64,000 nt of DNA, taken from positions 124,001 to 188,000 of the forward strand of contig JAGTXK010000087.1 of the NCBI GenBank assembly GCA_019096195.1. Direction: 5' to 3'. This document shows, piece after piece, positions 1 to 64,000 of the stretch (the stretch's first letter is position 1; every line of letters begins with the position of its first letter). This DNA comes from Boletus sp. NGJ (Eukaryota > Basidiomycota > Agaricomycetes > Boletales > Boletaceae). Both the position numbers and the translations under genes were made by a program. A model generated the notes under the pieces. That model had not been told where the DNA came from and ran no database searches. It saw only the letters and a program-made list of their open reading frames with translations.

Positions 1-3000
1 AGGACCGTCAACCTCTACCTGAACGGCTTCGAAAGCATGCCGACCGATCAGCAGAAAATCCTAATTACCCTATCGTACATGCGAGGTGACAATGCCGCTG
101 GGTGGTTCTCAGACCTTCTGGTGGAAGGTGACGCATACGCAGCCGTCAACTTCGAGTTTTTCGTTGAGAAGCTCAAGAAGACGTTCCAACCTGCCGATCT
201 CGTTCGACTGGCTGAACAGAAGCTGTTCTCCCTCCGCCAAGGGAAGGACACCGTGGAGGACTACTTCACGCGACTGTATCAGCTGGCCATCGAGGCCAAA
301 TTCGACGTGAGGATTAACGGACGAACGATCGTCAACCAGATTTGACACCAAGCACGAAACGAGCTGGTCGAATACGTCGAGAGGTACAAACCAGACCTCA
401 TCGACTCCACCGACGTCCGTGAGTGGGAGGACACCTTAGTGCGGGCAGAGGAGGTACTCGGCGCCATTGCGGAGCGCAAGAGAGCCTCCAATGTCTACGC
501 CACCGGCCCCACCTACAACCCCCACTTCGTTCTGCGTCCCCGTTCCTATGCACTGCCCCCTGCCCCCCCACCTACTCGCCTGCCCCCCTCGGCGCCTGCT
601 ACGCACCTGCATCCTCAGCAAACCGGGACCTTCTCCGAACAAGGCGCTCCTATGGAGCTAGACAAGGCACGCGCAGCTGGACTGTGCAGAAAATGCAGGA
701 ACCCTGGCCATGCGCCGACCACCCGCCCCGCCCTCGCCCACAAGCGAGGAGCATAACAGTCAATGGCCAAGAAGTTTCCCCGGAGATGTTTGCGACAATT
801 AGAGCCATGATGGACTCTGCAGAAGCTCCCCTGCAGGAGCAAGTAGTTTACGCGCCTGATGTACAACAGGATTCGGGTTTTCAGTCTGTACAGTAGATAC
901 CAGTCGACCTGCTGTACCACCACCTAAGTCATTGCGCAATAACATGTTCTCCGTTTTGAGCATTGACGAGACTGAAGACGAAAGTAAGGAGCGTGTAAAC
1001 CTCCCAGGCACTCCGCCCGTTAAACAAGTAACCATCATGCCGCGAAAAGTAAAGTTTGCGCTGCCCGTAAAGCGAGACGACGGCCCGAATGATGCGGACA
1101 CCATCCCTCGCAAACATCCCAAGGAAGCACGAAAGGAAGAGATGTCCTCTCGTTCCTGGCTGAACACATTAGACCCTTGGTCTATATGTTGGATGAAGGC
1201 ACAGGTGGAGAATACGGATGTTGAGCGTAGCATCCACCACTTGAAGTCCTTCGTCCACGACAGTAGGACGATTGAAGTATCTTGGGACCTCGTGCAGGAT
1301 CTCCAAAAGCTTTCCGATGAAGACGTGTACTGGGTCCTCCACGACCTACAGCATGTGCCGAAATTCCGGAAGGCATCCCCCCGATCCACAAAACGAAACT
1401 CGTTGGAAATCCCCATAAAGGTAACCTTCGCGAACCGACAGACCGCCAACGTCAAGGCGCTGATCGACTTGGGTTGCACCGGATCGTCCATCCACGAGAA
1501 GTTCGTGGCTGAGAAGGGGGTGAAGACATATCCCCTCCCCCGTCCCCTCACCGTCTACAACGCCGATGGCACGCCACATGCCGGAGGCAAGGTAGAAAAG
1601 TTCATGATCCTAGAACTCCAGGTGAACGACCACAAGGAACAACTGGCCCTCGCAGTAACCAATCTCAGGCCCAACACCGTGTTCCTTGGGCATGACTGGC
1701 TGAAGTTGCACAACCCAGCCATCAACTGGAAGACAGGGAGGATCTCCTTCAGGTGCAAGGGGAATCACGTCACGAACAATGTAGACGAGGAGGAGGACGA
1801 GATGGATGTAGATTACATGCCGTCCCAAGGTGACCGATTATTCGAACTCAATGTAGTAGAGTACATACGAAATCGAAATGTCGCCACGGAGGTGGCTATT
1901 AAGGACTACGCCCAGAAAAAGAAAAAGACCTTCGAGGAAGCCGCCCCGAAGTACATCCATGAGTATAAGGATGTCTTCGACAAAGAAAGCTTCGACGCGT
2001 TGCCCCCAAGACGCCCTTGGGACCATGCCATCGAACTCCTCCCAGGAAACCACGAGGTGGATTGCAAAGTCTACCCCCTCAATCCCGGCGAGCAAAAAGA
2101 ACTCGACTCCTTCCTCGAGGAAAACCTTAAATCTGGGAGGATACAACCCTCCAAATCACCCTTCACATCGGCCTTCTTCTTCATCAAGAAGAAAGATGGA
2201 CGCCTCCACCCCGTGCAGGATTACCACAAGTTGAACACGGTAACAAAACGTAATCGCTACCCGCTCCCGCTCATAAGCGAACTGGTCGACAAACTCAAGT
2301 CGGCCAAATACTATACGAAGTTCGATGTGAGATGGGGGTACAACAATGTATGGATGGCAGAAGGCAACGAGTGGAAGGCTGCCTTCCGAACCAATCGCGG
2401 GCTGTTCGAGCCCCTCGTGATGTTCTTCGGACTCACCAACTCTCCAGCGACGTTTCAAACGATGATGAACGCGCTGTTCAGACATTTGGTAGACCGAGGC
2501 GTAGTGGTTGTCTACATAGACGATATCATGATATTCACAAGGACGCTCGACGAACACCACAAAGTAGTACGCGAAGTGCTACAAATCCTCCGAGACGCAC
2601 ACCTCTACTTGCATCACAACAAATGCGACTTTGAAGTCCAAGAGACCAAGTTCCTCGGACTCATCGTCGCACAAGACAAGGTGAAGATGGATGAGAAGAA
2701 GGTGGAAGCCATCAAAAGCTGGCCCATACCCACATCGAAGAAGACACTCCAAGGTTTCCTCGGCTTCCTCAACTTCTACCGACGATTCGTCAAGAATTTC
2801 GCAATGATAGCGCACCCCCTTAACGCGCTCATGTCGGTGAAAAAGGACTTCGAGTGGACGACAGCCTGCCAAGAGGCTTTCCAAACTCTCAAAGATACCA
2901 TCTCTTCTGCCCCGGCGCTCGCAATGCCCACCGATACCGACCCTTATTGAATCGAAACCGACGGCTCGGGCATTGGCATTGGCGCCATCCTCTCCCAACG

Positions 3001-5416
3001 ACACGACGGCATATGGCACCCTGTCGCATTCATCTCCCGTTCCCTCAATGACGCTGAGTGGAACTACCACGCCGCTGACCTCGAGATGCTGGCCATCATG
3101 TTCGCCCTCAACGAATGGCGACAATATCTCCTTGAGGCAGCCCACCCAATTGAGATCTGGACGGTCCACAAGAACCTCGAGTTCTTCCGAAAACCCCAAG
3201 ATCTCACCCGCCGTCAGGCCAGATGGCAACAGGTCCTACAGGAGTACCATGTAGTGATCAGCCATCGCCCTGGCAAGACAAATCCCGCGGATCCTCTGTC
3301 CAGGAGGCCAGACTTTGAAAAGGGGGTGACATCCGATAACACCACGCAGACCCTACTGCCTGACACCCTTTTTTCACCCCCGCCATCACCTACCTCCATG
3401 ACAGTCTCCCTCAAAGCCGTCACACCGGCGAGCACGCTCTCGAGAATCACGAAACTACAATACAAACTCGAGCAGTTCGCCAAAGAAGGCCTGGAGAAGG
3501 AGAATTCTCCCTGGACCCACAAAGATGGGCTTGTCCATTGGAAATCGCTCGTTTACGTGCCGAACGACACGAAACTCCAAGAAGACATCCTCATCGCGAA
3601 CCATGATCACCCGATCGCCGGCCATCCCGGTATCCAGCGCACTCGCGACCTGATCATGAGCGAATATTACTGGCCTTCACTTCGACGCGACGTGGAGTCA
3701 TACGTTAAAGGCTGTGACACCTGCCAGAAGGTTAAAGCTAAAACCTCGGCAATCAACATGCCGCTCCACCCGAATGAGATCCCATCATCACCCTGGGAGA
3801 TCATCTCCGTCGACCTGATCGGTCCCCTCCCCCAATCAGATGGCAAGAACGCCATTCTGGTTATCGTCAATCGTTTCTCGAAAATGATCCACTTAGCCCC
3901 AGTGATGGACACCATAACATCGCAAGGAGTCGCGACGATCTTCCGCGACCAAGTCTTCAAACTCCACGGTGTCCCCTGCAAAGTGATCTCCGATCGAGGA
4001 ACCCAATTCGTGTCGTCGTTCATGTGCGACCTCTACTCCCTCCTCAACATCGAAGTGAACCCGTCCACCGCTTATCACCCCCAGACCGACGGTCAGACGG
4101 AACGCATCAACCGAGAGGTGGAGAAGTACCTCCGCATTTACGTCAACCATCGCCAAACCGATTGGGCCGAATGGCTACCCCTAGCCGAGTTCACCCACAA
4201 CTCGCAAATGACCAGCGCAACCGGCGTATCCCCCTTCCTGCTCAACTACGGGCAGCAACCACTCATGCCGAACAAGCGAGTGGAAGTAAGGAACGAATCT
4301 GCCGCCTCCTTTGCCGAAACAATGAAAACCCACCACAACACGGCCAAGGATGCACTGGAAAGAGCAGCAGAGGCGATGAAGAAGACGCACAACAAACGTG
4401 CCTCCCCCGCCGTCAAATACACTGTCGGGCAACAAGTTCTACTCGAAGGAACTCACATTCGAACCGACTGCCCAACCAAGAAGTTCGACGACAAACGACA
4501 CGGCCCATTTAGGGTGAAGCGCAAGGTAGGTGAGACCTCATACGAGTTAGACCTCCCGCACACGTGGAAAGGGATTCACCCTGTCTTCCACGAGTCACTC
4601 CTTATACCCTATCACCCGGGCACCTCCCCCTCCCAGACGAAACCGAAACCACCACCCCCAGTTATCGTCCAACAACAAGAAGAGTACGAGGTGGAGCACA
4701 TCGCTGACTCATGTAAGCGACGAGGTAAGACCGAGTACCTCGTGCAGTGGAAAGGATACCCCCGCGAAGAACGCACTTGGGAACCAAAGCGAAATGTCTC
4801 AAACGCCCCACAGGCGATTGAGAAGTTCCACCGCGAGAACCCCTCCACCATCCGCACGCTTGCCGATGACGAATGCGATTGCCCAACCTGCACATTCCCC
4901 GGGACCCCCCTGTTCGACGAACCATCCTTCCACTCGTATGCGGCCTCGCTCAACCACCTCCCCGACCACCTCTTCGAGATCCCAACACCCCACAGTGACC
5001 CCAAACTCACCGGCATCATCATCGACCGGGAGTTCGACAGTTAAAAAGGGGGTAATGAAACGAATTGGACGTTTTCTCCTTATTTAATGTAGTTAGCTAA
5101 CACATAGACGATCCCACGAATGCCTTATGTAGTTACCATTATACCTAGACCCTACATCTAGATCCTATGTCATACATTAGTCAGCCTACGTCACAACCCT
5201 ATACCCATAGAACAGGCTAGACCCCACTACGTCACTCTACGTCATAGAGAACATTCTAGTAGTTTCCACGGCCAGCCCTAAGCTGGTCTGTGCTCACGAG
5301 TAGTCAGTATATAAGTAGCGTGACAATACCTGTATTAGCTAGTCTCGGAATTCCTCTTCTCTCGCTCGGATTACGCCCTTCGCGTCCCATGTGATATTGA
5401 GGCTCTTTTCCTTTCA
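1..5416 (+). mobile_element. Ty3/gypsy chromovirus, 3' part with LTR, broken
   Basis: LTR retrotransposon of the chromodomain-bearing Ty3/gypsy group; its 5' end lies outside the window. Parts in order: gag-like region at about 1-900, aspartic protease near 1420-1760, reverse transcriptase about 2040-2700 with the YIDD motif, RNase H about 2940-3300, integrase about 3590-4400 with an HHCC-type zinc finger, and a C-terminal chromodomain about 4680-4840. A polypurine tract (about 5043-5055) precedes the LTR at 5056. The order PR-RT-RH-IN-chromo is diagnostic of chromoviruses. It is a fossil with at least three breaks in the visible part. The element at 25529-32627 is a related copy in the opposite orientation, but its LTR is clearly divergent, so they look like two subfamilies rather than one recent duplication. 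Confidence 0.93.
5056..5416 (+). repeat. 3' LTR of the left chromovirus
   Basis: 361-bp LTR with TG..CA ends, placed directly after the polypurine tract. A TATA-like box lies at 5308-5314. Its ends and several internal blocks match the LTRs at 25529-25876 and 32280-32627, which fixes both boundaries. Its right edge abuts a minus-strand reading frame of unrelated sequence, so it marks the insertion junction. Confidence 0.9.
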
Positions 5417-6200
5417 CACAGGTGTGGCCAGGATTTGGGGTGCACCTGTTGCTGCGGCATTTACAGACAGCACATACATGATCAGCATCAGCCTCATCCG
5501 CAATCTCTTTAGCAGGTGGTGGTGGCCACGACCTGGCTATAGAGCGTCCATGAGATCGTCCAATGCTTGTGGCATCCAATGGCTTGATGTGTTGCCTTGA
5601 GCAACCCTGGTCCTCAGAGTCAGTTTCCAGTGGGTCAATCTGCTGAGCCTTTTCCTTCCCTTTATTCACTTTCTTCGGCACTGTCTGCTCTTCTTTGACA
5701 TTGATGTCATTGCCATCCTGCGTCTTCATGGCCATCTGAACCTTGATGTCTGTCGGCTGGCCTAATGGCCGAGAAACCTGCACAGAGGAATTCGCAACCT
5801 CACCTCCCAAATTGACATGGCCAGCCTTGAGCCAAGGGTGGTCTGGTCAACTGGAAACATTGTTCTTCAAGATCTTGCTCCAGTCTGGCCATTGACTATT
5901 TTGATACTGTGATATCTCGATGTCACATGTCACAGCCAGCAGAGGTACCTTTTTGGCACTACCTGCCATGGCCTAAATCATGTCCTAGCAAAGAAGGTCA
6001 GTTTGCTGCTTGGAGTATGAAAATTATGATCGTGTACCAATTGGCCCGTGAGCTCGGTGATGGCCTGGTGCCATGCTTCTGTCTAAGCAGCCACTTCATC
6101 AGTCGTGCCAAGTACTTTCATCTTGATCATATTTCAGATGGTGGCTATGGCATCATCAATGATGGTTTGGATTGTGGAGGGCATGGTGATGTATGGTGAT
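5417..6200 (-). pseudogene. Decayed Cys-containing gene cut by the LTR
   Basis: Minus-strand coding-like sequence. Its most convincing part is 5417-5810: a polar, Lys/Glu-rich stretch, a Pro-rich stretch (WPPPPAKE), then a cysteine motif of the form C-x2-C-x4-C-x5-C (CAVCKCRSNRC and beyond). Upstream, up to about 6200, there is interrupted reading that includes the fragment AWHQAITELTGQL. The reading runs straight into the LTR boundary at 5416, so the 3' end was probably lost to that insertion. Polar proteins ending in small Cys clusters are common multicopy genes in agaricomycetes; no function can be assigned. Several stops make a working gene unlikely. Confidence 0.45.
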
Positions 6201-6260
6201 GGAGAATGTAATGAAAGAAGATGTGCAGGGTGCAGTGAGTTTTGCTACAACAAACAGCAT

Positions 6261-7630
6261 TTACCATTGTTTGGTTCTCCACCATTGTGGCTCAGCAATT
6301 ACAGCTGATGCACTCCAGTCCAAATCTCCTAAGTAACTGCACATTCCACAGCTGACCACACATGTCACCACACCTGATCTACCTTCATCCCATCCCTCCC
6401 ATTCCACTTTTCCACCATATCTCAGAACAGACTTGCAATGTGAGAGCAAGTTTGGTTCACAATACCAGGTGAGTGTGGCCATAGCTTGTCTCAAGAAAAT
6501 TTCAACCCAAAAAACATCGAATTCAGATGCCGCCTCAGCCACACACAATCAATCAACTGTCTCGGCATATGGTGAATCAGACTCCATTGGTATGTGAGTG
6601 ACCATGGACTCAATCGGTAATTGACTGCATTTTAGATCTAGAAATGCCTGATGCATTGGGCTTGTCTTGGCGCATTCCCACCCCACCTCCATTCCAACCC
6701 TACCAGCCACCATCGATGCCAACCAACTTTAATGATTTCGCCGGTGCCCACTTACCAACCCTGCCCCCCTTCACAATACCTGACATCTGGCCTATTGTGT
6801 TTGCAAGTGTCCGCATCCCAACACCTCCTCCATTTCTACCAAACAACATCTGTATCCCAACACCACCACCATTTGTTCCAATGGCCAAAGATCCTTCCCC
6901 CTCCTCCATCTCACAGGAAACAGCACAGGCCCATCTACCTCAACAACTGCCTCGCCCCAAGGGTGAGATGGATCTACCCGCTTGAAAGCATCAATTGGGT
7001 GAGTGAGAGCAGAATGTTCAGATCTTGCTTGGTTGTGATGTAAGACAAAAGTGTTGGGCAGAGGCGATGAAGACTATCAATAAATAGTGTAAGCTTATTC
7101 ACCACCTCACCTCAATAATTTAGATCATATCATTTTGTCCAAATGTAGTGGCTGCAAGAAACAATGCCAAGCATGATTGGTTTGCCAAACAGGATGTCAA
7201 GATAGAGGGAATTCTGGATTTCAGTGAGTTCATAATTGTGCGGTAGATGGCTTGTTCTGACAATATTGGCAGTTTTTGCAAATGCTGCCATGGTTGATCA
7301 CATGGTGGAGGAGGTAGCCAGTGTTTGGCATCAACTGATTGAACATCTGCTTGCTCAGATGGCAATGGAAATTGCCACAGAATCCTTCATTCAGGCCTCA
7401 CAGCGGAGGATGGAACTCCTTCAGACTCAGGTAAGGCTGTTAGATATGCTAGACTATGTTCAAGAGCAGTGCATGTAATATTAGAATAGACATATATGCC
7501 ATATCAATAGCATATAGATATTCTGGTCATACAAAAGGGAATATTTGGATTCAGTTCAAGGCCAAAACTGAGCTTGGTCAGTCCACACACGAACGCATGA
7601 TCCTTGGTCTGATATACAGCAGTCAATAAT
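6261..7630. other. Low-information region with a Pro-rich ORF
   Basis: No gene can be firmly supported here. The plus-strand frame 6644-6985 (113 aa) is Pro-rich and carries the heptad IPTPPPF three times, which may be the remains of a disordered protein or chance translation of a short repeat. Other frames on both strands (for example 7120-7365 minus and 7236-7478 plus) are short and show no family motif. The tract may extend the decayed gene to its left. Confidence 0.3.
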
Positions 7631-7639
7631 CTGCACCCT

Positions 7640-8655
7640 GCTCAGTCCTATCATATGCATTGAGGTTGGTTGCAATCACCCTGCTCAGTCTGGCCATATC
7701 CATCGAGGTCAGTCATGCTCACCCTGCTCAGTGTGGTCATATATGCAGGCACTTGGTCACCTCCACCCTACTTGGTCTTGTCATATCCATCAAGGTCAGT
7801 AATGCTGATACATCAGTGCTTGGTCACCTCCACCCTGCTCAGTCTAGTCGTATCCATTGAGGTCTGTCACACTTACCCTCCCCAGTGTGGTCGTATCCAT
7901 TGATACTCGGTGACCTCCACCCTGCTCGGTCTGGCCATATCTATTGAGCTCAGCCATTCCCACCCTGCTCGGTGTGGTCGTATCCATCAAGGTCAGTCAT
8001 GCTCACCCTGCTCGGTCTGGCCATATCTATCAAGGTCAGCCAATCTCACCCTGCTCAATATGGTCGTATCCATTGGCACCTGGCTACCTCCACCCCACCT
8101 GGTCTGGCTGTATCCATTGAAGTCGGCTATTTCCACACTGCTTGGTGTAGTTGTATATATCAGTGCTTGGTCACCTCCACCCTGTGCGGTCTAGTTGTAT
8201 CCATCGAGATCAGTCACACTCACCCTCCCTGGTGTGGTCACATCCATCGGTACTCAGTTACCTCCACCCTGCTTGGTCTGGCTGTATCTATCAAGGTCAT
8301 CCATTCTCACCCTGCTTGGTGTGCTCATATACATCAGCAATTGGTCACCTCTGCACTGTTCAGTCTTGGCCATATCCATTGAGGTCAGTCATGCTCACAC
8401 TACTCGGTGTGGTCGTATATATCAGCACTTGGTCACCCCCACCCTGCTCAGTCCCACCCTATCCATCGAGGTAAGTCACATTCACCCTGCCAGTCCCATC
8501 CTATGCATCAGGGTGAGTCAGGCCCACACCACTTGGCCCCACTGTATCCATCGAGGTAAGGTATACTCACCCTACTTGGTCCCATCATATGCATCGACTT
8601 TGGTCTTACTCACCCCACTTGGGGCCACTTCATATCTATCCACCCTTAATCTATC
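7640..8655. repeat. 43/44-bp minisatellite in 87-bp pairs
   Basis: About 23 tandem units of 43-44 bp. Two alternating variants are visible: one resembles GGTCTGGCCATATCCATC with a GAGGTCAG core, the other resembles GGTGTGGTCGTATATATC with a CACTTGGTCACC core. Both end in a CACCCTGCTC-like block. The pair is about 87 bp, a multiple of three, which keeps long frames open (such as 8195-8830 plus) and gives a 29-residue periodicity in translation. Units diverge more toward the right end, where the second variant is lost. I read this as a satellite, not a protein-coding gene. Confidence 0.88.
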
Positions 8656-9059
8656 TACCCTTTCCAGGATCTTCCATATCCTACGTATGTATATATCAGA
8701 CAGGCCTGGCTGTGTTTTACGCATCTCATATATCTCAGGCCCGTCACAGTATCATCTGTACACGTTGGGTGTTTTGCAAGCAGGCTCTCCATATGCTACG
8801 GGCAAATGTGACCACATGGGCTCAATTTGAGTGTGTGCGACACATGGCCAACTGATTAATCAACAGTGTACATTACTAAATTTTTGGTGAATGTATCTAT
8901 GAATTTCTAATGTGTAAACCCATGTTTAAACATGGGATTCCTAAATACATTTTCATTGGGATTTTGCACATTTCATTGACTTCGTAGACCGCTGAAATTC
9001 AGTTACTCTACACTGAATTTTGTTCATCCTCTCCCGGAATTTCTGACTAAAACTCACTG
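8656..9059. other. AT-rich spacer with a perfect palindrome
   Basis: No gene seen. The tract separates the minisatellite from WD40 copy A. It holds a perfect 18-bp palindrome at 8919-8936 (CCCATGTTTAAACATGGG) and several copies of the short word TGAAATTCA. Confidence 0.5.
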
Positions 9060-10180
9060 AAATTCAATGATTCTGCTTCCCACAGTGTAAGTCTGAGTCG
9101 ACTATGTGCATAAACGGTTGCCTTAAATCCAAGTGAAAGTTGTTGCTAGTCAACGAGGGCGCAAACCGGGTGAAGTCTGCCACGGAGACGTCCACCGCAT
9201 ACACAATGTCACCGCCCTCCACGTCGATGACCTTTTCACGTATCTCTCCGTCCCACACGTTTGCCCCCTCCTTGGTCCCACACGCTATCCACTTGCCATC
9301 CCTTGACACAGAAATGGTGCACACCGACGTTCCCGTTTGCTTTGAGACCTCTTGACTGTCTGAAAGTCGCCATCGTTGAATCCCATCGCTACCCCCGCTT
9401 AAAAGATGCTTTCTGTCAGGGTGGAACGCAACTGCGTGTACAATGCCAGAGTGACCGGTGTCAAGGACTATTGTTTGGTCTTACTAAATGGTTAGTATTG
9501 CTCAATCACACCTCGGAGCTGCTACTAGAGTACCCATTCGACGACATCCTTCCCAATGATACACAGTTGTCGGCTTCGAAGTGTGGAAGAGCAGCGTGTT
9601 TTGGTTTACTCGCCGTACGCAAATTTGCTCCGTAAACACGTTTCCTTATCCTCAAGGTCTGTTTGAATTCGCACACTAGTGTCTTTGGCGCTGATTCTTA
9701 TTCGGATCCCTGACCTCGTTGCGAGTATCAACGTCTGTGTATGCTTGTCGTGTCTATGCTACGAGACTCTATTCACGACAAGTTTACAACCCGCATTTGT
9801 CCAATTCGCCATATTCTGCACAAAGGCAGAAAATACGGCATTCAGGAGTCAGAATTAATGCTACATCCGTGGTTATCTCCTGCACCTCGTCAAGATGTTC
9901 ATTGAAGAGTTCAATATGCTTCATACACCCGTTTCCATTGTGTTTTGCAAACCCAGCTCAACTTTGTCGTCCTCCCGCGTCGCGCTTTCTCCTCGGAAAT
10001 ATGCGCTCAACAATGTGACTGATCGCCCTGCTCAGAATAACAAGTCAGTCGCATTATCTGTTTCTTCTGCCATGCGGTTGTCGATGTCACGGAGTTCGTC
10101 TCGCATGCCACTTCGGCAAACGAGGAATGTAAGGTCGACATTTGTCTGGATGCGCTCTTGAGGGGAAATGGGCAGCAGAA
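9060..10180 (-). pseudogene. WD40 gene copy A, 5' part only
   Basis: Minus-strand fragment homologous to copy B at 16400-17200. From about 9490 down to 9160 it encodes the first two to three WD blades (ISVSRDGKWIACGT, then ANVWDG). The match stops abruptly near 9160, where the sequence changes to one also seen at about 21240-21320. The upstream part (9490-10180) matches the 5' flank of copy B block by block, including the stretch around 9760-9840. Most of the propeller and the whole 3' end are missing, so it cannot be functional. Confidence 0.75.
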
Positions 10181-10974
10181 ATTCGCCGTCGTTTGAGAGT
10201 ACGGAGAGCAGTCAGGTTCACCCTGTGTATCACTGACGTACCTCCATTAAACCGTCCATATCCCAGTGCAGTGATCATGAATGGCCGGTGCTTGCTACAA
10301 CCCGATTGAAAGACCACCGGCGAATGGAGTCGCCGCCTCTGCTGGACGACAATTTGGCGACCATCTTACAGTGGCAAGCAACCGGCGCTGTTGTTGGTGG
10401 TTCAGTACTACCTCGACTAACGGACCGCCATTCAATGTCGGCGCAAGTCCATTCCCTGCGGCGAATGAATGGAGGAAGCTAGAAGGCCATTGCAACAGAA
10501 TACTATCGATGTACGACCAAAATTTGGTACACCAAGTCTTCAGTGATACATCAGCATCTGAGAGGGCCCTTCACGAGAAATGATGACCGACACGCGTTAG
10601 CTGGTGAGTCACTTGGTCAGTCCTGCTGAATCGAATTGGCGAATCGCTGCTCTTCAACATCGCCTCCATTCGTTTCAAGTTGCGGGTTAGTCACGTTAAC
10701 TGAGCTCGTGCCCGTCTTCTCCATTCGACCGTTGCCCTGGTATTAGTGGTACGGCCTATGGTGCAATGCTTCCATTTGCCAACCCAATCTTCGAATCGGC
10801 GTGGCACTGCGACGGAGGGTGAGCGATTTTTTGGTCCCTGCCTGATTCGGGGGCGTAACTCACCGTTTACTCCTCCAGATTCGTGTTTCAAATCTGAATC
10901 TGGTCGTTCACACAGCTATGCGTACTCGGCGGTTTAATCATCGCAAATCTGATCCGGTGACACCTTCCGTAACG
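10181..10974. other. Intergenic region upstream of the quinone synthetase
   Basis: No gene seen. A plus-strand frame at 10281-10583 (100 aa) has unremarkable composition and no motif. The right part is presumably the promoter region of the gene starting at 11091. Confidence 0.4.
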
Positions 10975-10980
10975 TATAAA
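10975..10980 (+). promoter_or_regulatory. TATA box of the quinone-synthetase pseudogene
   Basis: TATAAA lies 111 bp upstream of the ATG at 11091, a normal distance for a fungal core promoter. The promoter appears to have outlived the reading frame. Confidence 0.5.
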
Positions 10981-11090
10981 GGGTGGGGGTTCGAGCAGCC
11001 TGATGCACACCATCCAAGTTCTTTCTCCTAGACGTCGACGTGCACTCATCATACCTCTCAGCCTACCTTTGTATACCTCTGTCACTACTC

Positions 11091-14055
11091 ATGGCTCCCG
11101 TCGCTGTTTCTTCGCCAGTCACCCCTGTCAATGCCATTCATGCATTGAAGGTATCTCTCTCGAGCTCAATCGCCCGAGAGACTCTCCTTGATGTTCTCTC
11201 TCGCGCTGTCCACCAATACCCTCACCATCAACTGGGTTTCGTCTCCTCAGCCCACAACTCTTCCATTCAAACAAAGACTTTCTACCAATTCGGTCAACAA
11301 ACCCTCTCTCTGGCGAAAGCTATCCGTGCCTGGGGCAGGCCCGCTGGATCAGTAATCATCATCTACGTCACTGAGCACGAGGACAACATGGCAGCTATTT
11401 GGGCCTGCCTCCTCGCTGGCTATGTGCTTGCAGCCCGCCTTGAGTGCTCAGCAGGCCCACAAGGAGGGTCATGTCACTCACATCAAGAACATTTTCTCTT
11501 CGGCGACCTGGTTGACGAACGAGAGCAGCATTGACCAAGTGCAGCCCATCCCTGGCCTCGACATCCACTTGCTCTCCGAGTTGAAAGCTTCAGCCGTGAC
11601 ATCGGGCGCGGACTTTGCTGTCCACGTCCCCAAGCTTGACGATGAAGCCACCTTTTCTTGACTTCCGGGTCGACTGGTTTCTCCAAGGCTGTCGCGCACA
11701 CGTACCGCACCATCATCGCTGCATGCTATGCCAAGGGCCGAAGCTACGGCCTCACTTCAGAGTCCAAGATCATGAACTGTGAGTTTTATGATTGCATATT
11801 AGATGGTGTGCTAACGTGGAATCAGGGGTCGGATTTGACCACGTCGCTGGATCGCTCGAAATGCATTTCACACCACTCATATGGTGCATCACAGCTGCAC
11901 GTGCATGCGTCTGCCATTCTCTCTGACCCCTTGTGATACCTCCGCTCAATCGAGGAGAATGTTTGTGATGAATGGTGTTCCGAGTTTCATGTGTCTAACT
12001 GTTGTTTAACTCAGTCAATCAAGGCCGCATTCACACCCAACTTCTTGCTCGCTAAAATCACACGCGACCTCGAGAAATGCACCGACCTCTTCGGGAAATT
12101 CAACCTTACTTCCCTCAGGCGCATCAACAATGGTAGTGAAGCAGTTTGTCGTTTTCCACAGAACCCTGAGGAATCTCGCGAAGAATGGCGATGCCTCGTT
12201 CGTCATCTCCGCTAAATTCGGTATGACGGAGACCTGGTAAGTTAAGGGTGTGCATCATGCTGTTTGCAATCTAAATGGAACTTTTTCAGTGCTGGATGCA
12301 TGTATGACCCCACTGACGTCTTGGCCACACCTCCCACACACGAGTTCTTGGAGCTCGGCATGCCCATTCCCGGGTGCGAGGCGCGGATCGTGAATCCCGA
12401 GGACGGTGTTATTCCCCGCCCTGATGGTCAGAGCGGAGAACTCCAAGTCCGCGATCCAATGATATTTGTTCGGTACTACAACCTCGAAGCAAGCTTTATT
12501 CAGGCTGGTTGGTACCGCACTGGTGATGTCGGTATCATCGAAAATGACAAGACGAGACTGAGTGAGCGTATCAAGGACACTGTCATTGTGCACGGTGTCT
12601 CGTACGGTATCCCAGAACTGGAGACACATCTCCAGACGGTCGAGGGCGTCACTCACTCGTTCCTCGCTGCTGCACCCTGTCGTGCGCCTGGCCAAGAAAC
12701 CGAGGGTTTCGTCGTTTTCTACTTGCCGACATTCGATCTCAACGGCGAGGATGCCCCCATCAGGCTCTTTGCTACCCACCGTGCTCTCCGCGATGTCTCT
12801 GCGAAGATGATCACTCTTCCCCCTCAACTCATCATCCCATCCCTGGCGATCAAATGGAGTGGCTTGCCAAGCACATCGTCCACGCCGAGGAGTTTCTGAA
12901 CATTGCTCGCGGTCCAAGCTTCGTTATCCCATCCACTGAGACTGGGAAGATCCTGGCTCGCACCTACGCCAACATCTTTAACCTCAACGTAAGCGACATG
13001 TCTGCTGGCGACAACTTCTTTGAACTCGGCGGTACCTCGATTGACGTTATCACACTCAAGCGCGAGGGAGAGACTGCGTTTGAGTTGCCAGAGATTTCCA
13101 CTCTCCAGATCCTGAAATACCACATCCTCTCCAGCTTGGCAAAATATGTTGACTCTTTGATTTCCAAGAACGCGAGCACTAAGGAGTACGATCCCATCGT
13201 TCCACTCAACCTCAGCAGCAAAAAGACTCCCATCTTCATGGTGTCGGGTGAAGTTCTCATCTTCGTTAACCTCGCCAAGTACTCCCTGAACGAGCAGCCC
13301 TTCTATGTATTCCGTGCGTGGGGTTTCGAACCCGGCCACCCGTTCTTTGGTTCCATGGACGAGATGGTTTCTTCTTACGCAGCAGCTGTCAAGCGGACGC
13401 AGCCTCACGGTCCTTATGCCATTACTGGTTACTCGTATAGTGGTGTCGTCGGCGTTCGAAGTTGCCAAGCGACGTGAAGCCATGGGCGATGAAGTCAAGT
13501 TCACCGGTCTTATCAACATTCCTCCTCAACATTGCAGACCGGATGCACGAGATCTACTCGACGGGCGGTATGCTTAACCTCTCGTACTTCCTTAGTTTCG
13601 TGAGCAAGCAAGATGCCCACGACCTCGCACTGACATTGAGGCCCTTCACACGCAAGGAGCAGCTCGACGTCGTCTGGAAGTTGTCTCCTCCCGAGCGTGA
13701 GTCTCCGCGAACTCCAGCTCATGCCCGAGAAGCTTGATCACTGGGTTGACATCGCCGGCTCGTTGATCGAGTGTGGTAAGACATATGACCCGAGTAGCTC
13801 AGTTTGCGAGTTGATCGCCTTTGTTCATTTGCCCATCCGTACTGACAATGCGTTGATTTCAGTGTCAGTCGAGGTGTTCTATGCCAACCCACTCCGTGGT
13901 AGCAAGGAGGACTGGTTGAATAAGCAGCTCAAGCCTTGGACAGGAGTTACAACCGTGGCGAGCTCGCGTACACCGATGTTCCCGGACAGCACTACACACT
14001 CATGGACTTTGACCACGTTCCTGGTTTCCAGAAAATCTTCCGCAATCCATCGTAG
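11091..14055 (+). pseudogene. atrA-like: Atromentin-synthetase-like (A-T-TE) pseudogene
   Basis: Remains of a single-module NRPS-like enzyme. Intact relatives adenylate 4-hydroxyphenylpyruvate, load it on a carrier domain and release the dimeric quinone atromentin through a thioesterase. The order is visible: N-terminus MAPVAVSSPVTPV, A-domain motifs TSGSTGFSKAV and GWYRTGDVG, carrier motif NFFELGGTSID (about 13010-13045), and TE with GYSYSG near 13430 holding the nucleophilic Ser. Introns are recognisable at about 11780-11826, 11960-12014 and 12238-12290. Decay is clear: frameshifts near 11430, 11650, 11880, 12140, 13448, 13530, 13700 and 13945, an in-frame TGA near 11934, a deletion near 12850 removing the A10 region expected to hold the catalytic Lys, and a small deletion near 13245. 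No aminotransferase or oxidoreductase partner is visible. The family call is strong; the exact substrate is inferred. Confidence 0.85.
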
Positions 14056-14239
14056 TAGAGGGGTATCCTTTCAAATTACAAAGATCTTCTGCTATTCACT
14101 ATTTGTTGTTTATCTTTGCATACACATCACAGCATTCTCTATTTTTCCACTTTACTATGTAACGTAGCAGAAGGATACTTATGGTCCAGTGACTTGGATG
14201 ATGTACCTGTCTGACCACATGAGCAAAAATACTATAATT

Positions 14240-17200
14240 GCGCCATCATTTGAGAGTACGGGTTCACGTGTCTGTGACGAGGTTGGGAGGGCTCATGAAT
14301 GGTCTCGAAACAAGTATGCTCGATGATCTACTACCAACACCAAGGTCAGCTCAGGACTGGGACTGTCCCAGGCTTATCATCATACTGACTGATGCTGCGA
14401 TATACACGAACTGAACAAACTGCATGGTGGATGTTCCACTCGCTCGTGGTACAGTGTACTAGTATCTACGTAGATGTAATGCATTCAACATTTCAATCAA
14501 TGTGTCCCGTCATGTGTACCTGAGCGACAACACAACAACCACATGGGATATCTGATCAAGAGGGTCCCATAGCCTGATTCTTCGTGATGCTGATCGACTG
14601 TAAGTCGAATAGTGTAGGTGAAAGGAAAGTAGCGCGCACCGTTACACGGAATCCCGCGGGCGAGGGTTGAGATGGATTGGTAGCTGGTTGGGTCTGATGG
14701 GACGTGAGCTGACGTGACGAAGTCCATCATCACCAGAAAGAGACGCACTGGGTCGGCTTCCCTTGTATCCGTAGCACCTTGTCCACTACGAGAAGCGCCT
14801 TCGTTCGGCTGCTTGGGAACAGTAGTCTTGGCAGTTGATTTATCCTGTAACGCTGTGTGAGGAGCCCTGCATCGAAACTCGAGGCACAACGAACCTGTTG
14901 TCTTCTGATCGATCTTGCAGCTACTCGCTAGAATAATATGTTAGATACATCACGTCCAATCATTTATCAAGGAACAGCACCCACTGGCGTAAGTTGACCT
15001 GCAGCCATCCACGAAGGTCCCTCGTGCCTGTCATCAACTCTTGGTGAGGAGTGGGAAAGAGATCGACGATCGGCAGGCTCGCGTGAATTTCCGAAAAGTC
15101 GATTGGGTTTGTGCGACATTGGATCCTTGTTACTCTTTCTGAACCTCGTCTGGAACCACCTCTTGACCACCCTGGTGCCCTTGAACGACTCAAGATTTTC
15201 TTCTCGACGTGTCTCTCCAGGGGAGGCCACTGGCGGGTACACTGACGGCTGTGATATAACGCGGGACGGGCCCAGTGGTTCTTCATGAGGATCAGAAGAA
15301 GAGGGTGGGGATGGAGCCTCCGGCGGCGTCAACACAGAAGCAAGAGAAGGATCACCAACCTCGCCATAGTTGAACTCATCAACAGGCGTGCTCGACATTA
15401 CCTCAGGCTATGCTATTGTGAGAACTCGCTTCGAAGGGGAAACGAATGAACTCGTACGTCGAGGAGATCACTATCGCCATCAGACTCGAGATGACTGGGC
15501 TTCCCAGGATCTTGCTGGTGACGAAGTCAGCGAAACTGTTTGGTGACGGAATGACAAAATCGGACTGGGGTGGAGTCACGTACTTTGCCATTGTGGCTGC
15601 CAGATATCGAAGGCCACCCGTCTTGTTGTGGTTCCTTGCGAGTAGATACCAATGTGAGAGGCAGAATACCAGCTTATTCAACATGCAAGGGCCAAGAAAG
15701 CACAAATACTTACATTAAAAGGACCGTATGAGTCTGCAAGCACACCGTTGAGATGACGAATGGCAATTTTCCCGTCAATTCGCCCAGTTGCGAGATAGCT
15801 GCTGTCCCGAGAGATGGCGATCGACCGTATCCGATCGCTTTCTTCGATGACGGCACCGGTCTGTGAGAGTGTCGATGTGCCCAGGAACAAGATCGAACGG
15901 CTTTCAAAGGTGGCAATGAATTTGCCATTCGGGGCGAGAGCGAGAGAGGTGACACCACCAGGAATTTGCAATTCGGCGAGCTTGGACCCTGTCGACACAT
16001 CAAAAGACTTGATTTTGTCGTCATTGGATGTGGCAAAGATTTGTTGACCGTCGCTTGACCACAAGAGCGGAGTGGCTGGACCGAATTCGGGTGTGGTTGT
16101 GTCGATGGTGATGAGCTCGTCGCCGTTGCGACTGTCGAAAATGCGAATGGAGCGACCGTAGCATGCAGTGGCGATTTGCTCGCCATCCGGGGAGAACTTG
16201 ACTCCAGTGATATGATTGTCATGCTTGAGTGGGCCAACGAGTCGCTCTCCCGTCTGGATGCTCCAAATGCTCGCATTTTTGTAAGTCCCAGTGGCAAATT
16301 GAGTCGAATCTGGGGAGATGTCCACTGCCCACACCCTGTTTCTCCCTTCCACGTCGATGACCTTTTCACGTATCTCTCCGTCCCACACGCTTGCCCCGCT
16401 GTTCGTCCCACAAACTATCCACTTGCCATCCCTCGACACAGAAATGGCGTACACCTCCATTCCTGTTTGCTTTGTGACCTCTTGACTATCTGAAAGTCGC
16501 CATCGTTGAATCCCATCACTACCCCCGCCTAAAAGATGCTCTCCGTCAGGGTGGAACGCAACCGCCCGTACATAGCAGTCAGAGCGACCTGTCTCAAGGA
16601 CCATTGTTTGGTCTTACTAAATGGTTAGCATTGCTCAATCACACCTCGGAGCTGCTACCCACCGGTGTTCGTCGACGACATCCTCACGAATGGTACACAG
16701 TTGTCGGCTTCGAAGAGTGGAAGAACAACGTGTTTTGGTTTACTCGTGGTACGCAAATATACTCCCATAAACACGTTTCCTTGTTCTCAATGTGGTCTGT
16801 TCGCACACTGCCTCGTGTCTTTGGCGCTCATTCTTGTTTAGGATCCCAACTACCCAGGTAATCAGTCAACGTCTGCGTATGCTTGTCACGTCTACGCTAC
16901 GAGACTCTATCCACCACAAGTTTACAATCCGCATTTGTCCAACTCGCCGTATTCTGCGCAAAGGCAGAAAATGTGGCACTCATAATTAATTCTACATCCT
17001 GCACCCCGTTGAGATGTCCGTTCAAGAGTTGAAGGCGCTCGACAATGTGACTGATCGGCTGCTCAGAATAACAAGTCAGTCGCATTATTACCTGTTTCTT
17101 CTGCCATACGGTTGTCGATGTCACGGAGTTCGTCTCGCATTCCACCTCGGCAAACGAGACATTTATTCGGATACGCAAATAATCTTTGGACCCACGTTTC
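14240..17200 (-). repeat. WD40 duplication unit, copy B (complete)
   Basis: The longest version of a unit that recurs at 9060-10180, 21371-23755 and 24601-25528. It includes the WD40 gene, 3' flank (14240-14497, shared with 24625-24880) and 5' flank (16607-17200, shared with 9490-10180). The flanks are shared as closely as the coding part, so the duplications were of genomic DNA, not of processed mRNA. Confidence 0.75.
14497..16606 (-). CDS. WD40 beta-propeller protein, copy B
   Basis: Minus-strand gene. The main exon (about 15710-16604, ATG at 16604) encodes seven WD-type blades ending in QRWRL, ASVWDG, ASIWSI, IRIFDS, IKSFDV, a degenerate sixth and IAIRHL, enough for one complete propeller. 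It ends at a good donor (GTAAGT) after SYGPFN. Downstream exons at about 14967-15400 (Pro/Ser-rich, then basic, with RVVKRWFQTRF) and 14497-14890 (polar tail) are conserved in copies C and D. Agaricomycetes have large families of such proteins with disordered C-termini. No NACHT or other effector domain is recognisable. Upstream sequence to 17200 may hold another exon. Partner and function are unknown. Confidence 0.6.
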
Positions 17201-17702
17201 AAAAACTCTCTCCCACACCCACGAGGGTGCTACAAGGTAATTGGGTTGTCGAGCGACGAGCAGCCGCCGTCCGGTGGAAAGACACTTACCTCCAGAGTGT
17301 TGGCTGCCCTCCTGAGCCTCAGTATTCGTCGCTTTGTCTCAGGTCCCCTCGTAACGGTGATTCTCATATCCCCCGAGTTTCTGTTGCTCCTGCTCGCACC
17401 TCTGCTAATAGCATGTGGGACCTCTGCATGCATAGTACACAAACAACCATGGCAGGTTGGTGTAAAAGGGTTGATCTCTTGTTCGACATAGTGAGAACGT
17501 TGGCTTGCATTGTTGTCCCTCGTACCCTCGGCTAGCATGGTTTACAATAGCCATGAAAAAGAGCTATAAGGTATAGTATATAAAAATGTGGTACGATACA
17601 AAGAGGCGTAACCTTCCTTACTCTCTGCTTGATCTGCATCGATATCCTTCACACTTCTGTGCCCCATCATGACTATCCTCATACAAGTGCATCTGCATGA
17701 CA
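17201..17702. other. Intergenic spacer
   Basis: No gene recognised. The plus-strand frame 17014-17535 crosses the end of the WD40 unit and has no motif. Confidence 0.35.
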
Positions 17703-18611
17703 CTACGTGTCGCTCAGCCAAACTTTGAGCTGTTTCACAAGTTTCTTGGCGGCAACCTCCAACTTCTCGTCCCTTGTCCTCGTGACTTCCAAGATCGTCC
17801 GCTTTCTGCTCGTCGTGGTTGATACAAGGCCGACCTTCCTAGGAGAAAACGATATGGACAACATAGAGAACGGGAGGGGAGCGGGTCTGGTGACCCCGCT
17901 ACAGTAATTTGCAGAACTGCTTGAGCTAGTATTGTTGCCAAGGTGGGACCCGGAACCAGCCGACGAAGAGGAGACGCCAGGTGGATTGGTGTGCACCACC
18001 CCCTCACGGAGACCATAATAGCGCACCAGGTCTTCCAGACGGCTGCGTGGCTGCATGAGATCAAAGAGGTCCTTGAATGACTCTTCGCGCTCAAGGTGCA
18101 GTTCGGTGTCATCCATCATCACGTCCTCGCGCACTTTGAGTGCAATGAAGAGATCGAGGACTTGTGTCTCGCGTTGCATTGTCTCCACAGGACCAACAGA
18201 GGACGAGGTTGAAGTGGAGAGAGGAAACGGGTCAGACGTGTATGGAACGCGGATAAGGGACTCATAGGCGGGCAGATAAATAGAGCGCAGCACGTGCATG
18301 CAAGCTACAGGGTATGTCAGATCCTGGTCATCTATGTGATGGGTGGTATGATTACCAATGTAAAACGACCTGTTCACCAAACGGAGTTGGTGCGATAACC
18401 AATACAGTGTCTTGCGCTGGCGCTCAGGCCGACTCTCATCTATCCTAGGTGCCCAGGGAAATGTCGTGTATACGATCTTGAGGAGCAGATGCGGGGCCAA
18501 TGTGGCTAGGCTCTGGTGGGACCGATTCCCAGGAAATGGGGGTGGGGCAACCGAAGCCGCTTGAACGTAGGGCGGAGGAGGGATCATACACTTTTCGTCG
18601 AGGATAACCAT
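17703..18611 (-). CDS. Basidiomycete protein of unknown function
   Basis: Open frame of 302 codons starting MVILDEKCM. Features: Pro-rich N-terminus (PPPPYVQAA), a leucine-rich stretch LATLAPHLLLKIVYTTFPW resembling an F-box-like helix, the block RQRKTLYWLSHQLRLVNRSF, then ACMHVLRSIYLPAYESLIR, a Ser-rich loop and a basic C-terminus. A 51-bp intron at 18305-18355 (GTAATC..CTGAC..TAG) keeps the frame and would otherwise add 17 residues between SFYI and ACMHVL; spliced, the product is 285 aa. The blocks look like a conserved hypothetical protein I associate with basidiomycetes, but I cannot name a function. No disabling change is seen. Upstream minus-strand sequence to 18852 may be 5' UTR. Confidence 0.7.
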   Translation of the reverse strand: MVILDEKCMIPPPPYVQAASVAPPPFPGNRSHQSLATLAPHLLLKIVYTTFPWAPRIDESRPERQRKTLYWLSHQLRLVNRSFYIGNHTTHHIDDQDLTYPVACMHVLRSIYLPAYESLIRVPYTSDPFPLSTSTSSSVGPVETMQRETQVLDLFIALKVREDVMMDDTELHLEREESFKDLFDLMQPRSRLEDLVRYYGLREGVVHTNPPGVSSSSAGSGSHLGNNTSSSSSANYCSGVTRPAPLPFSMLSISFSPRKVGLVSTTTSRKRTILEVTRTRDEKLEVAAKKLVKQLKVWLSDT

Positions 18612-20060
18612 GGCAGATGTTGGGTGTGGGCACTACCAGGAAATACCCGACCGAGGTTATTCCCAGAACAGAGGCAACTTGCAGCAGTAGAATGGTGTTG
18701 ACGACGTTCAAGCACGTCTCAGTCAGACGGCGAAATCGCCCTCGTAGAGAATGGTGTGAGAGGAGGCCAGTTCCCAAGTTGCTCACCTGTGATTTGCTAC
18801 CGTCATGATGATGTTTACATGCAAATAGCGAGGACATGTGACCCCGGGTCATCTTGATCTCATATTGACGATCAGATACACATGGGTTACTAGCACACTG
18901 TCTCGTTTTGCTCTCGTCATACCACGGAGCTTTTCACCACTCAAGTACTCAATGTTCTTCCGGAGAACGCATAATACCTTCAAACTTTCGCGGGATAGTC
19001 ACGATTGGTAGCGCTGAATCGCAACGAGTCTGCATGCTTTTGTCCCTACACTACATGTCTTTCAGGAAGTATACCACATCAGTCTTCCAACAGGGATGCG
19101 CGCAAGGAGGTCAATAGGTGTTCCCTCTTGGTGTCCGTTAGTTGGTTAATTTTCCCATCAGATATTGGCAAACTTGGTGGGCCGACTACGTGTAACATCT
19201 CACAGACCCCGACGATCCTCCAAACTTTGCCATGGTTTCGACGCACACAGAAGGTCATTCTACAGGATCTTGTTACCCGTACAGTGCAGCAAAGTGCCAA
19301 TCGAGCGTTTTTGAAGCACGGAGCAGGAGCGACTGAAGCACTGCCACGACCATCCCTTCCCCTTGCCGCTCCAGTCCCCTCGCACCACAACGAAGAAGGT
19401 GACGACGGCGCCGATGTGTCGTCGTCCCAGTAGTCAAATATGAGCACACGAACCCAAACACGAACGTAACGCACGATGGCCATAGTAGACCACTTATAGT
19501 TCAAGCAATCCATCCCGAGCTCCAATACTTAGAATGGGCCGAAGCTCCCACCGGAGTAAAGGCTCTCAGAGTAAAGAAGCTTGCGATTTGGCTGTGTGCG
19601 CACTCACCGTTTAAACCACAGCGGATCCCGCTTTGGCTCATGCGTTAGGCTTGGTTCATGTTCGCAACCACATGGCCATTTTTTGATGAGCCAAGACACG
19701 GGATTCTATCCTGCCTACCTGTCGAAATACTATGGACAACTCTGGATTGCTCGATCCCATCGCGCTGCGAAGAGCCCCACTAGGAGTGGAGCCCGTCAAC
19801 AAAGTCACGCATGCAACACACCACCGCCGCCTCATCATCCGTGATCCTGATCCTCAGCAGACGTCCCGGCATATCTGCTCTGACCCAAACATCATCAAGT
19901 AACAGAGATATTATCTTGCCGTCTCCTACCGATACGAAGACATCGTCCCTAGGAATGTAGATAAAGAGGATCAACTCGGTTTAAAGAAGACATTCGTTTC
20001 GAAGATCGAAGTTATCATGGAATCTCCGCCTATTGGATCGACCTGACGTCGATGGATGAG
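18612..20060. other. Intergenic, one possible gene fragment
   Basis: Mostly unassigned. The plus-strand frame 19005-19433 ends in a plausible protein tail (LVTRTVQQSANRAFLKHG, then a Pro-rich and acidic end) and could be the last exon of a small or decayed gene. No start, splice pattern or family could be fixed. A minus-strand frame at 19780-19974 (64 aa) may belong to the gene model at 20080-20514. Confidence 0.3.
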
Positions 20061-20079
20061 ACGACCTCACTAGAAGAGA

Positions 20080-20514
20080 TCAACCAGGATCTGTACCGTA
20101 TGGCCGATGTTTACCATGGACGCAGTTCACGCTTATCATCCTCTGCCCCCCTGCTGAGGTCACCGAGGAACAGGCATGGATGACACACGGATAACGTCTC
20201 TGGACTTTTCCTGGGCCCTCTTGAGCCGTGAGCTGCGCTTCAAATTCAGAGATGGCGAGGTCATCCCCATCACCCTTCATCAGCTCGCGAACCACGCCTA
20301 CCCCCACTTTGCCCGAGGAGTCCACCATCATCAATTCATACGGACTGAACGATCCGCTGGACGGGTTGGAAAGACTTTCGTTACTCAAGTCTAACCTTTG
20401 GCGATGCACGAGCAACAGGATACAACAAGTAAAGATTATGAACCCTTGTTTAGGGCGGAGGGGGTGTACGTACTCATGGGCTTCTGCGAGCATCGCATCG
20501 ATCTCCACTTCCAT
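20080..20514 (-). CDS. Unknown spliced gene fragment
   Basis: Minus strand, ATG at 20514, beginning MEVEIDAMLAEAHE. A strong donor (GTACGT) and an acceptor about 75 bp on would join this to LDLSNESLSNPSSG, followed by PYELMMVDSSGKVGVGVVRE and ISEFEAQLTAQEGPGK. The spliced reading is regular, polar and alternates helix-like and glycine-rich parts, as expected of real protein. Later exons are not clear, and the frame degrades after about 20190. I do not recognise the family. It may be a live small gene with more exons to the left or a relic. Confidence 0.35.
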   Translation of the reverse strand: MEVEIDAMLAEAHEYVHPLRPKQGFIIFTCCILLLVHRQRLDLSNESLSNPSSGSFSPYELMMVDSSGKVGVGVVRELMKGDGDDLAISEFEAQLTAQEGPGKVQRRYPCVIHACSSVTSAGGQRMISVNCVHGKHRPYGTDPG

Positions 20515-20519
20515 TTGAT

Positions 20520-21370
20520 TTGAGGGTACTTAGGTGCCCAATTTGCTCCCATAGGCCTCCTTTGATATCTATCTTTCCGCGAGATTATCTTCCACGCGAC
20601 AAAGATGCAAACCACCTATTATTTCATACCCCCGCGCAAATCTCACGTTTGTCATTCTTGACTTTTGTTTTCCGGGTGACTTACTGCAGAAGGAACTTGA
20701 CTTACTCTCCGAATATTGCACAGTGGTCGATAAGCTCGTGATCTACCTTCGCCCCTGGCTCGAGCTAAAATCACACCTTGTCCTTCCGCCGGTTTCTTAC
20801 CTCGGTCTACACTCCAAAGCTGTAAAGGGACCGCATTTCCATTACCAGGCATTGGTTTCTGCTCTCATGACCCTGACGGCGCCAAAACTAAGGATCGTTC
20901 AGCTACTGCATGCTTGTGCGGAGGAGGAGTTGCGCGAAAGCGTGTCTTCGTTTGCTGCAGAGGATCGTGCTTGTCTAGTTTTATGCAGTTTCTCGTTAGA
21001 AGATTCCAGAGGTCGTGTACTGCTTTCTTGAAGGAGCCCTATGGGTTGGCTCTGTATGCGCGGGTTGGGGTATTATTAAGTTTTACCACACTTGCATTTG
21101 TTCTACAGACCAATGGAACTGATGAACTTTCCATCTCCAGTTCGAACCGGTCAATGCCCCGCTTGGTCTGTCGGACGGGGGCAAGCTTACACATGCAGTC
21201 GGCAAGTATATACCATCATCGCTGCGACGGAAACGGGGCCGACGATTATGTGCGTGCAAAAACGGTTACCTTTAATCCAGATGAAAGTTGCCAGTCAACG
21301 AGAGTGCTGGCTACCATGGTTTCATCTATGTATAGGCGGAAGATGCACCCTCTTGCCAAAGTGCTCGCAA
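20520..21370. other. Intergenic region with a shared repeat block
   Basis: No gene recognised. The block at about 21240-21320 resembles 9100-9165, the sequence to which truncated WD40 copy A is joined, so it belongs to the same history of local duplication. Confidence 0.35.
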
Positions 21371-23755
21371 GAACAGTGTGATATCTACTACATGTAATGT
21401 ATTCAAAGATTGAGATCAACGTGTTCCGTCATGTGTACCCGAGCAACAACACAACAACCACATTGGATATCTCAGGCTGATCGAAAACCTGAGCTTCCCA
21501 TAGCCTGATTCTTCTTGGCGCTGATCTACTGTGAGTCTAACGATGTGGGTGAAAAGAAAATAATGTGCACCGTTACATGGACCCCCGCGGCCGACGGTTG
21601 AGATGGATTGGTGGCTTGTTGCACCTGATGGGTGAGCTGACGTGACGAGGTCTAGCATCACCACAGAGACGTACTGTGGCCGCTTCCCTTGCATCCACAG
21701 TACCTTGTCCACTGAGAGAAGCGCCTTCAACGTTTGGCTGCTTGGGAACAGTAGTCTTGGAAGCTGATTTATCCTGTAAAGTGTGATGAGTGTCCCTGCG
21801 TATAAAGTCGGGATACAACGAACCTCTTGTTTTCCCCATGATGTCGTGACCGTTCGCTAGAATGATATTTTAGACACCACATTTGATAGTCTATCAAGGG
21901 AAAGCACTCACTTCCCTGCATTGAGCTGCAGCCATCCTCGAAGGTCCCTCATGCCTGTCGTCCACTCTAGGTGAGGAGTGGGAAGGAGATTGACGATGGG
22001 CAGGCTCGCGTGACTTTCCGAAAAGTCAATTGGGCTTGTGTGACACTGGGTTACTCTTCCCGAACTTTGTCTGGAGCCACCTCTTGACCACTACGGTGCC
22101 CTTGGATGACTTGAGAATTTCCTTTCAATGTGCCTCTCCAGGGGAGGCCACTGGCAGGTACACTGATGACTGTGATATAACACAGGATGGGCCCAGCGGT
22201 GGTACCTTGTCTTTATGAGGATCAGAAGGAGAGGCTGGTGATGGAGCGTCCAGCGGTGTCAACACGGAAGCAATAGAAGGATCACCAACTTCACCATAGT
22301 TGAACTCGTCAACAGGCATGCCCGACCTTACCTCGGCCTATGCTATCATGAAAATGTGCATCGAGGGGAAAATGAATGAACTCGTACTTCGAGAAGATCA
22401 GCATCGCTGTCCTCGGACTCGAGGTGACTGGGCTTCCCAGGATCTTCCTGGTGATGAAGTTAGCGAAACTGTTTGGTGATGGAATGACAAAATCCGACTG
22501 AGGTCAAGTCATGTACTTTGCTGTCATGGCTGCCAGATATCAAGGCTGTTCATCCTTGCAAGTTGATACCTAAGTAGTTTGTCAATGTGAGAGGCAGAGT
22601 AGCAGCTTATCCAACATGCAATGGTCAAGAAAGCATAAATACTTACATGAAAAGGACCATATGAGTCTGCAAGCACACTGTTGAGGTGACGAACAATAAT
22701 TTTCCCATCAACTTGCCCAGTCGCAAGATAGCTACTGTCCTAAGAGACAGCAATTGACCATATCTGTTCACTATCCTTGATGACAGGACCAGTCTGAGAC
22801 AGTGTCGATGTGTCCAGGAATGCAATCAAATGGCTTCCAGAGGTGGTGATGAATTTATCATTGGGAGCAAGAGGGTAGACACCACTTGGAATGTGCAATT
22901 CAGCAAGCTGGGACCCAGTAGACACATCAAAAGACATGATTTTGTCATCATTGGATGCGGCAAAGATTTGTTGACCATTGCTTGACCACATAGGTGGAGT
23001 GGCTGGACCAAATTCGGGTGTGGTGGTGTTGATGGTGATAAGCTCATGGCCATTGTGACTGTCGAAAATGTGGATGGAGTGACTGTAGCATGCAGTGGCG
23101 ATGTGCTCCATTGGGGGAGAACTTGACTGCAGTGATAATATTGTCATGCTTGAGTGGGCCAACAAGTTGCTCTCCAGTGTCAATTGTCCAAATGCCCACT
23201 TCGCTTGAGTGAGTCCCAGTGGCAAATTGGGACAATTCTGGAGAAATATCCACTGCCAACACCCAGTCTCTGCCCTCTACGTTGATGACCTTTTCACATA
23301 TCTCTCTGTCCCACACACTTGCTCCCTTCCCAGTCCCACATGCTATCCACTTGCCATCCCTCAACACAGAAATGGTGAACACCTCCACTCCTGTTTGCTT
23401 TGTGGCCTCTTGACTATCTGAAAGTTGCCATTGTTGAATCCCATCACTACCCCCGCCTAAAAGATGCTCTCCGTCAGGGTGGAACGCAACTGCGCATACA
23501 ACGCCAGAGCAACTGGTGTCAAGGACCATTGTTTGGTCTTCCTGGAGTGTCAGCATTGCTCAATCACACCTCGGAGCTGCTACTCACCGGTGTTCGTCGA
23601 CGACATACTCACCAATGGTACATGGTTGTCGGCATGTTTTAGTTTATTCATGGTACGCAAATATACTCCATAAACATGTTTCCTTTGCTGGTCTGTTCGC
23701 ACACTGCCTCGTCTTTGACACTCATTCTTATCCCAGCCACGTGACCTCGTTGATC
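21371..23755 (-). pseudogene. WD40 gene copy C, decayed
   Basis: Collinear with copy B over its length: 5' flank near 23570-23755, propeller about 22680-23520 (AFHPDGEHLLGGGSDGIQQW, then ISVLRDGKWIACGT), Pro-rich exon near 22125-22320 (SSVYLPVASPGE) and 3' tail near 21416-21840. The propeller is split between at least three frames (22643-22825, 22740-23225, 23044-23556) and parts of the basic segment are missing. Clear homology but no intact product. Confidence 0.75.
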
Positions 23756-24600
23756 CATGCAGGTCCAAATGCTCGAGCACAGATACCTGACATCTCAGAC
23801 GTTGTTTCCCATCACTCTACAGCCATTTCAGGTGGAGTTGGCAACACTGACAGGCGTTCCTGTCATCTTGTCCACTCTGCTGGTCCATCTGATTGCAAAC
23901 GCACATCATCAGCCAATGTTCGAATCCCACTCCAAGCCTCGCTGTAGGTTGTCCTGCTGGATCTGTCTCGCCATGTGATCCCCTCCATTCATTTCATGTT
24001 CCGAGTGCCTAGCACTGTTACGATGCCATATGTTGGAGCGATGGATAGCGCTTTGAGTTTGAATCCGACGTTTCAGCACTCGATCACCCAGTCGTTTGAG
24101 AAGTGTAAAGCCGTGATGGCAACCCCCAGCAGCACTGTCATCGAGCTGGATGCGTAGCTGGTAATGTCTTATCTCCACCCTACGCAGATCCCACCTCATC
24201 TCTGCATCCTGATATTCGTGGATCGACGCTACACTATACCACTATCATGGTACGTTTTTGTCGCTACGACACACCGCAATCACAGTCACTATTTTCCCTA
24301 ATCTCTCCCAGCATTGTTCTAACACCCTTTTTTCATCGATTTGTCTTGCTTCATCATTCCTTTCCCTCTTATTTTTGTGGTGTTCTCTTTTCCTTGCCCA
24401 CTCGCATCATGACTGGCATATTTGTAGCATTCTTCTTGGACGCTGTCTCGTTCATTTGGCTCCATCATACATCCCTGTTTCTTTCCCCCCGACTTTCTCC
24501 TGTTCTCGATTTGGATTAGGTTTCATGACAATGATCTCCTACATTTTTTCAATTCTGATGGTTTTCTGGTACTGCACACCTGTCATTATTTCTTTCTACA
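23756..24600. other. Unassigned spacer between WD40 copies
   Basis: No gene supported. A minus-strand reading at about 23760-24140 is coding-like but interrupted and matches nothing I know. From 24250 to 24560 the plus strand is pyrimidine-rich, like a fungal promoter or intron tract. Confidence 0.3.
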
Positions 24601-25528
24601 AATGAGGAATGTAAGGTATTTGCGCCGTCATTTGAGAGTACAGGGTGCAGTCAGGTTCATGTGTCTGATGAGGTTGGGAGGATGGTAGCCATCTTCACCA
24701 GGGGCAGTCAGCTCATGGCTTGGATTCTCGTACTCGACCATGGATAGGTTTATCACGACTCGCACTGATAGTACTGCGTGATACACGAACCCAACAAACT
24801 GCATGGTTGTGTTCCACTTGCTCCCGGTACAGTGTGAAATCTACATGTAATGCATTCAAACATTTCAATCAATGTCCCTCATCATGTGTACCTCAGCGAC
24901 AACACAACAACCACATGGGATATCTGATTGAAAACCTGAGGGTCCCATAGTCTAATTCTTCATGTTGCTGATCTAGTATGAGTCTGACAATCTAGGTGAG
25001 AAAAAAGTAACATGCACTGTCACATGGACCCCCACGGGCGGAGGTTGAGATGGATTGGTGGCTTGTTGCGTCTGACGGGACATGAGCTGATGTGACAAGC
25101 ATCACTGGAAAGAGATGCACCAGGTCGGCTTCCCTTGCATCTGCAGCACCTTGTCCACTACGAGAAGCACCTTCGATCATATGTTTGCGAGTAGTGGTCT
25201 TGCTGCGCGAAGTAGTCTGTAACATGTGATGAGTCACTGCATACTACAAATCCAAGGAACAATGAACCGTTCGCCATTTAACGATTTTGTTCCTCGCCAG
25301 CTAAGATGTGTTCGACACAGTGCATTCAATTGTCCTCGAAAAAAATGCACTCACAGCCATTATTGAAGGTCCCTCTTGCCTGTCATCTACTCTTGGTGGT
25401 GAGTAGGAAGTAGATGTATGATCAGCAGGCTCACATGACTTTCCAGAAAGTTGATCGAGCCTGTGCGACACTGGATACTTGTTACTCTTTCCGAACCTCG
25501 TCTGGAACCACCTCTTGACCACCCTGGT
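24601..25528 (-). pseudogene. WD40 gene copy D, 3' end only
   Basis: Contains the 3' flank (24625-24880, matching 14240-14500), the tail exon (24992-25237) and part of the basic exon (25301-25528, VKRWFQTRFGKSNK). It is cut exactly at 25528 by the LTR of the next element. No propeller part survives at this locus, and the missing remainder is not found on the other side of that element. Confidence 0.7.
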
Positions 25529-25876
25529 TGAAAGGGAAAAAGCCTCAATATCTCAAAGGGCGCTAAGTGCGCTATCTAAGAGAGAGAAGAGGAATTCCAA
25601 AGCTAGCTAATACAGGTGTTACTACGCTACTTATATACTACCTACTTGTGCACACGGGCCATGGCTTAGGGCCGGCATGGAATGTGCTAGAGGGTTCCAT
25701 ATGACGTACAGTGACGTAGTGGGGTCTAGGTTGTTCTATGGGTATGGGGTTGTGACGTAACCTGACTAATGTGTGACGTAGGGTCTAGATATGAGGTAAC
25801 TACATAAGGTGTTCGTGGGATCGTCAAGTGTTAGCTAACTACGTTAAATAATGAGAAAATGTCTGAATTCGTTTCA
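25529..25876 (-). repeat. 3' LTR of the minus-strand chromovirus
   Basis: 348 bp with TG..CA ends, next to the polypurine tract on its inner side. Near-identical to 32280-32627. Confidence 0.93.
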
Positions 25877-28800
25877 TTACCCCCTTTTTAGTCGTTGAAC
25901 TCCTGGTCGACGATGATACTGGTAAGCTGGACGTCATCATGGGGTTCAGGGATTTCAAAGAGGTGATCGGGGAGGTGGTTGAGGGATGCCGTGTACGAGC
26001 GGAAGGATGGATCTTCGAATAGTGGGGTCCCGGGGAAGGCGCACGTTGGGCAGTCGCACTCGTTGTCGGCGAGTGTGCAGATGGCGGTGGGGTTTTCGTG
26101 GTGGAACTTCTCGATTGCCTGTGGGGCATTTGAGACGTTCTTCTTTGGTTCCCATGTGCGTTCTTTGCGGGGGTATCCTTTCCATTGTACGAGGTATTCT
26201 GTTTTGCTGCGTCACTTATGTGAGTTGGCGACGTGCTCCACTTCATACTCTTCTTGCTGTTGGATGATAACTGGGGGCGGTGGTTTCGGTTTCGTCTGGG
26301 AGGGGGATGCGCCGGGGTGGTAAGGTGTGAGGAGCGACTCGTGGAAGATGGGGTGGATCCCTTTCCACATTCTGGGGAGGTCGAGTTCATAGGAGGCCTC
26401 GCCCACCTTTCGTTTCACCTTGAACGGTCCGTGTCATTTGTCGTCAAACTTTTTTGTTGGGCGGTCGGTCCGGATGTGAGTCCCTTCGAGTAGGACCTGT
26501 TGGCCGACTGTGTATTTGATGGCAGGGGATGCGCGTTTGTTGTGTGACCTCTTCATTGCCTGTGCCGCTTTCTCTAGTGTGTCCTTGGCCGAGTCGTGGT
26601 GTGCTTTCATGGTTTTGGCAAAGGAGGTGGCAGATTCGTTTCGCACTTCCACTCCTTTATTGGGTATGAGTGGTTGTTGCCCGTAGTTGAGCAGGAAGGG
26701 CGAGACACCGGTTGCACTAGTGGTTTGGGAGTTGTGGGTGAACTCGGCTAGCGGTAGCCATTTGGCCCAGTCAGTTTGGCGGTGGTTCATGTAGATGCGT
26801 AAGTACTTTTCTACTTCTCGGTTAACGTGTTCTGTCTGGCCGTCGGTTTGGGGGTGATAGGCTGTAGACGGGTTGGCTTGGATGCCGAGGAATGAGTAGA
26901 GGTCACGCATGAACGACGACACGAATTGCATTCCTCGATCTGAGATCACCTTGCGGGGGACACCGTGGAGTTTGAATACTTGGTCGCGGAAGATTGTTGT
27001 GACTCCTTGTGACGTAATGGTGTCCATTACTGGTGCTAGGTGGATCATTTTCAAGAAACGATTGACAATGACTAAGATGGCATTCTTGCCATCCGATTGG
27101 GGGAGGGGGCCGATCAGGTCTATGGAGATGATTTGCTAGGGGGCTGATGGGACTTTGTTTGGGTGGAGTGGTGTGTTGGTTGCCGAGGTTTTGGCTTTAA
27201 CCTTTTGGCATGTGTCACAGCCTTTGACGTACGACTCCATGTCCTTCTGTAGTGATGGCCAATAGTATTCGCTCATGATCAGGTCGCGAGTTCGTCGGAT
27301 ACCGGGATGGCCAGCGATCGGGTGATCATGGTTGGCAATGAGGATGTCCTCTCGGAGTTTCGCGTCGTTTGGCACGTATACGAGCAATTTCCAGTGGACG
27401 AGTCCCTCCTTGCAGGTCCAGGGGGAGTCCTTCTTCTCTAGGCCATCTTTGGCGAACTGTTCGAGTTTGTACTGCATCTTTGTGATTCTCGAGAGTGTGC
27501 TCACGGGGGCGACAGCCTTGAGTGAGACTGTTGTGGAGGTTGGTGATGGTGGTGGTGAAAAAAGGGTGTCGGGGAGTAGCGTTTGCGTGGCGTTGTCGGA
27601 TGTCACCCCCTTTTCAAAGTCTGGCCTCCTGGACAGAGGATCCACAGGGTTGGTTTTGCCCAGTCGGTGGCTGATTACTACGTGGTATTCTTGTAGTATT
27701 TGTTGCCATCTGGCCTGGTGGTGAGTGAGATCTTGGGGTTTGCAGAAGAACTCGAGGTTCTTATGATCCATCCAGATCTCGATTGGGTGTGCGGCTTCTA
27801 GGAGGTACTGACGCCATTTGTTAAGGGCGAACATGATGGCTAGCATCTCTAGATCGGCCGTGTGGTAGTTTCTCTCTGCGTTGTTGAGGGAGCGGGAGAT
27901 GAATGCGACGGGGTGCCATACGCCGTCGTGTCGTTGGGATAGGATGGTGCCGATGCCGATACCTGAACTGTCGGTTTTGATATGGTAAGGGTCATTGTCG
28001 GTTGGCATTGCCAGCACCGGGGCGGAGGAGATGGTGTCTTTGAGGGTCTGGAAAGCCTCTTGGCATGCCGTTGTCCACTCGAAGTCTTTCTTTACCGACG
28101 TAAGCGCGTTGAGAGGGTGCGCGATCATTGCGAAGTTCTTTACGAATCGTTGGTAGAAGTTGAGGAATCCGAGGAAACCTCTTAGCGTCTTCTTTGATGT
28201 GGGGGTTGGCCAGCTTCTGATGGCTTCCACCTTTTTGCCATCCATCTTTACCCTGTCTTGTGCGATGACGAGCCCAAGGAACTCGGTCTCTTGGACCTCA
28301 AAGTCGCACTTGTCGTGGCGTAGGTAGAGGTGAGCATCCCTCAGGATGTGTAGCACTTCGCATACTACCTTGCGGTGTTCTTCGAGCATTCTTGTGAATA
28401 TCATGATATCGTCTATATAGATGACCACTATGCCTCGGTCTACCAGGTTCTTGAACAGTGTGTTCATCATAGTTTGGAACATCACTGGGGAATTGGTAAG
28501 TCCAAAGAACATCATGAGCGGTTCAAATAGTCCGCGATTGGTTCGGAAGGCCGCCTTCCATTCATCTCCTTCTGCCATCCGTACGTTATTGTAGCCCCAT
28601 CTCACGTCGAATTTCGTGTAGTATTTGTCCGACTTAAGCTTGTCGACCAGTTCGCTTATGAGTGGGAGGGGGTAGCGGTTCCTCTTTGTTACTGCGTTTA
28701 GTTTACGGTAGTCTTGTATGGGGCGGAGGTGTCCGTCTTTCTTCTTGATGAAGAAGAATGCCGAGGCGAAGGGTGATTTGGAAGATCGTATCCTTCCGGA

Positions 28801-31800
28801 TTTGAGGTTTTCCTCGAGGAAGGTGTCGAGTTCTTTTTGTTCGCCGGGTTTAGTGGGTAGACCTTGCAGTCTACTTCGTGGTTTCCCGGGAGGAGCTCGA
28901 TGGGGTGGTCCCAAGGGCATCTCAGGGGTAGCGCGTCGAAGCTCTCTTTGTCGAACACGTCCTTGAATTCATGGACGTATTTCGGGGCGGCTTCCTCAAA
29001 GGTTCTCTTTTTCTTTTGGGTGTAGTCTTTAATGGCTACTTCCATTGCGACATTTCGATTTTGCATGTATTCTACTACATTGATTTCGAATAGGTGGTCA
29101 CCTTGGGAAGGCATGTAGTCTATGTCCATCTCGTCTTCCTCCTCATCTACATTGTTCGTGATGTGATCCCCCTTGCAGCAGAAGGAGATTCTGCCTGTTC
29201 TCCAGTTGATGGCTGGGTTGTGAGTTTTCAGCCAGTCGTGTCCTAGGAATATCATGTTGGGCCCAAGGTTTGTCACGGCGAGGGCCAGTTGTTCCTTATG
29301 ATCCTGGACTTGGAGTTCGAGTATCACGAATTTTTCTACTTTGCCTCCGGCATTTGGTGTGCCATCGGCATTGTAGACTGTGAGGGGACGAGGTAGTGAG
29401 TGGGTGGTTGCCCCTTCTCAGTTACGAACTTCTTGTATATGGATGACCCAGTGCAACCTGAGTTGATCAGCGCCTTGACTTTGGTGGTCTGTCGATTCGC
29501 GAAGGTCACTCTGACGGGGATTTCCAATGAGTTTCGCTTTGTTGATCGGGGGGGTGCTTTCCAGAATTTCGGGGGGTGCTGTAGGTCGCGGAGGACCCAG
29601 TATGCCTCTTCGTTGGAAAGTTTGTGGAGGTCTTGTATGAGGTCCTGAGATACTTCGGTCGCTCTGGTGTCGTGGACGAAAGACCGGAGGTGGCGGATGC
29701 TTCACTCTACATCCGTGTTTTCCACTTGTGCTTTCATCCAGTGTATGGACCAGGGGTCCAACGTGTTCAACCAGGAGCGAGAGGGCATCTCTTCCTTTTG
29801 TACTTCCTTTGGGTGTTTGCGGGGTATCATGTCTGTGTTGTTTGGGCCATTGTCTGACTTTATGGATGGCGCGAACTTTACCCTTCGTGGCATGATGGTT
29901 ATATTTTTAATCGGTGGGGTTCCCGGGAGGTTCACGCGGTTTTCAGTTTCAGTCTCATCAATGTCAAGAACAGAGAATCGATTGTTTGGCAATGACTTAA
30001 GTTGTACAGCAGGTCGACTGTTATCTACTGTACAGGCTGAAAACCCAAATCATTTTGTACATCGGATGCGTAAACTACTGGCTCCTCCCGAGGAGCTTCT
30101 GCGGAGTTCATCATAGCTCTTATGGTTGCGAACATGTCGGCGGACACCTCTTGTCCATTGACCGTGATACTTCTCACCTGAGGGCGAGGGCAGGGTGGGT
30201 GATCTGCGCAGGGCCAGGGTTTCCTGCACTTTCGGCACAGTCCTGCTGCGCACGCCTTGTCCAGCTCCATGGGAGCGCCTTGGCCGGGGAACATTCCAGT
30301 TTGTTGAGGGTGCAGGCACATAGTGGGCGCCGAGGGAGGCAGAGCGGTCGGCGGGGGAGGGTAACGTGGACGTGGGGTGAACCTAGGGTTATACGTGGGG
30401 CCTGTTGCATAGACAGAAGTGACCTTTTTGCGCTCTGTGATGGCGCATAGTACTTCTTCTGCCCCTATGAGGGCCTGCTCCCATTTGCGGATGTTGGTGG
30501 AGTTGATGAGGTCTGGCTTGTACCTCTCGACGTATTCAACCAAGTCGTTGCGAGCTTGGTGTCGGATTTGGTTCACGATTGTTCGTCCATTGATTCTCAC
30601 GTCGAATTTGGCCTCGATGGCCAGTTGGAAGAGCCAGGTGAAGTAGTCTTCAACAGTATCTCTGCCCTGCCGGAGGGAGAAGAGTTTCTGTTTGGCTTTC
30701 CGAACAAGGCCTGCGGGCTGGAAGGTCTTCTTTAGTTTATCTACGAAGAACTTGAAGTTGATGAGGGCGTAGGCGTTGCCTTCAGCCAACAGGTCCAAGA
30801 ATCGACCGGCCGCGTTGTCGCCGCGCATGTAGGATAGTGTGATCAGGATTTTCTGTTGGTCAGTCGGCTCAGCTTCGAAGCCACTGAGGTACAGAGTCAT
30901 CGTTCACCACCACTGGACGAACTTCTCCTTGTTTTCGTCATAGTGTTCAGGTTTTGCGGCTAGACTCTTCCCAATTTGAGGGGAAGTGGGAGGGAAGCCA
31001 CGCGCTGGTGCCCTTGGGAGCCCAGGTGAACTCCAGTGGGAGGACAGCGAGTTGGGGAGCTGCGGCAGGGGTCGGGTTGGAGGAGGTCCCTGCAGCGGGA
31101 AGGGTTGCGGAGTGGTGGGCATTGGTGACGACGGGAGGTTGACCCTGATGGGGGTCACGGTTGGCATTTCGAGGGGCGGTGGTGGTCCAGCCGCTGCGGG
31201 GTTGAGGGTGAACTGCTCTCGCCACAGGTTGTAGCGGAGGATAGACTGGTGCAGGTTGTACTGTGACACCTCCTTCTGCAGGTGTGTAGTGATGGGGGCG
31301 AGTGGGGTTGGCTGTGCCAACTGAAGAGTAGGGAGGCCTTGAGCCGCTGCCCTCTGCGCGAGATCTCGAAAGCTCCCTGGAGCGATTGGTGTGATGGAGG
31401 GGGGGCGGCTGTATGGGGATTGAGGGATGGTGGTCATCTCGGCGTAGACCAGCGAGTTCTGCGAGATGGGTTATCGTACGCACGCGCCGGATGAGCGTCG
31501 GCAAGTAAGTGGTGAGGGTGGTATGGACGACGAGAGAGTAGTCTGGGTGGGCCCAAACGTATCATTGGCGAAAGACCTGGTAGGAATGCGTCTGTTCCAG
31601 AGGCAGCTTGAAAGAAATAACGGCAGGAAGGACCGCACACCGTCAGGATGGGAGAGAGTCGAAAGTGGGAACCAGAGTATAACTTCCTTACTATTGGAAG
31701 GTGGCACACGCCCGAAAGTCGAGATAAATCGGGTTATCGTGCCTACGTGACATTACGGGTGATCACACGAACCCGAGTCCACTATCGTAGGACCAGCGTA

Positions 31801-32267
31801 CGCCCAGGTCAACAACCACCTGAGAAGCAGGGCTTGTGCACTATGCCCGGTAGCAATGTTATCTGTATTTCTGACGCCGGACGAGCATATAGACAAGCAT
31901 TTTGCCGAGTGCTTTACTCGAGTGCGTCGCGTGCACCAGCGGATCCCTCTAAACCTGAGGTCCAGTATAGGGTGAACGGCGGCAAAGAGCCCGCACATTC
32001 GGAAGTGGGTGAGGGGGTGAACGGTGACCGGTATCCCCTTATCTTCTCCTGCAGTCGAGGATGATTCCCACGCTGACCACCACCTAGTAGGCTGGAATTA
32101 CGTCTACCGCTAACAGGAGTCCTCGGTTCCTCTGAGGATTGATGCAGGGGGAGTCTGGGTCGGAAGCGGGAGCGGTACTAGCAGGCAAAAAGTTTGCACT
32201 GACTAGGCAAAGCGAGTAGGAAAGAGGGCAAGAATGTCCGGAGGCGAAGAGCCTGGGGACGAGGTAT

Positions 32268-32279
32268 AGCTTTGGAATT
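32268..32279 (-). other. Self-priming type primer-binding site
   Basis: The 12 nt directly after the 5' LTR read AATTCCAAAGCT in element orientation. They are the exact reverse complement of AGCTTTGGAATT inside the LTR, at the predicted RNA start. No tRNA-like TGG primer site is seen. The Tf1/sushi lineage of chromoviruses primes with its own RNA 5' end, and this fits. Confidence 0.75.
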
Positions 32280-32627
32280 TGAAAGGGAAAAAGCCTCAAT
32301 ATCTCAAAGGGCGCTAAGTGCGCTATCTAAGAGAGAGAAGAGGAATTCCAAAGCTAGCTAATACAGGTGTTACTATGCTACTTATATACTACCTACTTGT
32401 GCGCACAGGCCATGGCTTAGGGCCGGCATGGAATGTGCTAGAGGGTTCCATATGACGTACGGTGACATAGTGGGGTCTAGGTTGTTCTATGGGTATGGGG
32501 TTGTGACGTAACCTGACTAATGTGTGACATAGGGTCTAGATATGAGGTAACTACGTAAGGTGTTCGTGGGATCGTCAAGTGTTAGCTAACTACATTAAAT
32601 AATGAAAAAATGTCCGAGTTTGTTTCA
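32280..32627 (-). repeat. 5' LTR of the minus-strand chromovirus
   Basis: 348 bp. In element orientation a TATA box (32382-32388) lies about 27 nt before AGCTTTGGAATT (32344-32355), which is the expected position of the RNA start. Confidence 0.93.
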
Positions 32628-33222
32628 ATATTCTTATGTCACAGCCACGAATGCAGACTTGACCCCAGTCAGTTGTAGAAGCAATATCTATATGTACAAC
32701 CATTCCATAGTGTGACTTCTTGCATTGAATGAGTCCTCCCAGTGGTTTCGATCCGTCCTCCTTTGTCAATGCAGCTTTTAAGCAGTTGCATTCTGATGTC
32801 CAGCTGTCTGTGGAACTTACAATTTGTACATTGTCGTCCTTGTCACCACTCTGGGATTCCTGATTAATCTTGCATTCAGGCAAATATATGACAAATCTGA
32901 ATTACACTCAACTCAGTGTTCTAATTGCGACTGACAGTAGCCTGAATCTTATCTTACCTGTGTTGGTGCAACCCATTGTGCAGAAAGTCATATCGGGATC
33001 TGTGCTTTTGTACACATTATGATTGTCAGATGATTTTTTATCAACAAGCTCAAGACTTAATAGTGTTGACACTGTCCTCATAACGAATCCTGAGGAAACT
33101 TCTTTTGGTAATTGACTCTGCCATAATCTAGATCCATTTGGCTACACTATTACTTAGGGACTCAGCTGAGCAGAAGTATCACAAACGCAGGACCTTGTGA
33201 GACCATTGTTGTGAATGCCATA
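32628..33222 (-). pseudogene. Fragment of an unknown Cys-containing gene
   Basis: Minus-strand exon-like reading at about 32640-32883 (starts MPECKINQESQSGDKDDN; includes LGGLIQCKKSHYGM and GQVCIRGCDI). A second piece lies near 32960-33080 (DPDMTFCTMGCTNT), separated by a plausible intron. The reading ends at the LTR edge at 32627. No family recognised; probably a truncated host or transposon-cargo gene. Confidence 0.35.
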
Positions 33223-33224
33223 TA

Positions 33225-33440
33225 CAGTGGCTCAAAAAACTGTCCGCATGTTTGGTCATTTTTCACTAAACATGTTATTCCCCAATAACCCCTAACCCTT
33301 ACCCTAACATATAGGTGTATGAAATAAAGCACTGACCCTTGGCTTTCTATCCATCAAGGTTTTAAGACATATGAATAAGAATTGATGAACTGGCAGCCAT
33401 TTCAAAACAATGACTCATTCGGACAGTTTTTTGACTCTAA
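33225..33440 (+). repeat. Left TIR of the Tc1/mariner element
   Basis: About 216 bp, matching 34618-34833 inverted. The outer end has GCTCAAAAAACTGTCCG; the inner end carries almost the same word inverted (CGGACAGTTTTTTGACTC). A tract CCCTAACCCTTACCCTAA lies inside. Confidence 0.9.
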
Positions 33441-33586
33441 GTTTTGATTACATATATTGGACCCTAGCATGCTGTAATATGATTACATACATTTGGTAAG
33501 GCTTCTATTATGTCACCATTATGTAACTGAGTGTCAGACAACATATATAAACTCCATCATTCCATGTTTATTTTTCCACCATCACC

Positions 33587-34603
33587 ATGAAATCCATTTC
33601 CATCTCTCAAAGAAACAATATCATCTCTCTCTCCTCTCATGGGCTTTCCTCTAGGAAAATCTCTGCCCAAACTGGCCTAGGGAAGTCTACAGTATGCCAA
33701 GTGCTTCAGGAACTCCAGCCAGAGAAGACTAGGCTTCTTGATGGCTGTCCTTCCAAGCTTACCTCTACCAACAAAAGAGCTATTGTCCAGCAAATTATTA
33801 CTAGCAAGGCCAGGAATGCTGTTCATGCTGCCCAATACATCAATACCATTATTGATACCCCTTTCTATCCTCAGACTGTTAGAAATACTCTCAAGGAAGC
33901 CTCCTTAAAGGCTGTGGTAAAGAAGAAAAAGCCACTGCTTTCTAGTGGTCACAAGAAAAGAAGATTAGCCTTTGCTCTCAAGTACCAGCATTGGACTGTG
34001 AAGGACTGGAAGAGAGTTATATAATCAGATGAGACCAAGATAAATAGGATTGGGTCAGATGGGCAAGAGTATGTGTGGAAAAAGAAAGGAGAGGGGCTAA
34101 TTGCTAGAGAGATCCAAGGCACAGTCAAGTTTAGAGGAGGTTCACTGATGGTATGGGGCTGCATAGGGTGGAATGGAGTGGGGATTTTGAGTGAGGTGGA
34201 GGGGAGAATGGATGCTGAACAGTATGTGGCCATATTGGAGCAGGGGTTGCTACAAAGCATGGAGGAATCTGGAATTCCAGAAGATGACATTATCTTTCAA
34301 CAAGATAATGATCCCAAGCATACCTCTAAAAGAGCCCAAAGATGGTTTGAAGAGCAAGGAATCAAGCTTCTGGACTGGCCTGCACAATCTCCAGACCTTA
34401 ATCCCATTGAACATACTTGGAATCACCTCAAGATATGCCTCTCAGGTTATGAAAATGCTCCTACAGGTATTCATCAATTGTGGGAAAGAGTAGTGGAGCA
34501 GTGGGGAAAGATTGATGAGGAACAGTGTCAGAAATGGATAGAAAGTATGCCTAGAAGGATTGAAGCAGTTATCAAGGCCAAAGGAGCTCATACCAAGTAC
34601 TAG
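33587..34603 (+). pseudogene. Tc1-type DD34E transposase, one stop
   Basis: Single uninterrupted exon apart from one in-frame TAA at 34022-34024; both halves are in the same frame, giving about 338 residues, normal for Tc1 transposases. N-terminal helix-turn-helix (LSSRKISAQTGLGKSTVCQ), then the catalytic core: first Asp in SDETK just after the stop, second in QQDNDPKHTS, and Glu in SPDLNPIEHTW, with 34 residues between the second and third (DD34E). The stop lies immediately before the SDET motif, so the product as written would lack the catalytic core. Confidence 0.93.
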
Positions 34604-34617
34604 ATACCTAGATAAAT

Positions 34618-34833
34618 TTAGAGTCAAAAAACTGTCCGAATGAGTCATTGTTTTGAAATGGCTGCCAGTTCATCAATTCTTATTCATATGTTTTAAAACC
34701 TTGATGGATAGAAAGCCAAGGGTCAGTGCTTTATTTCATACACCTATATGTTAGGGTAAGGGTTAGGGGTTATTGGGGAATAACACGTTTAGTGAGAAAT
34801 GACCAAACATGCGGACAGTTTTTTGAGCCACTG
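34618..34833 (-). repeat. Right TIR of the Tc1/mariner element
   Basis: Inverted copy of 33225-33440 with only a few differences by eye. Confidence 0.9.
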
Positions 34834-34849
34834 TATATATGTACTGACA

Positions 34850-36162
34850 TTTCCTCAGTTGATGCTATCATCTCCTTTGGCAATGGCTTGGCTGTTTCTT
34901 GGAATGGTCAGGTTCTCGGAATGATGCATATGGATGATGTCAACGTCATGGGCGACATTGGGGCTACACTCAATGTTCAGACTACCTTTGAAGTGGCAGA
35001 CATCAACATGCTCATGAGCTTTACCAAGGTGTTGCTTAATGAAGATTCTTTCCAATGGGAAATCTCTGGAGAGAATCTCACTGGTAAGAGTCAATTTGAT
35101 CGCAGACAAGTGGGCACTCATCCATTCGAATAGTTAGCACACTAGCTATGTCCTTCTGGAATGTGCAATATGAACCATCTTTCAACTTGGCATTGCAGGT
35201 GTTCAGGTTCCAGGGATTTCGCTGCCATCCAAGGTAGTTACTCTCAATGGATTTAATGGTTTGCAGAATGGGGTTACAATCAACTTGTTTGACTTACCCA
35301 CCAATGACCCCTTGGGCAGCATCCAATTGATAATCCAATCCACAGTGACAAACATGAGTAAATGCTAACCGTCAGTTACTTCTGCGGCGAACTTTAACAC
35401 ATCATAGCCTTCGCAAGTCGGCATTGAGTTGAGTTCCATCACTTTCAATACCTATGCTAGCGGAATCGAGATTGCCCCCATATCATCATCGTCGTCTGTT
35501 ATGCTCACTCCTTAGTCCACATTGACACTATCTCTTGCTGGTCGGCTCGTCCCACAGAACACTGCTGAAGGTTTGGCTGTTATATCAACGATCTTCAATA
35601 ACTTCATTCAGGGAAAGGATAGTCAAGTTACAGTCCAAGGAACAAGTGCTGGTCCAACTAATGTAAGATTGATAGCCACGCTTCTCTGCACGTTTCTGAG
35701 ATTCATCAAGATCACATGGCTCAATGAAGGGATACAAACCCTCCAAGTTGTGACTTCATTACCCAACCAGAGCAAACTCAATATTATTCAGTCAATTGCC
35801 TTGGAGCAAATGGAATTACTGTTCACAGAACCCACAGTATACGAGCCGATGTCAAGTAGTAGCATGACTACTGCTGCTTTCAGTCTCCCATTCGCTTTTC
35901 CCATTGATATCACGTTGTTGTCACAGAACATCACGGTTGGCTTCAATGGACAATCATTCACTGAGCTCGTCATTCCTGACACTCCAAGCACCACCAATGT
36001 ACAATCTTGCATCATCTACCTGACCTTTTCGGACATACCTTTTGCCATTTTCGCAGATCAGCATTTCATTTTTGATAACTTCATCACCACGACTACCCTC
36101 AGAAATGTGCAAACCCTTGCCTTATTGGAAGCTGCTAATGCAGCCACCTCCACTGCTGTGGG
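34850..36162 (+). pseudogene. DUF3712 repeat protein gene, 5' part
   Basis: Multi-exon host gene. Exons encode a DUF3712-type repeat: VLGMMHMDDVNVMGDIGATL, then after an intron at 35084-35198 VPGISLPSKVVTLNGFNG and FDLPTNDPLGSIQL, then VGIELSSITFNTY, LAGRLVPQNTAEG, ITWLNEGIQTLQVVTSLPNQ and FAFPIDITLLSQNITVGFNG. DUF3712 proteins are large fungal proteins of beta-rich repeats, probably membrane or vacuole/cell-surface linked; their function is unknown. The 5' start is not visible; a Tc1 element lies directly upstream. The gene is broken at 36162 by the KDZ element and resumes at 53145. In-frame stops between the clear blocks are partly introns and partly decay. Confidence 0.8.
36155..36162. repeat. 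8-bp target duplication, left copy
   Basis: GCTGTGGG precedes the element; the same 8 bp occur at 53137-53144 after it. They lie inside DUF3712 coding sequence, and the host reading (ending ANAATSTAVG) continues after the right copy with VLLLSDIEFSVD. This fixes the element boundaries to within one base. Confidence 0.85.
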
Positions 36163-36880
36163 CACTTCAGTCACCCTCCCAGGGGTACCTCATAGGTCCA
36201 TCTCTCCCACTAGAGGGTTGGACCTATGAGGTGCCTAGGATCAGGGAATTCCCAATAATATGGGCAACATGGATGATTAAGGGCCTTTATTAGAAAACAG
36301 GTTGGTTTTCCCAGAGCAGTTTCCAAAGGGAAACCCCAGTGCCCGAAAGGGAAAAGAGAATTCCCATTTTGACAGGGTGTTAGGGGTCCTGCTATGCTTT
36401 ATTGAAAATGTAATATGTCATAATTTAGAACTTGAAGGGATTTCTTGTACTAATAAAGAGGTCAATTATTCATTTGAAATCAAGATAAAAAGCCTTTTAT
36501 AGGACTCAGCAGAGATGGTGATTGTTCTCCACAGTAGAGAAAATAAGGGCAGGATACTAAGGAATAAATTTTTATCCTCTGCAAAGCATATGCTATGAAA
36601 TGAGATAGCTTGACTATTGAATTTAATGAGATTGGGGTTACTTACAAGATAGCAAAAGTTATTGAGAAATGAGGTTTTGTTCTCAAAGCATGTGCTATGA
36701 AATGGGGTAGCTTGACTGTTGGATTTGATGAGGATGGGGGGTACTTAGGACAGGCAAACTAGTAAGTGATACACTAAATATAATATACAGCTAAAGTTGT
36801 GTGATATGTAATGCATAGTAGGCTATGAAATGGGGTAGCTTGACTGTTGAATTTAATGAGGATGAAAGGAGGTGGGAATT
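36163..36880 (+). repeat. Left TIR of the KDZ element
   Basis: About 0.7 kb, matching the inverse of about 52425-53136 with small indels. Near its tip are two 13-bp arms, 36187-36199 and 36220-36232 (ACCTCATAGGTCC and its complement), able to form a hairpin with a 20-nt loop. AT-rich inner part. The inner end is uncertain by about 20 bp. Confidence 0.88.
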
Positions 36881-37185
36881 CCCCATTGTTTCTAGAGGTA
36901 GAGAGGAGAATTCCCAACAGCTCTGGGGAATTCCCCAAGACTCCTGGATGTAGAGAAGGGAATTCCCAATGCGTTAGGAATTCCCCAAGACTCCTGGATG
37001 TAGAGAAGGGAATTTCCAATGCCATTAGGAATTTCCCAATACTCCTGGATATAGAGAGGGGAATTCCTGGATTAGAGAAGGGAATTCCCCAGAGCTGTTG
37101 GGAATTCCCCAAGACTCCTGGATGTGGAGAGGGGAATTCCCAAGAGCTATTTGGAATTCCTAACAGCTTTGGAGAATTCCCACAA
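36870..37185. repeat. Left subterminal GGGAATTCCC array
   Basis: About 13 copies of the 10-bp palindrome GGGAATTCCC or one-mismatch forms at irregular spacing of 15-35 bp, partly embedded in a longer unit containing AAGACTCCTGGATGTAGAGA. Two further copies lie in the TIR. Arrays of short subterminal repeats are typical transposase-binding regions in large DNA transposons; binding here is inferred. Confidence 0.8.
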
Positions 37186-37331
37186 AGAACAACTAATAAT
37201 CATCCATCAGGAGACACAAAAAGGTGACAGTCATCATCACACATGCATAGGACTGCATCTCAACAAGGACAAGACAACATTATTCTCATCATTATTCACA
37301 GAAGGAGAATTACATTGACATCTAACAAAAC

Positions 37332-40300
37332 TTAGTCATAGTATGAGTTATAGTAGTGATGTCTGGTAGGTTCAGATAAATCATCATATTCATCAGCACT
37401 ACCCACATCAACATATTGGACACGAGATGGGCCTGCAACAGGAGAAGTATTTTGCAGTACATGGCTTCGTCTTTGATATGAAGGTGAACGAGAATGATAC
37501 ATTCCCTGTGAAGTGGGTGGTCTGGCAGGAGCTTGGTGCTGTGGAGGATCAAGGTGGCGAGAATGAACCACAGGTGCCTCAGTCGGAGGAATCCGAACGA
37601 GTAGGATGTGGAGGTTGAAAAGAGTTACTAGATGGGAGGAGACTTATAAGGTGATCAGTAATAATAAGTCAGAAAACACACTTACACTGGACGAGTGGTC
37701 TCATTGTAGCTGGTATCATAACATCAGCACTCACAAATCAAAAAAAGAGTTAAGATCTCACTCTATGTTTCTAAAGCCCTCAGATTGATAGTGGTTATTA
37801 CCCACAGAGCGCTCAGCTTGTCTAAACAGGTCTAAGTTGTCATCATATACATGAGATGACCACTAACTGTTGGGGTGGCATACAACGATGAAACCTCTCA
37901 TCTGCACGGGCATCAGGTCGTCTAGAGAACCATCAGTTGTGCATATGTAAGAATTACCATAACCACTTACACCTGTCGATGAGCATGCTGGGTGTGTGAT
38001 TCCTATAGAAAAATGAACATTGAAAGATGAAGGAGGGATCACATGATATACCTTAGATTGTGCCTCTAGCTTCATATGCTTTCGTATGGGGTCGCTCCGG
38101 AACAGACTCCTCTTCATCACGGTGATGCTTGCGTGATTGTACACGAGATTTTGAAGGGTGGATGGGAGGAGGTCCCATTTGATCATGGCGAGGCTGTTTG
38201 ACTTTACCCTTAGCCTTCTTACGAGCCACAAAAGCAGTATCTTCATGTGACGACACTGATGATGGCGAGGAGGACCACCTTGAGTCTGGCTCAGCAGGAA
38301 TGCTGACTTCACGAAGGTACATCCCGGAGGAACTTGTGGCACTGCCTGAGGATGCAAAGTGGTCGAGACTCCGTGTCTGTGATCAACGGTATAGTAAACA
38401 TTCTCGGGTCATTTTTCTCCACCCAATTACACCATTCTATAATGCAAAGTGAGCAACAGGTTAAACAAGCAAATTAAAAAATAAAACAGACCTGGTGTCC
38501 ATATACCAACTGACACCTCTACATCAGGAACTGTAAGTCGAGGCTGTTTGTTCTTCACATTAGCAAATCTTCTCCTGCCAGCATTAGGTACAATGTGGTG
38601 TGTATGGAGACTTGGCGAGTGTCGCTTAAGGTAAGGGTCAACAACTGCAATGAGTTCATCAACTTTTGCATCATGGGGGACCCATATGGGCGGGGCAGCA
38701 ACACCAGCAGGCCAGTTAGTAATGGTTAATTTGTAGCGATACAGGAGATCATCGAATGATTGCCATGGAATATTCTTGCCATCTGTGCAACCGAACTCCT
38801 CTGTGCTGTGTGAATATCATGATAAGAAATGTAAGAGAAAAACATACTGAGTTTTCTACCCATCATTATTGGCACAATACGTCGATTCCAATCACAGAAC
38901 CCCTCAGTTGGACCACGGTCTAATTCATCATCAGTGTTTGATCCATTACCCTCCATGTTTGCATGAGTATCAAACTCAGGGATTGGAACATTTGCAGATG
39001 GATCAATCTCCTTATATCTGAACAACTCCGTTAGAAACAAGAAATGAAGGACATTGTGGACATACTTGACAACTGTTGTGACGTAGTCCAACCACTTGGC
39101 CAGCTGGAGTTCATGGCTATTGATTAACTCCCTGACAAAGGTGGATCCACCAAACCACCCAGCCGCATGCCGGGCAGCTGCATTATGGCCTTTGTACACC
39201 ACTATGCCCATCACCTCTACACCATCCAGGCGACTCCAAGCAGAAGCCTACAACCAAAGATAATGAGCAGACACGTCATGACATAACAGCTGGCACATAC
39301 TCCTTTTGCAAACTGCTCTCGGGCTTCCTCAACTAATGCAGCAAGAGATTTTGTAGACATTTCCCATTCCTGAACAATAGCCTTTCCATGTTCTTGTATC
39401 TCCTCCCATATCTTGGCATATTCTTCGTCATCTCCATGAGCTTCGTAATGTTCTTTTTGTCGGAGGCGGTAATCTTTGACCCTCTCTGTTGGAAGGTCAA
39501 TGAGCTACACCACTGAAGAGCAATGCACTTACCACCCTCAGCAATCAGATGACTGAATGCATACCACTTTTGATGCAGATTCCACTGCTGCTCAGCTCGG
39601 GTCATTAGCTTCCTCAGGCCAGCTTCTTCAAGGATCTGCTTAACAGGCTTTCCATATTGCACCACCAATCATTTAAGATCCTTCATAATGTTGTCGCCAA
39701 GTTCATGAGCCTGTCGGCAAGCCTCATCAGGGAGTGGACCTGGACGATGGACCATTTTCCCTTTGCGTCATGACACACCACGGCATTGGTCCTCTTGCTC
39801 ACCCATGTCATCAGACTGATCAGAATCATGATCACGAATCACTTCTTCTTTGTCTGATTTAGGAAATTCCAATGGTCCATCATTGGCATCGGGGGATTGA
39901 GATTGAGCAACAGCATTCAAATCTGATTCCATGCGTGCAAGCCTGCGACGATGAAACATTACTGTCTGTTGCTTGACTCTTGAAACGTCCTTCGACGTCA
40001 CCTCCTCTGGCTGCTGTTCTTCCTCCAACTCATGCTGAACGTGTGGCTCCCAGTCATGATCGTGACCTGATTTACCTGTCAGTAGTGTCATTAGCATGAA
40101 CCACTGGGAGTCAGATCATATTTACTGTGGGGAAGCTCATCGTTGTCTATACCTTCTTCACTCGCCAGCATGTAGCGCTTCTTCTCCTGCTGTCTGAGAG
40201 TGATACCTGTTGCTTGTATGTGGTCAATACGCATAGTCTGTTGATAGGAATTAGGTATTACCTGTGGTGCATACCCTTGCAGGCCCATTATCGGCGGCAT

Positions 40301-40750
40301 GATGATACGTCTGGGTGTTTCCAAGGAGCACTTGAGTACCTTGTGTCTCACTGGTCTGATTACCTGCCAGCTGACTGTCGACCTCATTTGGCTGGCTGCC
40401 ATTTTCCTCATCCTCACGTTCTCTCTCAGGAGAGCGAACTCCCGGCATTGCTCTATCGATGGGAGCACCCTGGAACTTCTCATCATCTGAATCGTGACAG
40501 TCTGAAGAGACTTGGCATCCTATCTGTGGTATCGGTGAATGTGTGGCATCATTGGGGGTACCGTCAACCTTCTAGTGTGTTAACTTCAGTGAGGTCATAT
40601 GATTGTCTGTCACCTACAGGTGCTGCTCCCATCTGGATGGCAAGCATTGTTAGTTTTGCGATTCGGACTGTCATTCTTATCACGTACCTTAATCTGCTTT
40701 TTAGTCCAAGTATATTTCCTGCGCTGATAGCACCAATTAACGACAATGGA
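37332..40750 (-). pseudogene. KDZ cargo gene A, unknown function
   Basis: Multi-exon minus-strand gene of a hypothetical family that I associate with agaricomycete transposons. N-terminal exons near 40090-40750 are polar; 39768-40097 is acidic and coiled-coil-like. The core reads KMVHRPGPLPDEACRQAHEL, VQYGKPVKQILEEAGL and QQWNLHQKWYAFSHLIAEGG (39500-39740), then VVYKGHNAAARHAAGWFGGS and ELINSHELQLAKWLDYVTT (39050-39215), then DLLYRYKLTITNWPAGVAAP (38680-38745). A basic and acidic disordered tail follows (38053-38322), and the C-terminus is YYNSYYD at 37332-37571. In-frame TGA codons near 39775 and 39670 suggest decay, though exon borders are uncertain. No catalytic motif recognised. Confidence 0.55.
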
Positions 40751-41716
40751 GTGACAATATAAATGAAAATGTACCATCAGCTGTATATATTTGTGTGCTG
40801 TTTTTGCACAGCGAGACGGTTAGCCACTTGGAGCAGGTGGTGATGGTGACATTGTATGGTAGAATTCTCAGTCTAATAGATACAAGATGTGTAGAGCAGT
40901 GATGCTCGGGACACGCAGTCTCAGCAAAGAGTGCCTTGACCCATAGTCAAAGAACAAAAGCGCAAGACACACAGTCTGCTGCAATGCAAGGTGGACACAA
41001 AGTCACACCAAAAAGAAGGAATGTGAAACTAGTTGAATCTATTCAGCCGCCTCAGGATATAAGTCCTATGCAAAGTCAGCCCAATGGCAATGGAATGGAA
41101 AGAAGGTTTACACACGGCCCAAAGTGACCCTGTCCTCCTGACGGCAATCCACTCATGACACACTGCTTATGATGGAAACAATCCATTTGTCCTGAATAAG
41201 AATAGAAAATGAGCGGTATCTATGCAGGCAACAAGATTAAGGCCCGAAACATAAAACCAAACCAGGTTAATTTAGGTAGACTAATAGGTGCCACATGAAT
41301 GTGGTGGGGGAGTATTTGTTACTGTGGGATCATGTAAATTATCTCAGTATGATGTTGAATCACAACAATGTACTCATCTGGAACACCGATCACATTGCAC
41401 AGGAAGGAGTTGGAAAGGCTGAAACGTGCAGTTAGGACAATCATTGATGGGAAAAAAAGAAGCCCACTCACCAAGCAATAGGTTACAGTGTCGGCGAGAT
41501 TGGAGCTAGGATTGGCTCACAACATTTGATGCGAGAAGAGCTGGGAGACAAAATTATCAGAGATTGAAAGATGGTTGTGCTAGGATTACTTATGCAGAGC
41601 GGTCGGAAAAACCATTTGTTCTTGCCGCATTGATACTGCTCTCTTGTTGTGTAGGTTCCTTGAAAGTCTGTGCTGCCGCTGCTCCCTGGAGGCTCTCCAT
41701 TAATGCAGGATGTATA
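40751..41716. other. Leader region of cargo gene A
   Basis: No gene firmly supported. It lies between the central inverted repeat and the first clear exons of cargo gene A, so it probably contains its 5' leader and introns. A short minus-strand frame near 41590-41775 (MESLQGAAAAQTF from about 41702) could be the first coding exon. Confidence 0.35.
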
Positions 41717-42061
41717 GAGTATGAGTATGAGTACGACTTTTGAGACTGAATATACTCACATTTGCAGTAGAGCATTCTCGGGAATGCAGAAACGCTTTGA
41801 GTGGAGCTCAGTGTACAAAGTGAGGAATGAGCAAGAGAAAGGAAGATTGAGTGAATACTTACAAAAGGAGAGGAGAGGAGTTGCAGGAGATGTGTTCAGA
41901 ATGTGAAGAGATACACCCTCAAAATGGTCTTCAACCCCGTTGGTGATACTTCTGTGAAAACGGTGGCACCAGGGCAACCGTAAGGATGCAAAGTCCTAAG
42001 GGTGCTTCAGCTCAGAGACGCGTAGTCAACTGAGTGAAGATTCAAAAGGCACGAAGCCAAT
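41717..42061 (-). repeat. Central inverted repeat, left arm
   Basis: 345 bp, inverse of 44841-45185, roughly 95 percent identical by eye. Both arms encode, facing outward, the same 73-residue frame (MPWCHRFHRSITN..ENALLQM here, 41756-41977) and carry the same donor-like GTAAGTATTCACTC and GTGAGTATATTCAG words. The arms therefore look like duplicated 5' leaders of the two divergent cargo genes. Confidence 0.85.
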
Positions 42062-42115
42062 CGAGCATTGATGGTTGAGGAGTATACAGTGGATGGTAAA
42101 GAAAATGCAGTGGCA

Positions 42116-42120
42116 GTTGC
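42116..42120. repeat. 5-bp target duplication, left copy
   Basis: GTTGC, repeated at 44684-44688 on the other side of the small LTR element. Confidence 0.85.
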
Positions 42121-42290
42121 TGTGGGAAGACTGTAGTCTTCAGTGTAGTCACTGTGTATTAGTAGTAAGGTAGTAGATACCTGTAGTCTTCAGTGTAGTC
42201 ACTGAAGAGACTGAGCTACTGTACGAAGGTTCTAAGTACCGTGATTATGTAACGTGTGGCTGTACCACCGTATCGTATGAAACTCCAACA
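42121..42290 (-). repeat. 3' LTR of the small LTR element
   Basis: 170 bp. It is about 50 bp longer than the other LTR because a block containing CTGTAGTCTTCAGTGTAGTC is duplicated inside it. Confidence 0.85.
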
Positions 42291-42623
42291 CTCCCCCTCA
42301 AACGAGACGGGGTAGTCAAGTGGGAATAGTAGAAAATGTAAAGAATAAATCTACCTGGAAAGTCTTCTAATAGAAGAATGATAATCCGTATGGATGCAGC
42401 ATCTGCGCAGGTCCGTATGTGGTCCGTATGTGAGTCGCGTCACACTGCGCTCGAGCGGTGCCCAAATAAGGCAAGTCGCGGCTCGCAGTCGCTAGTGGGT
42501 GCGCGGTCGTCTTCGATCGACTCTAGTGGCGTCGTCTTCGTGTCTCGCGCCTTCGGATCCTTTCCTCGGCCTCTGTACACCATATGCAACATGTATGGTT
42601 GCTCCGGGACGCCCGATATGGCC

Positions 42624-44546
42624 TCAATGCGACTGTCCGTCTGGGTGAGTCGGTCTTCTCGATCCGAGTGAGATTGACCTTGGTAGGATGCGATTTTGAT
42701 CGTCCTCGATGACGCGGTGTGTCTGCAGGCTCGGTAGGTCGTTTAGTACGCTTGGGATGTGGGTTTGGTGGCCCAGGTGCGTCCGTCGCCTTGCGCTTCG
42801 CTGTCCGTGCTGACTCACTTCGTGGTCAGCTAGCACATCCGTTTCGACTCGTTTCGAGCCGCGGCGTGCTGTGCTCGTTGCGCCGGCCTTTCCGCCTCGT
42901 ATCCCATGCGTTAGGACTCCATTGCGAACGCTTTGGCGTCGCGTTTCGTCCTTATCGCCTCCCGAATCGACCTTCTCGTCCTTTTGGCCTCCTGGACCTG
43001 TAACTCGACATAGCGTGTTCGTTTCGACGACGCGCTCGCTCCCGACGCTCCTGGGATCTATCCCATTGCCTTCGGCGCTGTCGACAACCCTTTGGCGGTC
43101 CGGATTGGCCTCGACGACCTCCGACTCGACCCTTTCGCCCAAATCACCTCCTGGCCCTATATGTCGACGTAGCGCGTTCGTTTCGACGACGCGCTGCTCT
43201 CCGTCGCTTGTGGGACCTTCAGGGATGTAGTGGGGACCTTCAGGTACGTGCGCGTTACCTCCCGGGTCGTGTACGGCGCGTTTCGCCCTTGTGTGCGTAC
43301 CAGGTGAGTTCGACCTCTTCCTGTCGACGCGCTTGGGTTCTGACGCTATTCGCAGCTTTCTCAGCTGGTTCGTGACCTCGTCAATGGCTTCAGAAGGTTC
43401 TGGTGCACCCGTTTCAGGTGCGGCATCGCAGCTCGCTAATATCGACCACTCCCCCTCGAGCTCGACACTCGGGGGTTCATTTCGACTCGCGGTTTCGTCT
43501 GGTGGTGTGGGTGGTACAGGGGATGTGAGTGAGGGCTCAGATACGTCATGTCCTGCCGTTCGCCTCGTTTCCTCGCTGCGCTGATCGCCTTCGTCAGCTA
43601 TCCTCTCCCCCTCGATCTGCGCTCCGTGCGCTTCCTCTGCGATGATGCGATGCTGCCGTGCTGTTCGCGCGCTGTTGCCTTCGCCGTGCGCATTAGCGCC
43701 GTGTCGTCGGTCTGCGCACGTGCCGTTCATGTGCACTGGCGTCTCGTCAGTGGAATTGGGGGTCTGTGCTCCACCTGGCTCGATCTGGGTGCCCGCGCGG
43801 TCTCTCGACTTGGCGCGTGGTTGTCGGTTGTGGTCGTGCGATGCGCTCCGTGCGCTCGCGCTGGTCGTTCGAGCCCCCTCGTCGACCTCTCTACCCTCCT
43901 CGCCCGCCGTCTGGGCGACCTCGACCTCTTCCCCAGCTCGGTGCCCGGCTTGTTCATCGAGCGGCGTGTCTGGTGGGTCTGGTGAGCTGTCCGCTGCCGC
44001 TATGGGCCTAGCGCGCTCCGCGTTTGGGTTTGTGGTGTCAGCGGTCTGGTCGTCGGCCTGCTGACTTCCCGGTGGGGGTTCCTGGGGCTGGACTGACGTG
44101 CGACAGATCTCCGTGTCCTCGCTGTTGTCGTCTTGGCTGCTTGCCGGGGTTGTGACACTTCCGCCTGCAGTTGTTTCGGCCGTGGTCGCTGTGCCCGGTC
44201 CTCTCGCTGTGGCTGCGTCTTCATCAACTCTCCCGCGCGTGCTTCCGCCATTGTTGCTCTCCGTTGTGACCCTTGTAAGACATTTTCTGACTTGTAGTTG
44301 CCATTGTCGAAGGCAAAATCGTTCGAGCTCGTTGTTAGGCTGTCGATTATCCTTGATGACCGCTAGAACTGTAGCGTAGTCGGTCGTAGGTGTAGCGTTC
44401 CGAGCTTCCCGCGCTGCGCAAATTAATTTCACGCGGTAGTCAGGCCAGCTATGACCATTGGTGCTTGAGACTTCAATTTTTAAGCCGTCTTCAAGTTCGA
44501 CTTCGAATTCGGGCATCCCAAGGAGTGACTTGGGCTTTCTAAGCAC
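42624..44546 (-). CDS. 640-aa gag-like ORF of the small LTR element
   Basis: Uninterrupted frame of 640 codons in a GC-rich tract very unlike the AT-rich surroundings. The first about 110 residues look folded (MPEFEVELEDGLKIEVSS, NGHSWPDYRVKLICAAREA, LERFCLRQWQLQVRKCL); the NGxSWxDYRxKL pattern resembles the start of copia gag, a weak match. The rest is disordered, rich in Glu, Arg, Thr and Pro. It contains three diverged copies of a unit with ERVVETNxLxRxxGPGG about 50 residues apart. There is no zinc knuckle. A gag-only protein is the best guess; an unrelated captured gene is possible. Confidence 0.6.
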   Translation of the reverse strand: MLRKPKSLLGMPEFEVELEDGLKIEVSSTNGHSWPDYRVKLICAAREARNATPTTDYATVLAVIKDNRQPNNELERFCLRQWQLQVRKCLTRVTTESNNGGSTRGRVDEDAATARGPGTATTAETTAGGSVTTPASSQDDNSEDTEICRTSVQPQEPPPGSQQADDQTADTTNPNAERARPIAAADSSPDPPDTPLDEQAGHRAGEEVEVAQTAGEEGREVDEGARTTSASARSASHDHNRQPRAKSRDRAGTQIEPGGAQTPNSTDETPVHMNGTCADRRHGANAHGEGNSARTARQHRIIAEEAHGAQIEGERIADEGDQRSEETRRTAGHDVSEPSLTSPVPPTPPDETASRNEPPSVELEGEWSILASCDAAPETGAPEPSEAIDEVTNQLRKLRIASEPKRVDRKRSNSPGTHTRAKRAVHDPGGNAHVPEGPHYIPEGPTSDGEQRVVETNALRRHIGPGGDLGERVESEVVEANPDRQRVVDSAEGNGIDPRSVGSERVVETNTLCRVTGPGGQKDEKVDSGGDKDETRRQSVRNGVLTHGIRGGKAGATSTARRGSKRVETDVLADHEVSQHGQRSARRRTHLGHQTHIPSVLNDLPSLQTHRVIEDDQNRILPRSISLGSRRPTHPDGQSH

Positions 44547-44563
44547 AAGCAGGGCTCATAACC

Positions 44564-44683
44564 TGTGGGAAGACTGTAGTCTTCAGTGTAGTCACTGAAG
44601 AGACTGAGCTACGGTACGAAGGTTCTAAGTACCGTGATTATGTAACGTGTGGCTGTACCACCGTATCGTATGAAACTCCAACA
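44564..44683 (-). repeat. 5' LTR of the small LTR element
   Basis: 120 bp, TG..CA ends in both directions of reading, matching 42121-42290 apart from the block duplicated there. Confidence 0.85.
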
Positions 44684-44719
44684 GTTGCAACAAGTGCAAA
44701 CAGGGAAGCGTGGGAGAAC

Positions 44720-44726
44720 TATAAAA
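44720..44726 (+). promoter_or_regulatory. TATA box in the central spacer
   Basis: TATAAAA lies in the short spacer (about 211 bp without the LTR insertion) between the arms of the central inverted repeat, pointing toward cargo gene B. A GGGAATTCCC palindrome lies about 30 bp downstream. Consistent with a divergent promoter core. Confidence 0.45.
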
Positions 44727-44840
44727 CATCCGAAAGACTGGGAATTCCCACAACGATTTTATGTCTAGCAAGACCACTTCTTCCTTCACGCTTCTTACTC
44801 CACACTTCTGCAAGAACCCTTCAAGATCATCTGGATTGTG

Positions 44841-45185
44841 ATTGGCTTTGTGCCTTTCGAATCTTCACTCAGTTGACTATGCGTCTCTGAGCTGAAGCAC
44901 CCTTAGGACTTCACATCCTTATGGTTGCCCCGGTGCCACCGTTTTCACAGAAGTATCACCAACCGGGTTGAAGACCGTTTTGAGGGTGTATCTCTTCACA
45001 TTCTGAACACGTCTCCTGCAACTCCTCTCCTCTCCTTTTGTAAGTATTCACTCAATCTTCCTTTCTCTTGCTTATTCCTCACTTTGTACACTGAGCTCCA
45101 CTCAAAGTGTTTCTACATTCCTGAGAATGCTCTACTGCAAATGTGAGTATATTCAGTCTCAAAAGTCGTACTCATACTCATACTC
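44841..45185 (+). repeat. Central inverted repeat, right arm
   Basis: 345 bp, inverse of 41717-42061. It carries the plus-strand 73-residue frame 44925-45146 (MPRCHRFHRSITN..ENALLQM). Between the arms, the original spacer has been enlarged by the LTR element. Confidence 0.85.
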
Positions 45186-45399
45186 CATTTCAACATTGTG
45201 CAGTCTTCCAGTTTCAGGTACTGTTCAGTGAGTTGATCCCTCACAAACCCCAATCCACATGTCTCACAGCATCTGTTTCTTTAAGTCATGCATTGCATAT
45301 TCAAACTTGGGATATGATATATCATAGTCCATTATCAGTACGCATTCCACTCATCCTTTTCTTCATGTTGTCAGTTTGTTCACACATGATTTGCAGGCC

Positions 45400-47606
45400 A
45401 TGTTCCCTCGTCGCGAATTCAAGCCCTACTGCCGACCAGGTCAAGGTAAGCCATGTCTGATATATAGACAAGAGGGCTGAGCTAAGATCATTTGAAGAAC
45501 ACATTCGTGAATTCGACGCCAACGTCATTGCATATTGCGACCCATACGTGATAACATCCCCAAATGCTGACTGGATTCCGGAACCTCACTGTTTTGAAAA
45601 CGAAGAACTGCGTGCTCGTGCAGATGGATGTTTCGGGTACCAAGACTGTTTCCAGTGGCCACAACCTTACAGCGAGAAGTTTGAATACGCTGTTTGCACC
45701 CCGAATCTGCTGAAAGCCAAAGCTCTCGAAGACCCATCAAAGACGCTCTGGGAGTTTTGGACACCCTCTGAAGATGATTTTGAGCTCATTGATCCACAAT
45801 CTCCATTCCGCGTCGGCAAACTCAACTGCGATGTGTACTACCATCTCTATCGGCTGTATAACCTAGGTCAAGTGAGCATCAATGATTGGAAGGCGAAGCG
45901 GGAGGGAAAGAAAGACATAGTCACTGGCATGCAGCTTCATGGCCGACATCTCCTCAACATACTTAAACACCATCTGTTGACCTTTCCCGACGTTGTCCTC
46001 TACATTGCAGAACTCCAGCGCTATCTACTCGACGTTGCCACCCATATGTGCTATGTCAATCACCATCAGTTCGCTCTCACATATCCCGATTTCCCCAAAC
46101 CCACCAACAACCTATTGATGGGGTGTTTCACGAAAGATGTCACCACTTGTGAGCGGCTCTGGCATGCTGGCATTCCTGTCTGGCTTGTCTGTTTCCCGCA
46201 ATTCGTCCCACAAAATATTAACATCGTCAATGTTGTCTCCGTCACACGCCCCGACCACATCATACAAAAAAATTTCATGCACAACACAATCGTTACTGTC
46301 TACCCAATGCTACATCTTGGTCCTGGGGGTACTGACTGACATTTGAACACATGGCGCACCTTCCGTGCCCAACTCATCGAGCCTCCTGCTACCACTCCTT
46401 CCAACATTGTTCCTCAGCAAGGCCTGGTAGCCTCCTCATCACAAGGCACATCAGGTGGCTGGGTCCAAGGAAAGAAAAAAAATAATGTGCGTAACGTTGT
46501 TCAGCAACAAATGTATTCCTCAGCCGGTATGTTTCTATCTCCATCACAACAAAATGTGTTCTGATGCGGCATTACCCTACTTCCCATAGCATTATGCAAC
46601 AGAGCCCACAACCCAAAGAGTGGTCGAGACAAATGGACGGAGCTCAACGCCACCAATATGCCACTAGCATTCCCCCAATGGGTCACTGTATTCAAATGGG
46701 TGGACAAGAATCCCACCAGGATCAGGAGCGGAATGGTGGATGCTGGCTATCATTTCCCTGAGCCTGCACTTCTCATTACACCTTCATCACCTCAGCAATG
46801 GAAATTGTTCTGCACCAACTGGCTAGCTGCTTGCCCACTTTGGATCAGTCATATTGAGCACAACCCTCTGAGCCCACTTCCTGCACCTCAGACTTGGCGG
46901 GACTTCCTCAACTCTATTCCATCAAACATTGTGGCTGAGAATATAATGACCAGATCAGTGCAGGAGAAGCTAGCTGCTAAGATGCTTTTTGGAGATACCC
47001 TTATGCATCTGCAGGGAGAGACCTGGGCTGGGCGGACTCTGTGCTGTGGCAGAACCAGACAATTGTGATCACAACACTCGAAGACCTGCCCACTCATTTG
47101 ATTTGTTCCATTCTATGGGAGATCTATGAGCTCAGCTTCCGCTATGAGCTGTTGGCCCTGGATTGCGCAATGGTTCTGCAAGGTTGTGGGTAGAGGCACC
47201 TGAAGAGAGGATCGAATTATTACACAGCATCTTTTCAGGGGAGTCAGGGCTTGTGATGTGGGAGGAGTCAATGCCGACAACGGAGCAAGGGATGTGGGCC
47301 TCGCCAGACATTGCCTATCCTTTCCTGGAGAGCTGGCGGAAGTTGCTGTTGTCATGGCCTCAGGCTCTGTCTCGCTTGCAATCGCCAATCGTGCAGGAGT
47401 CCTTCACATCTGTTGTGCAATTCGACGTGCTGATGAGTGCATGTATGTTTTACACTCAAACCTTCTTCAATGTGTTTGGTAGGCCTCCAGTTGTCTCGCA
47501 CCGCATCCCTACATATGTGATGAGTTCCATGTTGGAATTTTTTATATATGTCAATGCCGTCAACATTCCTGTCTCCCTTCTACCCTGTGTACACTGGTTT
47601 GATTAA
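45400..47606 (+). pseudogene. KDZ cargo gene B, unknown function
   Basis: Plus-strand gene of a hypothetical family very common in KDZ-rich agaricomycete genomes. ATG at 45400 (MFPRREFKPY). The main block 45480-46339 reads SKTLWEFWTPSEDDFELIDP, KKDIVTGMQLHGRHLLNILK, HHQFALTYPDFPKPTNNLLM and CERLWHAGIPVWLVCFPQF, ending at HLGPGG. Further blocks: GWVQGKKKNNVRNVVQQQMY (46460-46520), LAFPQWVTVFKWVDKNPTRI and WRDFLNSIPSNIVAENIM (46660-47000), and GESGLVMWEESMP to GRPPVVSHRIP (47235-47510). Breaks between blocks are partly introns; a few frame changes (near 45470, 46339 and 47170) may be decay. The role is unknown; its place next to the transposase suggests an element-borne helper. Confidence 0.65.
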
Positions 47607-47849
47607 TGCATAACAGTTTTGCTTTTATTATTATTGAGTGATGCCGACATGCTAACACTAACTTTGTGCACTCAGGGTTCTATAGCACAGAGACAGTCCC
47701 TTTCTTTGATGCTTTCTCCTCTTTCCTTTGCATACTGGGACTACATGTCTCTGTGTACTGACTTTGTGTCAAATACACCTCTGCCTGTTGACTACATGTC
47801 TCTGGCCTATCTTTGACTTCATGTCAAGGTATTCTTCGTCTCGATGACT

Positions 47850-50800
47850 ATTCATCATCCTCATCTTTGTGTGTCTCACTCCTTATCTCCAGTAAAATCA
47901 TCTGGTGGTGGCAACCCTACTCATTCCACCCTTCCAGCACACATGGATCAGTCATACAACAGTTGGTGCATCGTCCACTCAATATACTTTGTGTCAGCCA
48001 GACCTTCTTCAAGAAGTCCCGCTTTCATGATTCCAACCTTCATTGTCTTTGTCATGCCCCACCATATCTTGTACTACCTGGTCATCAACACCTCTCACAA
48101 GGTGTTTTGAATGACCATCATCCATGCTCTCCCGTCCATGATTCCACAGATCACACTCAGGACAGCAATACATTCATTGATACCGTTCAGATTTTTGGCA
48201 ACCTTCCGCCTGTTCGAACATCTGCATCTCAGAAATAACAGAATCAATACCATCGGTGGTCGCAAGATGTCATCCCAGCCATCCTAAAGCCCTATATGCA
48301 ATATGTCCGTGTGACTACGTCACTTTCCACCTCTGCAACTGTAGATGCCGTCCATGTCCCACCATGTGATGGAGTCTCATGTCTTCTCTAGACAATTAGA
48401 GGTAACATGCTTGTATTTTGATCGTGAGTCGCTTTGTATCTTCTTGGTGATATGCTTTATGAATATTCAACCAGGCCTTGAAATCATTACATTGTCCATT
48501 TGCTCATGTCGCCCAGCGCCCCTACAACTTGTGGCTCTTGGCCTCTTTGGTTGTGCACCAGTGTCGCCTTCCCTTGCTGTCAATTTCCATGTACTGGAGT
48601 TGGTGAAGGTGTTGTTTGTCCACATGACACCCAACATGTCTGGGTGGACAGAGGCATTGGAGAGCTTCTTGAATGACTGTGGGTTTAAATTAGCAACAAA
48701 TGTATGTTGTTTTTTTAAGTGCAACAACAATTCAGCTCAATTTTGCCTAGGATAATCTCAGGTGGGCACTTCAGTACTGCCTATCACTGGTACCTTATCC
48801 TTACAATTGTGGTGGCAGAACATGTATCCAATCTTCTCTGTTGTCAATCACCTGCTCTTGATTCTGAGGATCGGAATATGTCTGACAGTGAAAACCCACA
48901 ACCCAGTGAATATCTGAGGACACAGTGTCCATTGTGCTTTGGAGGGAAGGGTTGGAGATGCAATTGTGATAGAAACAATGAGTATGTTTCAATTTCATTC
49001 ATAGTACAACTTGCTTATGAATGTTTAGCATTGATCTAATTGTTTGTATTGATGCCTGCTTCACCCAGAAACGTTCATGCAGTGCTTGCAATGATGTCAC
49101 TGAGGATCCGCCGAATCCTACTCAGACTATTTTCATATCTGAATGTGATGTCAAAGCCATGGAAACCCGTGTTGAGGAGCATCATGATGTGAATGCAGGT
49201 CGGAAGAGATTGCGAATGCAGTCTGCAAAGGGAGATGGGTATGAGAATGGCATGAAGATTCCGATGTCTGTTCTCAATGCTTGTGGAGACTCATTTGTTG
49301 CTGCTGATGAGAAATGCTGAGAAGGCCAGCACACACTATTTTGCTGACACTGGGCTTATGGCAATGCTTTGCCGCCATGACCGTGTGCTATGGCTTGTCA
49401 ACATGACTTCTGCGGGAGAAAAACAACATTACGCCCTCACACTCATCCAGCGCCTCTTTGATCACCTTCCTTCGGACATGTTGGTGGGATTACTCTATGA
49501 TATTGGCTGTCAGCTGGAATGGAGTTGCTGGAAATGGGGATTTTTGTCGGAGGCGATTCTCTCCCACCTTACCTTTGCCATCACTGTGTTTCATGCATAT
49601 GGCCATCAGTGGGCATGTCAAGTCGTTTATCACCCTTGGAAGTGTGTCGGTTTCGGCCTCTCAGATGGAGAAGGATGTGAGCGCTTGTGGAGTTTCCTGA
49701 AACCCCTCATCCCTGTGCTTTGAGTATCTGGGGTCAGTTTAATTATTGTCTCAAGGTCTTCCTCACCACTAACTAATGTCCCTTTGCAGTTTCATCAACA
49801 GCTTTTTGTGCTAGACTCTCAGGTTCGCCACCTGCATGTCAAGTCCCTTGTATGTTTCGGTGATTGGTTGCACCAGCGGTGGATGCATTGTCAGAAGAAA
49901 ATGGCTGCAGCTTCTGAGGCACTTGCATTACTGGAGATTGAGGAATCTGTCCTTCGAGATCAATGGGCAGCCCAGGTTGCTCATCAAACAGCACCTCTAG
50001 TTCGTATGTTGTTCTTACATTCTTCTGTCATATGTTCTTATCTAACTATATGTCATTGTCTGTGCTGCAGGACAGGCAAAGAACAAGGCTGAGGAGGAGA
50101 TAACCAGGGTTCTCGCACTAGAGAAGACCTTAGAGCATCAACAGATCATTATCAATGATCTGGAGCACCAGCTTGCCATGGACAACAGTGGTGATGTCAT
50201 TGACTTAAATATTTGCCTGGTTGAAGCAAGACAAAAGCTGTTGATGACTGCTGCCCTTGTTAAAAAGCGCTGGGCGGCTTTAAGTGTATCTGATCGTGCC
50301 AACCTTGCTGCACTCAAGCATAATGTATATTTACAGGTAAGTGTAAGTAAATTGCAAATCATGTAGGGACTGATTGGGTTTGGTGCCAGGTATGTATGAA
50401 TGCTCATGGATTGAAAACTCGCATATGGGAGAGGCTTCGTCAACACAAGTTTGAGCTTGAACGATTGGAGCGTGCCTACCGCACCACAGTGAATGGTATG
50501 TCTGTGCTATTCACCTTTGGATACTGAAGCTTAATATGCTCTTCATGATGTAGAGAACCGACTACAGGGCAATGTTCAAGCAGCTATCAAGTGACATGAA
50601 CCAACCATCCTCAAGCTTGTCAGCAATTATAATACTCTTTGCAAACAGCTGTCAACACTCATTGATGGTGGCACAGCACCTTCTGGGGCAGTTGTCCCTC
50701 CTAGTATATCTCGTGAGGGTATATTTCAGCTGGATGTTGATGATGACATATGGCAAGACATAGGTCTTGATGATGCCATTACTGATCCACCACTTTGGCT

Positions 50801-52141
50801 TGCTAATGAAAATGTGTATACTGGTATTCGCCATCTGCTAGAACATGACCAGTGTGTGGAGGAAGAAGCTAGAGTTTGCCATGAATGTTATATTCTTCAG
50901 GAATGGATGATTTTGGAGTGGAACAATCTCCAGAAAGCAAAAGATAAAGCAGGTGAGTTGTTTACTGCTTTTAATATCTTAAGAATATTCTTATATCTAA
51001 CATATTCTAGATGTGGATGAACTATATCAGTTAGATTTGCATGAGGTTGAATTATGTAGGCTATGTGTCCAGTGGGAGACTGTTAAGAACAGGGCAACTC
51101 CAATGAAACTCTGAAGGACCAGAGTTACTTGAGGGTGTCGGGACTTGGCTTCACCTTATGTGGTGCGCCCTTGCTCGAGTCCAATGTCCCGGATTTCGAG
51201 GATGTAGGAGGATCAGAGGTTTGGACTCGACGTAGTCGAACGTCAAGTCGAGCAGAGGGTTGGAGTGAGTCGTCGAGACTCAGACAGGAGACAGGAGGAG
51301 TGTTCAGAGTTGATATTCGAACTGACTTTACAGGAGTAGTACTGAGGGTTTATATACGATCGGAACGAAGGTATTAGTAACGGAGTTCGTAAGGTGTAAT
51401 GAGTAACTGGACATGGAGATGGGACCTCGCCAGAGCAGTGCTCCTAAGCGAGACAGACACTGGGTCAGAGACAACTATAAGGCAGGGACCTGGACGGATG
51501 AAGAAGCATAGGTTATGTACAAAAGGAGAAGTATGAATACTATAGTGAGGGTGTTACAAGTCTGAGGGTATGAGGACGTACTCCGAGGGAGAACGTGCCG
51601 GAGTTATGGACAGAGTGCCGGAGTTGGACTTGTTGAATTACACGGGATATGACAGAGACACAAGTTCGTCACATACCTTGTGCTTGGGCTATACCAGATA
51701 GCTGGGGGCCCTCAAGTATCACCCTTGGCCACACTGCACTTGCCATGCATCAACCACAGAGTGCCCATGGTAAGTACAAACTTCTGATTGTTATTGGATT
51801 ACATGCTCAGTATATCCCTGTTGGATAGTTTCTCATCATACAGAAGTAAAGTTTTTTGCCTGTGAGGTTGATGGTTCATGCTCATTTTATTGCAAAATAT
51901 CAGCCTAGTGTGGATGAAGTGGAGGAAAGAGAGCTGACTAAGGGAGGAGGAGGAGGAGGGAGAGAGAGGAGGAAATATTGGTGATGATGAATTGATGGCA
52001 GAAGCTGAGGATGCTGCATTAGCCTATAAGTATCAACTTGATGGGCAAGATGATGACCTGGATGATGATATGTTCTCTGAGTCCCCTAGTACCATAGATG
52101 ATGATGTTTGTACTTTGCCTTCTAAGAGGCTGAAAATCTGA
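47850..52141 (+). pseudogene. KDZ transposase (CxC1-like N-terminus)
   Basis: Multi-exon transposase. N-terminal part near 48130-48700: RWSQDVIPAILKPYMQYV, QLEVTCLYFD, then after an intron ICSCRPAPLQLVALGLFGCA. Catalytic core: VCIDACFTQKR (49050), ADTGLMAMLCRHDRVLWLVN (49340), LLYDIGCQLEWSCWKWG (49500), FHAYGHQW and SDGEGCERLWSFLKPLIPVL (49660-49720); the two Asp and the Glu of these motifs are the expected metal ligands. C-terminal coiled-coil exons run to about 51110, with an acidic tail ending SKRLKI at 52141. Disabled by TAA at 48236, a one-base insertion near 49310, TGA at 49721 and TGA at 50592 (both at expected CGA codons), and foreign sequence at about 51113-51673. The start is uncertain. 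Confidence 0.85.
51113..51673 (+). repeat. Candidate solo LTR inside the transposase
   Basis: About 540-560 bp interrupts transposase coding between CVQWETVK and IPCAWAIPDSWGPS. A span 51136-51673 has TG..CA ends and a TATATA box near 51350, as a solo LTR would. No matching target duplication was found and no second copy exists in the window, so this could also be another insertion type. Confidence 0.4.
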
Positions 52142-52199
52142 ACATACTTTGCTTTTCATCCAGTCTTGTTATTGCAATTCTTTAGTCCCAGCTCCATCT

Positions 52200-52440
52200 T
52201 CAGTAGCATTTGAGAATTCCCTCTGCCATCTCCAGTAATCATGGGGAATTCCCAAAGGTAGTTGGGAATTCCCTCTGCCATTACTAGTAAGCATAGGGAA
52301 TTCCCAACTGCCTTTGGGAATTCCCTGCATTTCTAGTAATCACAGGGAATTCCCATCTCCACATCCAGTAATCATGGGGAATTCCCTCTACCATCTGCAG
52401 TAATCATGGAGAATTCCCAATGGCTTTGGGGAATTCCCAC
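52200..52440. repeat. Right subterminal GGGAATTCCC array
   Basis: About nine copies of GGGAATTCCC or near forms, separated by words such as CTCTGCCATCTCCAGTAATC. Three more copies lie in the right TIR. The spacers differ from those in the left array, so only the palindrome itself is shared. Confidence 0.8.
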
Positions 52441-53136
52441 CTCCCCCATCCTTATCAAATTCAACAGTCAAGCTACCCCATTTCATAGCCTACTATGCAT
52501 TACATATCACACAACTTTAGCTGTTTATTATATTTAGTGTATCACTTACTAGTTTGCCTGTCCTAAGTACCCCCCATCCTCATCAAATTCAACAGTCAAG
52601 CTACCCCATTTCATAGCACATGCTTTGAGAACAAAACCTCATTTCTCAATAACTTTTGCTATCTTGTAAGTAACCCCAATCTCATTAAATTCAATAGTCA
52701 AGCTATCTCATTTCATAGCATATGCTTTGCAGAGGATAAAAATTTATTCCTTAGTATCCTGCCCTTATTTTCTCTACTGTGGAGAACAATCACCATCTCT
52801 GCTGAGTCCTATAAAAGGCTTTTTATCTTGAATAATTGACCTCTTTATTAGTACAAGAAATCCCTTCAAGTTCTAAATTATGACATATTACATTTTCAAT
52901 AAAGCATAGCAGGACCCCTAACACCCTGTCAATATGGGAATTCTCTTTTCCTTTCAGGCACTGGGAATTCCCTTTGGAAACTACTCTGGGAAAACCAACC
53001 TGTTTTCTAATAAAGGCCCTTAATCATTCATGTTGCCCATATTATTGGGAATTCCCTGATCCTAGACACCTCATAGGTCCAACCCTCTAGTGGGAGAGAT
53101 GGACCTATGAGGTACCCCTGGGAGGGTGACTGAAGT
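52425..53136 (-). repeat. Right TIR of the KDZ element
   Basis: Inverse of the left TIR, including the subterminal hairpin (arms 53068-53080 and 53101-53113). Confidence 0.88.
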
Positions 53137-53144
53137 GCTGTGGG

Positions 53145-56100
53145 GGTCTTGTTGCTATCAGACATTGAATTCTCTGTTGATTCTTCCATTGCCAGTATGC
53201 AGGGTCTCGTGGCTAAACCAGCCACTATGGCCAATCTGGATGTCAATCATGGGTATTCCGATTACCTTCTGATCACAGTCGACACCACTCTCTACAACCC
53301 CAGATGAGCAGTTATTGTGCTATCCAATGTTCTGCATTGACAGTGCCGTCGTCTAGCAATCTAACAATCGGTAACATTTCACAGGTCTTTTCAAGTAAAT
53401 CACTTACCCTATCTTTAGGCATGGGAGACATTTCTTTCACTTTGCAATTTGAGTGAGTGCATTCAACTCCTTAGTTCTGGATCTTGGTTAACCATACACT
53501 CAGAGACCAGACAATTGGATCTGCTGATTTGGTGAGGGCATTAGATCTGCGTTTATGTCAGTCGTCTTGAACCCCTCATGCAGAGTAACATGGTCATACA
53601 GCCTGGTTCTGTTAATTACCCAACTAGTAAGAATATTCTACAAGATAAAGTCTTCTACACTCATGGATACTGCCACACTAGATGTCCTGTATTCACTGCA
53701 AGGTGGTCCTCAGACCGCAGCGGGCCAGACGATGTTGGAGAACTATCTTCAAGGGATCGATTCTGGCACGGTTATCTTTGGCACAACCAGTTCTACTCCG
53801 ATTGGATCTTTACAGCTTGTGTTATCACAAATCAAACTCACCCCTGTCAACATTCCTGCATTGCAACAGAACCTCATCAATACTACTACTCTGGAATTTC
53901 CAACCAACATCGTGCAGACAGGAGTTGCATCTACTTCCTTCACTCTTGCAAATCCCTTTATAGCAAGCATTAACCTGCTTGAAGTCACAGCTACAGCAAC
54001 CTTCCAGAATTTGACTGTTGGTACTATCAATAATGTTGATCTATCTTCAAATCCAATCCACACGGGCGGTCACAGCAATATTACATCCCCAGCTCTTCCA
54101 TTCAATTTCAACCTAGATCTGTTGACAATCATTGAGTTGATTACCATTTCAGCACAAGAGCACAATGTGGATATTGGTCCTTTGACACAGTTATTCCAAC
54201 TGATTATTGATAACCCTAACTTTCGCCCACCTGTGTGCATCTTGAATTATAGTTTTATGCACAGCGATGTTTACTGGTCGCCTTAGGTTCACACTTCTGT
54301 CGATACTAGTGCCCCAACTTGCATTAGATGAGTAACAACATGTAACACTGGAGTATACTCATGTTTTCTGTGCAGCAGGAACCAGTTCGATTTCAACAAT
54401 GCTATCCTCAATGCCTTGAAAGGCCTCCAAGTTAATCTGGAAATTGTCTCCTCATTGAAATTGGACAATTGTAGGCTATTTGTTCGCTTGTCTCTTCGGA
54501 TTCTCATGCTTCACTTCAGATGCAATGAGTCTGTCTTTCTTGCAGAAAGGAGTGACAGTGATCGTAAGAGCAATAATCCTTCTGGATAACATATCCATAT
54601 CTAACCCTGATGTTCTCCAGACTGACCAGACTGTTCTATATCTTATCAGAGCCGTTGCTGCACCATTAGTACAAGATCTGGTGAATGGCGCTGTTCTTGT
54701 TTTCTCTGTGGCCACCATCACGTACATCTCATTTCCATGGCTAGTTATATGTTTGCTTATCACTGCATAGGAACATCTTGAACAGTGGTTTTAACCTGGC
54801 TCTCCAGAGCTCCTTGACAAACACCGGGCCATTTGATGTGTTGATTGAATTTGTTGATCCGGTCACATATGTGGAGTATATCTGCTGCAAGTACATGACT
54901 TATGGCCACTTCAGCATAAATTGGCAAGGCCATGATATTGCAACCATTTCGCTTCCCCCAAGTGAGCTGAGTTACACTTGTTCCTCCTCTGACTCCACTC
55001 AAACCTGATTTATAGTCTATGCTGCAGCCAACACTGGCGATCCAAATTCTACCATGCAAGGAACACTGGCCATCACCAACCAGATACAGTATGTCACTTT
55101 GTAGTGCATGCACTCATCATGCTGAACTTTCTTTTGCAGATTCACCTTGTTTGCCACCTACTTGCTGTAATAATATGGGAAATTTTCAAACTTTTCAAAC
55201 GCTTGCTTACTTTTCAATTTCCTCAACTCTTTTCTTCATAAGTCACGTGACTGTGCACGTGACCGTGGAAACATATCACATGATAGGTCTAGAACCTATG
55301 ACATCATATGACATCATACCTCATGTGATCCACGACCTTTTAATTTCCGCTCTTCTCACACAGCCCTATTAATCTCTGTCTTACCATACGTAGTAATTTA
55401 TCACACGCACAGTTTGGTCCGTGCGTACTCTCATCATGTATATAAACTAGCACTTAGACGACTGGTATCCCCAGTCTAATCCACTTGTATCTTCCTCCAA
55501 TAACCTATTAGCTTCGGCCATTGGTCGTCGTAGGGTTAGGAATATCCAGGACTAAGACTCTCCCACCTGATTCGTTCAGCCAGGACTCGTGTAGCCTGCA
55601 AAGTAGTTCCGAGCCTTGTGGTTTGTTTTCCGAAAGGGATTCATAACACTTGCTCCACAGCCCAAGTTTTGACTGGACCATCTCTATGTCTAACCTTCAG
55701 GTGACTGCTCTTGGCACGATCTTTGACAACGTGTCCTTAACGAAGACTATCACATTGAAAGCCTTAACAACTTGCCTGGAGTGACCATCAGCAATTTCCA
55801 GCTTCCATCCAATGATCCAGCGGGAGGTATCATGATTAGCACTGATTCACTTATCTCATCACCTGCTCGTATGTTCTGTGGTAATGGCTTTCTGTTCTTC
55901 TCTTGACAACCTCTCACAGAGCTCGGTATTGATTTTGGCACTGTCATATTTCAAGCGTACTTTGACAATATCCTGGTTGGACATGAGCTTTTATATTTTC
56001 CGGACTTTATACACCACCTTAGGAGAGATTGTTCTTTAGCATTGACTGCCACAGGCCTCATATTGCCTCCCAATGGACAAGTAAAATCACATCTCGTGGG

Positions 56101-58076
56101 TCGCATGATTCCTCAGAGTGGCCATGACCTAAATGTAATCGGCCAGCTGTTCTCACAGTACCTTGCAGCAGACAATATCACATTAAGTGTTGCAGGGGAA
56201 TCAGTCCAACCGACCAGAGCAACTTCACCTGTCACCTGGTTGAGCGATGCATTCCAGACCCTCACTCTTGCAATCACCCTTCCTGGTCAGAAGTTCAATG
56301 TGAGTGCTGCAGTGAGAAGGCAGTTTCCCTTGATTGTTCAACTGTCAATCAGGTTATCCAATCCATTGCGTTGACGGACCTCAGCCTGATCATACAAACC
56401 CAACAAGAAGCGTTTGCTCCATTGTTGGGTTCGAACAACACTGTAGCAGAGTATAAGAATCCCTTCGGCTTCTCACTGCAGGTCATGCAATCCACAGTCA
56501 ACATGACTCTCGGTGCAGGAGGAATATCTGCTGCATTAGTCAGTATGTGTATGTTGGTATTTCCAGTGATCACATGGCTGACATTCAAATTTACAAATTA
56601 GCTTGACCTTCCATTGTCGAATACTGTCGGAGGCGTCTCAACGGGGAACCTTGCATCTCTTCCCATCAGCTTCCATGATGTCCCTCTCGAGTCACTCAAT
56701 GACACTGCATTTGAGGCTATGTTTTCTGAGGTTACTGATAAGAGTTCTGCAACCTTCGACCTAAGTGGGACTGCCGACGTGACAGTGAAGACATCTATTG
56801 GTGATGTACCTATCTCAGGCATTCTGTTCAATGTCAGCTCCACCTTGCAAGGTAGGTCAATTGTTCTTTAATCGACACATTTTCTCTTATCATGTTCAAT
56901 GCAGGCATCAATTCTTTCAGAGGTACAGCTGCCATCAACAATGTGAGCATCACAGGTAGTGGTGGGACTAACGGTGATCAGTATATCATTTCGCCGCTCA
57001 CGGCGGTGATGAATAACCCTTCAAATATCTCACTTTCAATGGTGGATATCGCTCTTCCTGTGTACTACGAAAACGTGATGATTGGGTGCGCTGCATTCAA
57101 TGTAAGTCAACGTCTCAGACAAGGCTCTTCTGTCCTGAACAGTGTTTTTCTCAGACGTTCAACTTGATGCCTGGCGAAAACACCATGGCCGGAGAGTTCC
57201 AGTATGAACCTGCTGATGCGAACAACACGGTTGCCGAATCATTCTTGACAAGCTTTGTGCAATCAGGGAACATTCTTCCCTTGACTGTGCAAGGAGACAG
57301 CGCAGGCTCCCCCTTTACGTCGCTGAACCCCGCTCTTGAGGGGGTGACACTTCAGACTAGCATGACCGGTGAGTATAGCAAACGACGATCTGTGAATGTG
57401 TATTGATGTTCCCTCAAGGATTGAATGTGCCACCTATTATTACTCATTTATACGCCACCATTTCCCTAGCCACACTGGTGACGAACGAGGTCCAACTGAG
57501 CTTCGATGTGAGAACTCGTCCATTAGCTGGAACATGCAAACCGCTGATTAACACACAAATCAGATCTACAATCCTCTGGGGGCCGACCTCGTCATTGAAT
57601 ACGTCCAAGCGGATGGTCCTCGTTAACGGCGAGATCTATGCTCACTTTGATCAGGCGTTCAGTAGCTTCGTGATCCCGCCGGGTCAGACGGTGAACAGCG
57701 GTACATTCTCAAACGTGGTTCTTACTCAGGGTGTATATGCATCTCTCGGGATACTTCCATTGGGATACATGGACGTTCAAGCCGTTTCGACCACACGGTA
57801 GGTTGGACTAGCATCTGACGTGTATCATCGAAGTTCACTTTGCGAAAAATTAACAGAATCGCCACAAATGGATACCAGATTCCATGGCTGCACGTCAACC
57901 AGATGCATGTTACGACGGATTATAATCTCGGCCTTCTTTCCTCGGCGGATCTATCTTCGGCAGCTTAGTCAGTGGCTACTTCCTCAAGCACTAGCAAGGC
58001 ACCCACCTCGTCATCTCCATCCATACAAGCCGCCACCCCATCTTCCGCCAGTGCTGGAAACTCGACACATGGCTGA
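53145..58076 (+). pseudogene. DUF3712 repeat protein gene, 3' part
   Basis: Continuation of the host gene after the KDZ element. Recognisable blocks: VLLLSDIEFSVDSSIASMQG (53146), LENYLQGIDSGTVIFGT and TPVNIPALQQ (53720-53860), LALQSSLTNTGPFDVLIEFV (54790), ALGTIFDNVS (55710), QLPSNDPAGGI (55800), GRMIPQSGHDLNVIGQLFSQ (56100), YKNPFGFSLQVMQ (56450), DVTVKTSIGDVPISGILFNV (56780), then GEIYAHFDQAFSSFVIPPGQ (57620) and a Ser/Thr/Pro-rich tail ending near 58076. The repeated order of blocks shows two or more tandem DUF3712 repeats. Many short introns are present. Interrupted by a solo LTR at 55166-55648 and by the large insertion upstream, so non-functional in this strain. Confidence 0.8.
55166..55648 (+). 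mobile_element. Solo LTR with 5-bp target duplication
   Basis: 483-bp insertion with TGTAATAAT..TCATAACA ends, flanked by CTTGC on both sides (55161-55165 and 55649-55653), with a TATA box at 55439-55446. It interrupts the DUF3712 reading after TLFATYLL. No internal part remains, so it is the product of LTR-LTR recombination. Strand is tentative, from the TATA orientation. The family is not determined; it is unrelated to the chromovirus LTRs here. Confidence 0.85.
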
Positions 58077-58777
58077 AATGATGTTATGGTTTGTTGTCTT
58101 GCGCTCCCGTTCATCTTCTTGTCAGTGCACCTGATAAAATCGAACTTTCGCCCCTTTTGTCGCATATCATTCTTTCAAGCTCGCCTGATGCTGTATTTTA
58201 ATACCACCTTTTTTTGTCCGTGCGGGAACGGTGCACCATCGCTTTCCATACGTGAACAAAAGTGATGCCCGCGTGGCCCGTCGCCGGGTGCGCCTAAAAT
58301 AACACCCGAGGGAGAGCTTCGTTGACGGCCGGAAGAGTTCCTCTCGATTGAACAGCGTCTCAGCTCATCCTCCATTCTGCTCAATCATTCCTGGTGAGGG
58401 CGCCTCGATACTTTAATACTCAGCTCGTGAAATTCGCCATTCGGGGCTCGGAGCAAACCGGAAAGGGCAGTTCGCTTCGTGGGTCAGCTGAGGTACCTGA
58501 AAGGGCGAACGAGGGGACCAGTGGGTCGATAAGGTGTAAGATAGTACGTGGCGGGAAGACTCGCGCGGAGGGTATCGGGAGATTATGGGATGGTCTCGCC
58601 AGTGCGGCAGTGGCTGGCAGTGGCGGGTGGTATAAAACGCCATTGTAATTTGTTGTCCCTTTATCGTCCTTTACGACACTACCGAGTGAGTGCCAAAGAT
58701 TTTCCGCCCGGTCCATTCCCGAAACGCACGGATCATATCCACATAAATACCCCTCTGACTCCTTCATCCAGCACAAC
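58077..58777. other. Intergenic region, PEPCK promoter at right
   Basis: No gene seen. The frames at 58394-58901 have no motif and overlap the promoter and first exon of the next gene. Confidence 0.5.
58631..58637 (+). promoter_or_regulatory. TATA box of the PEPCK gene
   Basis: TATAAAA lies 147 bp upstream of the ATG at 58778, in a GC-rich context. Confidence 0.6.
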
Positions 58778-60784
58778 ATGGTTCTCTCTCACCAGACCCC
58801 CTACGTTACCCCCCACATCCTCCACCGCCATTATGCACAATCCTACGACAACGAGTTCTCCAACAAACGTGAGCGATCTCACCGTCTTCCCCGTCGCGTG
58901 ATCTCACCCCCCGCTGCCAGTCATCGGCCGTGACCTCGAGTATTTCTCGCAGGCCGGCTTTGATATGGACCGCATCCAGTTGAAGCGCAACGCTCCCGTG
59001 GCGCAGCTCTACGAAGATGCCATCCGCAACGAAGGCGCCATCATCTCCTCTTCCGGCGCCTTGATCAACTTCTCCGGTAAGAAGACGGGCCGAAGCCCCA
59101 AGGACAAGCGCATCGTCTACGAGGATACCTCAAAGGACGAAATTTGGTGGGGTTCCGTCAACATCAAGATGGACGAGCGTGAGTCGCCTCTCTAGTCCGC
59201 GAGCTCCCCCTCATGCTTCTTCCTTTCAGACACCTTTGAGATTAACCGTGAACGTGCCATCGATTACCTCAACACCCGCGACAATGTTTACGTCTTTGAT
59301 GGCTTTGCGGGGGTGAGGTCTCTCCGCTCGCCGCTTTGCCTTCCCGTTCATTTTTTTTTTAGTGGGATGCCAAATACCGCATCAAGGTCCGAGTCATCTG
59401 TGCACGTGCCTATCATGCCCTATTTATGGTCCGTCTTGCCTTCATTCCGTGTCCGTGTCCAACAGCTGACAGTGTTTCAGAATAACATGTTAATTCGTCC
59501 GACGGAGGACGAGCTCGCAAATTTTGGCGAGCCAGACTTTATCATCTACAATGCTGGACAGTTCCCTGCAAACCGTTTCACAAAGGGCATGTCTTCTACC
59601 ACCTCCGTGGAGATCAACTTCAAGCGTATGGAGATGGTTATCCTCGGTACCGAATATGCAGGTGAAATGAAAAAGGGCGTCTTTTCCGTGATGCACTACC
59701 TCCAGCCTGTCAAGTTTGGCCAGTTGTCCCTCCATTCGTCCGCAAACGTGGGTATGGACAAGGGCGACGTTACACTGTTCTTCGGTCTCAGCGGCACTGG
59801 CAAGACTACCCTCTCGGCTGATCCCAACCGACTGCTCATTGGTGACGACGAGCACGTTTGGTCCGACACCGGTGTCTTCAACATCGAAGGTGGTTGCTAT
59901 GCCAAATGTGTTAACCTTTCCAAAGAGAAAGAACCCGAGATCTTCAATGCCATCCGCTTCGGGTCAATCCTCGAGAACGTCGTGTACAATCCCGCTTCCC
60001 GCTTTCCGGACTACGATGACGTCAGCATTACGGAGAACACCCGTTGCGCCTATCCTATTGAATACATTCCAAACGCCAAGGTTCCATGCCTCGTCGAGAG
60101 GCAGCCTAGTAACATCATCATGTTGACCTGCGACGCGTTTGGTGTCCTTCCGCCAGTGAGCAAGCTGTCTCCAGAGCAAGCGAGTTATCACTTCCTTGCT
60201 GGGTACACCTCGTAGGTCTACTCGTACTGGTGGTTGTGATATAATTGACTTGGGAGCAAATAGCAAGACTCCGGGTACTGAAGACGGTGTGCTTGAACCG
60301 ATCCCGACGTTCTCCACTTGTTACAGCGCTCCCTTCATTGTTCTCCACGTGCGTTCTCATCTGGGCCTACTTCCCAGTTTGATTCTGACTCGACGGATAG
60401 CCGAGCCGTTATGCAGAGATGCTGGCGGGCAGGATGTCAAAACACAATGTGCCTTGCTGGTTGATCAACACTGGATGGGCCGGTGGCAAGTTCGGCAGTG
60501 GCAAGCGCTGCCCTTTGAAGTATACTCGCCGCATTGTAGACGCCGTCCACTCTGGTGAACTCCTCGATGCCGAATACGAAAATTTTGATGTCTTCGGGCT
60601 CCAAATTCCCACCAACATCGAAGGTGTTCCTCGCGAGCTCCTCAATCCCCGCTTGGCTTGGGCTGACAAGCAAGCCTTTGAGAGAGAAGTTCGTAAACTC
60701 GGAAGCATGTTCCAGAGGGCGTTCAAGTTGTACGAGAGTGATGTCCAAGAGAACGTCAGACTCGCAGGGCCAATGTTGGATTAA
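58778..60784 (+). CDS. pck1: Phosphoenolpyruvate carboxykinase (ATP)
   Basis: Converts oxaloacetate and ATP to phosphoenolpyruvate, CO2 and ADP in the cytosol, the first committed step of gluconeogenesis. ATG at 58778 ([13 protein letters not shown]). Predicted introns: 58869-58920, 59179-59229, 59313-59362, 59429-59480, 60212-60263 and 60349-60400, all GT..AG and 50-52 bp. The spliced length is 1698 nt, 565 residues, close to other fungal enzymes. Motifs: [11 protein letters not shown] (substrate binding), [11 protein letters not shown]-loop [16 protein letters not shown], metal-binding GDDEHVWSD, adenine region [20 protein letters not shown]. No stop or frameshift seen. The gene is convergent with the GTPase gene at 60961, with 176 bp between stops. 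In fungi it is normally glucose-repressed; the sequence here does not show how. Confidence 0.96.
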
Positions 60785-60960
60785 TTTAGTCAGTTTTCTA
60801 GATGGGGATTTAGGCCTGTTGTTGAAACCGAGTCGAGGATGTTGATACTCAAAATTCGAAGTTCGGATATTTGTTTCCCCCACTTTAAATTAGCGTTATG
60901 GACCAAACCGAAATACTGTAGATGCAAGGAAAACAATGTGTGTATCTATCGTCTGTATCG

Positions 60961-61663
60961 TTAGCATACCACACATATTTTAGCGTCGTTTAAATATTCC
61001 CGATCAGACAGTATGGACTGAGGTCGTCGCTGATACTCTTTCGAAATCAGGGCCCAAATATCCTGCTGTGAGGCCCATCTGCGATGGTTGGAGGACAGAC
61101 CTGTGATGCATGCATGGCCGTCAAACACTAATCCCATGTTCCCGAGCGCCCCCTCATTGTTTTGCCACCACGACTCCATTGTTGGCTGTTGTCTCTCGAG
61201 GTGAGTTATGGCGATCACTACCGGGATCGCAATCCGACGGGTCGCGCAACAGAATATCTTGTGGGCTCTTGCCATGCCCTCGTGAGCCCGGCTTCCCCGG
61301 ACACAGAACACAAGGAGGTCAAGCTCCCCACGACGACGTCTTTCTTGGAGGAACGTCTTGGTGGACTCTCTAGTGGAGTTTAACCCCCCGAACAACTTCT
61401 TGAAGCCCGACGCTTCGTTCCAGCCAGGGGTATCCCACAACTTGTACGTTCTTCCCTCGACCGACACATCGTAAGGGGTGAAAGTGGTCGTGCACAGCGT
61501 AGCGTCGGGAGATACCGCAGCATAGTTGTGACCTGCGATGAGGTTGATTACTGAGCTCTTTCCTGAGCCGGTCTCTCCGATGAAAACGATGTTGCGCGTC
61601 TGCGAGATGGTCAGTGTGGGGTTACATGCAATCATACGTCGAGTTTTGCCGGACCTGCGCCAT
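60961..61663 (-). CDS. Small AIG1/septin-like GTPase with CaaX-like end
   Basis: G-domain protein: P-loop GETGSGKSSVINL, switch region CTTTFTPYDV, G3 motif LWDTPGWNE, and a G4-like AITHLE. The open frame begins MIACNPTLTISQ at 61635, but an intron at 61600-61654 (GTCCGG..TCGCAG) with a three-codon first exon (ATG GCG CAG, 61663-61655) gives MAQTRNIVFIGE, which fits the family better; the product is then 215 aa. The C-terminus is CVVC, which has the form of a CaaX prenylation box, implying membrane attachment. Tandem with a related gene at 62108-62893. Agaricomycetes have many such genes of unknown role. Confidence 0.75.
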
Positions 61664-62107
61664 CGTTATCCCCGTATCGGGGGTATTTGTTGAATGAGCT
61701 TGAGATTGCATTCGACGGGCTTGATTGGAATAGGATGGAGTTGACTTTTATTCTTTCCAGGTGACGAGGAACACGTTCAACGGCAGTATCCTCGACCAGA
61801 CGTTACGATCGCAAAGTGCAGCCTGAGGCAGGTAGTGTCATGGGTCTGCTTCTGTGGTCAAGGGGATAATTCGATTCACTTGGTGCTAGCTAATTGACGC
61901 CCATAACGTCTCTGACCGTGAATGCTAGTGGTGCTGATTTCACGATAGATATCTAACCTGATGTAAGCGGCGTATATCCGCGAACCCTTGCTCTGGCTTG
62001 GTCCATGTAGTCGTTGGTTCAAGCTACTTGGGTATGTGTTCAGACAAACGTGTAATTACATTGAAAGACCAGCGTGTCCAAAAATGCGACAATAATGCTA
62101 TCCATCT
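61664..62107. other. Spacer between the two GTPase genes
   Basis: Contains the upstream region of the first GTPase gene and the 3' end of the second. Nothing else recognised. Confidence 0.5.
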
Positions 62108-62893
62108 TTAATTCGGTAGTAGAGTTGATATGAGATACGTCCAGACAACCCAAGTCCATCCTCTTAATTCGTCGTCGTGTCTCACAGCAGGAAACCGTGG
62201 GGCATTCTCGCACTGTTCGCGAGGAATGCAGTTCCGGAATATCAAGTTCCGGATGGCGTCCTGTGAATAAGTTCGACGTGTACGAGCGAGTGCAAGGTCG
62301 TAGGGATCGTCATCAATGGAGGTGATGCATGCGTGATCAACGAATTCCATGCCATGATTTGAAAGCTCAACGGCGTTCCTGTGCCACCAATTCTCCATAT
62401 CTCCACGCGCGTTCTCCAGTCCGGTTACGACGATGACCATGGGGACGGGGCTTTCCCGGATCAACGAGCGTACTGAACGGTAGTGACGGACCAGCGCTCG
62501 TGTGGCTCTGGAGGCGCGAACGCAGTAGATCAAGAGAGACGGTTCGTTCCTTTTGAGGCGATTTCGAAGAAACGTTTTCAAGTTCCTTTCTGTAATGGCC
62601 GCTCGGAAGAGTCCAAAAGAACCGCCGTCGAGACCGGCCGTGTCCCATAGCTTGTACTTCCTCCCACTAATGATCACATCGTATTGTTGAGTGCGGGTGG
62701 TGCATGCGTTCGCATCTGGAGAGGTCTTTGCAACCTGCGAGCCGACGATAAGATTGATGATGGAACTTTTTCCTACACCACTCTCGCCAAAGACAATCAC
62801 GTTTTGCACAGGGCGTGATTCTTGCTAGGGGGGGGGGGGGGGGGTCACATAAATACAGATTACACTCGAGTGTAGACGGACCATTAATGACAT
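62108..62893 (-). CDS. Small AIG1/septin-like GTPase, second gene
   Basis: Same family as the gene at 60961-61663: P-loop FGESGVGKSSIINLIVG, CTTRTQQYDV, LWDTAGLDGG, G4-like VVTGLE, and the shared WWHRNAVELSNHGMEF. The frame has no ATG near its start. A four-codon first exon (MSLM, 62893-62882) and an intron at 62825-62881, whose acceptor is a C17 tract followed by TAG, give MSLMQESRPVQNVIVFGE and a 242-aa protein. The C-terminus is hydrophobic (WTWVVWTYLISTLLPN) and may insert in or lie against a membrane, instead of a CaaX-like end. Confidence 0.72.
62828..62844. repeat. 17-base G tract (C tract of a splice acceptor)
   Basis: G17 on the plus strand. On the minus strand it is the polypyrimidine tract just before the predicted TAG acceptor of the second GTPase gene. 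A run of this length is prone to length change and to assembly error. Confidence 0.8.
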
Positions 62894-63771
62894 CGGGATA
62901 GGGTTCCCAACGCTCGAAACGTCTTCTGGAGTGAGGAATTAGAGTCAAGGGTCTGTCAACTTGTTGGAAGGTCGAGCTGGCAAAGTGTAGCTGATCGGAT
63001 TATAAGTAGACTTGGCGTCCAGACCATGCCCTCCCGACACTCGCTGAACATTCTAATCCTGATATCTGGGGTCACGGTGGTGTGACTGATATGATGGTGC
63101 GCACGAGGCCCGGGCCCTTGTAATAAAAACGCCCGGGATCCACACCACGAATCTACTAAAAATTCAGCGCACAACGCACAAAGTATGACACTTGGACGTT
63201 CACCAAGATTTTCCACCCATCTCCGAGTCGGCTCTGCCAGGAAAATTGATTATGCTTTGATGCGACAAATAAGCGTTCCAAGCGGAGCCTTGTTGATATC
63301 ACCAAACTCAGTCCAGGGTTGCTGGCCTTGCTGGCCCCACGAGGCGTTCAAATCTGGCCACAGCATCATTCTTTGCTGACAAGGTGAAATGGCACGTTGC
63401 AATGGCATCAGGCAGGTGTTGCCCAATCCCACATTGCGCTGTTTCAAAGACATAATATTAACAAAGTAACAGGTTGCCAAGTTTTGTTGTCCCCGAGAAT
63501 GTGGGCCTAAAGTCACTGCGAGCGTCCGTGGACAACCAACTGTCCGAGGGAATCGATCCTTTGTGGTTTTCGGACCCTGCTGATATGTTAAGCTTGGGCG
63601 TGAGCGCCCTATAACCCACTCGATGGACGTCTATCAATCCATGTGTTGGCACCAAGCCGCATGGTTTGCCACGAGGCAGCGTCGACTGCCTTTGAAACCA
63701 AACCTCCCCCGTCCAAACCTCCATTCAAATCCTTCTGCAGAAACCGGGGTTCTTTCAGTCTGTCCATTACA
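62894..63771. other. Intergenic region
   Basis: No gene supported. Short frames on both strands lack motifs. The left part is upstream of the second GTPase gene. Confidence 0.4.
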
Positions 63772-64000
63772 ATGAGTTCAGATTCATTCATCAACCTCTC
63801 AAAGGTAAAACCCCCATTCCCATGAATTGTTGTCGTCACAGCCGCTGATGTCCGCCATCCGGGTTGTTTTGCTCTAGGTGAAGTCTATACTTCCGTCTTT
63901 TACGTTCCGTCAGACGGTCCAGGGGGAGAGATCCCTTTTCCGTACTTCCTCAAACTTGTTTGCAACTGGAAGCGCCGAAAGCTTTCATATGGCTGGTAAT
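63772..64000 (+). CDS. Possible gene start at the window edge
   Basis: ATG at 63772 begins MSSDSFINLSK. A donor at 63805 and a TAG acceptor at 63877 (73-bp intron) continue the frame as VKSILPSFTFRQTVQG and it stays open to the end of the window. The composition is plausible for a protein start, but no family is recognisable from about 52 residues. Confidence 0.3.

Follow-up and report, generated by a model that had tools for sequence, protein, structure and literature searches.

A KDZ-superfamily transposon with long terminal inverted repeats and a 7-bp target-site duplication in a DUF3712-type gene

Introduction

Complete, and even mobile, transposons of the KDZ superfamily are already known. 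In Cryptococcus neoformans, KDZ1, KDZ2 and KDZ3 are described as complete, mobile elements of ~9-11 kb with true terminal inverted repeats (TIRs) of 139-241 bp, a KDZ plus CxC1 transposase, and target-site duplications of 8 bp in KDZ1 and 4-8 bp in KDZ2 and KDZ3 (PMC12810828). For two TET+ Kyakuja families of Laccaria, the published description gives a 7-bp duplication, CA..TG termini, a TET/JBP gene and no TIRs (PMC12730594, section 3.2.1), and the same source attributes true TIRs, a KDZ transposase and an 8-bp duplication to Zisupton.

Here we describe an unusually well-delimited further case in a 64,000-bp stretch of fungal DNA (the window), which corresponds to positions 124,001 to 188,000 of contig C3 in a 32.8-Mb assembly of 141 contigs. 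We hold with high confidence that the window carries a KDZ-superfamily DNA transposon with CAC..GTG ends, inserted through a 7-bp staggered cut in a DUF3712-type gene, and this confidence derives from the ends, the duplication and the homology rather than from any measure of selection. The original prediction, a KDZ transposon inside a DUF3712-type gene with its target duplication preserved, is supported in this respect. Its further assertion that such elements are seldom delimited is weaker, given that published KDZ elements already include complete ones with TIRs and duplications (PMC12810828, PMC12730594).

The element has the features of the KDZ superfamily, namely a PF18758 domain, an upstream CxC1 cluster and a short cut-and-paste-type duplication. 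Like KDZ1, KDZ2 and KDZ3 as described, it combines a KDZ plus CxC1 transposase with true TIRs and a short duplication. However, its TIRs of ~711-723 bp and its ~13.8-kb core differ from the 139-241 bp and ~9-11 kb of these elements; set beside them, it has two accessory genes besides the transposase, and it is known here from sequence alone, whereas KDZ1-3 are experimentally mobile. Kyakuja and Zisupton were compared through published descriptions of duplications, termini and TIRs. The window element shares the 7-bp duplication and CA..TG termini with the TET+ Kyakuja families, but differs from the two Laccaria families described in having ~0.71-0.72-kb TIRs and no TET_JBP match. With Zisupton it shares true TIRs and a KDZ transposase (PMC12730594), and it differs from the 8-bp duplication given for Zisupton in that source by having one of 7 bp. 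In the parts of the KDZ literature searched, we found no description of a 7-bp duplication combined with ~0.7-kb TIRs. For a KDZ family with TIRs, the locus provides a reference placed to the base, in a fungus that by its genes is probably an Agaricomycete: the duplication length is corrected, the core is parted from nested insertions and candidate transposase-binding sites are indicated.

Element ends and target-site duplication

The element spans positions 36163-53137 of the window on the forward strand (16,975 bp), its tips reading CACTTCAG...CTGAAGTG, and it is flanked by the 7-bp duplication CTGTGGG at 36156-36162 and 53138-53144. A genome search with the 101-base tip returned 42 rows: 22 of them are strong ends, and in the 20 weaker ones the tip's own internal inverted repeat was matched in the opposite direction. 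CACTTCAG starts 20 of the 22 family ends, and other copies sharing the TIR tips, for which a search had been proposed, do occur; the remaining two ends start with TGCTTCAG and CATTTCAG. Outside the tips, most of the sites differ from one another in sequence.

The duplication had been claimed as an 8-mer, GCTGTGGG, at 36155-36162 and 53137-53144, and these letters are indeed found at both positions. The longest direct repeat that the two ends share is nevertheless 9 bp, TGCTGTGGG, owing to the chance TG at the close of the right tip, and the direct repeat alone therefore cannot fix the duplication length. This length follows instead from the sister copies: the right tip is CTGAAGTG, terminal G included, in all five copies whose two ends share a contig, and the second complete copy, on C109, has an exact 7-bp duplication (TCCCATC/TCCCATC) followed by a mismatch at the eighth base (left T, right G). 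The target duplication is thus 7 bp and the right end is 53137, the extra G being the element's own last base. Judged against the other copies, the claimed left end at 36163 holds, while the right end shifts one base beyond the claimed 53136. An 8-bp duplication of GCTGTGGG, with the end at 53136 and asymmetric tips, appears extremely unlikely. Eight bases do agree between both sides of the element, and 8-bp duplications are attributed to Zisupton and one Dileera family (PMC12730594), but the eighth base in C109 contradicts this reading, the terminal G in 5/5 paired copies counts against it, and an eighth match arises from that G whenever the base preceding the 7-mer is also G.

Among the five paired copies, the exact 7-bp duplication is present in two, a third (C74, AATTAAA/AATTGAA) matches at 6/7 bases, and the two rearranged copies on C81 and C103 have no target duplication at their ends. 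Flanks of unpaired ends were compared for 21 of the 22 ends, omitting L015 with its diverged tip, and the one 6/7 near-match (C107/C98) was not counted, being within chance.

The TIRs lie at 36163-36885 on the forward strand and 52427-53137 on the reverse strand, where the tip again reads CACTTCAG. As claimed, they are long, at ~0.71-0.72 kb, with 96.5% identity over 723 columns (36163-36885 against 53137-52427), and they are 89-99.9% alike across 11 aligned family ends. TIR divergence was rejected as a means of dating, because the two TIRs of a DNA transposon may differ from the outset. The predicted subterminal arrays are likewise present as GGGAATTCCC palindromes at 36874-37183 and 52212-52440. 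All 17 occurrences in the window fall within the element, 16 of them in the two end regions (7 left, 9 right) and one in the interior, and the genome holds 130 against 7 for the reversed control word. The core of this word, GGAATTCC, is also clustered near the ends in C109, C103 and C81, and more loosely in C74. These palindromes are likely to be transposase-binding sites, a putative role suggested by their sequence and position.

Two LTR-type insertions contribute ~3.1 kb, so that the claimed length of 17 kb applies to the full span and not to a simple element, the core being ~13.8 kb. The first is a nested LTR-type element at 42121-44683 (LTRs at 42121-42290 and 44564-44683, TG..CA, 5-bp duplication GTTGC), which is absent by alignment in C109, C103, C74 and C119; its empty site was read letter by letter in C109 and C103. 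A CpG observed/expected ratio of 1.19 is consistent with its late arrival. The second is a solo LTR at 51081-51654 (TG..CA, 5-bp duplication GAGAC), which C103 has and both C81 arms, C112, C36 and C41 lack; the site in C109 and C74 is occupied by other sequence.

Interrupted host gene

The left part of the DUF3712-type gene lies at 34834-36162 on the forward strand and resumes at 32628-33224 across a 1.6-kb insertion, and the gene continues in the same frame after joining at 53138-53304, also on the forward strand. When the element and one 7-mer are removed, the joined flanks form an uninterrupted open frame of 269 aa. Pfam DUF3712 matches occur on both sides (C3:159183-159362, 179739-179873 and 180668-180946, the latter two at 55739-55873 and 56668-56946 of the window), and the profile across the junction itself is weak (E 0.12, below cut-off). 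The claim that the flanks read as one protein is borne out by this frame, with the junction match remaining weak.

The left half of the gene has a counterpart on C103 (94.4% identity across 1329 bases), which ends precisely where the element is inserted, while the single genome match to the right half is the window itself. No empty allele of the DUF3712-type site is present in this assembly, where the right half is found once, and the empty site with a single 8-mer that had been proposed for the host genome is accordingly absent from it. The 1.6-kb insertion within the gene (33225-34833) has ~225-bp inverted ends between TA repeats, and C103 carries this gene with the site empty; judging by structure, we take the insertion to be Tc1/mariner-like. 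The homology of the left part to C103 gives way at the start of a 7.1-kb repeat. This repeat is found at 25529-32627 and 1-5416 of the window, also on C112 and partly on C119.

We infer catalysis, binding and the order of events at this site from sequence. A DDE-type transposase would bind the element ends, with the GGGAATTCCC palindromes as likely binding sites and the ~0.7-kb inverted repeats bearing the tips, and would excise the element at CAC..GTG. The excised element would then be inserted at a 7-bp staggered cut, and gap filling at the DUF3712-type gene would leave CTGTGGG on either side. Afterwards, the LTR-type element and the solo LTR would have landed inside the KDZ element, and CpG decay would have begun.

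Transposase and accessory genes

The multi-exon transposase gene is located at 48345-52141 on the forward strand, its 3' limit being set from the sequence and the coordinates of the original prediction. The proposed HMM check identified KDZ (PF18758) at 49256-49723 (1.3e-44, 152.9 bits, cut-off 26.6), within a KDZ core at 49021-49723, as well as CxC1 at 48345-48755 (4.5e-7, 30.4 bits, cut-off 26.9). The CxC2 profile on this transposase was below cut-off, and a spliced model of the C103 copy scored 24.4 for CxC1, just under the cut-off of 26.9. Candidate D, D and E residues, which we presume to have a catalytic-type role, occur in IDACFTQKR, YDIGCQ and GEGCERLW, respectively; the first candidate D is lost in the C74 copy.

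Read in frame with the KDZ core, a TGA stands at 49721-49723, and the solo LTR also lies inside the gene. The same TGA letters are present in four of the seven aligned copies with sequence there (C3, C81a, C81b and C112) and absent from C109, C103 and C74. The window transposase is likely broken by this TGA, although the triplet might instead fall just within an intron, and the window copy would by its sequence now be non-autonomous. Codon-level comparison of the window copy with C74, C103 and C109 in the coding frame gave no sign of purifying selection on the transposase exons. For the KDZ exon, pN/pS was 0.80 (C74) and 1.12 (C109), the comparison with C103 containing no synonymous change, and two further exons gave 1.39, 0.85 and 0.57, and 1.62, 0.54 and 2.19 (C74, C103 and C109 in each case). 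Such values fit decay after insertion and lend no support to a working enzyme.

Where the original prediction named two cargo genes, we find two accessory genes. G1 is a multi-exon gene at 37332-39605 on the reverse strand (exon limits approximate; it may reach ~40.6 kb), and G2 lies at 45461-47606 on the forward strand, with a first open frame at 45461-46339. Between these divergent genes is a 349-bp inverted repeat (arms at 41714-42062, forward, and 44840-45188, reverse; 96%) that is possibly a duplicated promoter. Neither gene matched a Pfam family above cut-off, and comparison of the first G2 frame with PDB gave no match. Within the genome, G1 has 12 matching rows on eight contigs (C3, C109, C74, C103, C59, C36, C101 and C119), of which seven also carry a family tip somewhere and C101 has an adjoining G2 match in place of one. 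G2 is found within the element family, and eight further contigs carry distant relatives with 33-50% aa identity. Since both genes recur in sister copies, they are components of the family, with presumed roles in the element, rather than private cargo. A constant partnership of G2 with KDZ outside the family was considered and rejected, as no constant link was seen on the eight contigs with distant relatives; a KDZ match lies ~3 kb away on at least one of these (C42) and a Plavaka-type match ~3 kb away on at least one (C71).

The pN/pS values of the first G2 frame were 0.42 (C74), 0.34 (C103) and 0.30 (C109), and those of a second G2 stretch 0.37, 1.01 and 1.37, respectively. In G1, the exon at 38848-39247 gave 0.49 (C74), 0.09 (C103) and 0.28 (C109), the exon at 38492-38800 gave 0.32 (C74) with no synonymous change against C103 or C109, and the region at 37332-37643 gave 0.96 (C74) with at most one change against C103 or C109. 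Between these copies, the codon comparison points to selection on G2 and on part of G1; for the transposase it gives no such sign.

Sister copies and rearrangement

The element belongs to a small family in this genome, and the identity of the window copy to its sisters is a mosaic. The C3 and C109 copies differ at none of the first 500 bases, at 16/429 in the next bin, at 0.2-0.8% per bin at 37.2-39.7 kb and at 1.4-11% thereafter. Positions 37163-39663 are at least 99% identical among C3, C109 and C103 in each 500-base bin and much of the rest is several per cent different, a pattern suggestive of recent exchange or gene conversion.

Flanking sequences also recur on opposite element ends. The left host flank, found beside the left element end in C3, stands beside the right end on C103 (L007, L003; 5.6% different). 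A second flank (95.7% over 752 bp; 4.3% different) lies next to the left end on C119 but next to the right end on C112 (L016, L018). C81:57563-67142 (L037-L038) consists of two right half-elements arranged as a palindrome, with inverted flanks that are 96.9% identical, and the C127 and C59 ends (L001, L004) share a flank that is 100% identical over 1500 bases, with different element interiors. Any one of TIR recombination, alternative transposition and misassembly can account for the opposite-end flanks and the C81 palindrome. Two haplotypes are a less likely cause of the flank pairs, since the assembly contains three RPB2-type loci, which suggests that it is haploid or collapsed.

We give somewhat less than even weight to assembly errors at near-identical inverted repeats as the source of the shared flanks (C3/C103, C119/C112) and the C81 palindrome. 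The close similarity of the ~0.7-kb TIRs among the 11 aligned ends favours such errors, as do the identical C127/C59 flanks and a 100-N gap at C81:56351-56450, though this gap lies ~1.1 kb outside the palindromic element and not at its centre. However, the divergence of the opposite-end pairs means that neither is one locus assembled twice, and the RPB2-type count likewise argues against misassembly. The same flanks and the mosaic structure would favour an origin of the window locus itself by TIR-TIR or inter-copy recombination, with flanks brought together secondarily and matching 7-mers that are fortuitous. We regard this origin as very unlikely, since the exact 7-mer is accompanied by a reading frame that runs unbroken through the join and C109 has the same duplication length. 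Insertion through a 7-bp staggered cut remains our reading of the window locus. A more speculative and rather doubtful proposal is that this family forms a KDZ subgroup of its own, marked by 7-bp duplications and exceptionally long TIRs, and that these TIRs act as hot spots of inversion and exchange. If this is true, a host flank can join either element end, half-element palindromes form, and the family actively reshapes the surrounding genome.

CpG decay and TET-linked elements

Family copies decay mainly by CpG-to-TpG change, and the older copies have decayed by mutations of the DNA-methylation type. In the 44.7-51.1 kb segment, C3 and C103 are separated by 173 transitions and 8 transversions. 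Single-copy changes, counted in multi-copy alignments of the family, affected 41/585 CpG positions in C3 (CpG-to-TpG/CpA) against 23/5016 other G or C (C-to-T), and 23/584 against 16/5006 in C109; C103 ran against the trend, with 6/586 against 23/5015. CpG observed/expected ratios were 0.07-0.22 in the old copies C74 and C119 and 0.40-0.58 in C3, C109 and C103. Of the CpG cytosines common to the latter three, 44-46% are altered in C74 and C119, compared with 2-12% in other contexts. We treat this as ordinary methyl-cytosine decay, because hypermutation is stated as not detected in Agaricomycotina (Kojima, PMC12730594, section 4.2) and CpG-type decay is described in basidiomycete transposons (PMC4352252). 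The genome has five rows of methyltransferase-type matches.

The same genome also holds TET-linked KDZ elements, including copies on C133 (L052-L054), and with both sorts of KDZ in one genome the proposed TET protection from methylation-driven decay is testable there. The KDZ sequences of three TET-linked copies are only 32-43% identical to the window KDZ core over 42-74 aa. CpG observed/expected ratios of 0.27-0.39 and ~10 transitions per transversion were found for three TET-linked copies. Low CpG and an excess of transitions are found in both TET-linked and window-family KDZ, which gives no support for TET protection in a sample of three copies each, far too small to decide. None of the 23 PF12851 rows places a TET/JBP gene in the window element, and the closest TET_JBP match on the same contig is at C3:112358-112798, 47 kb away.
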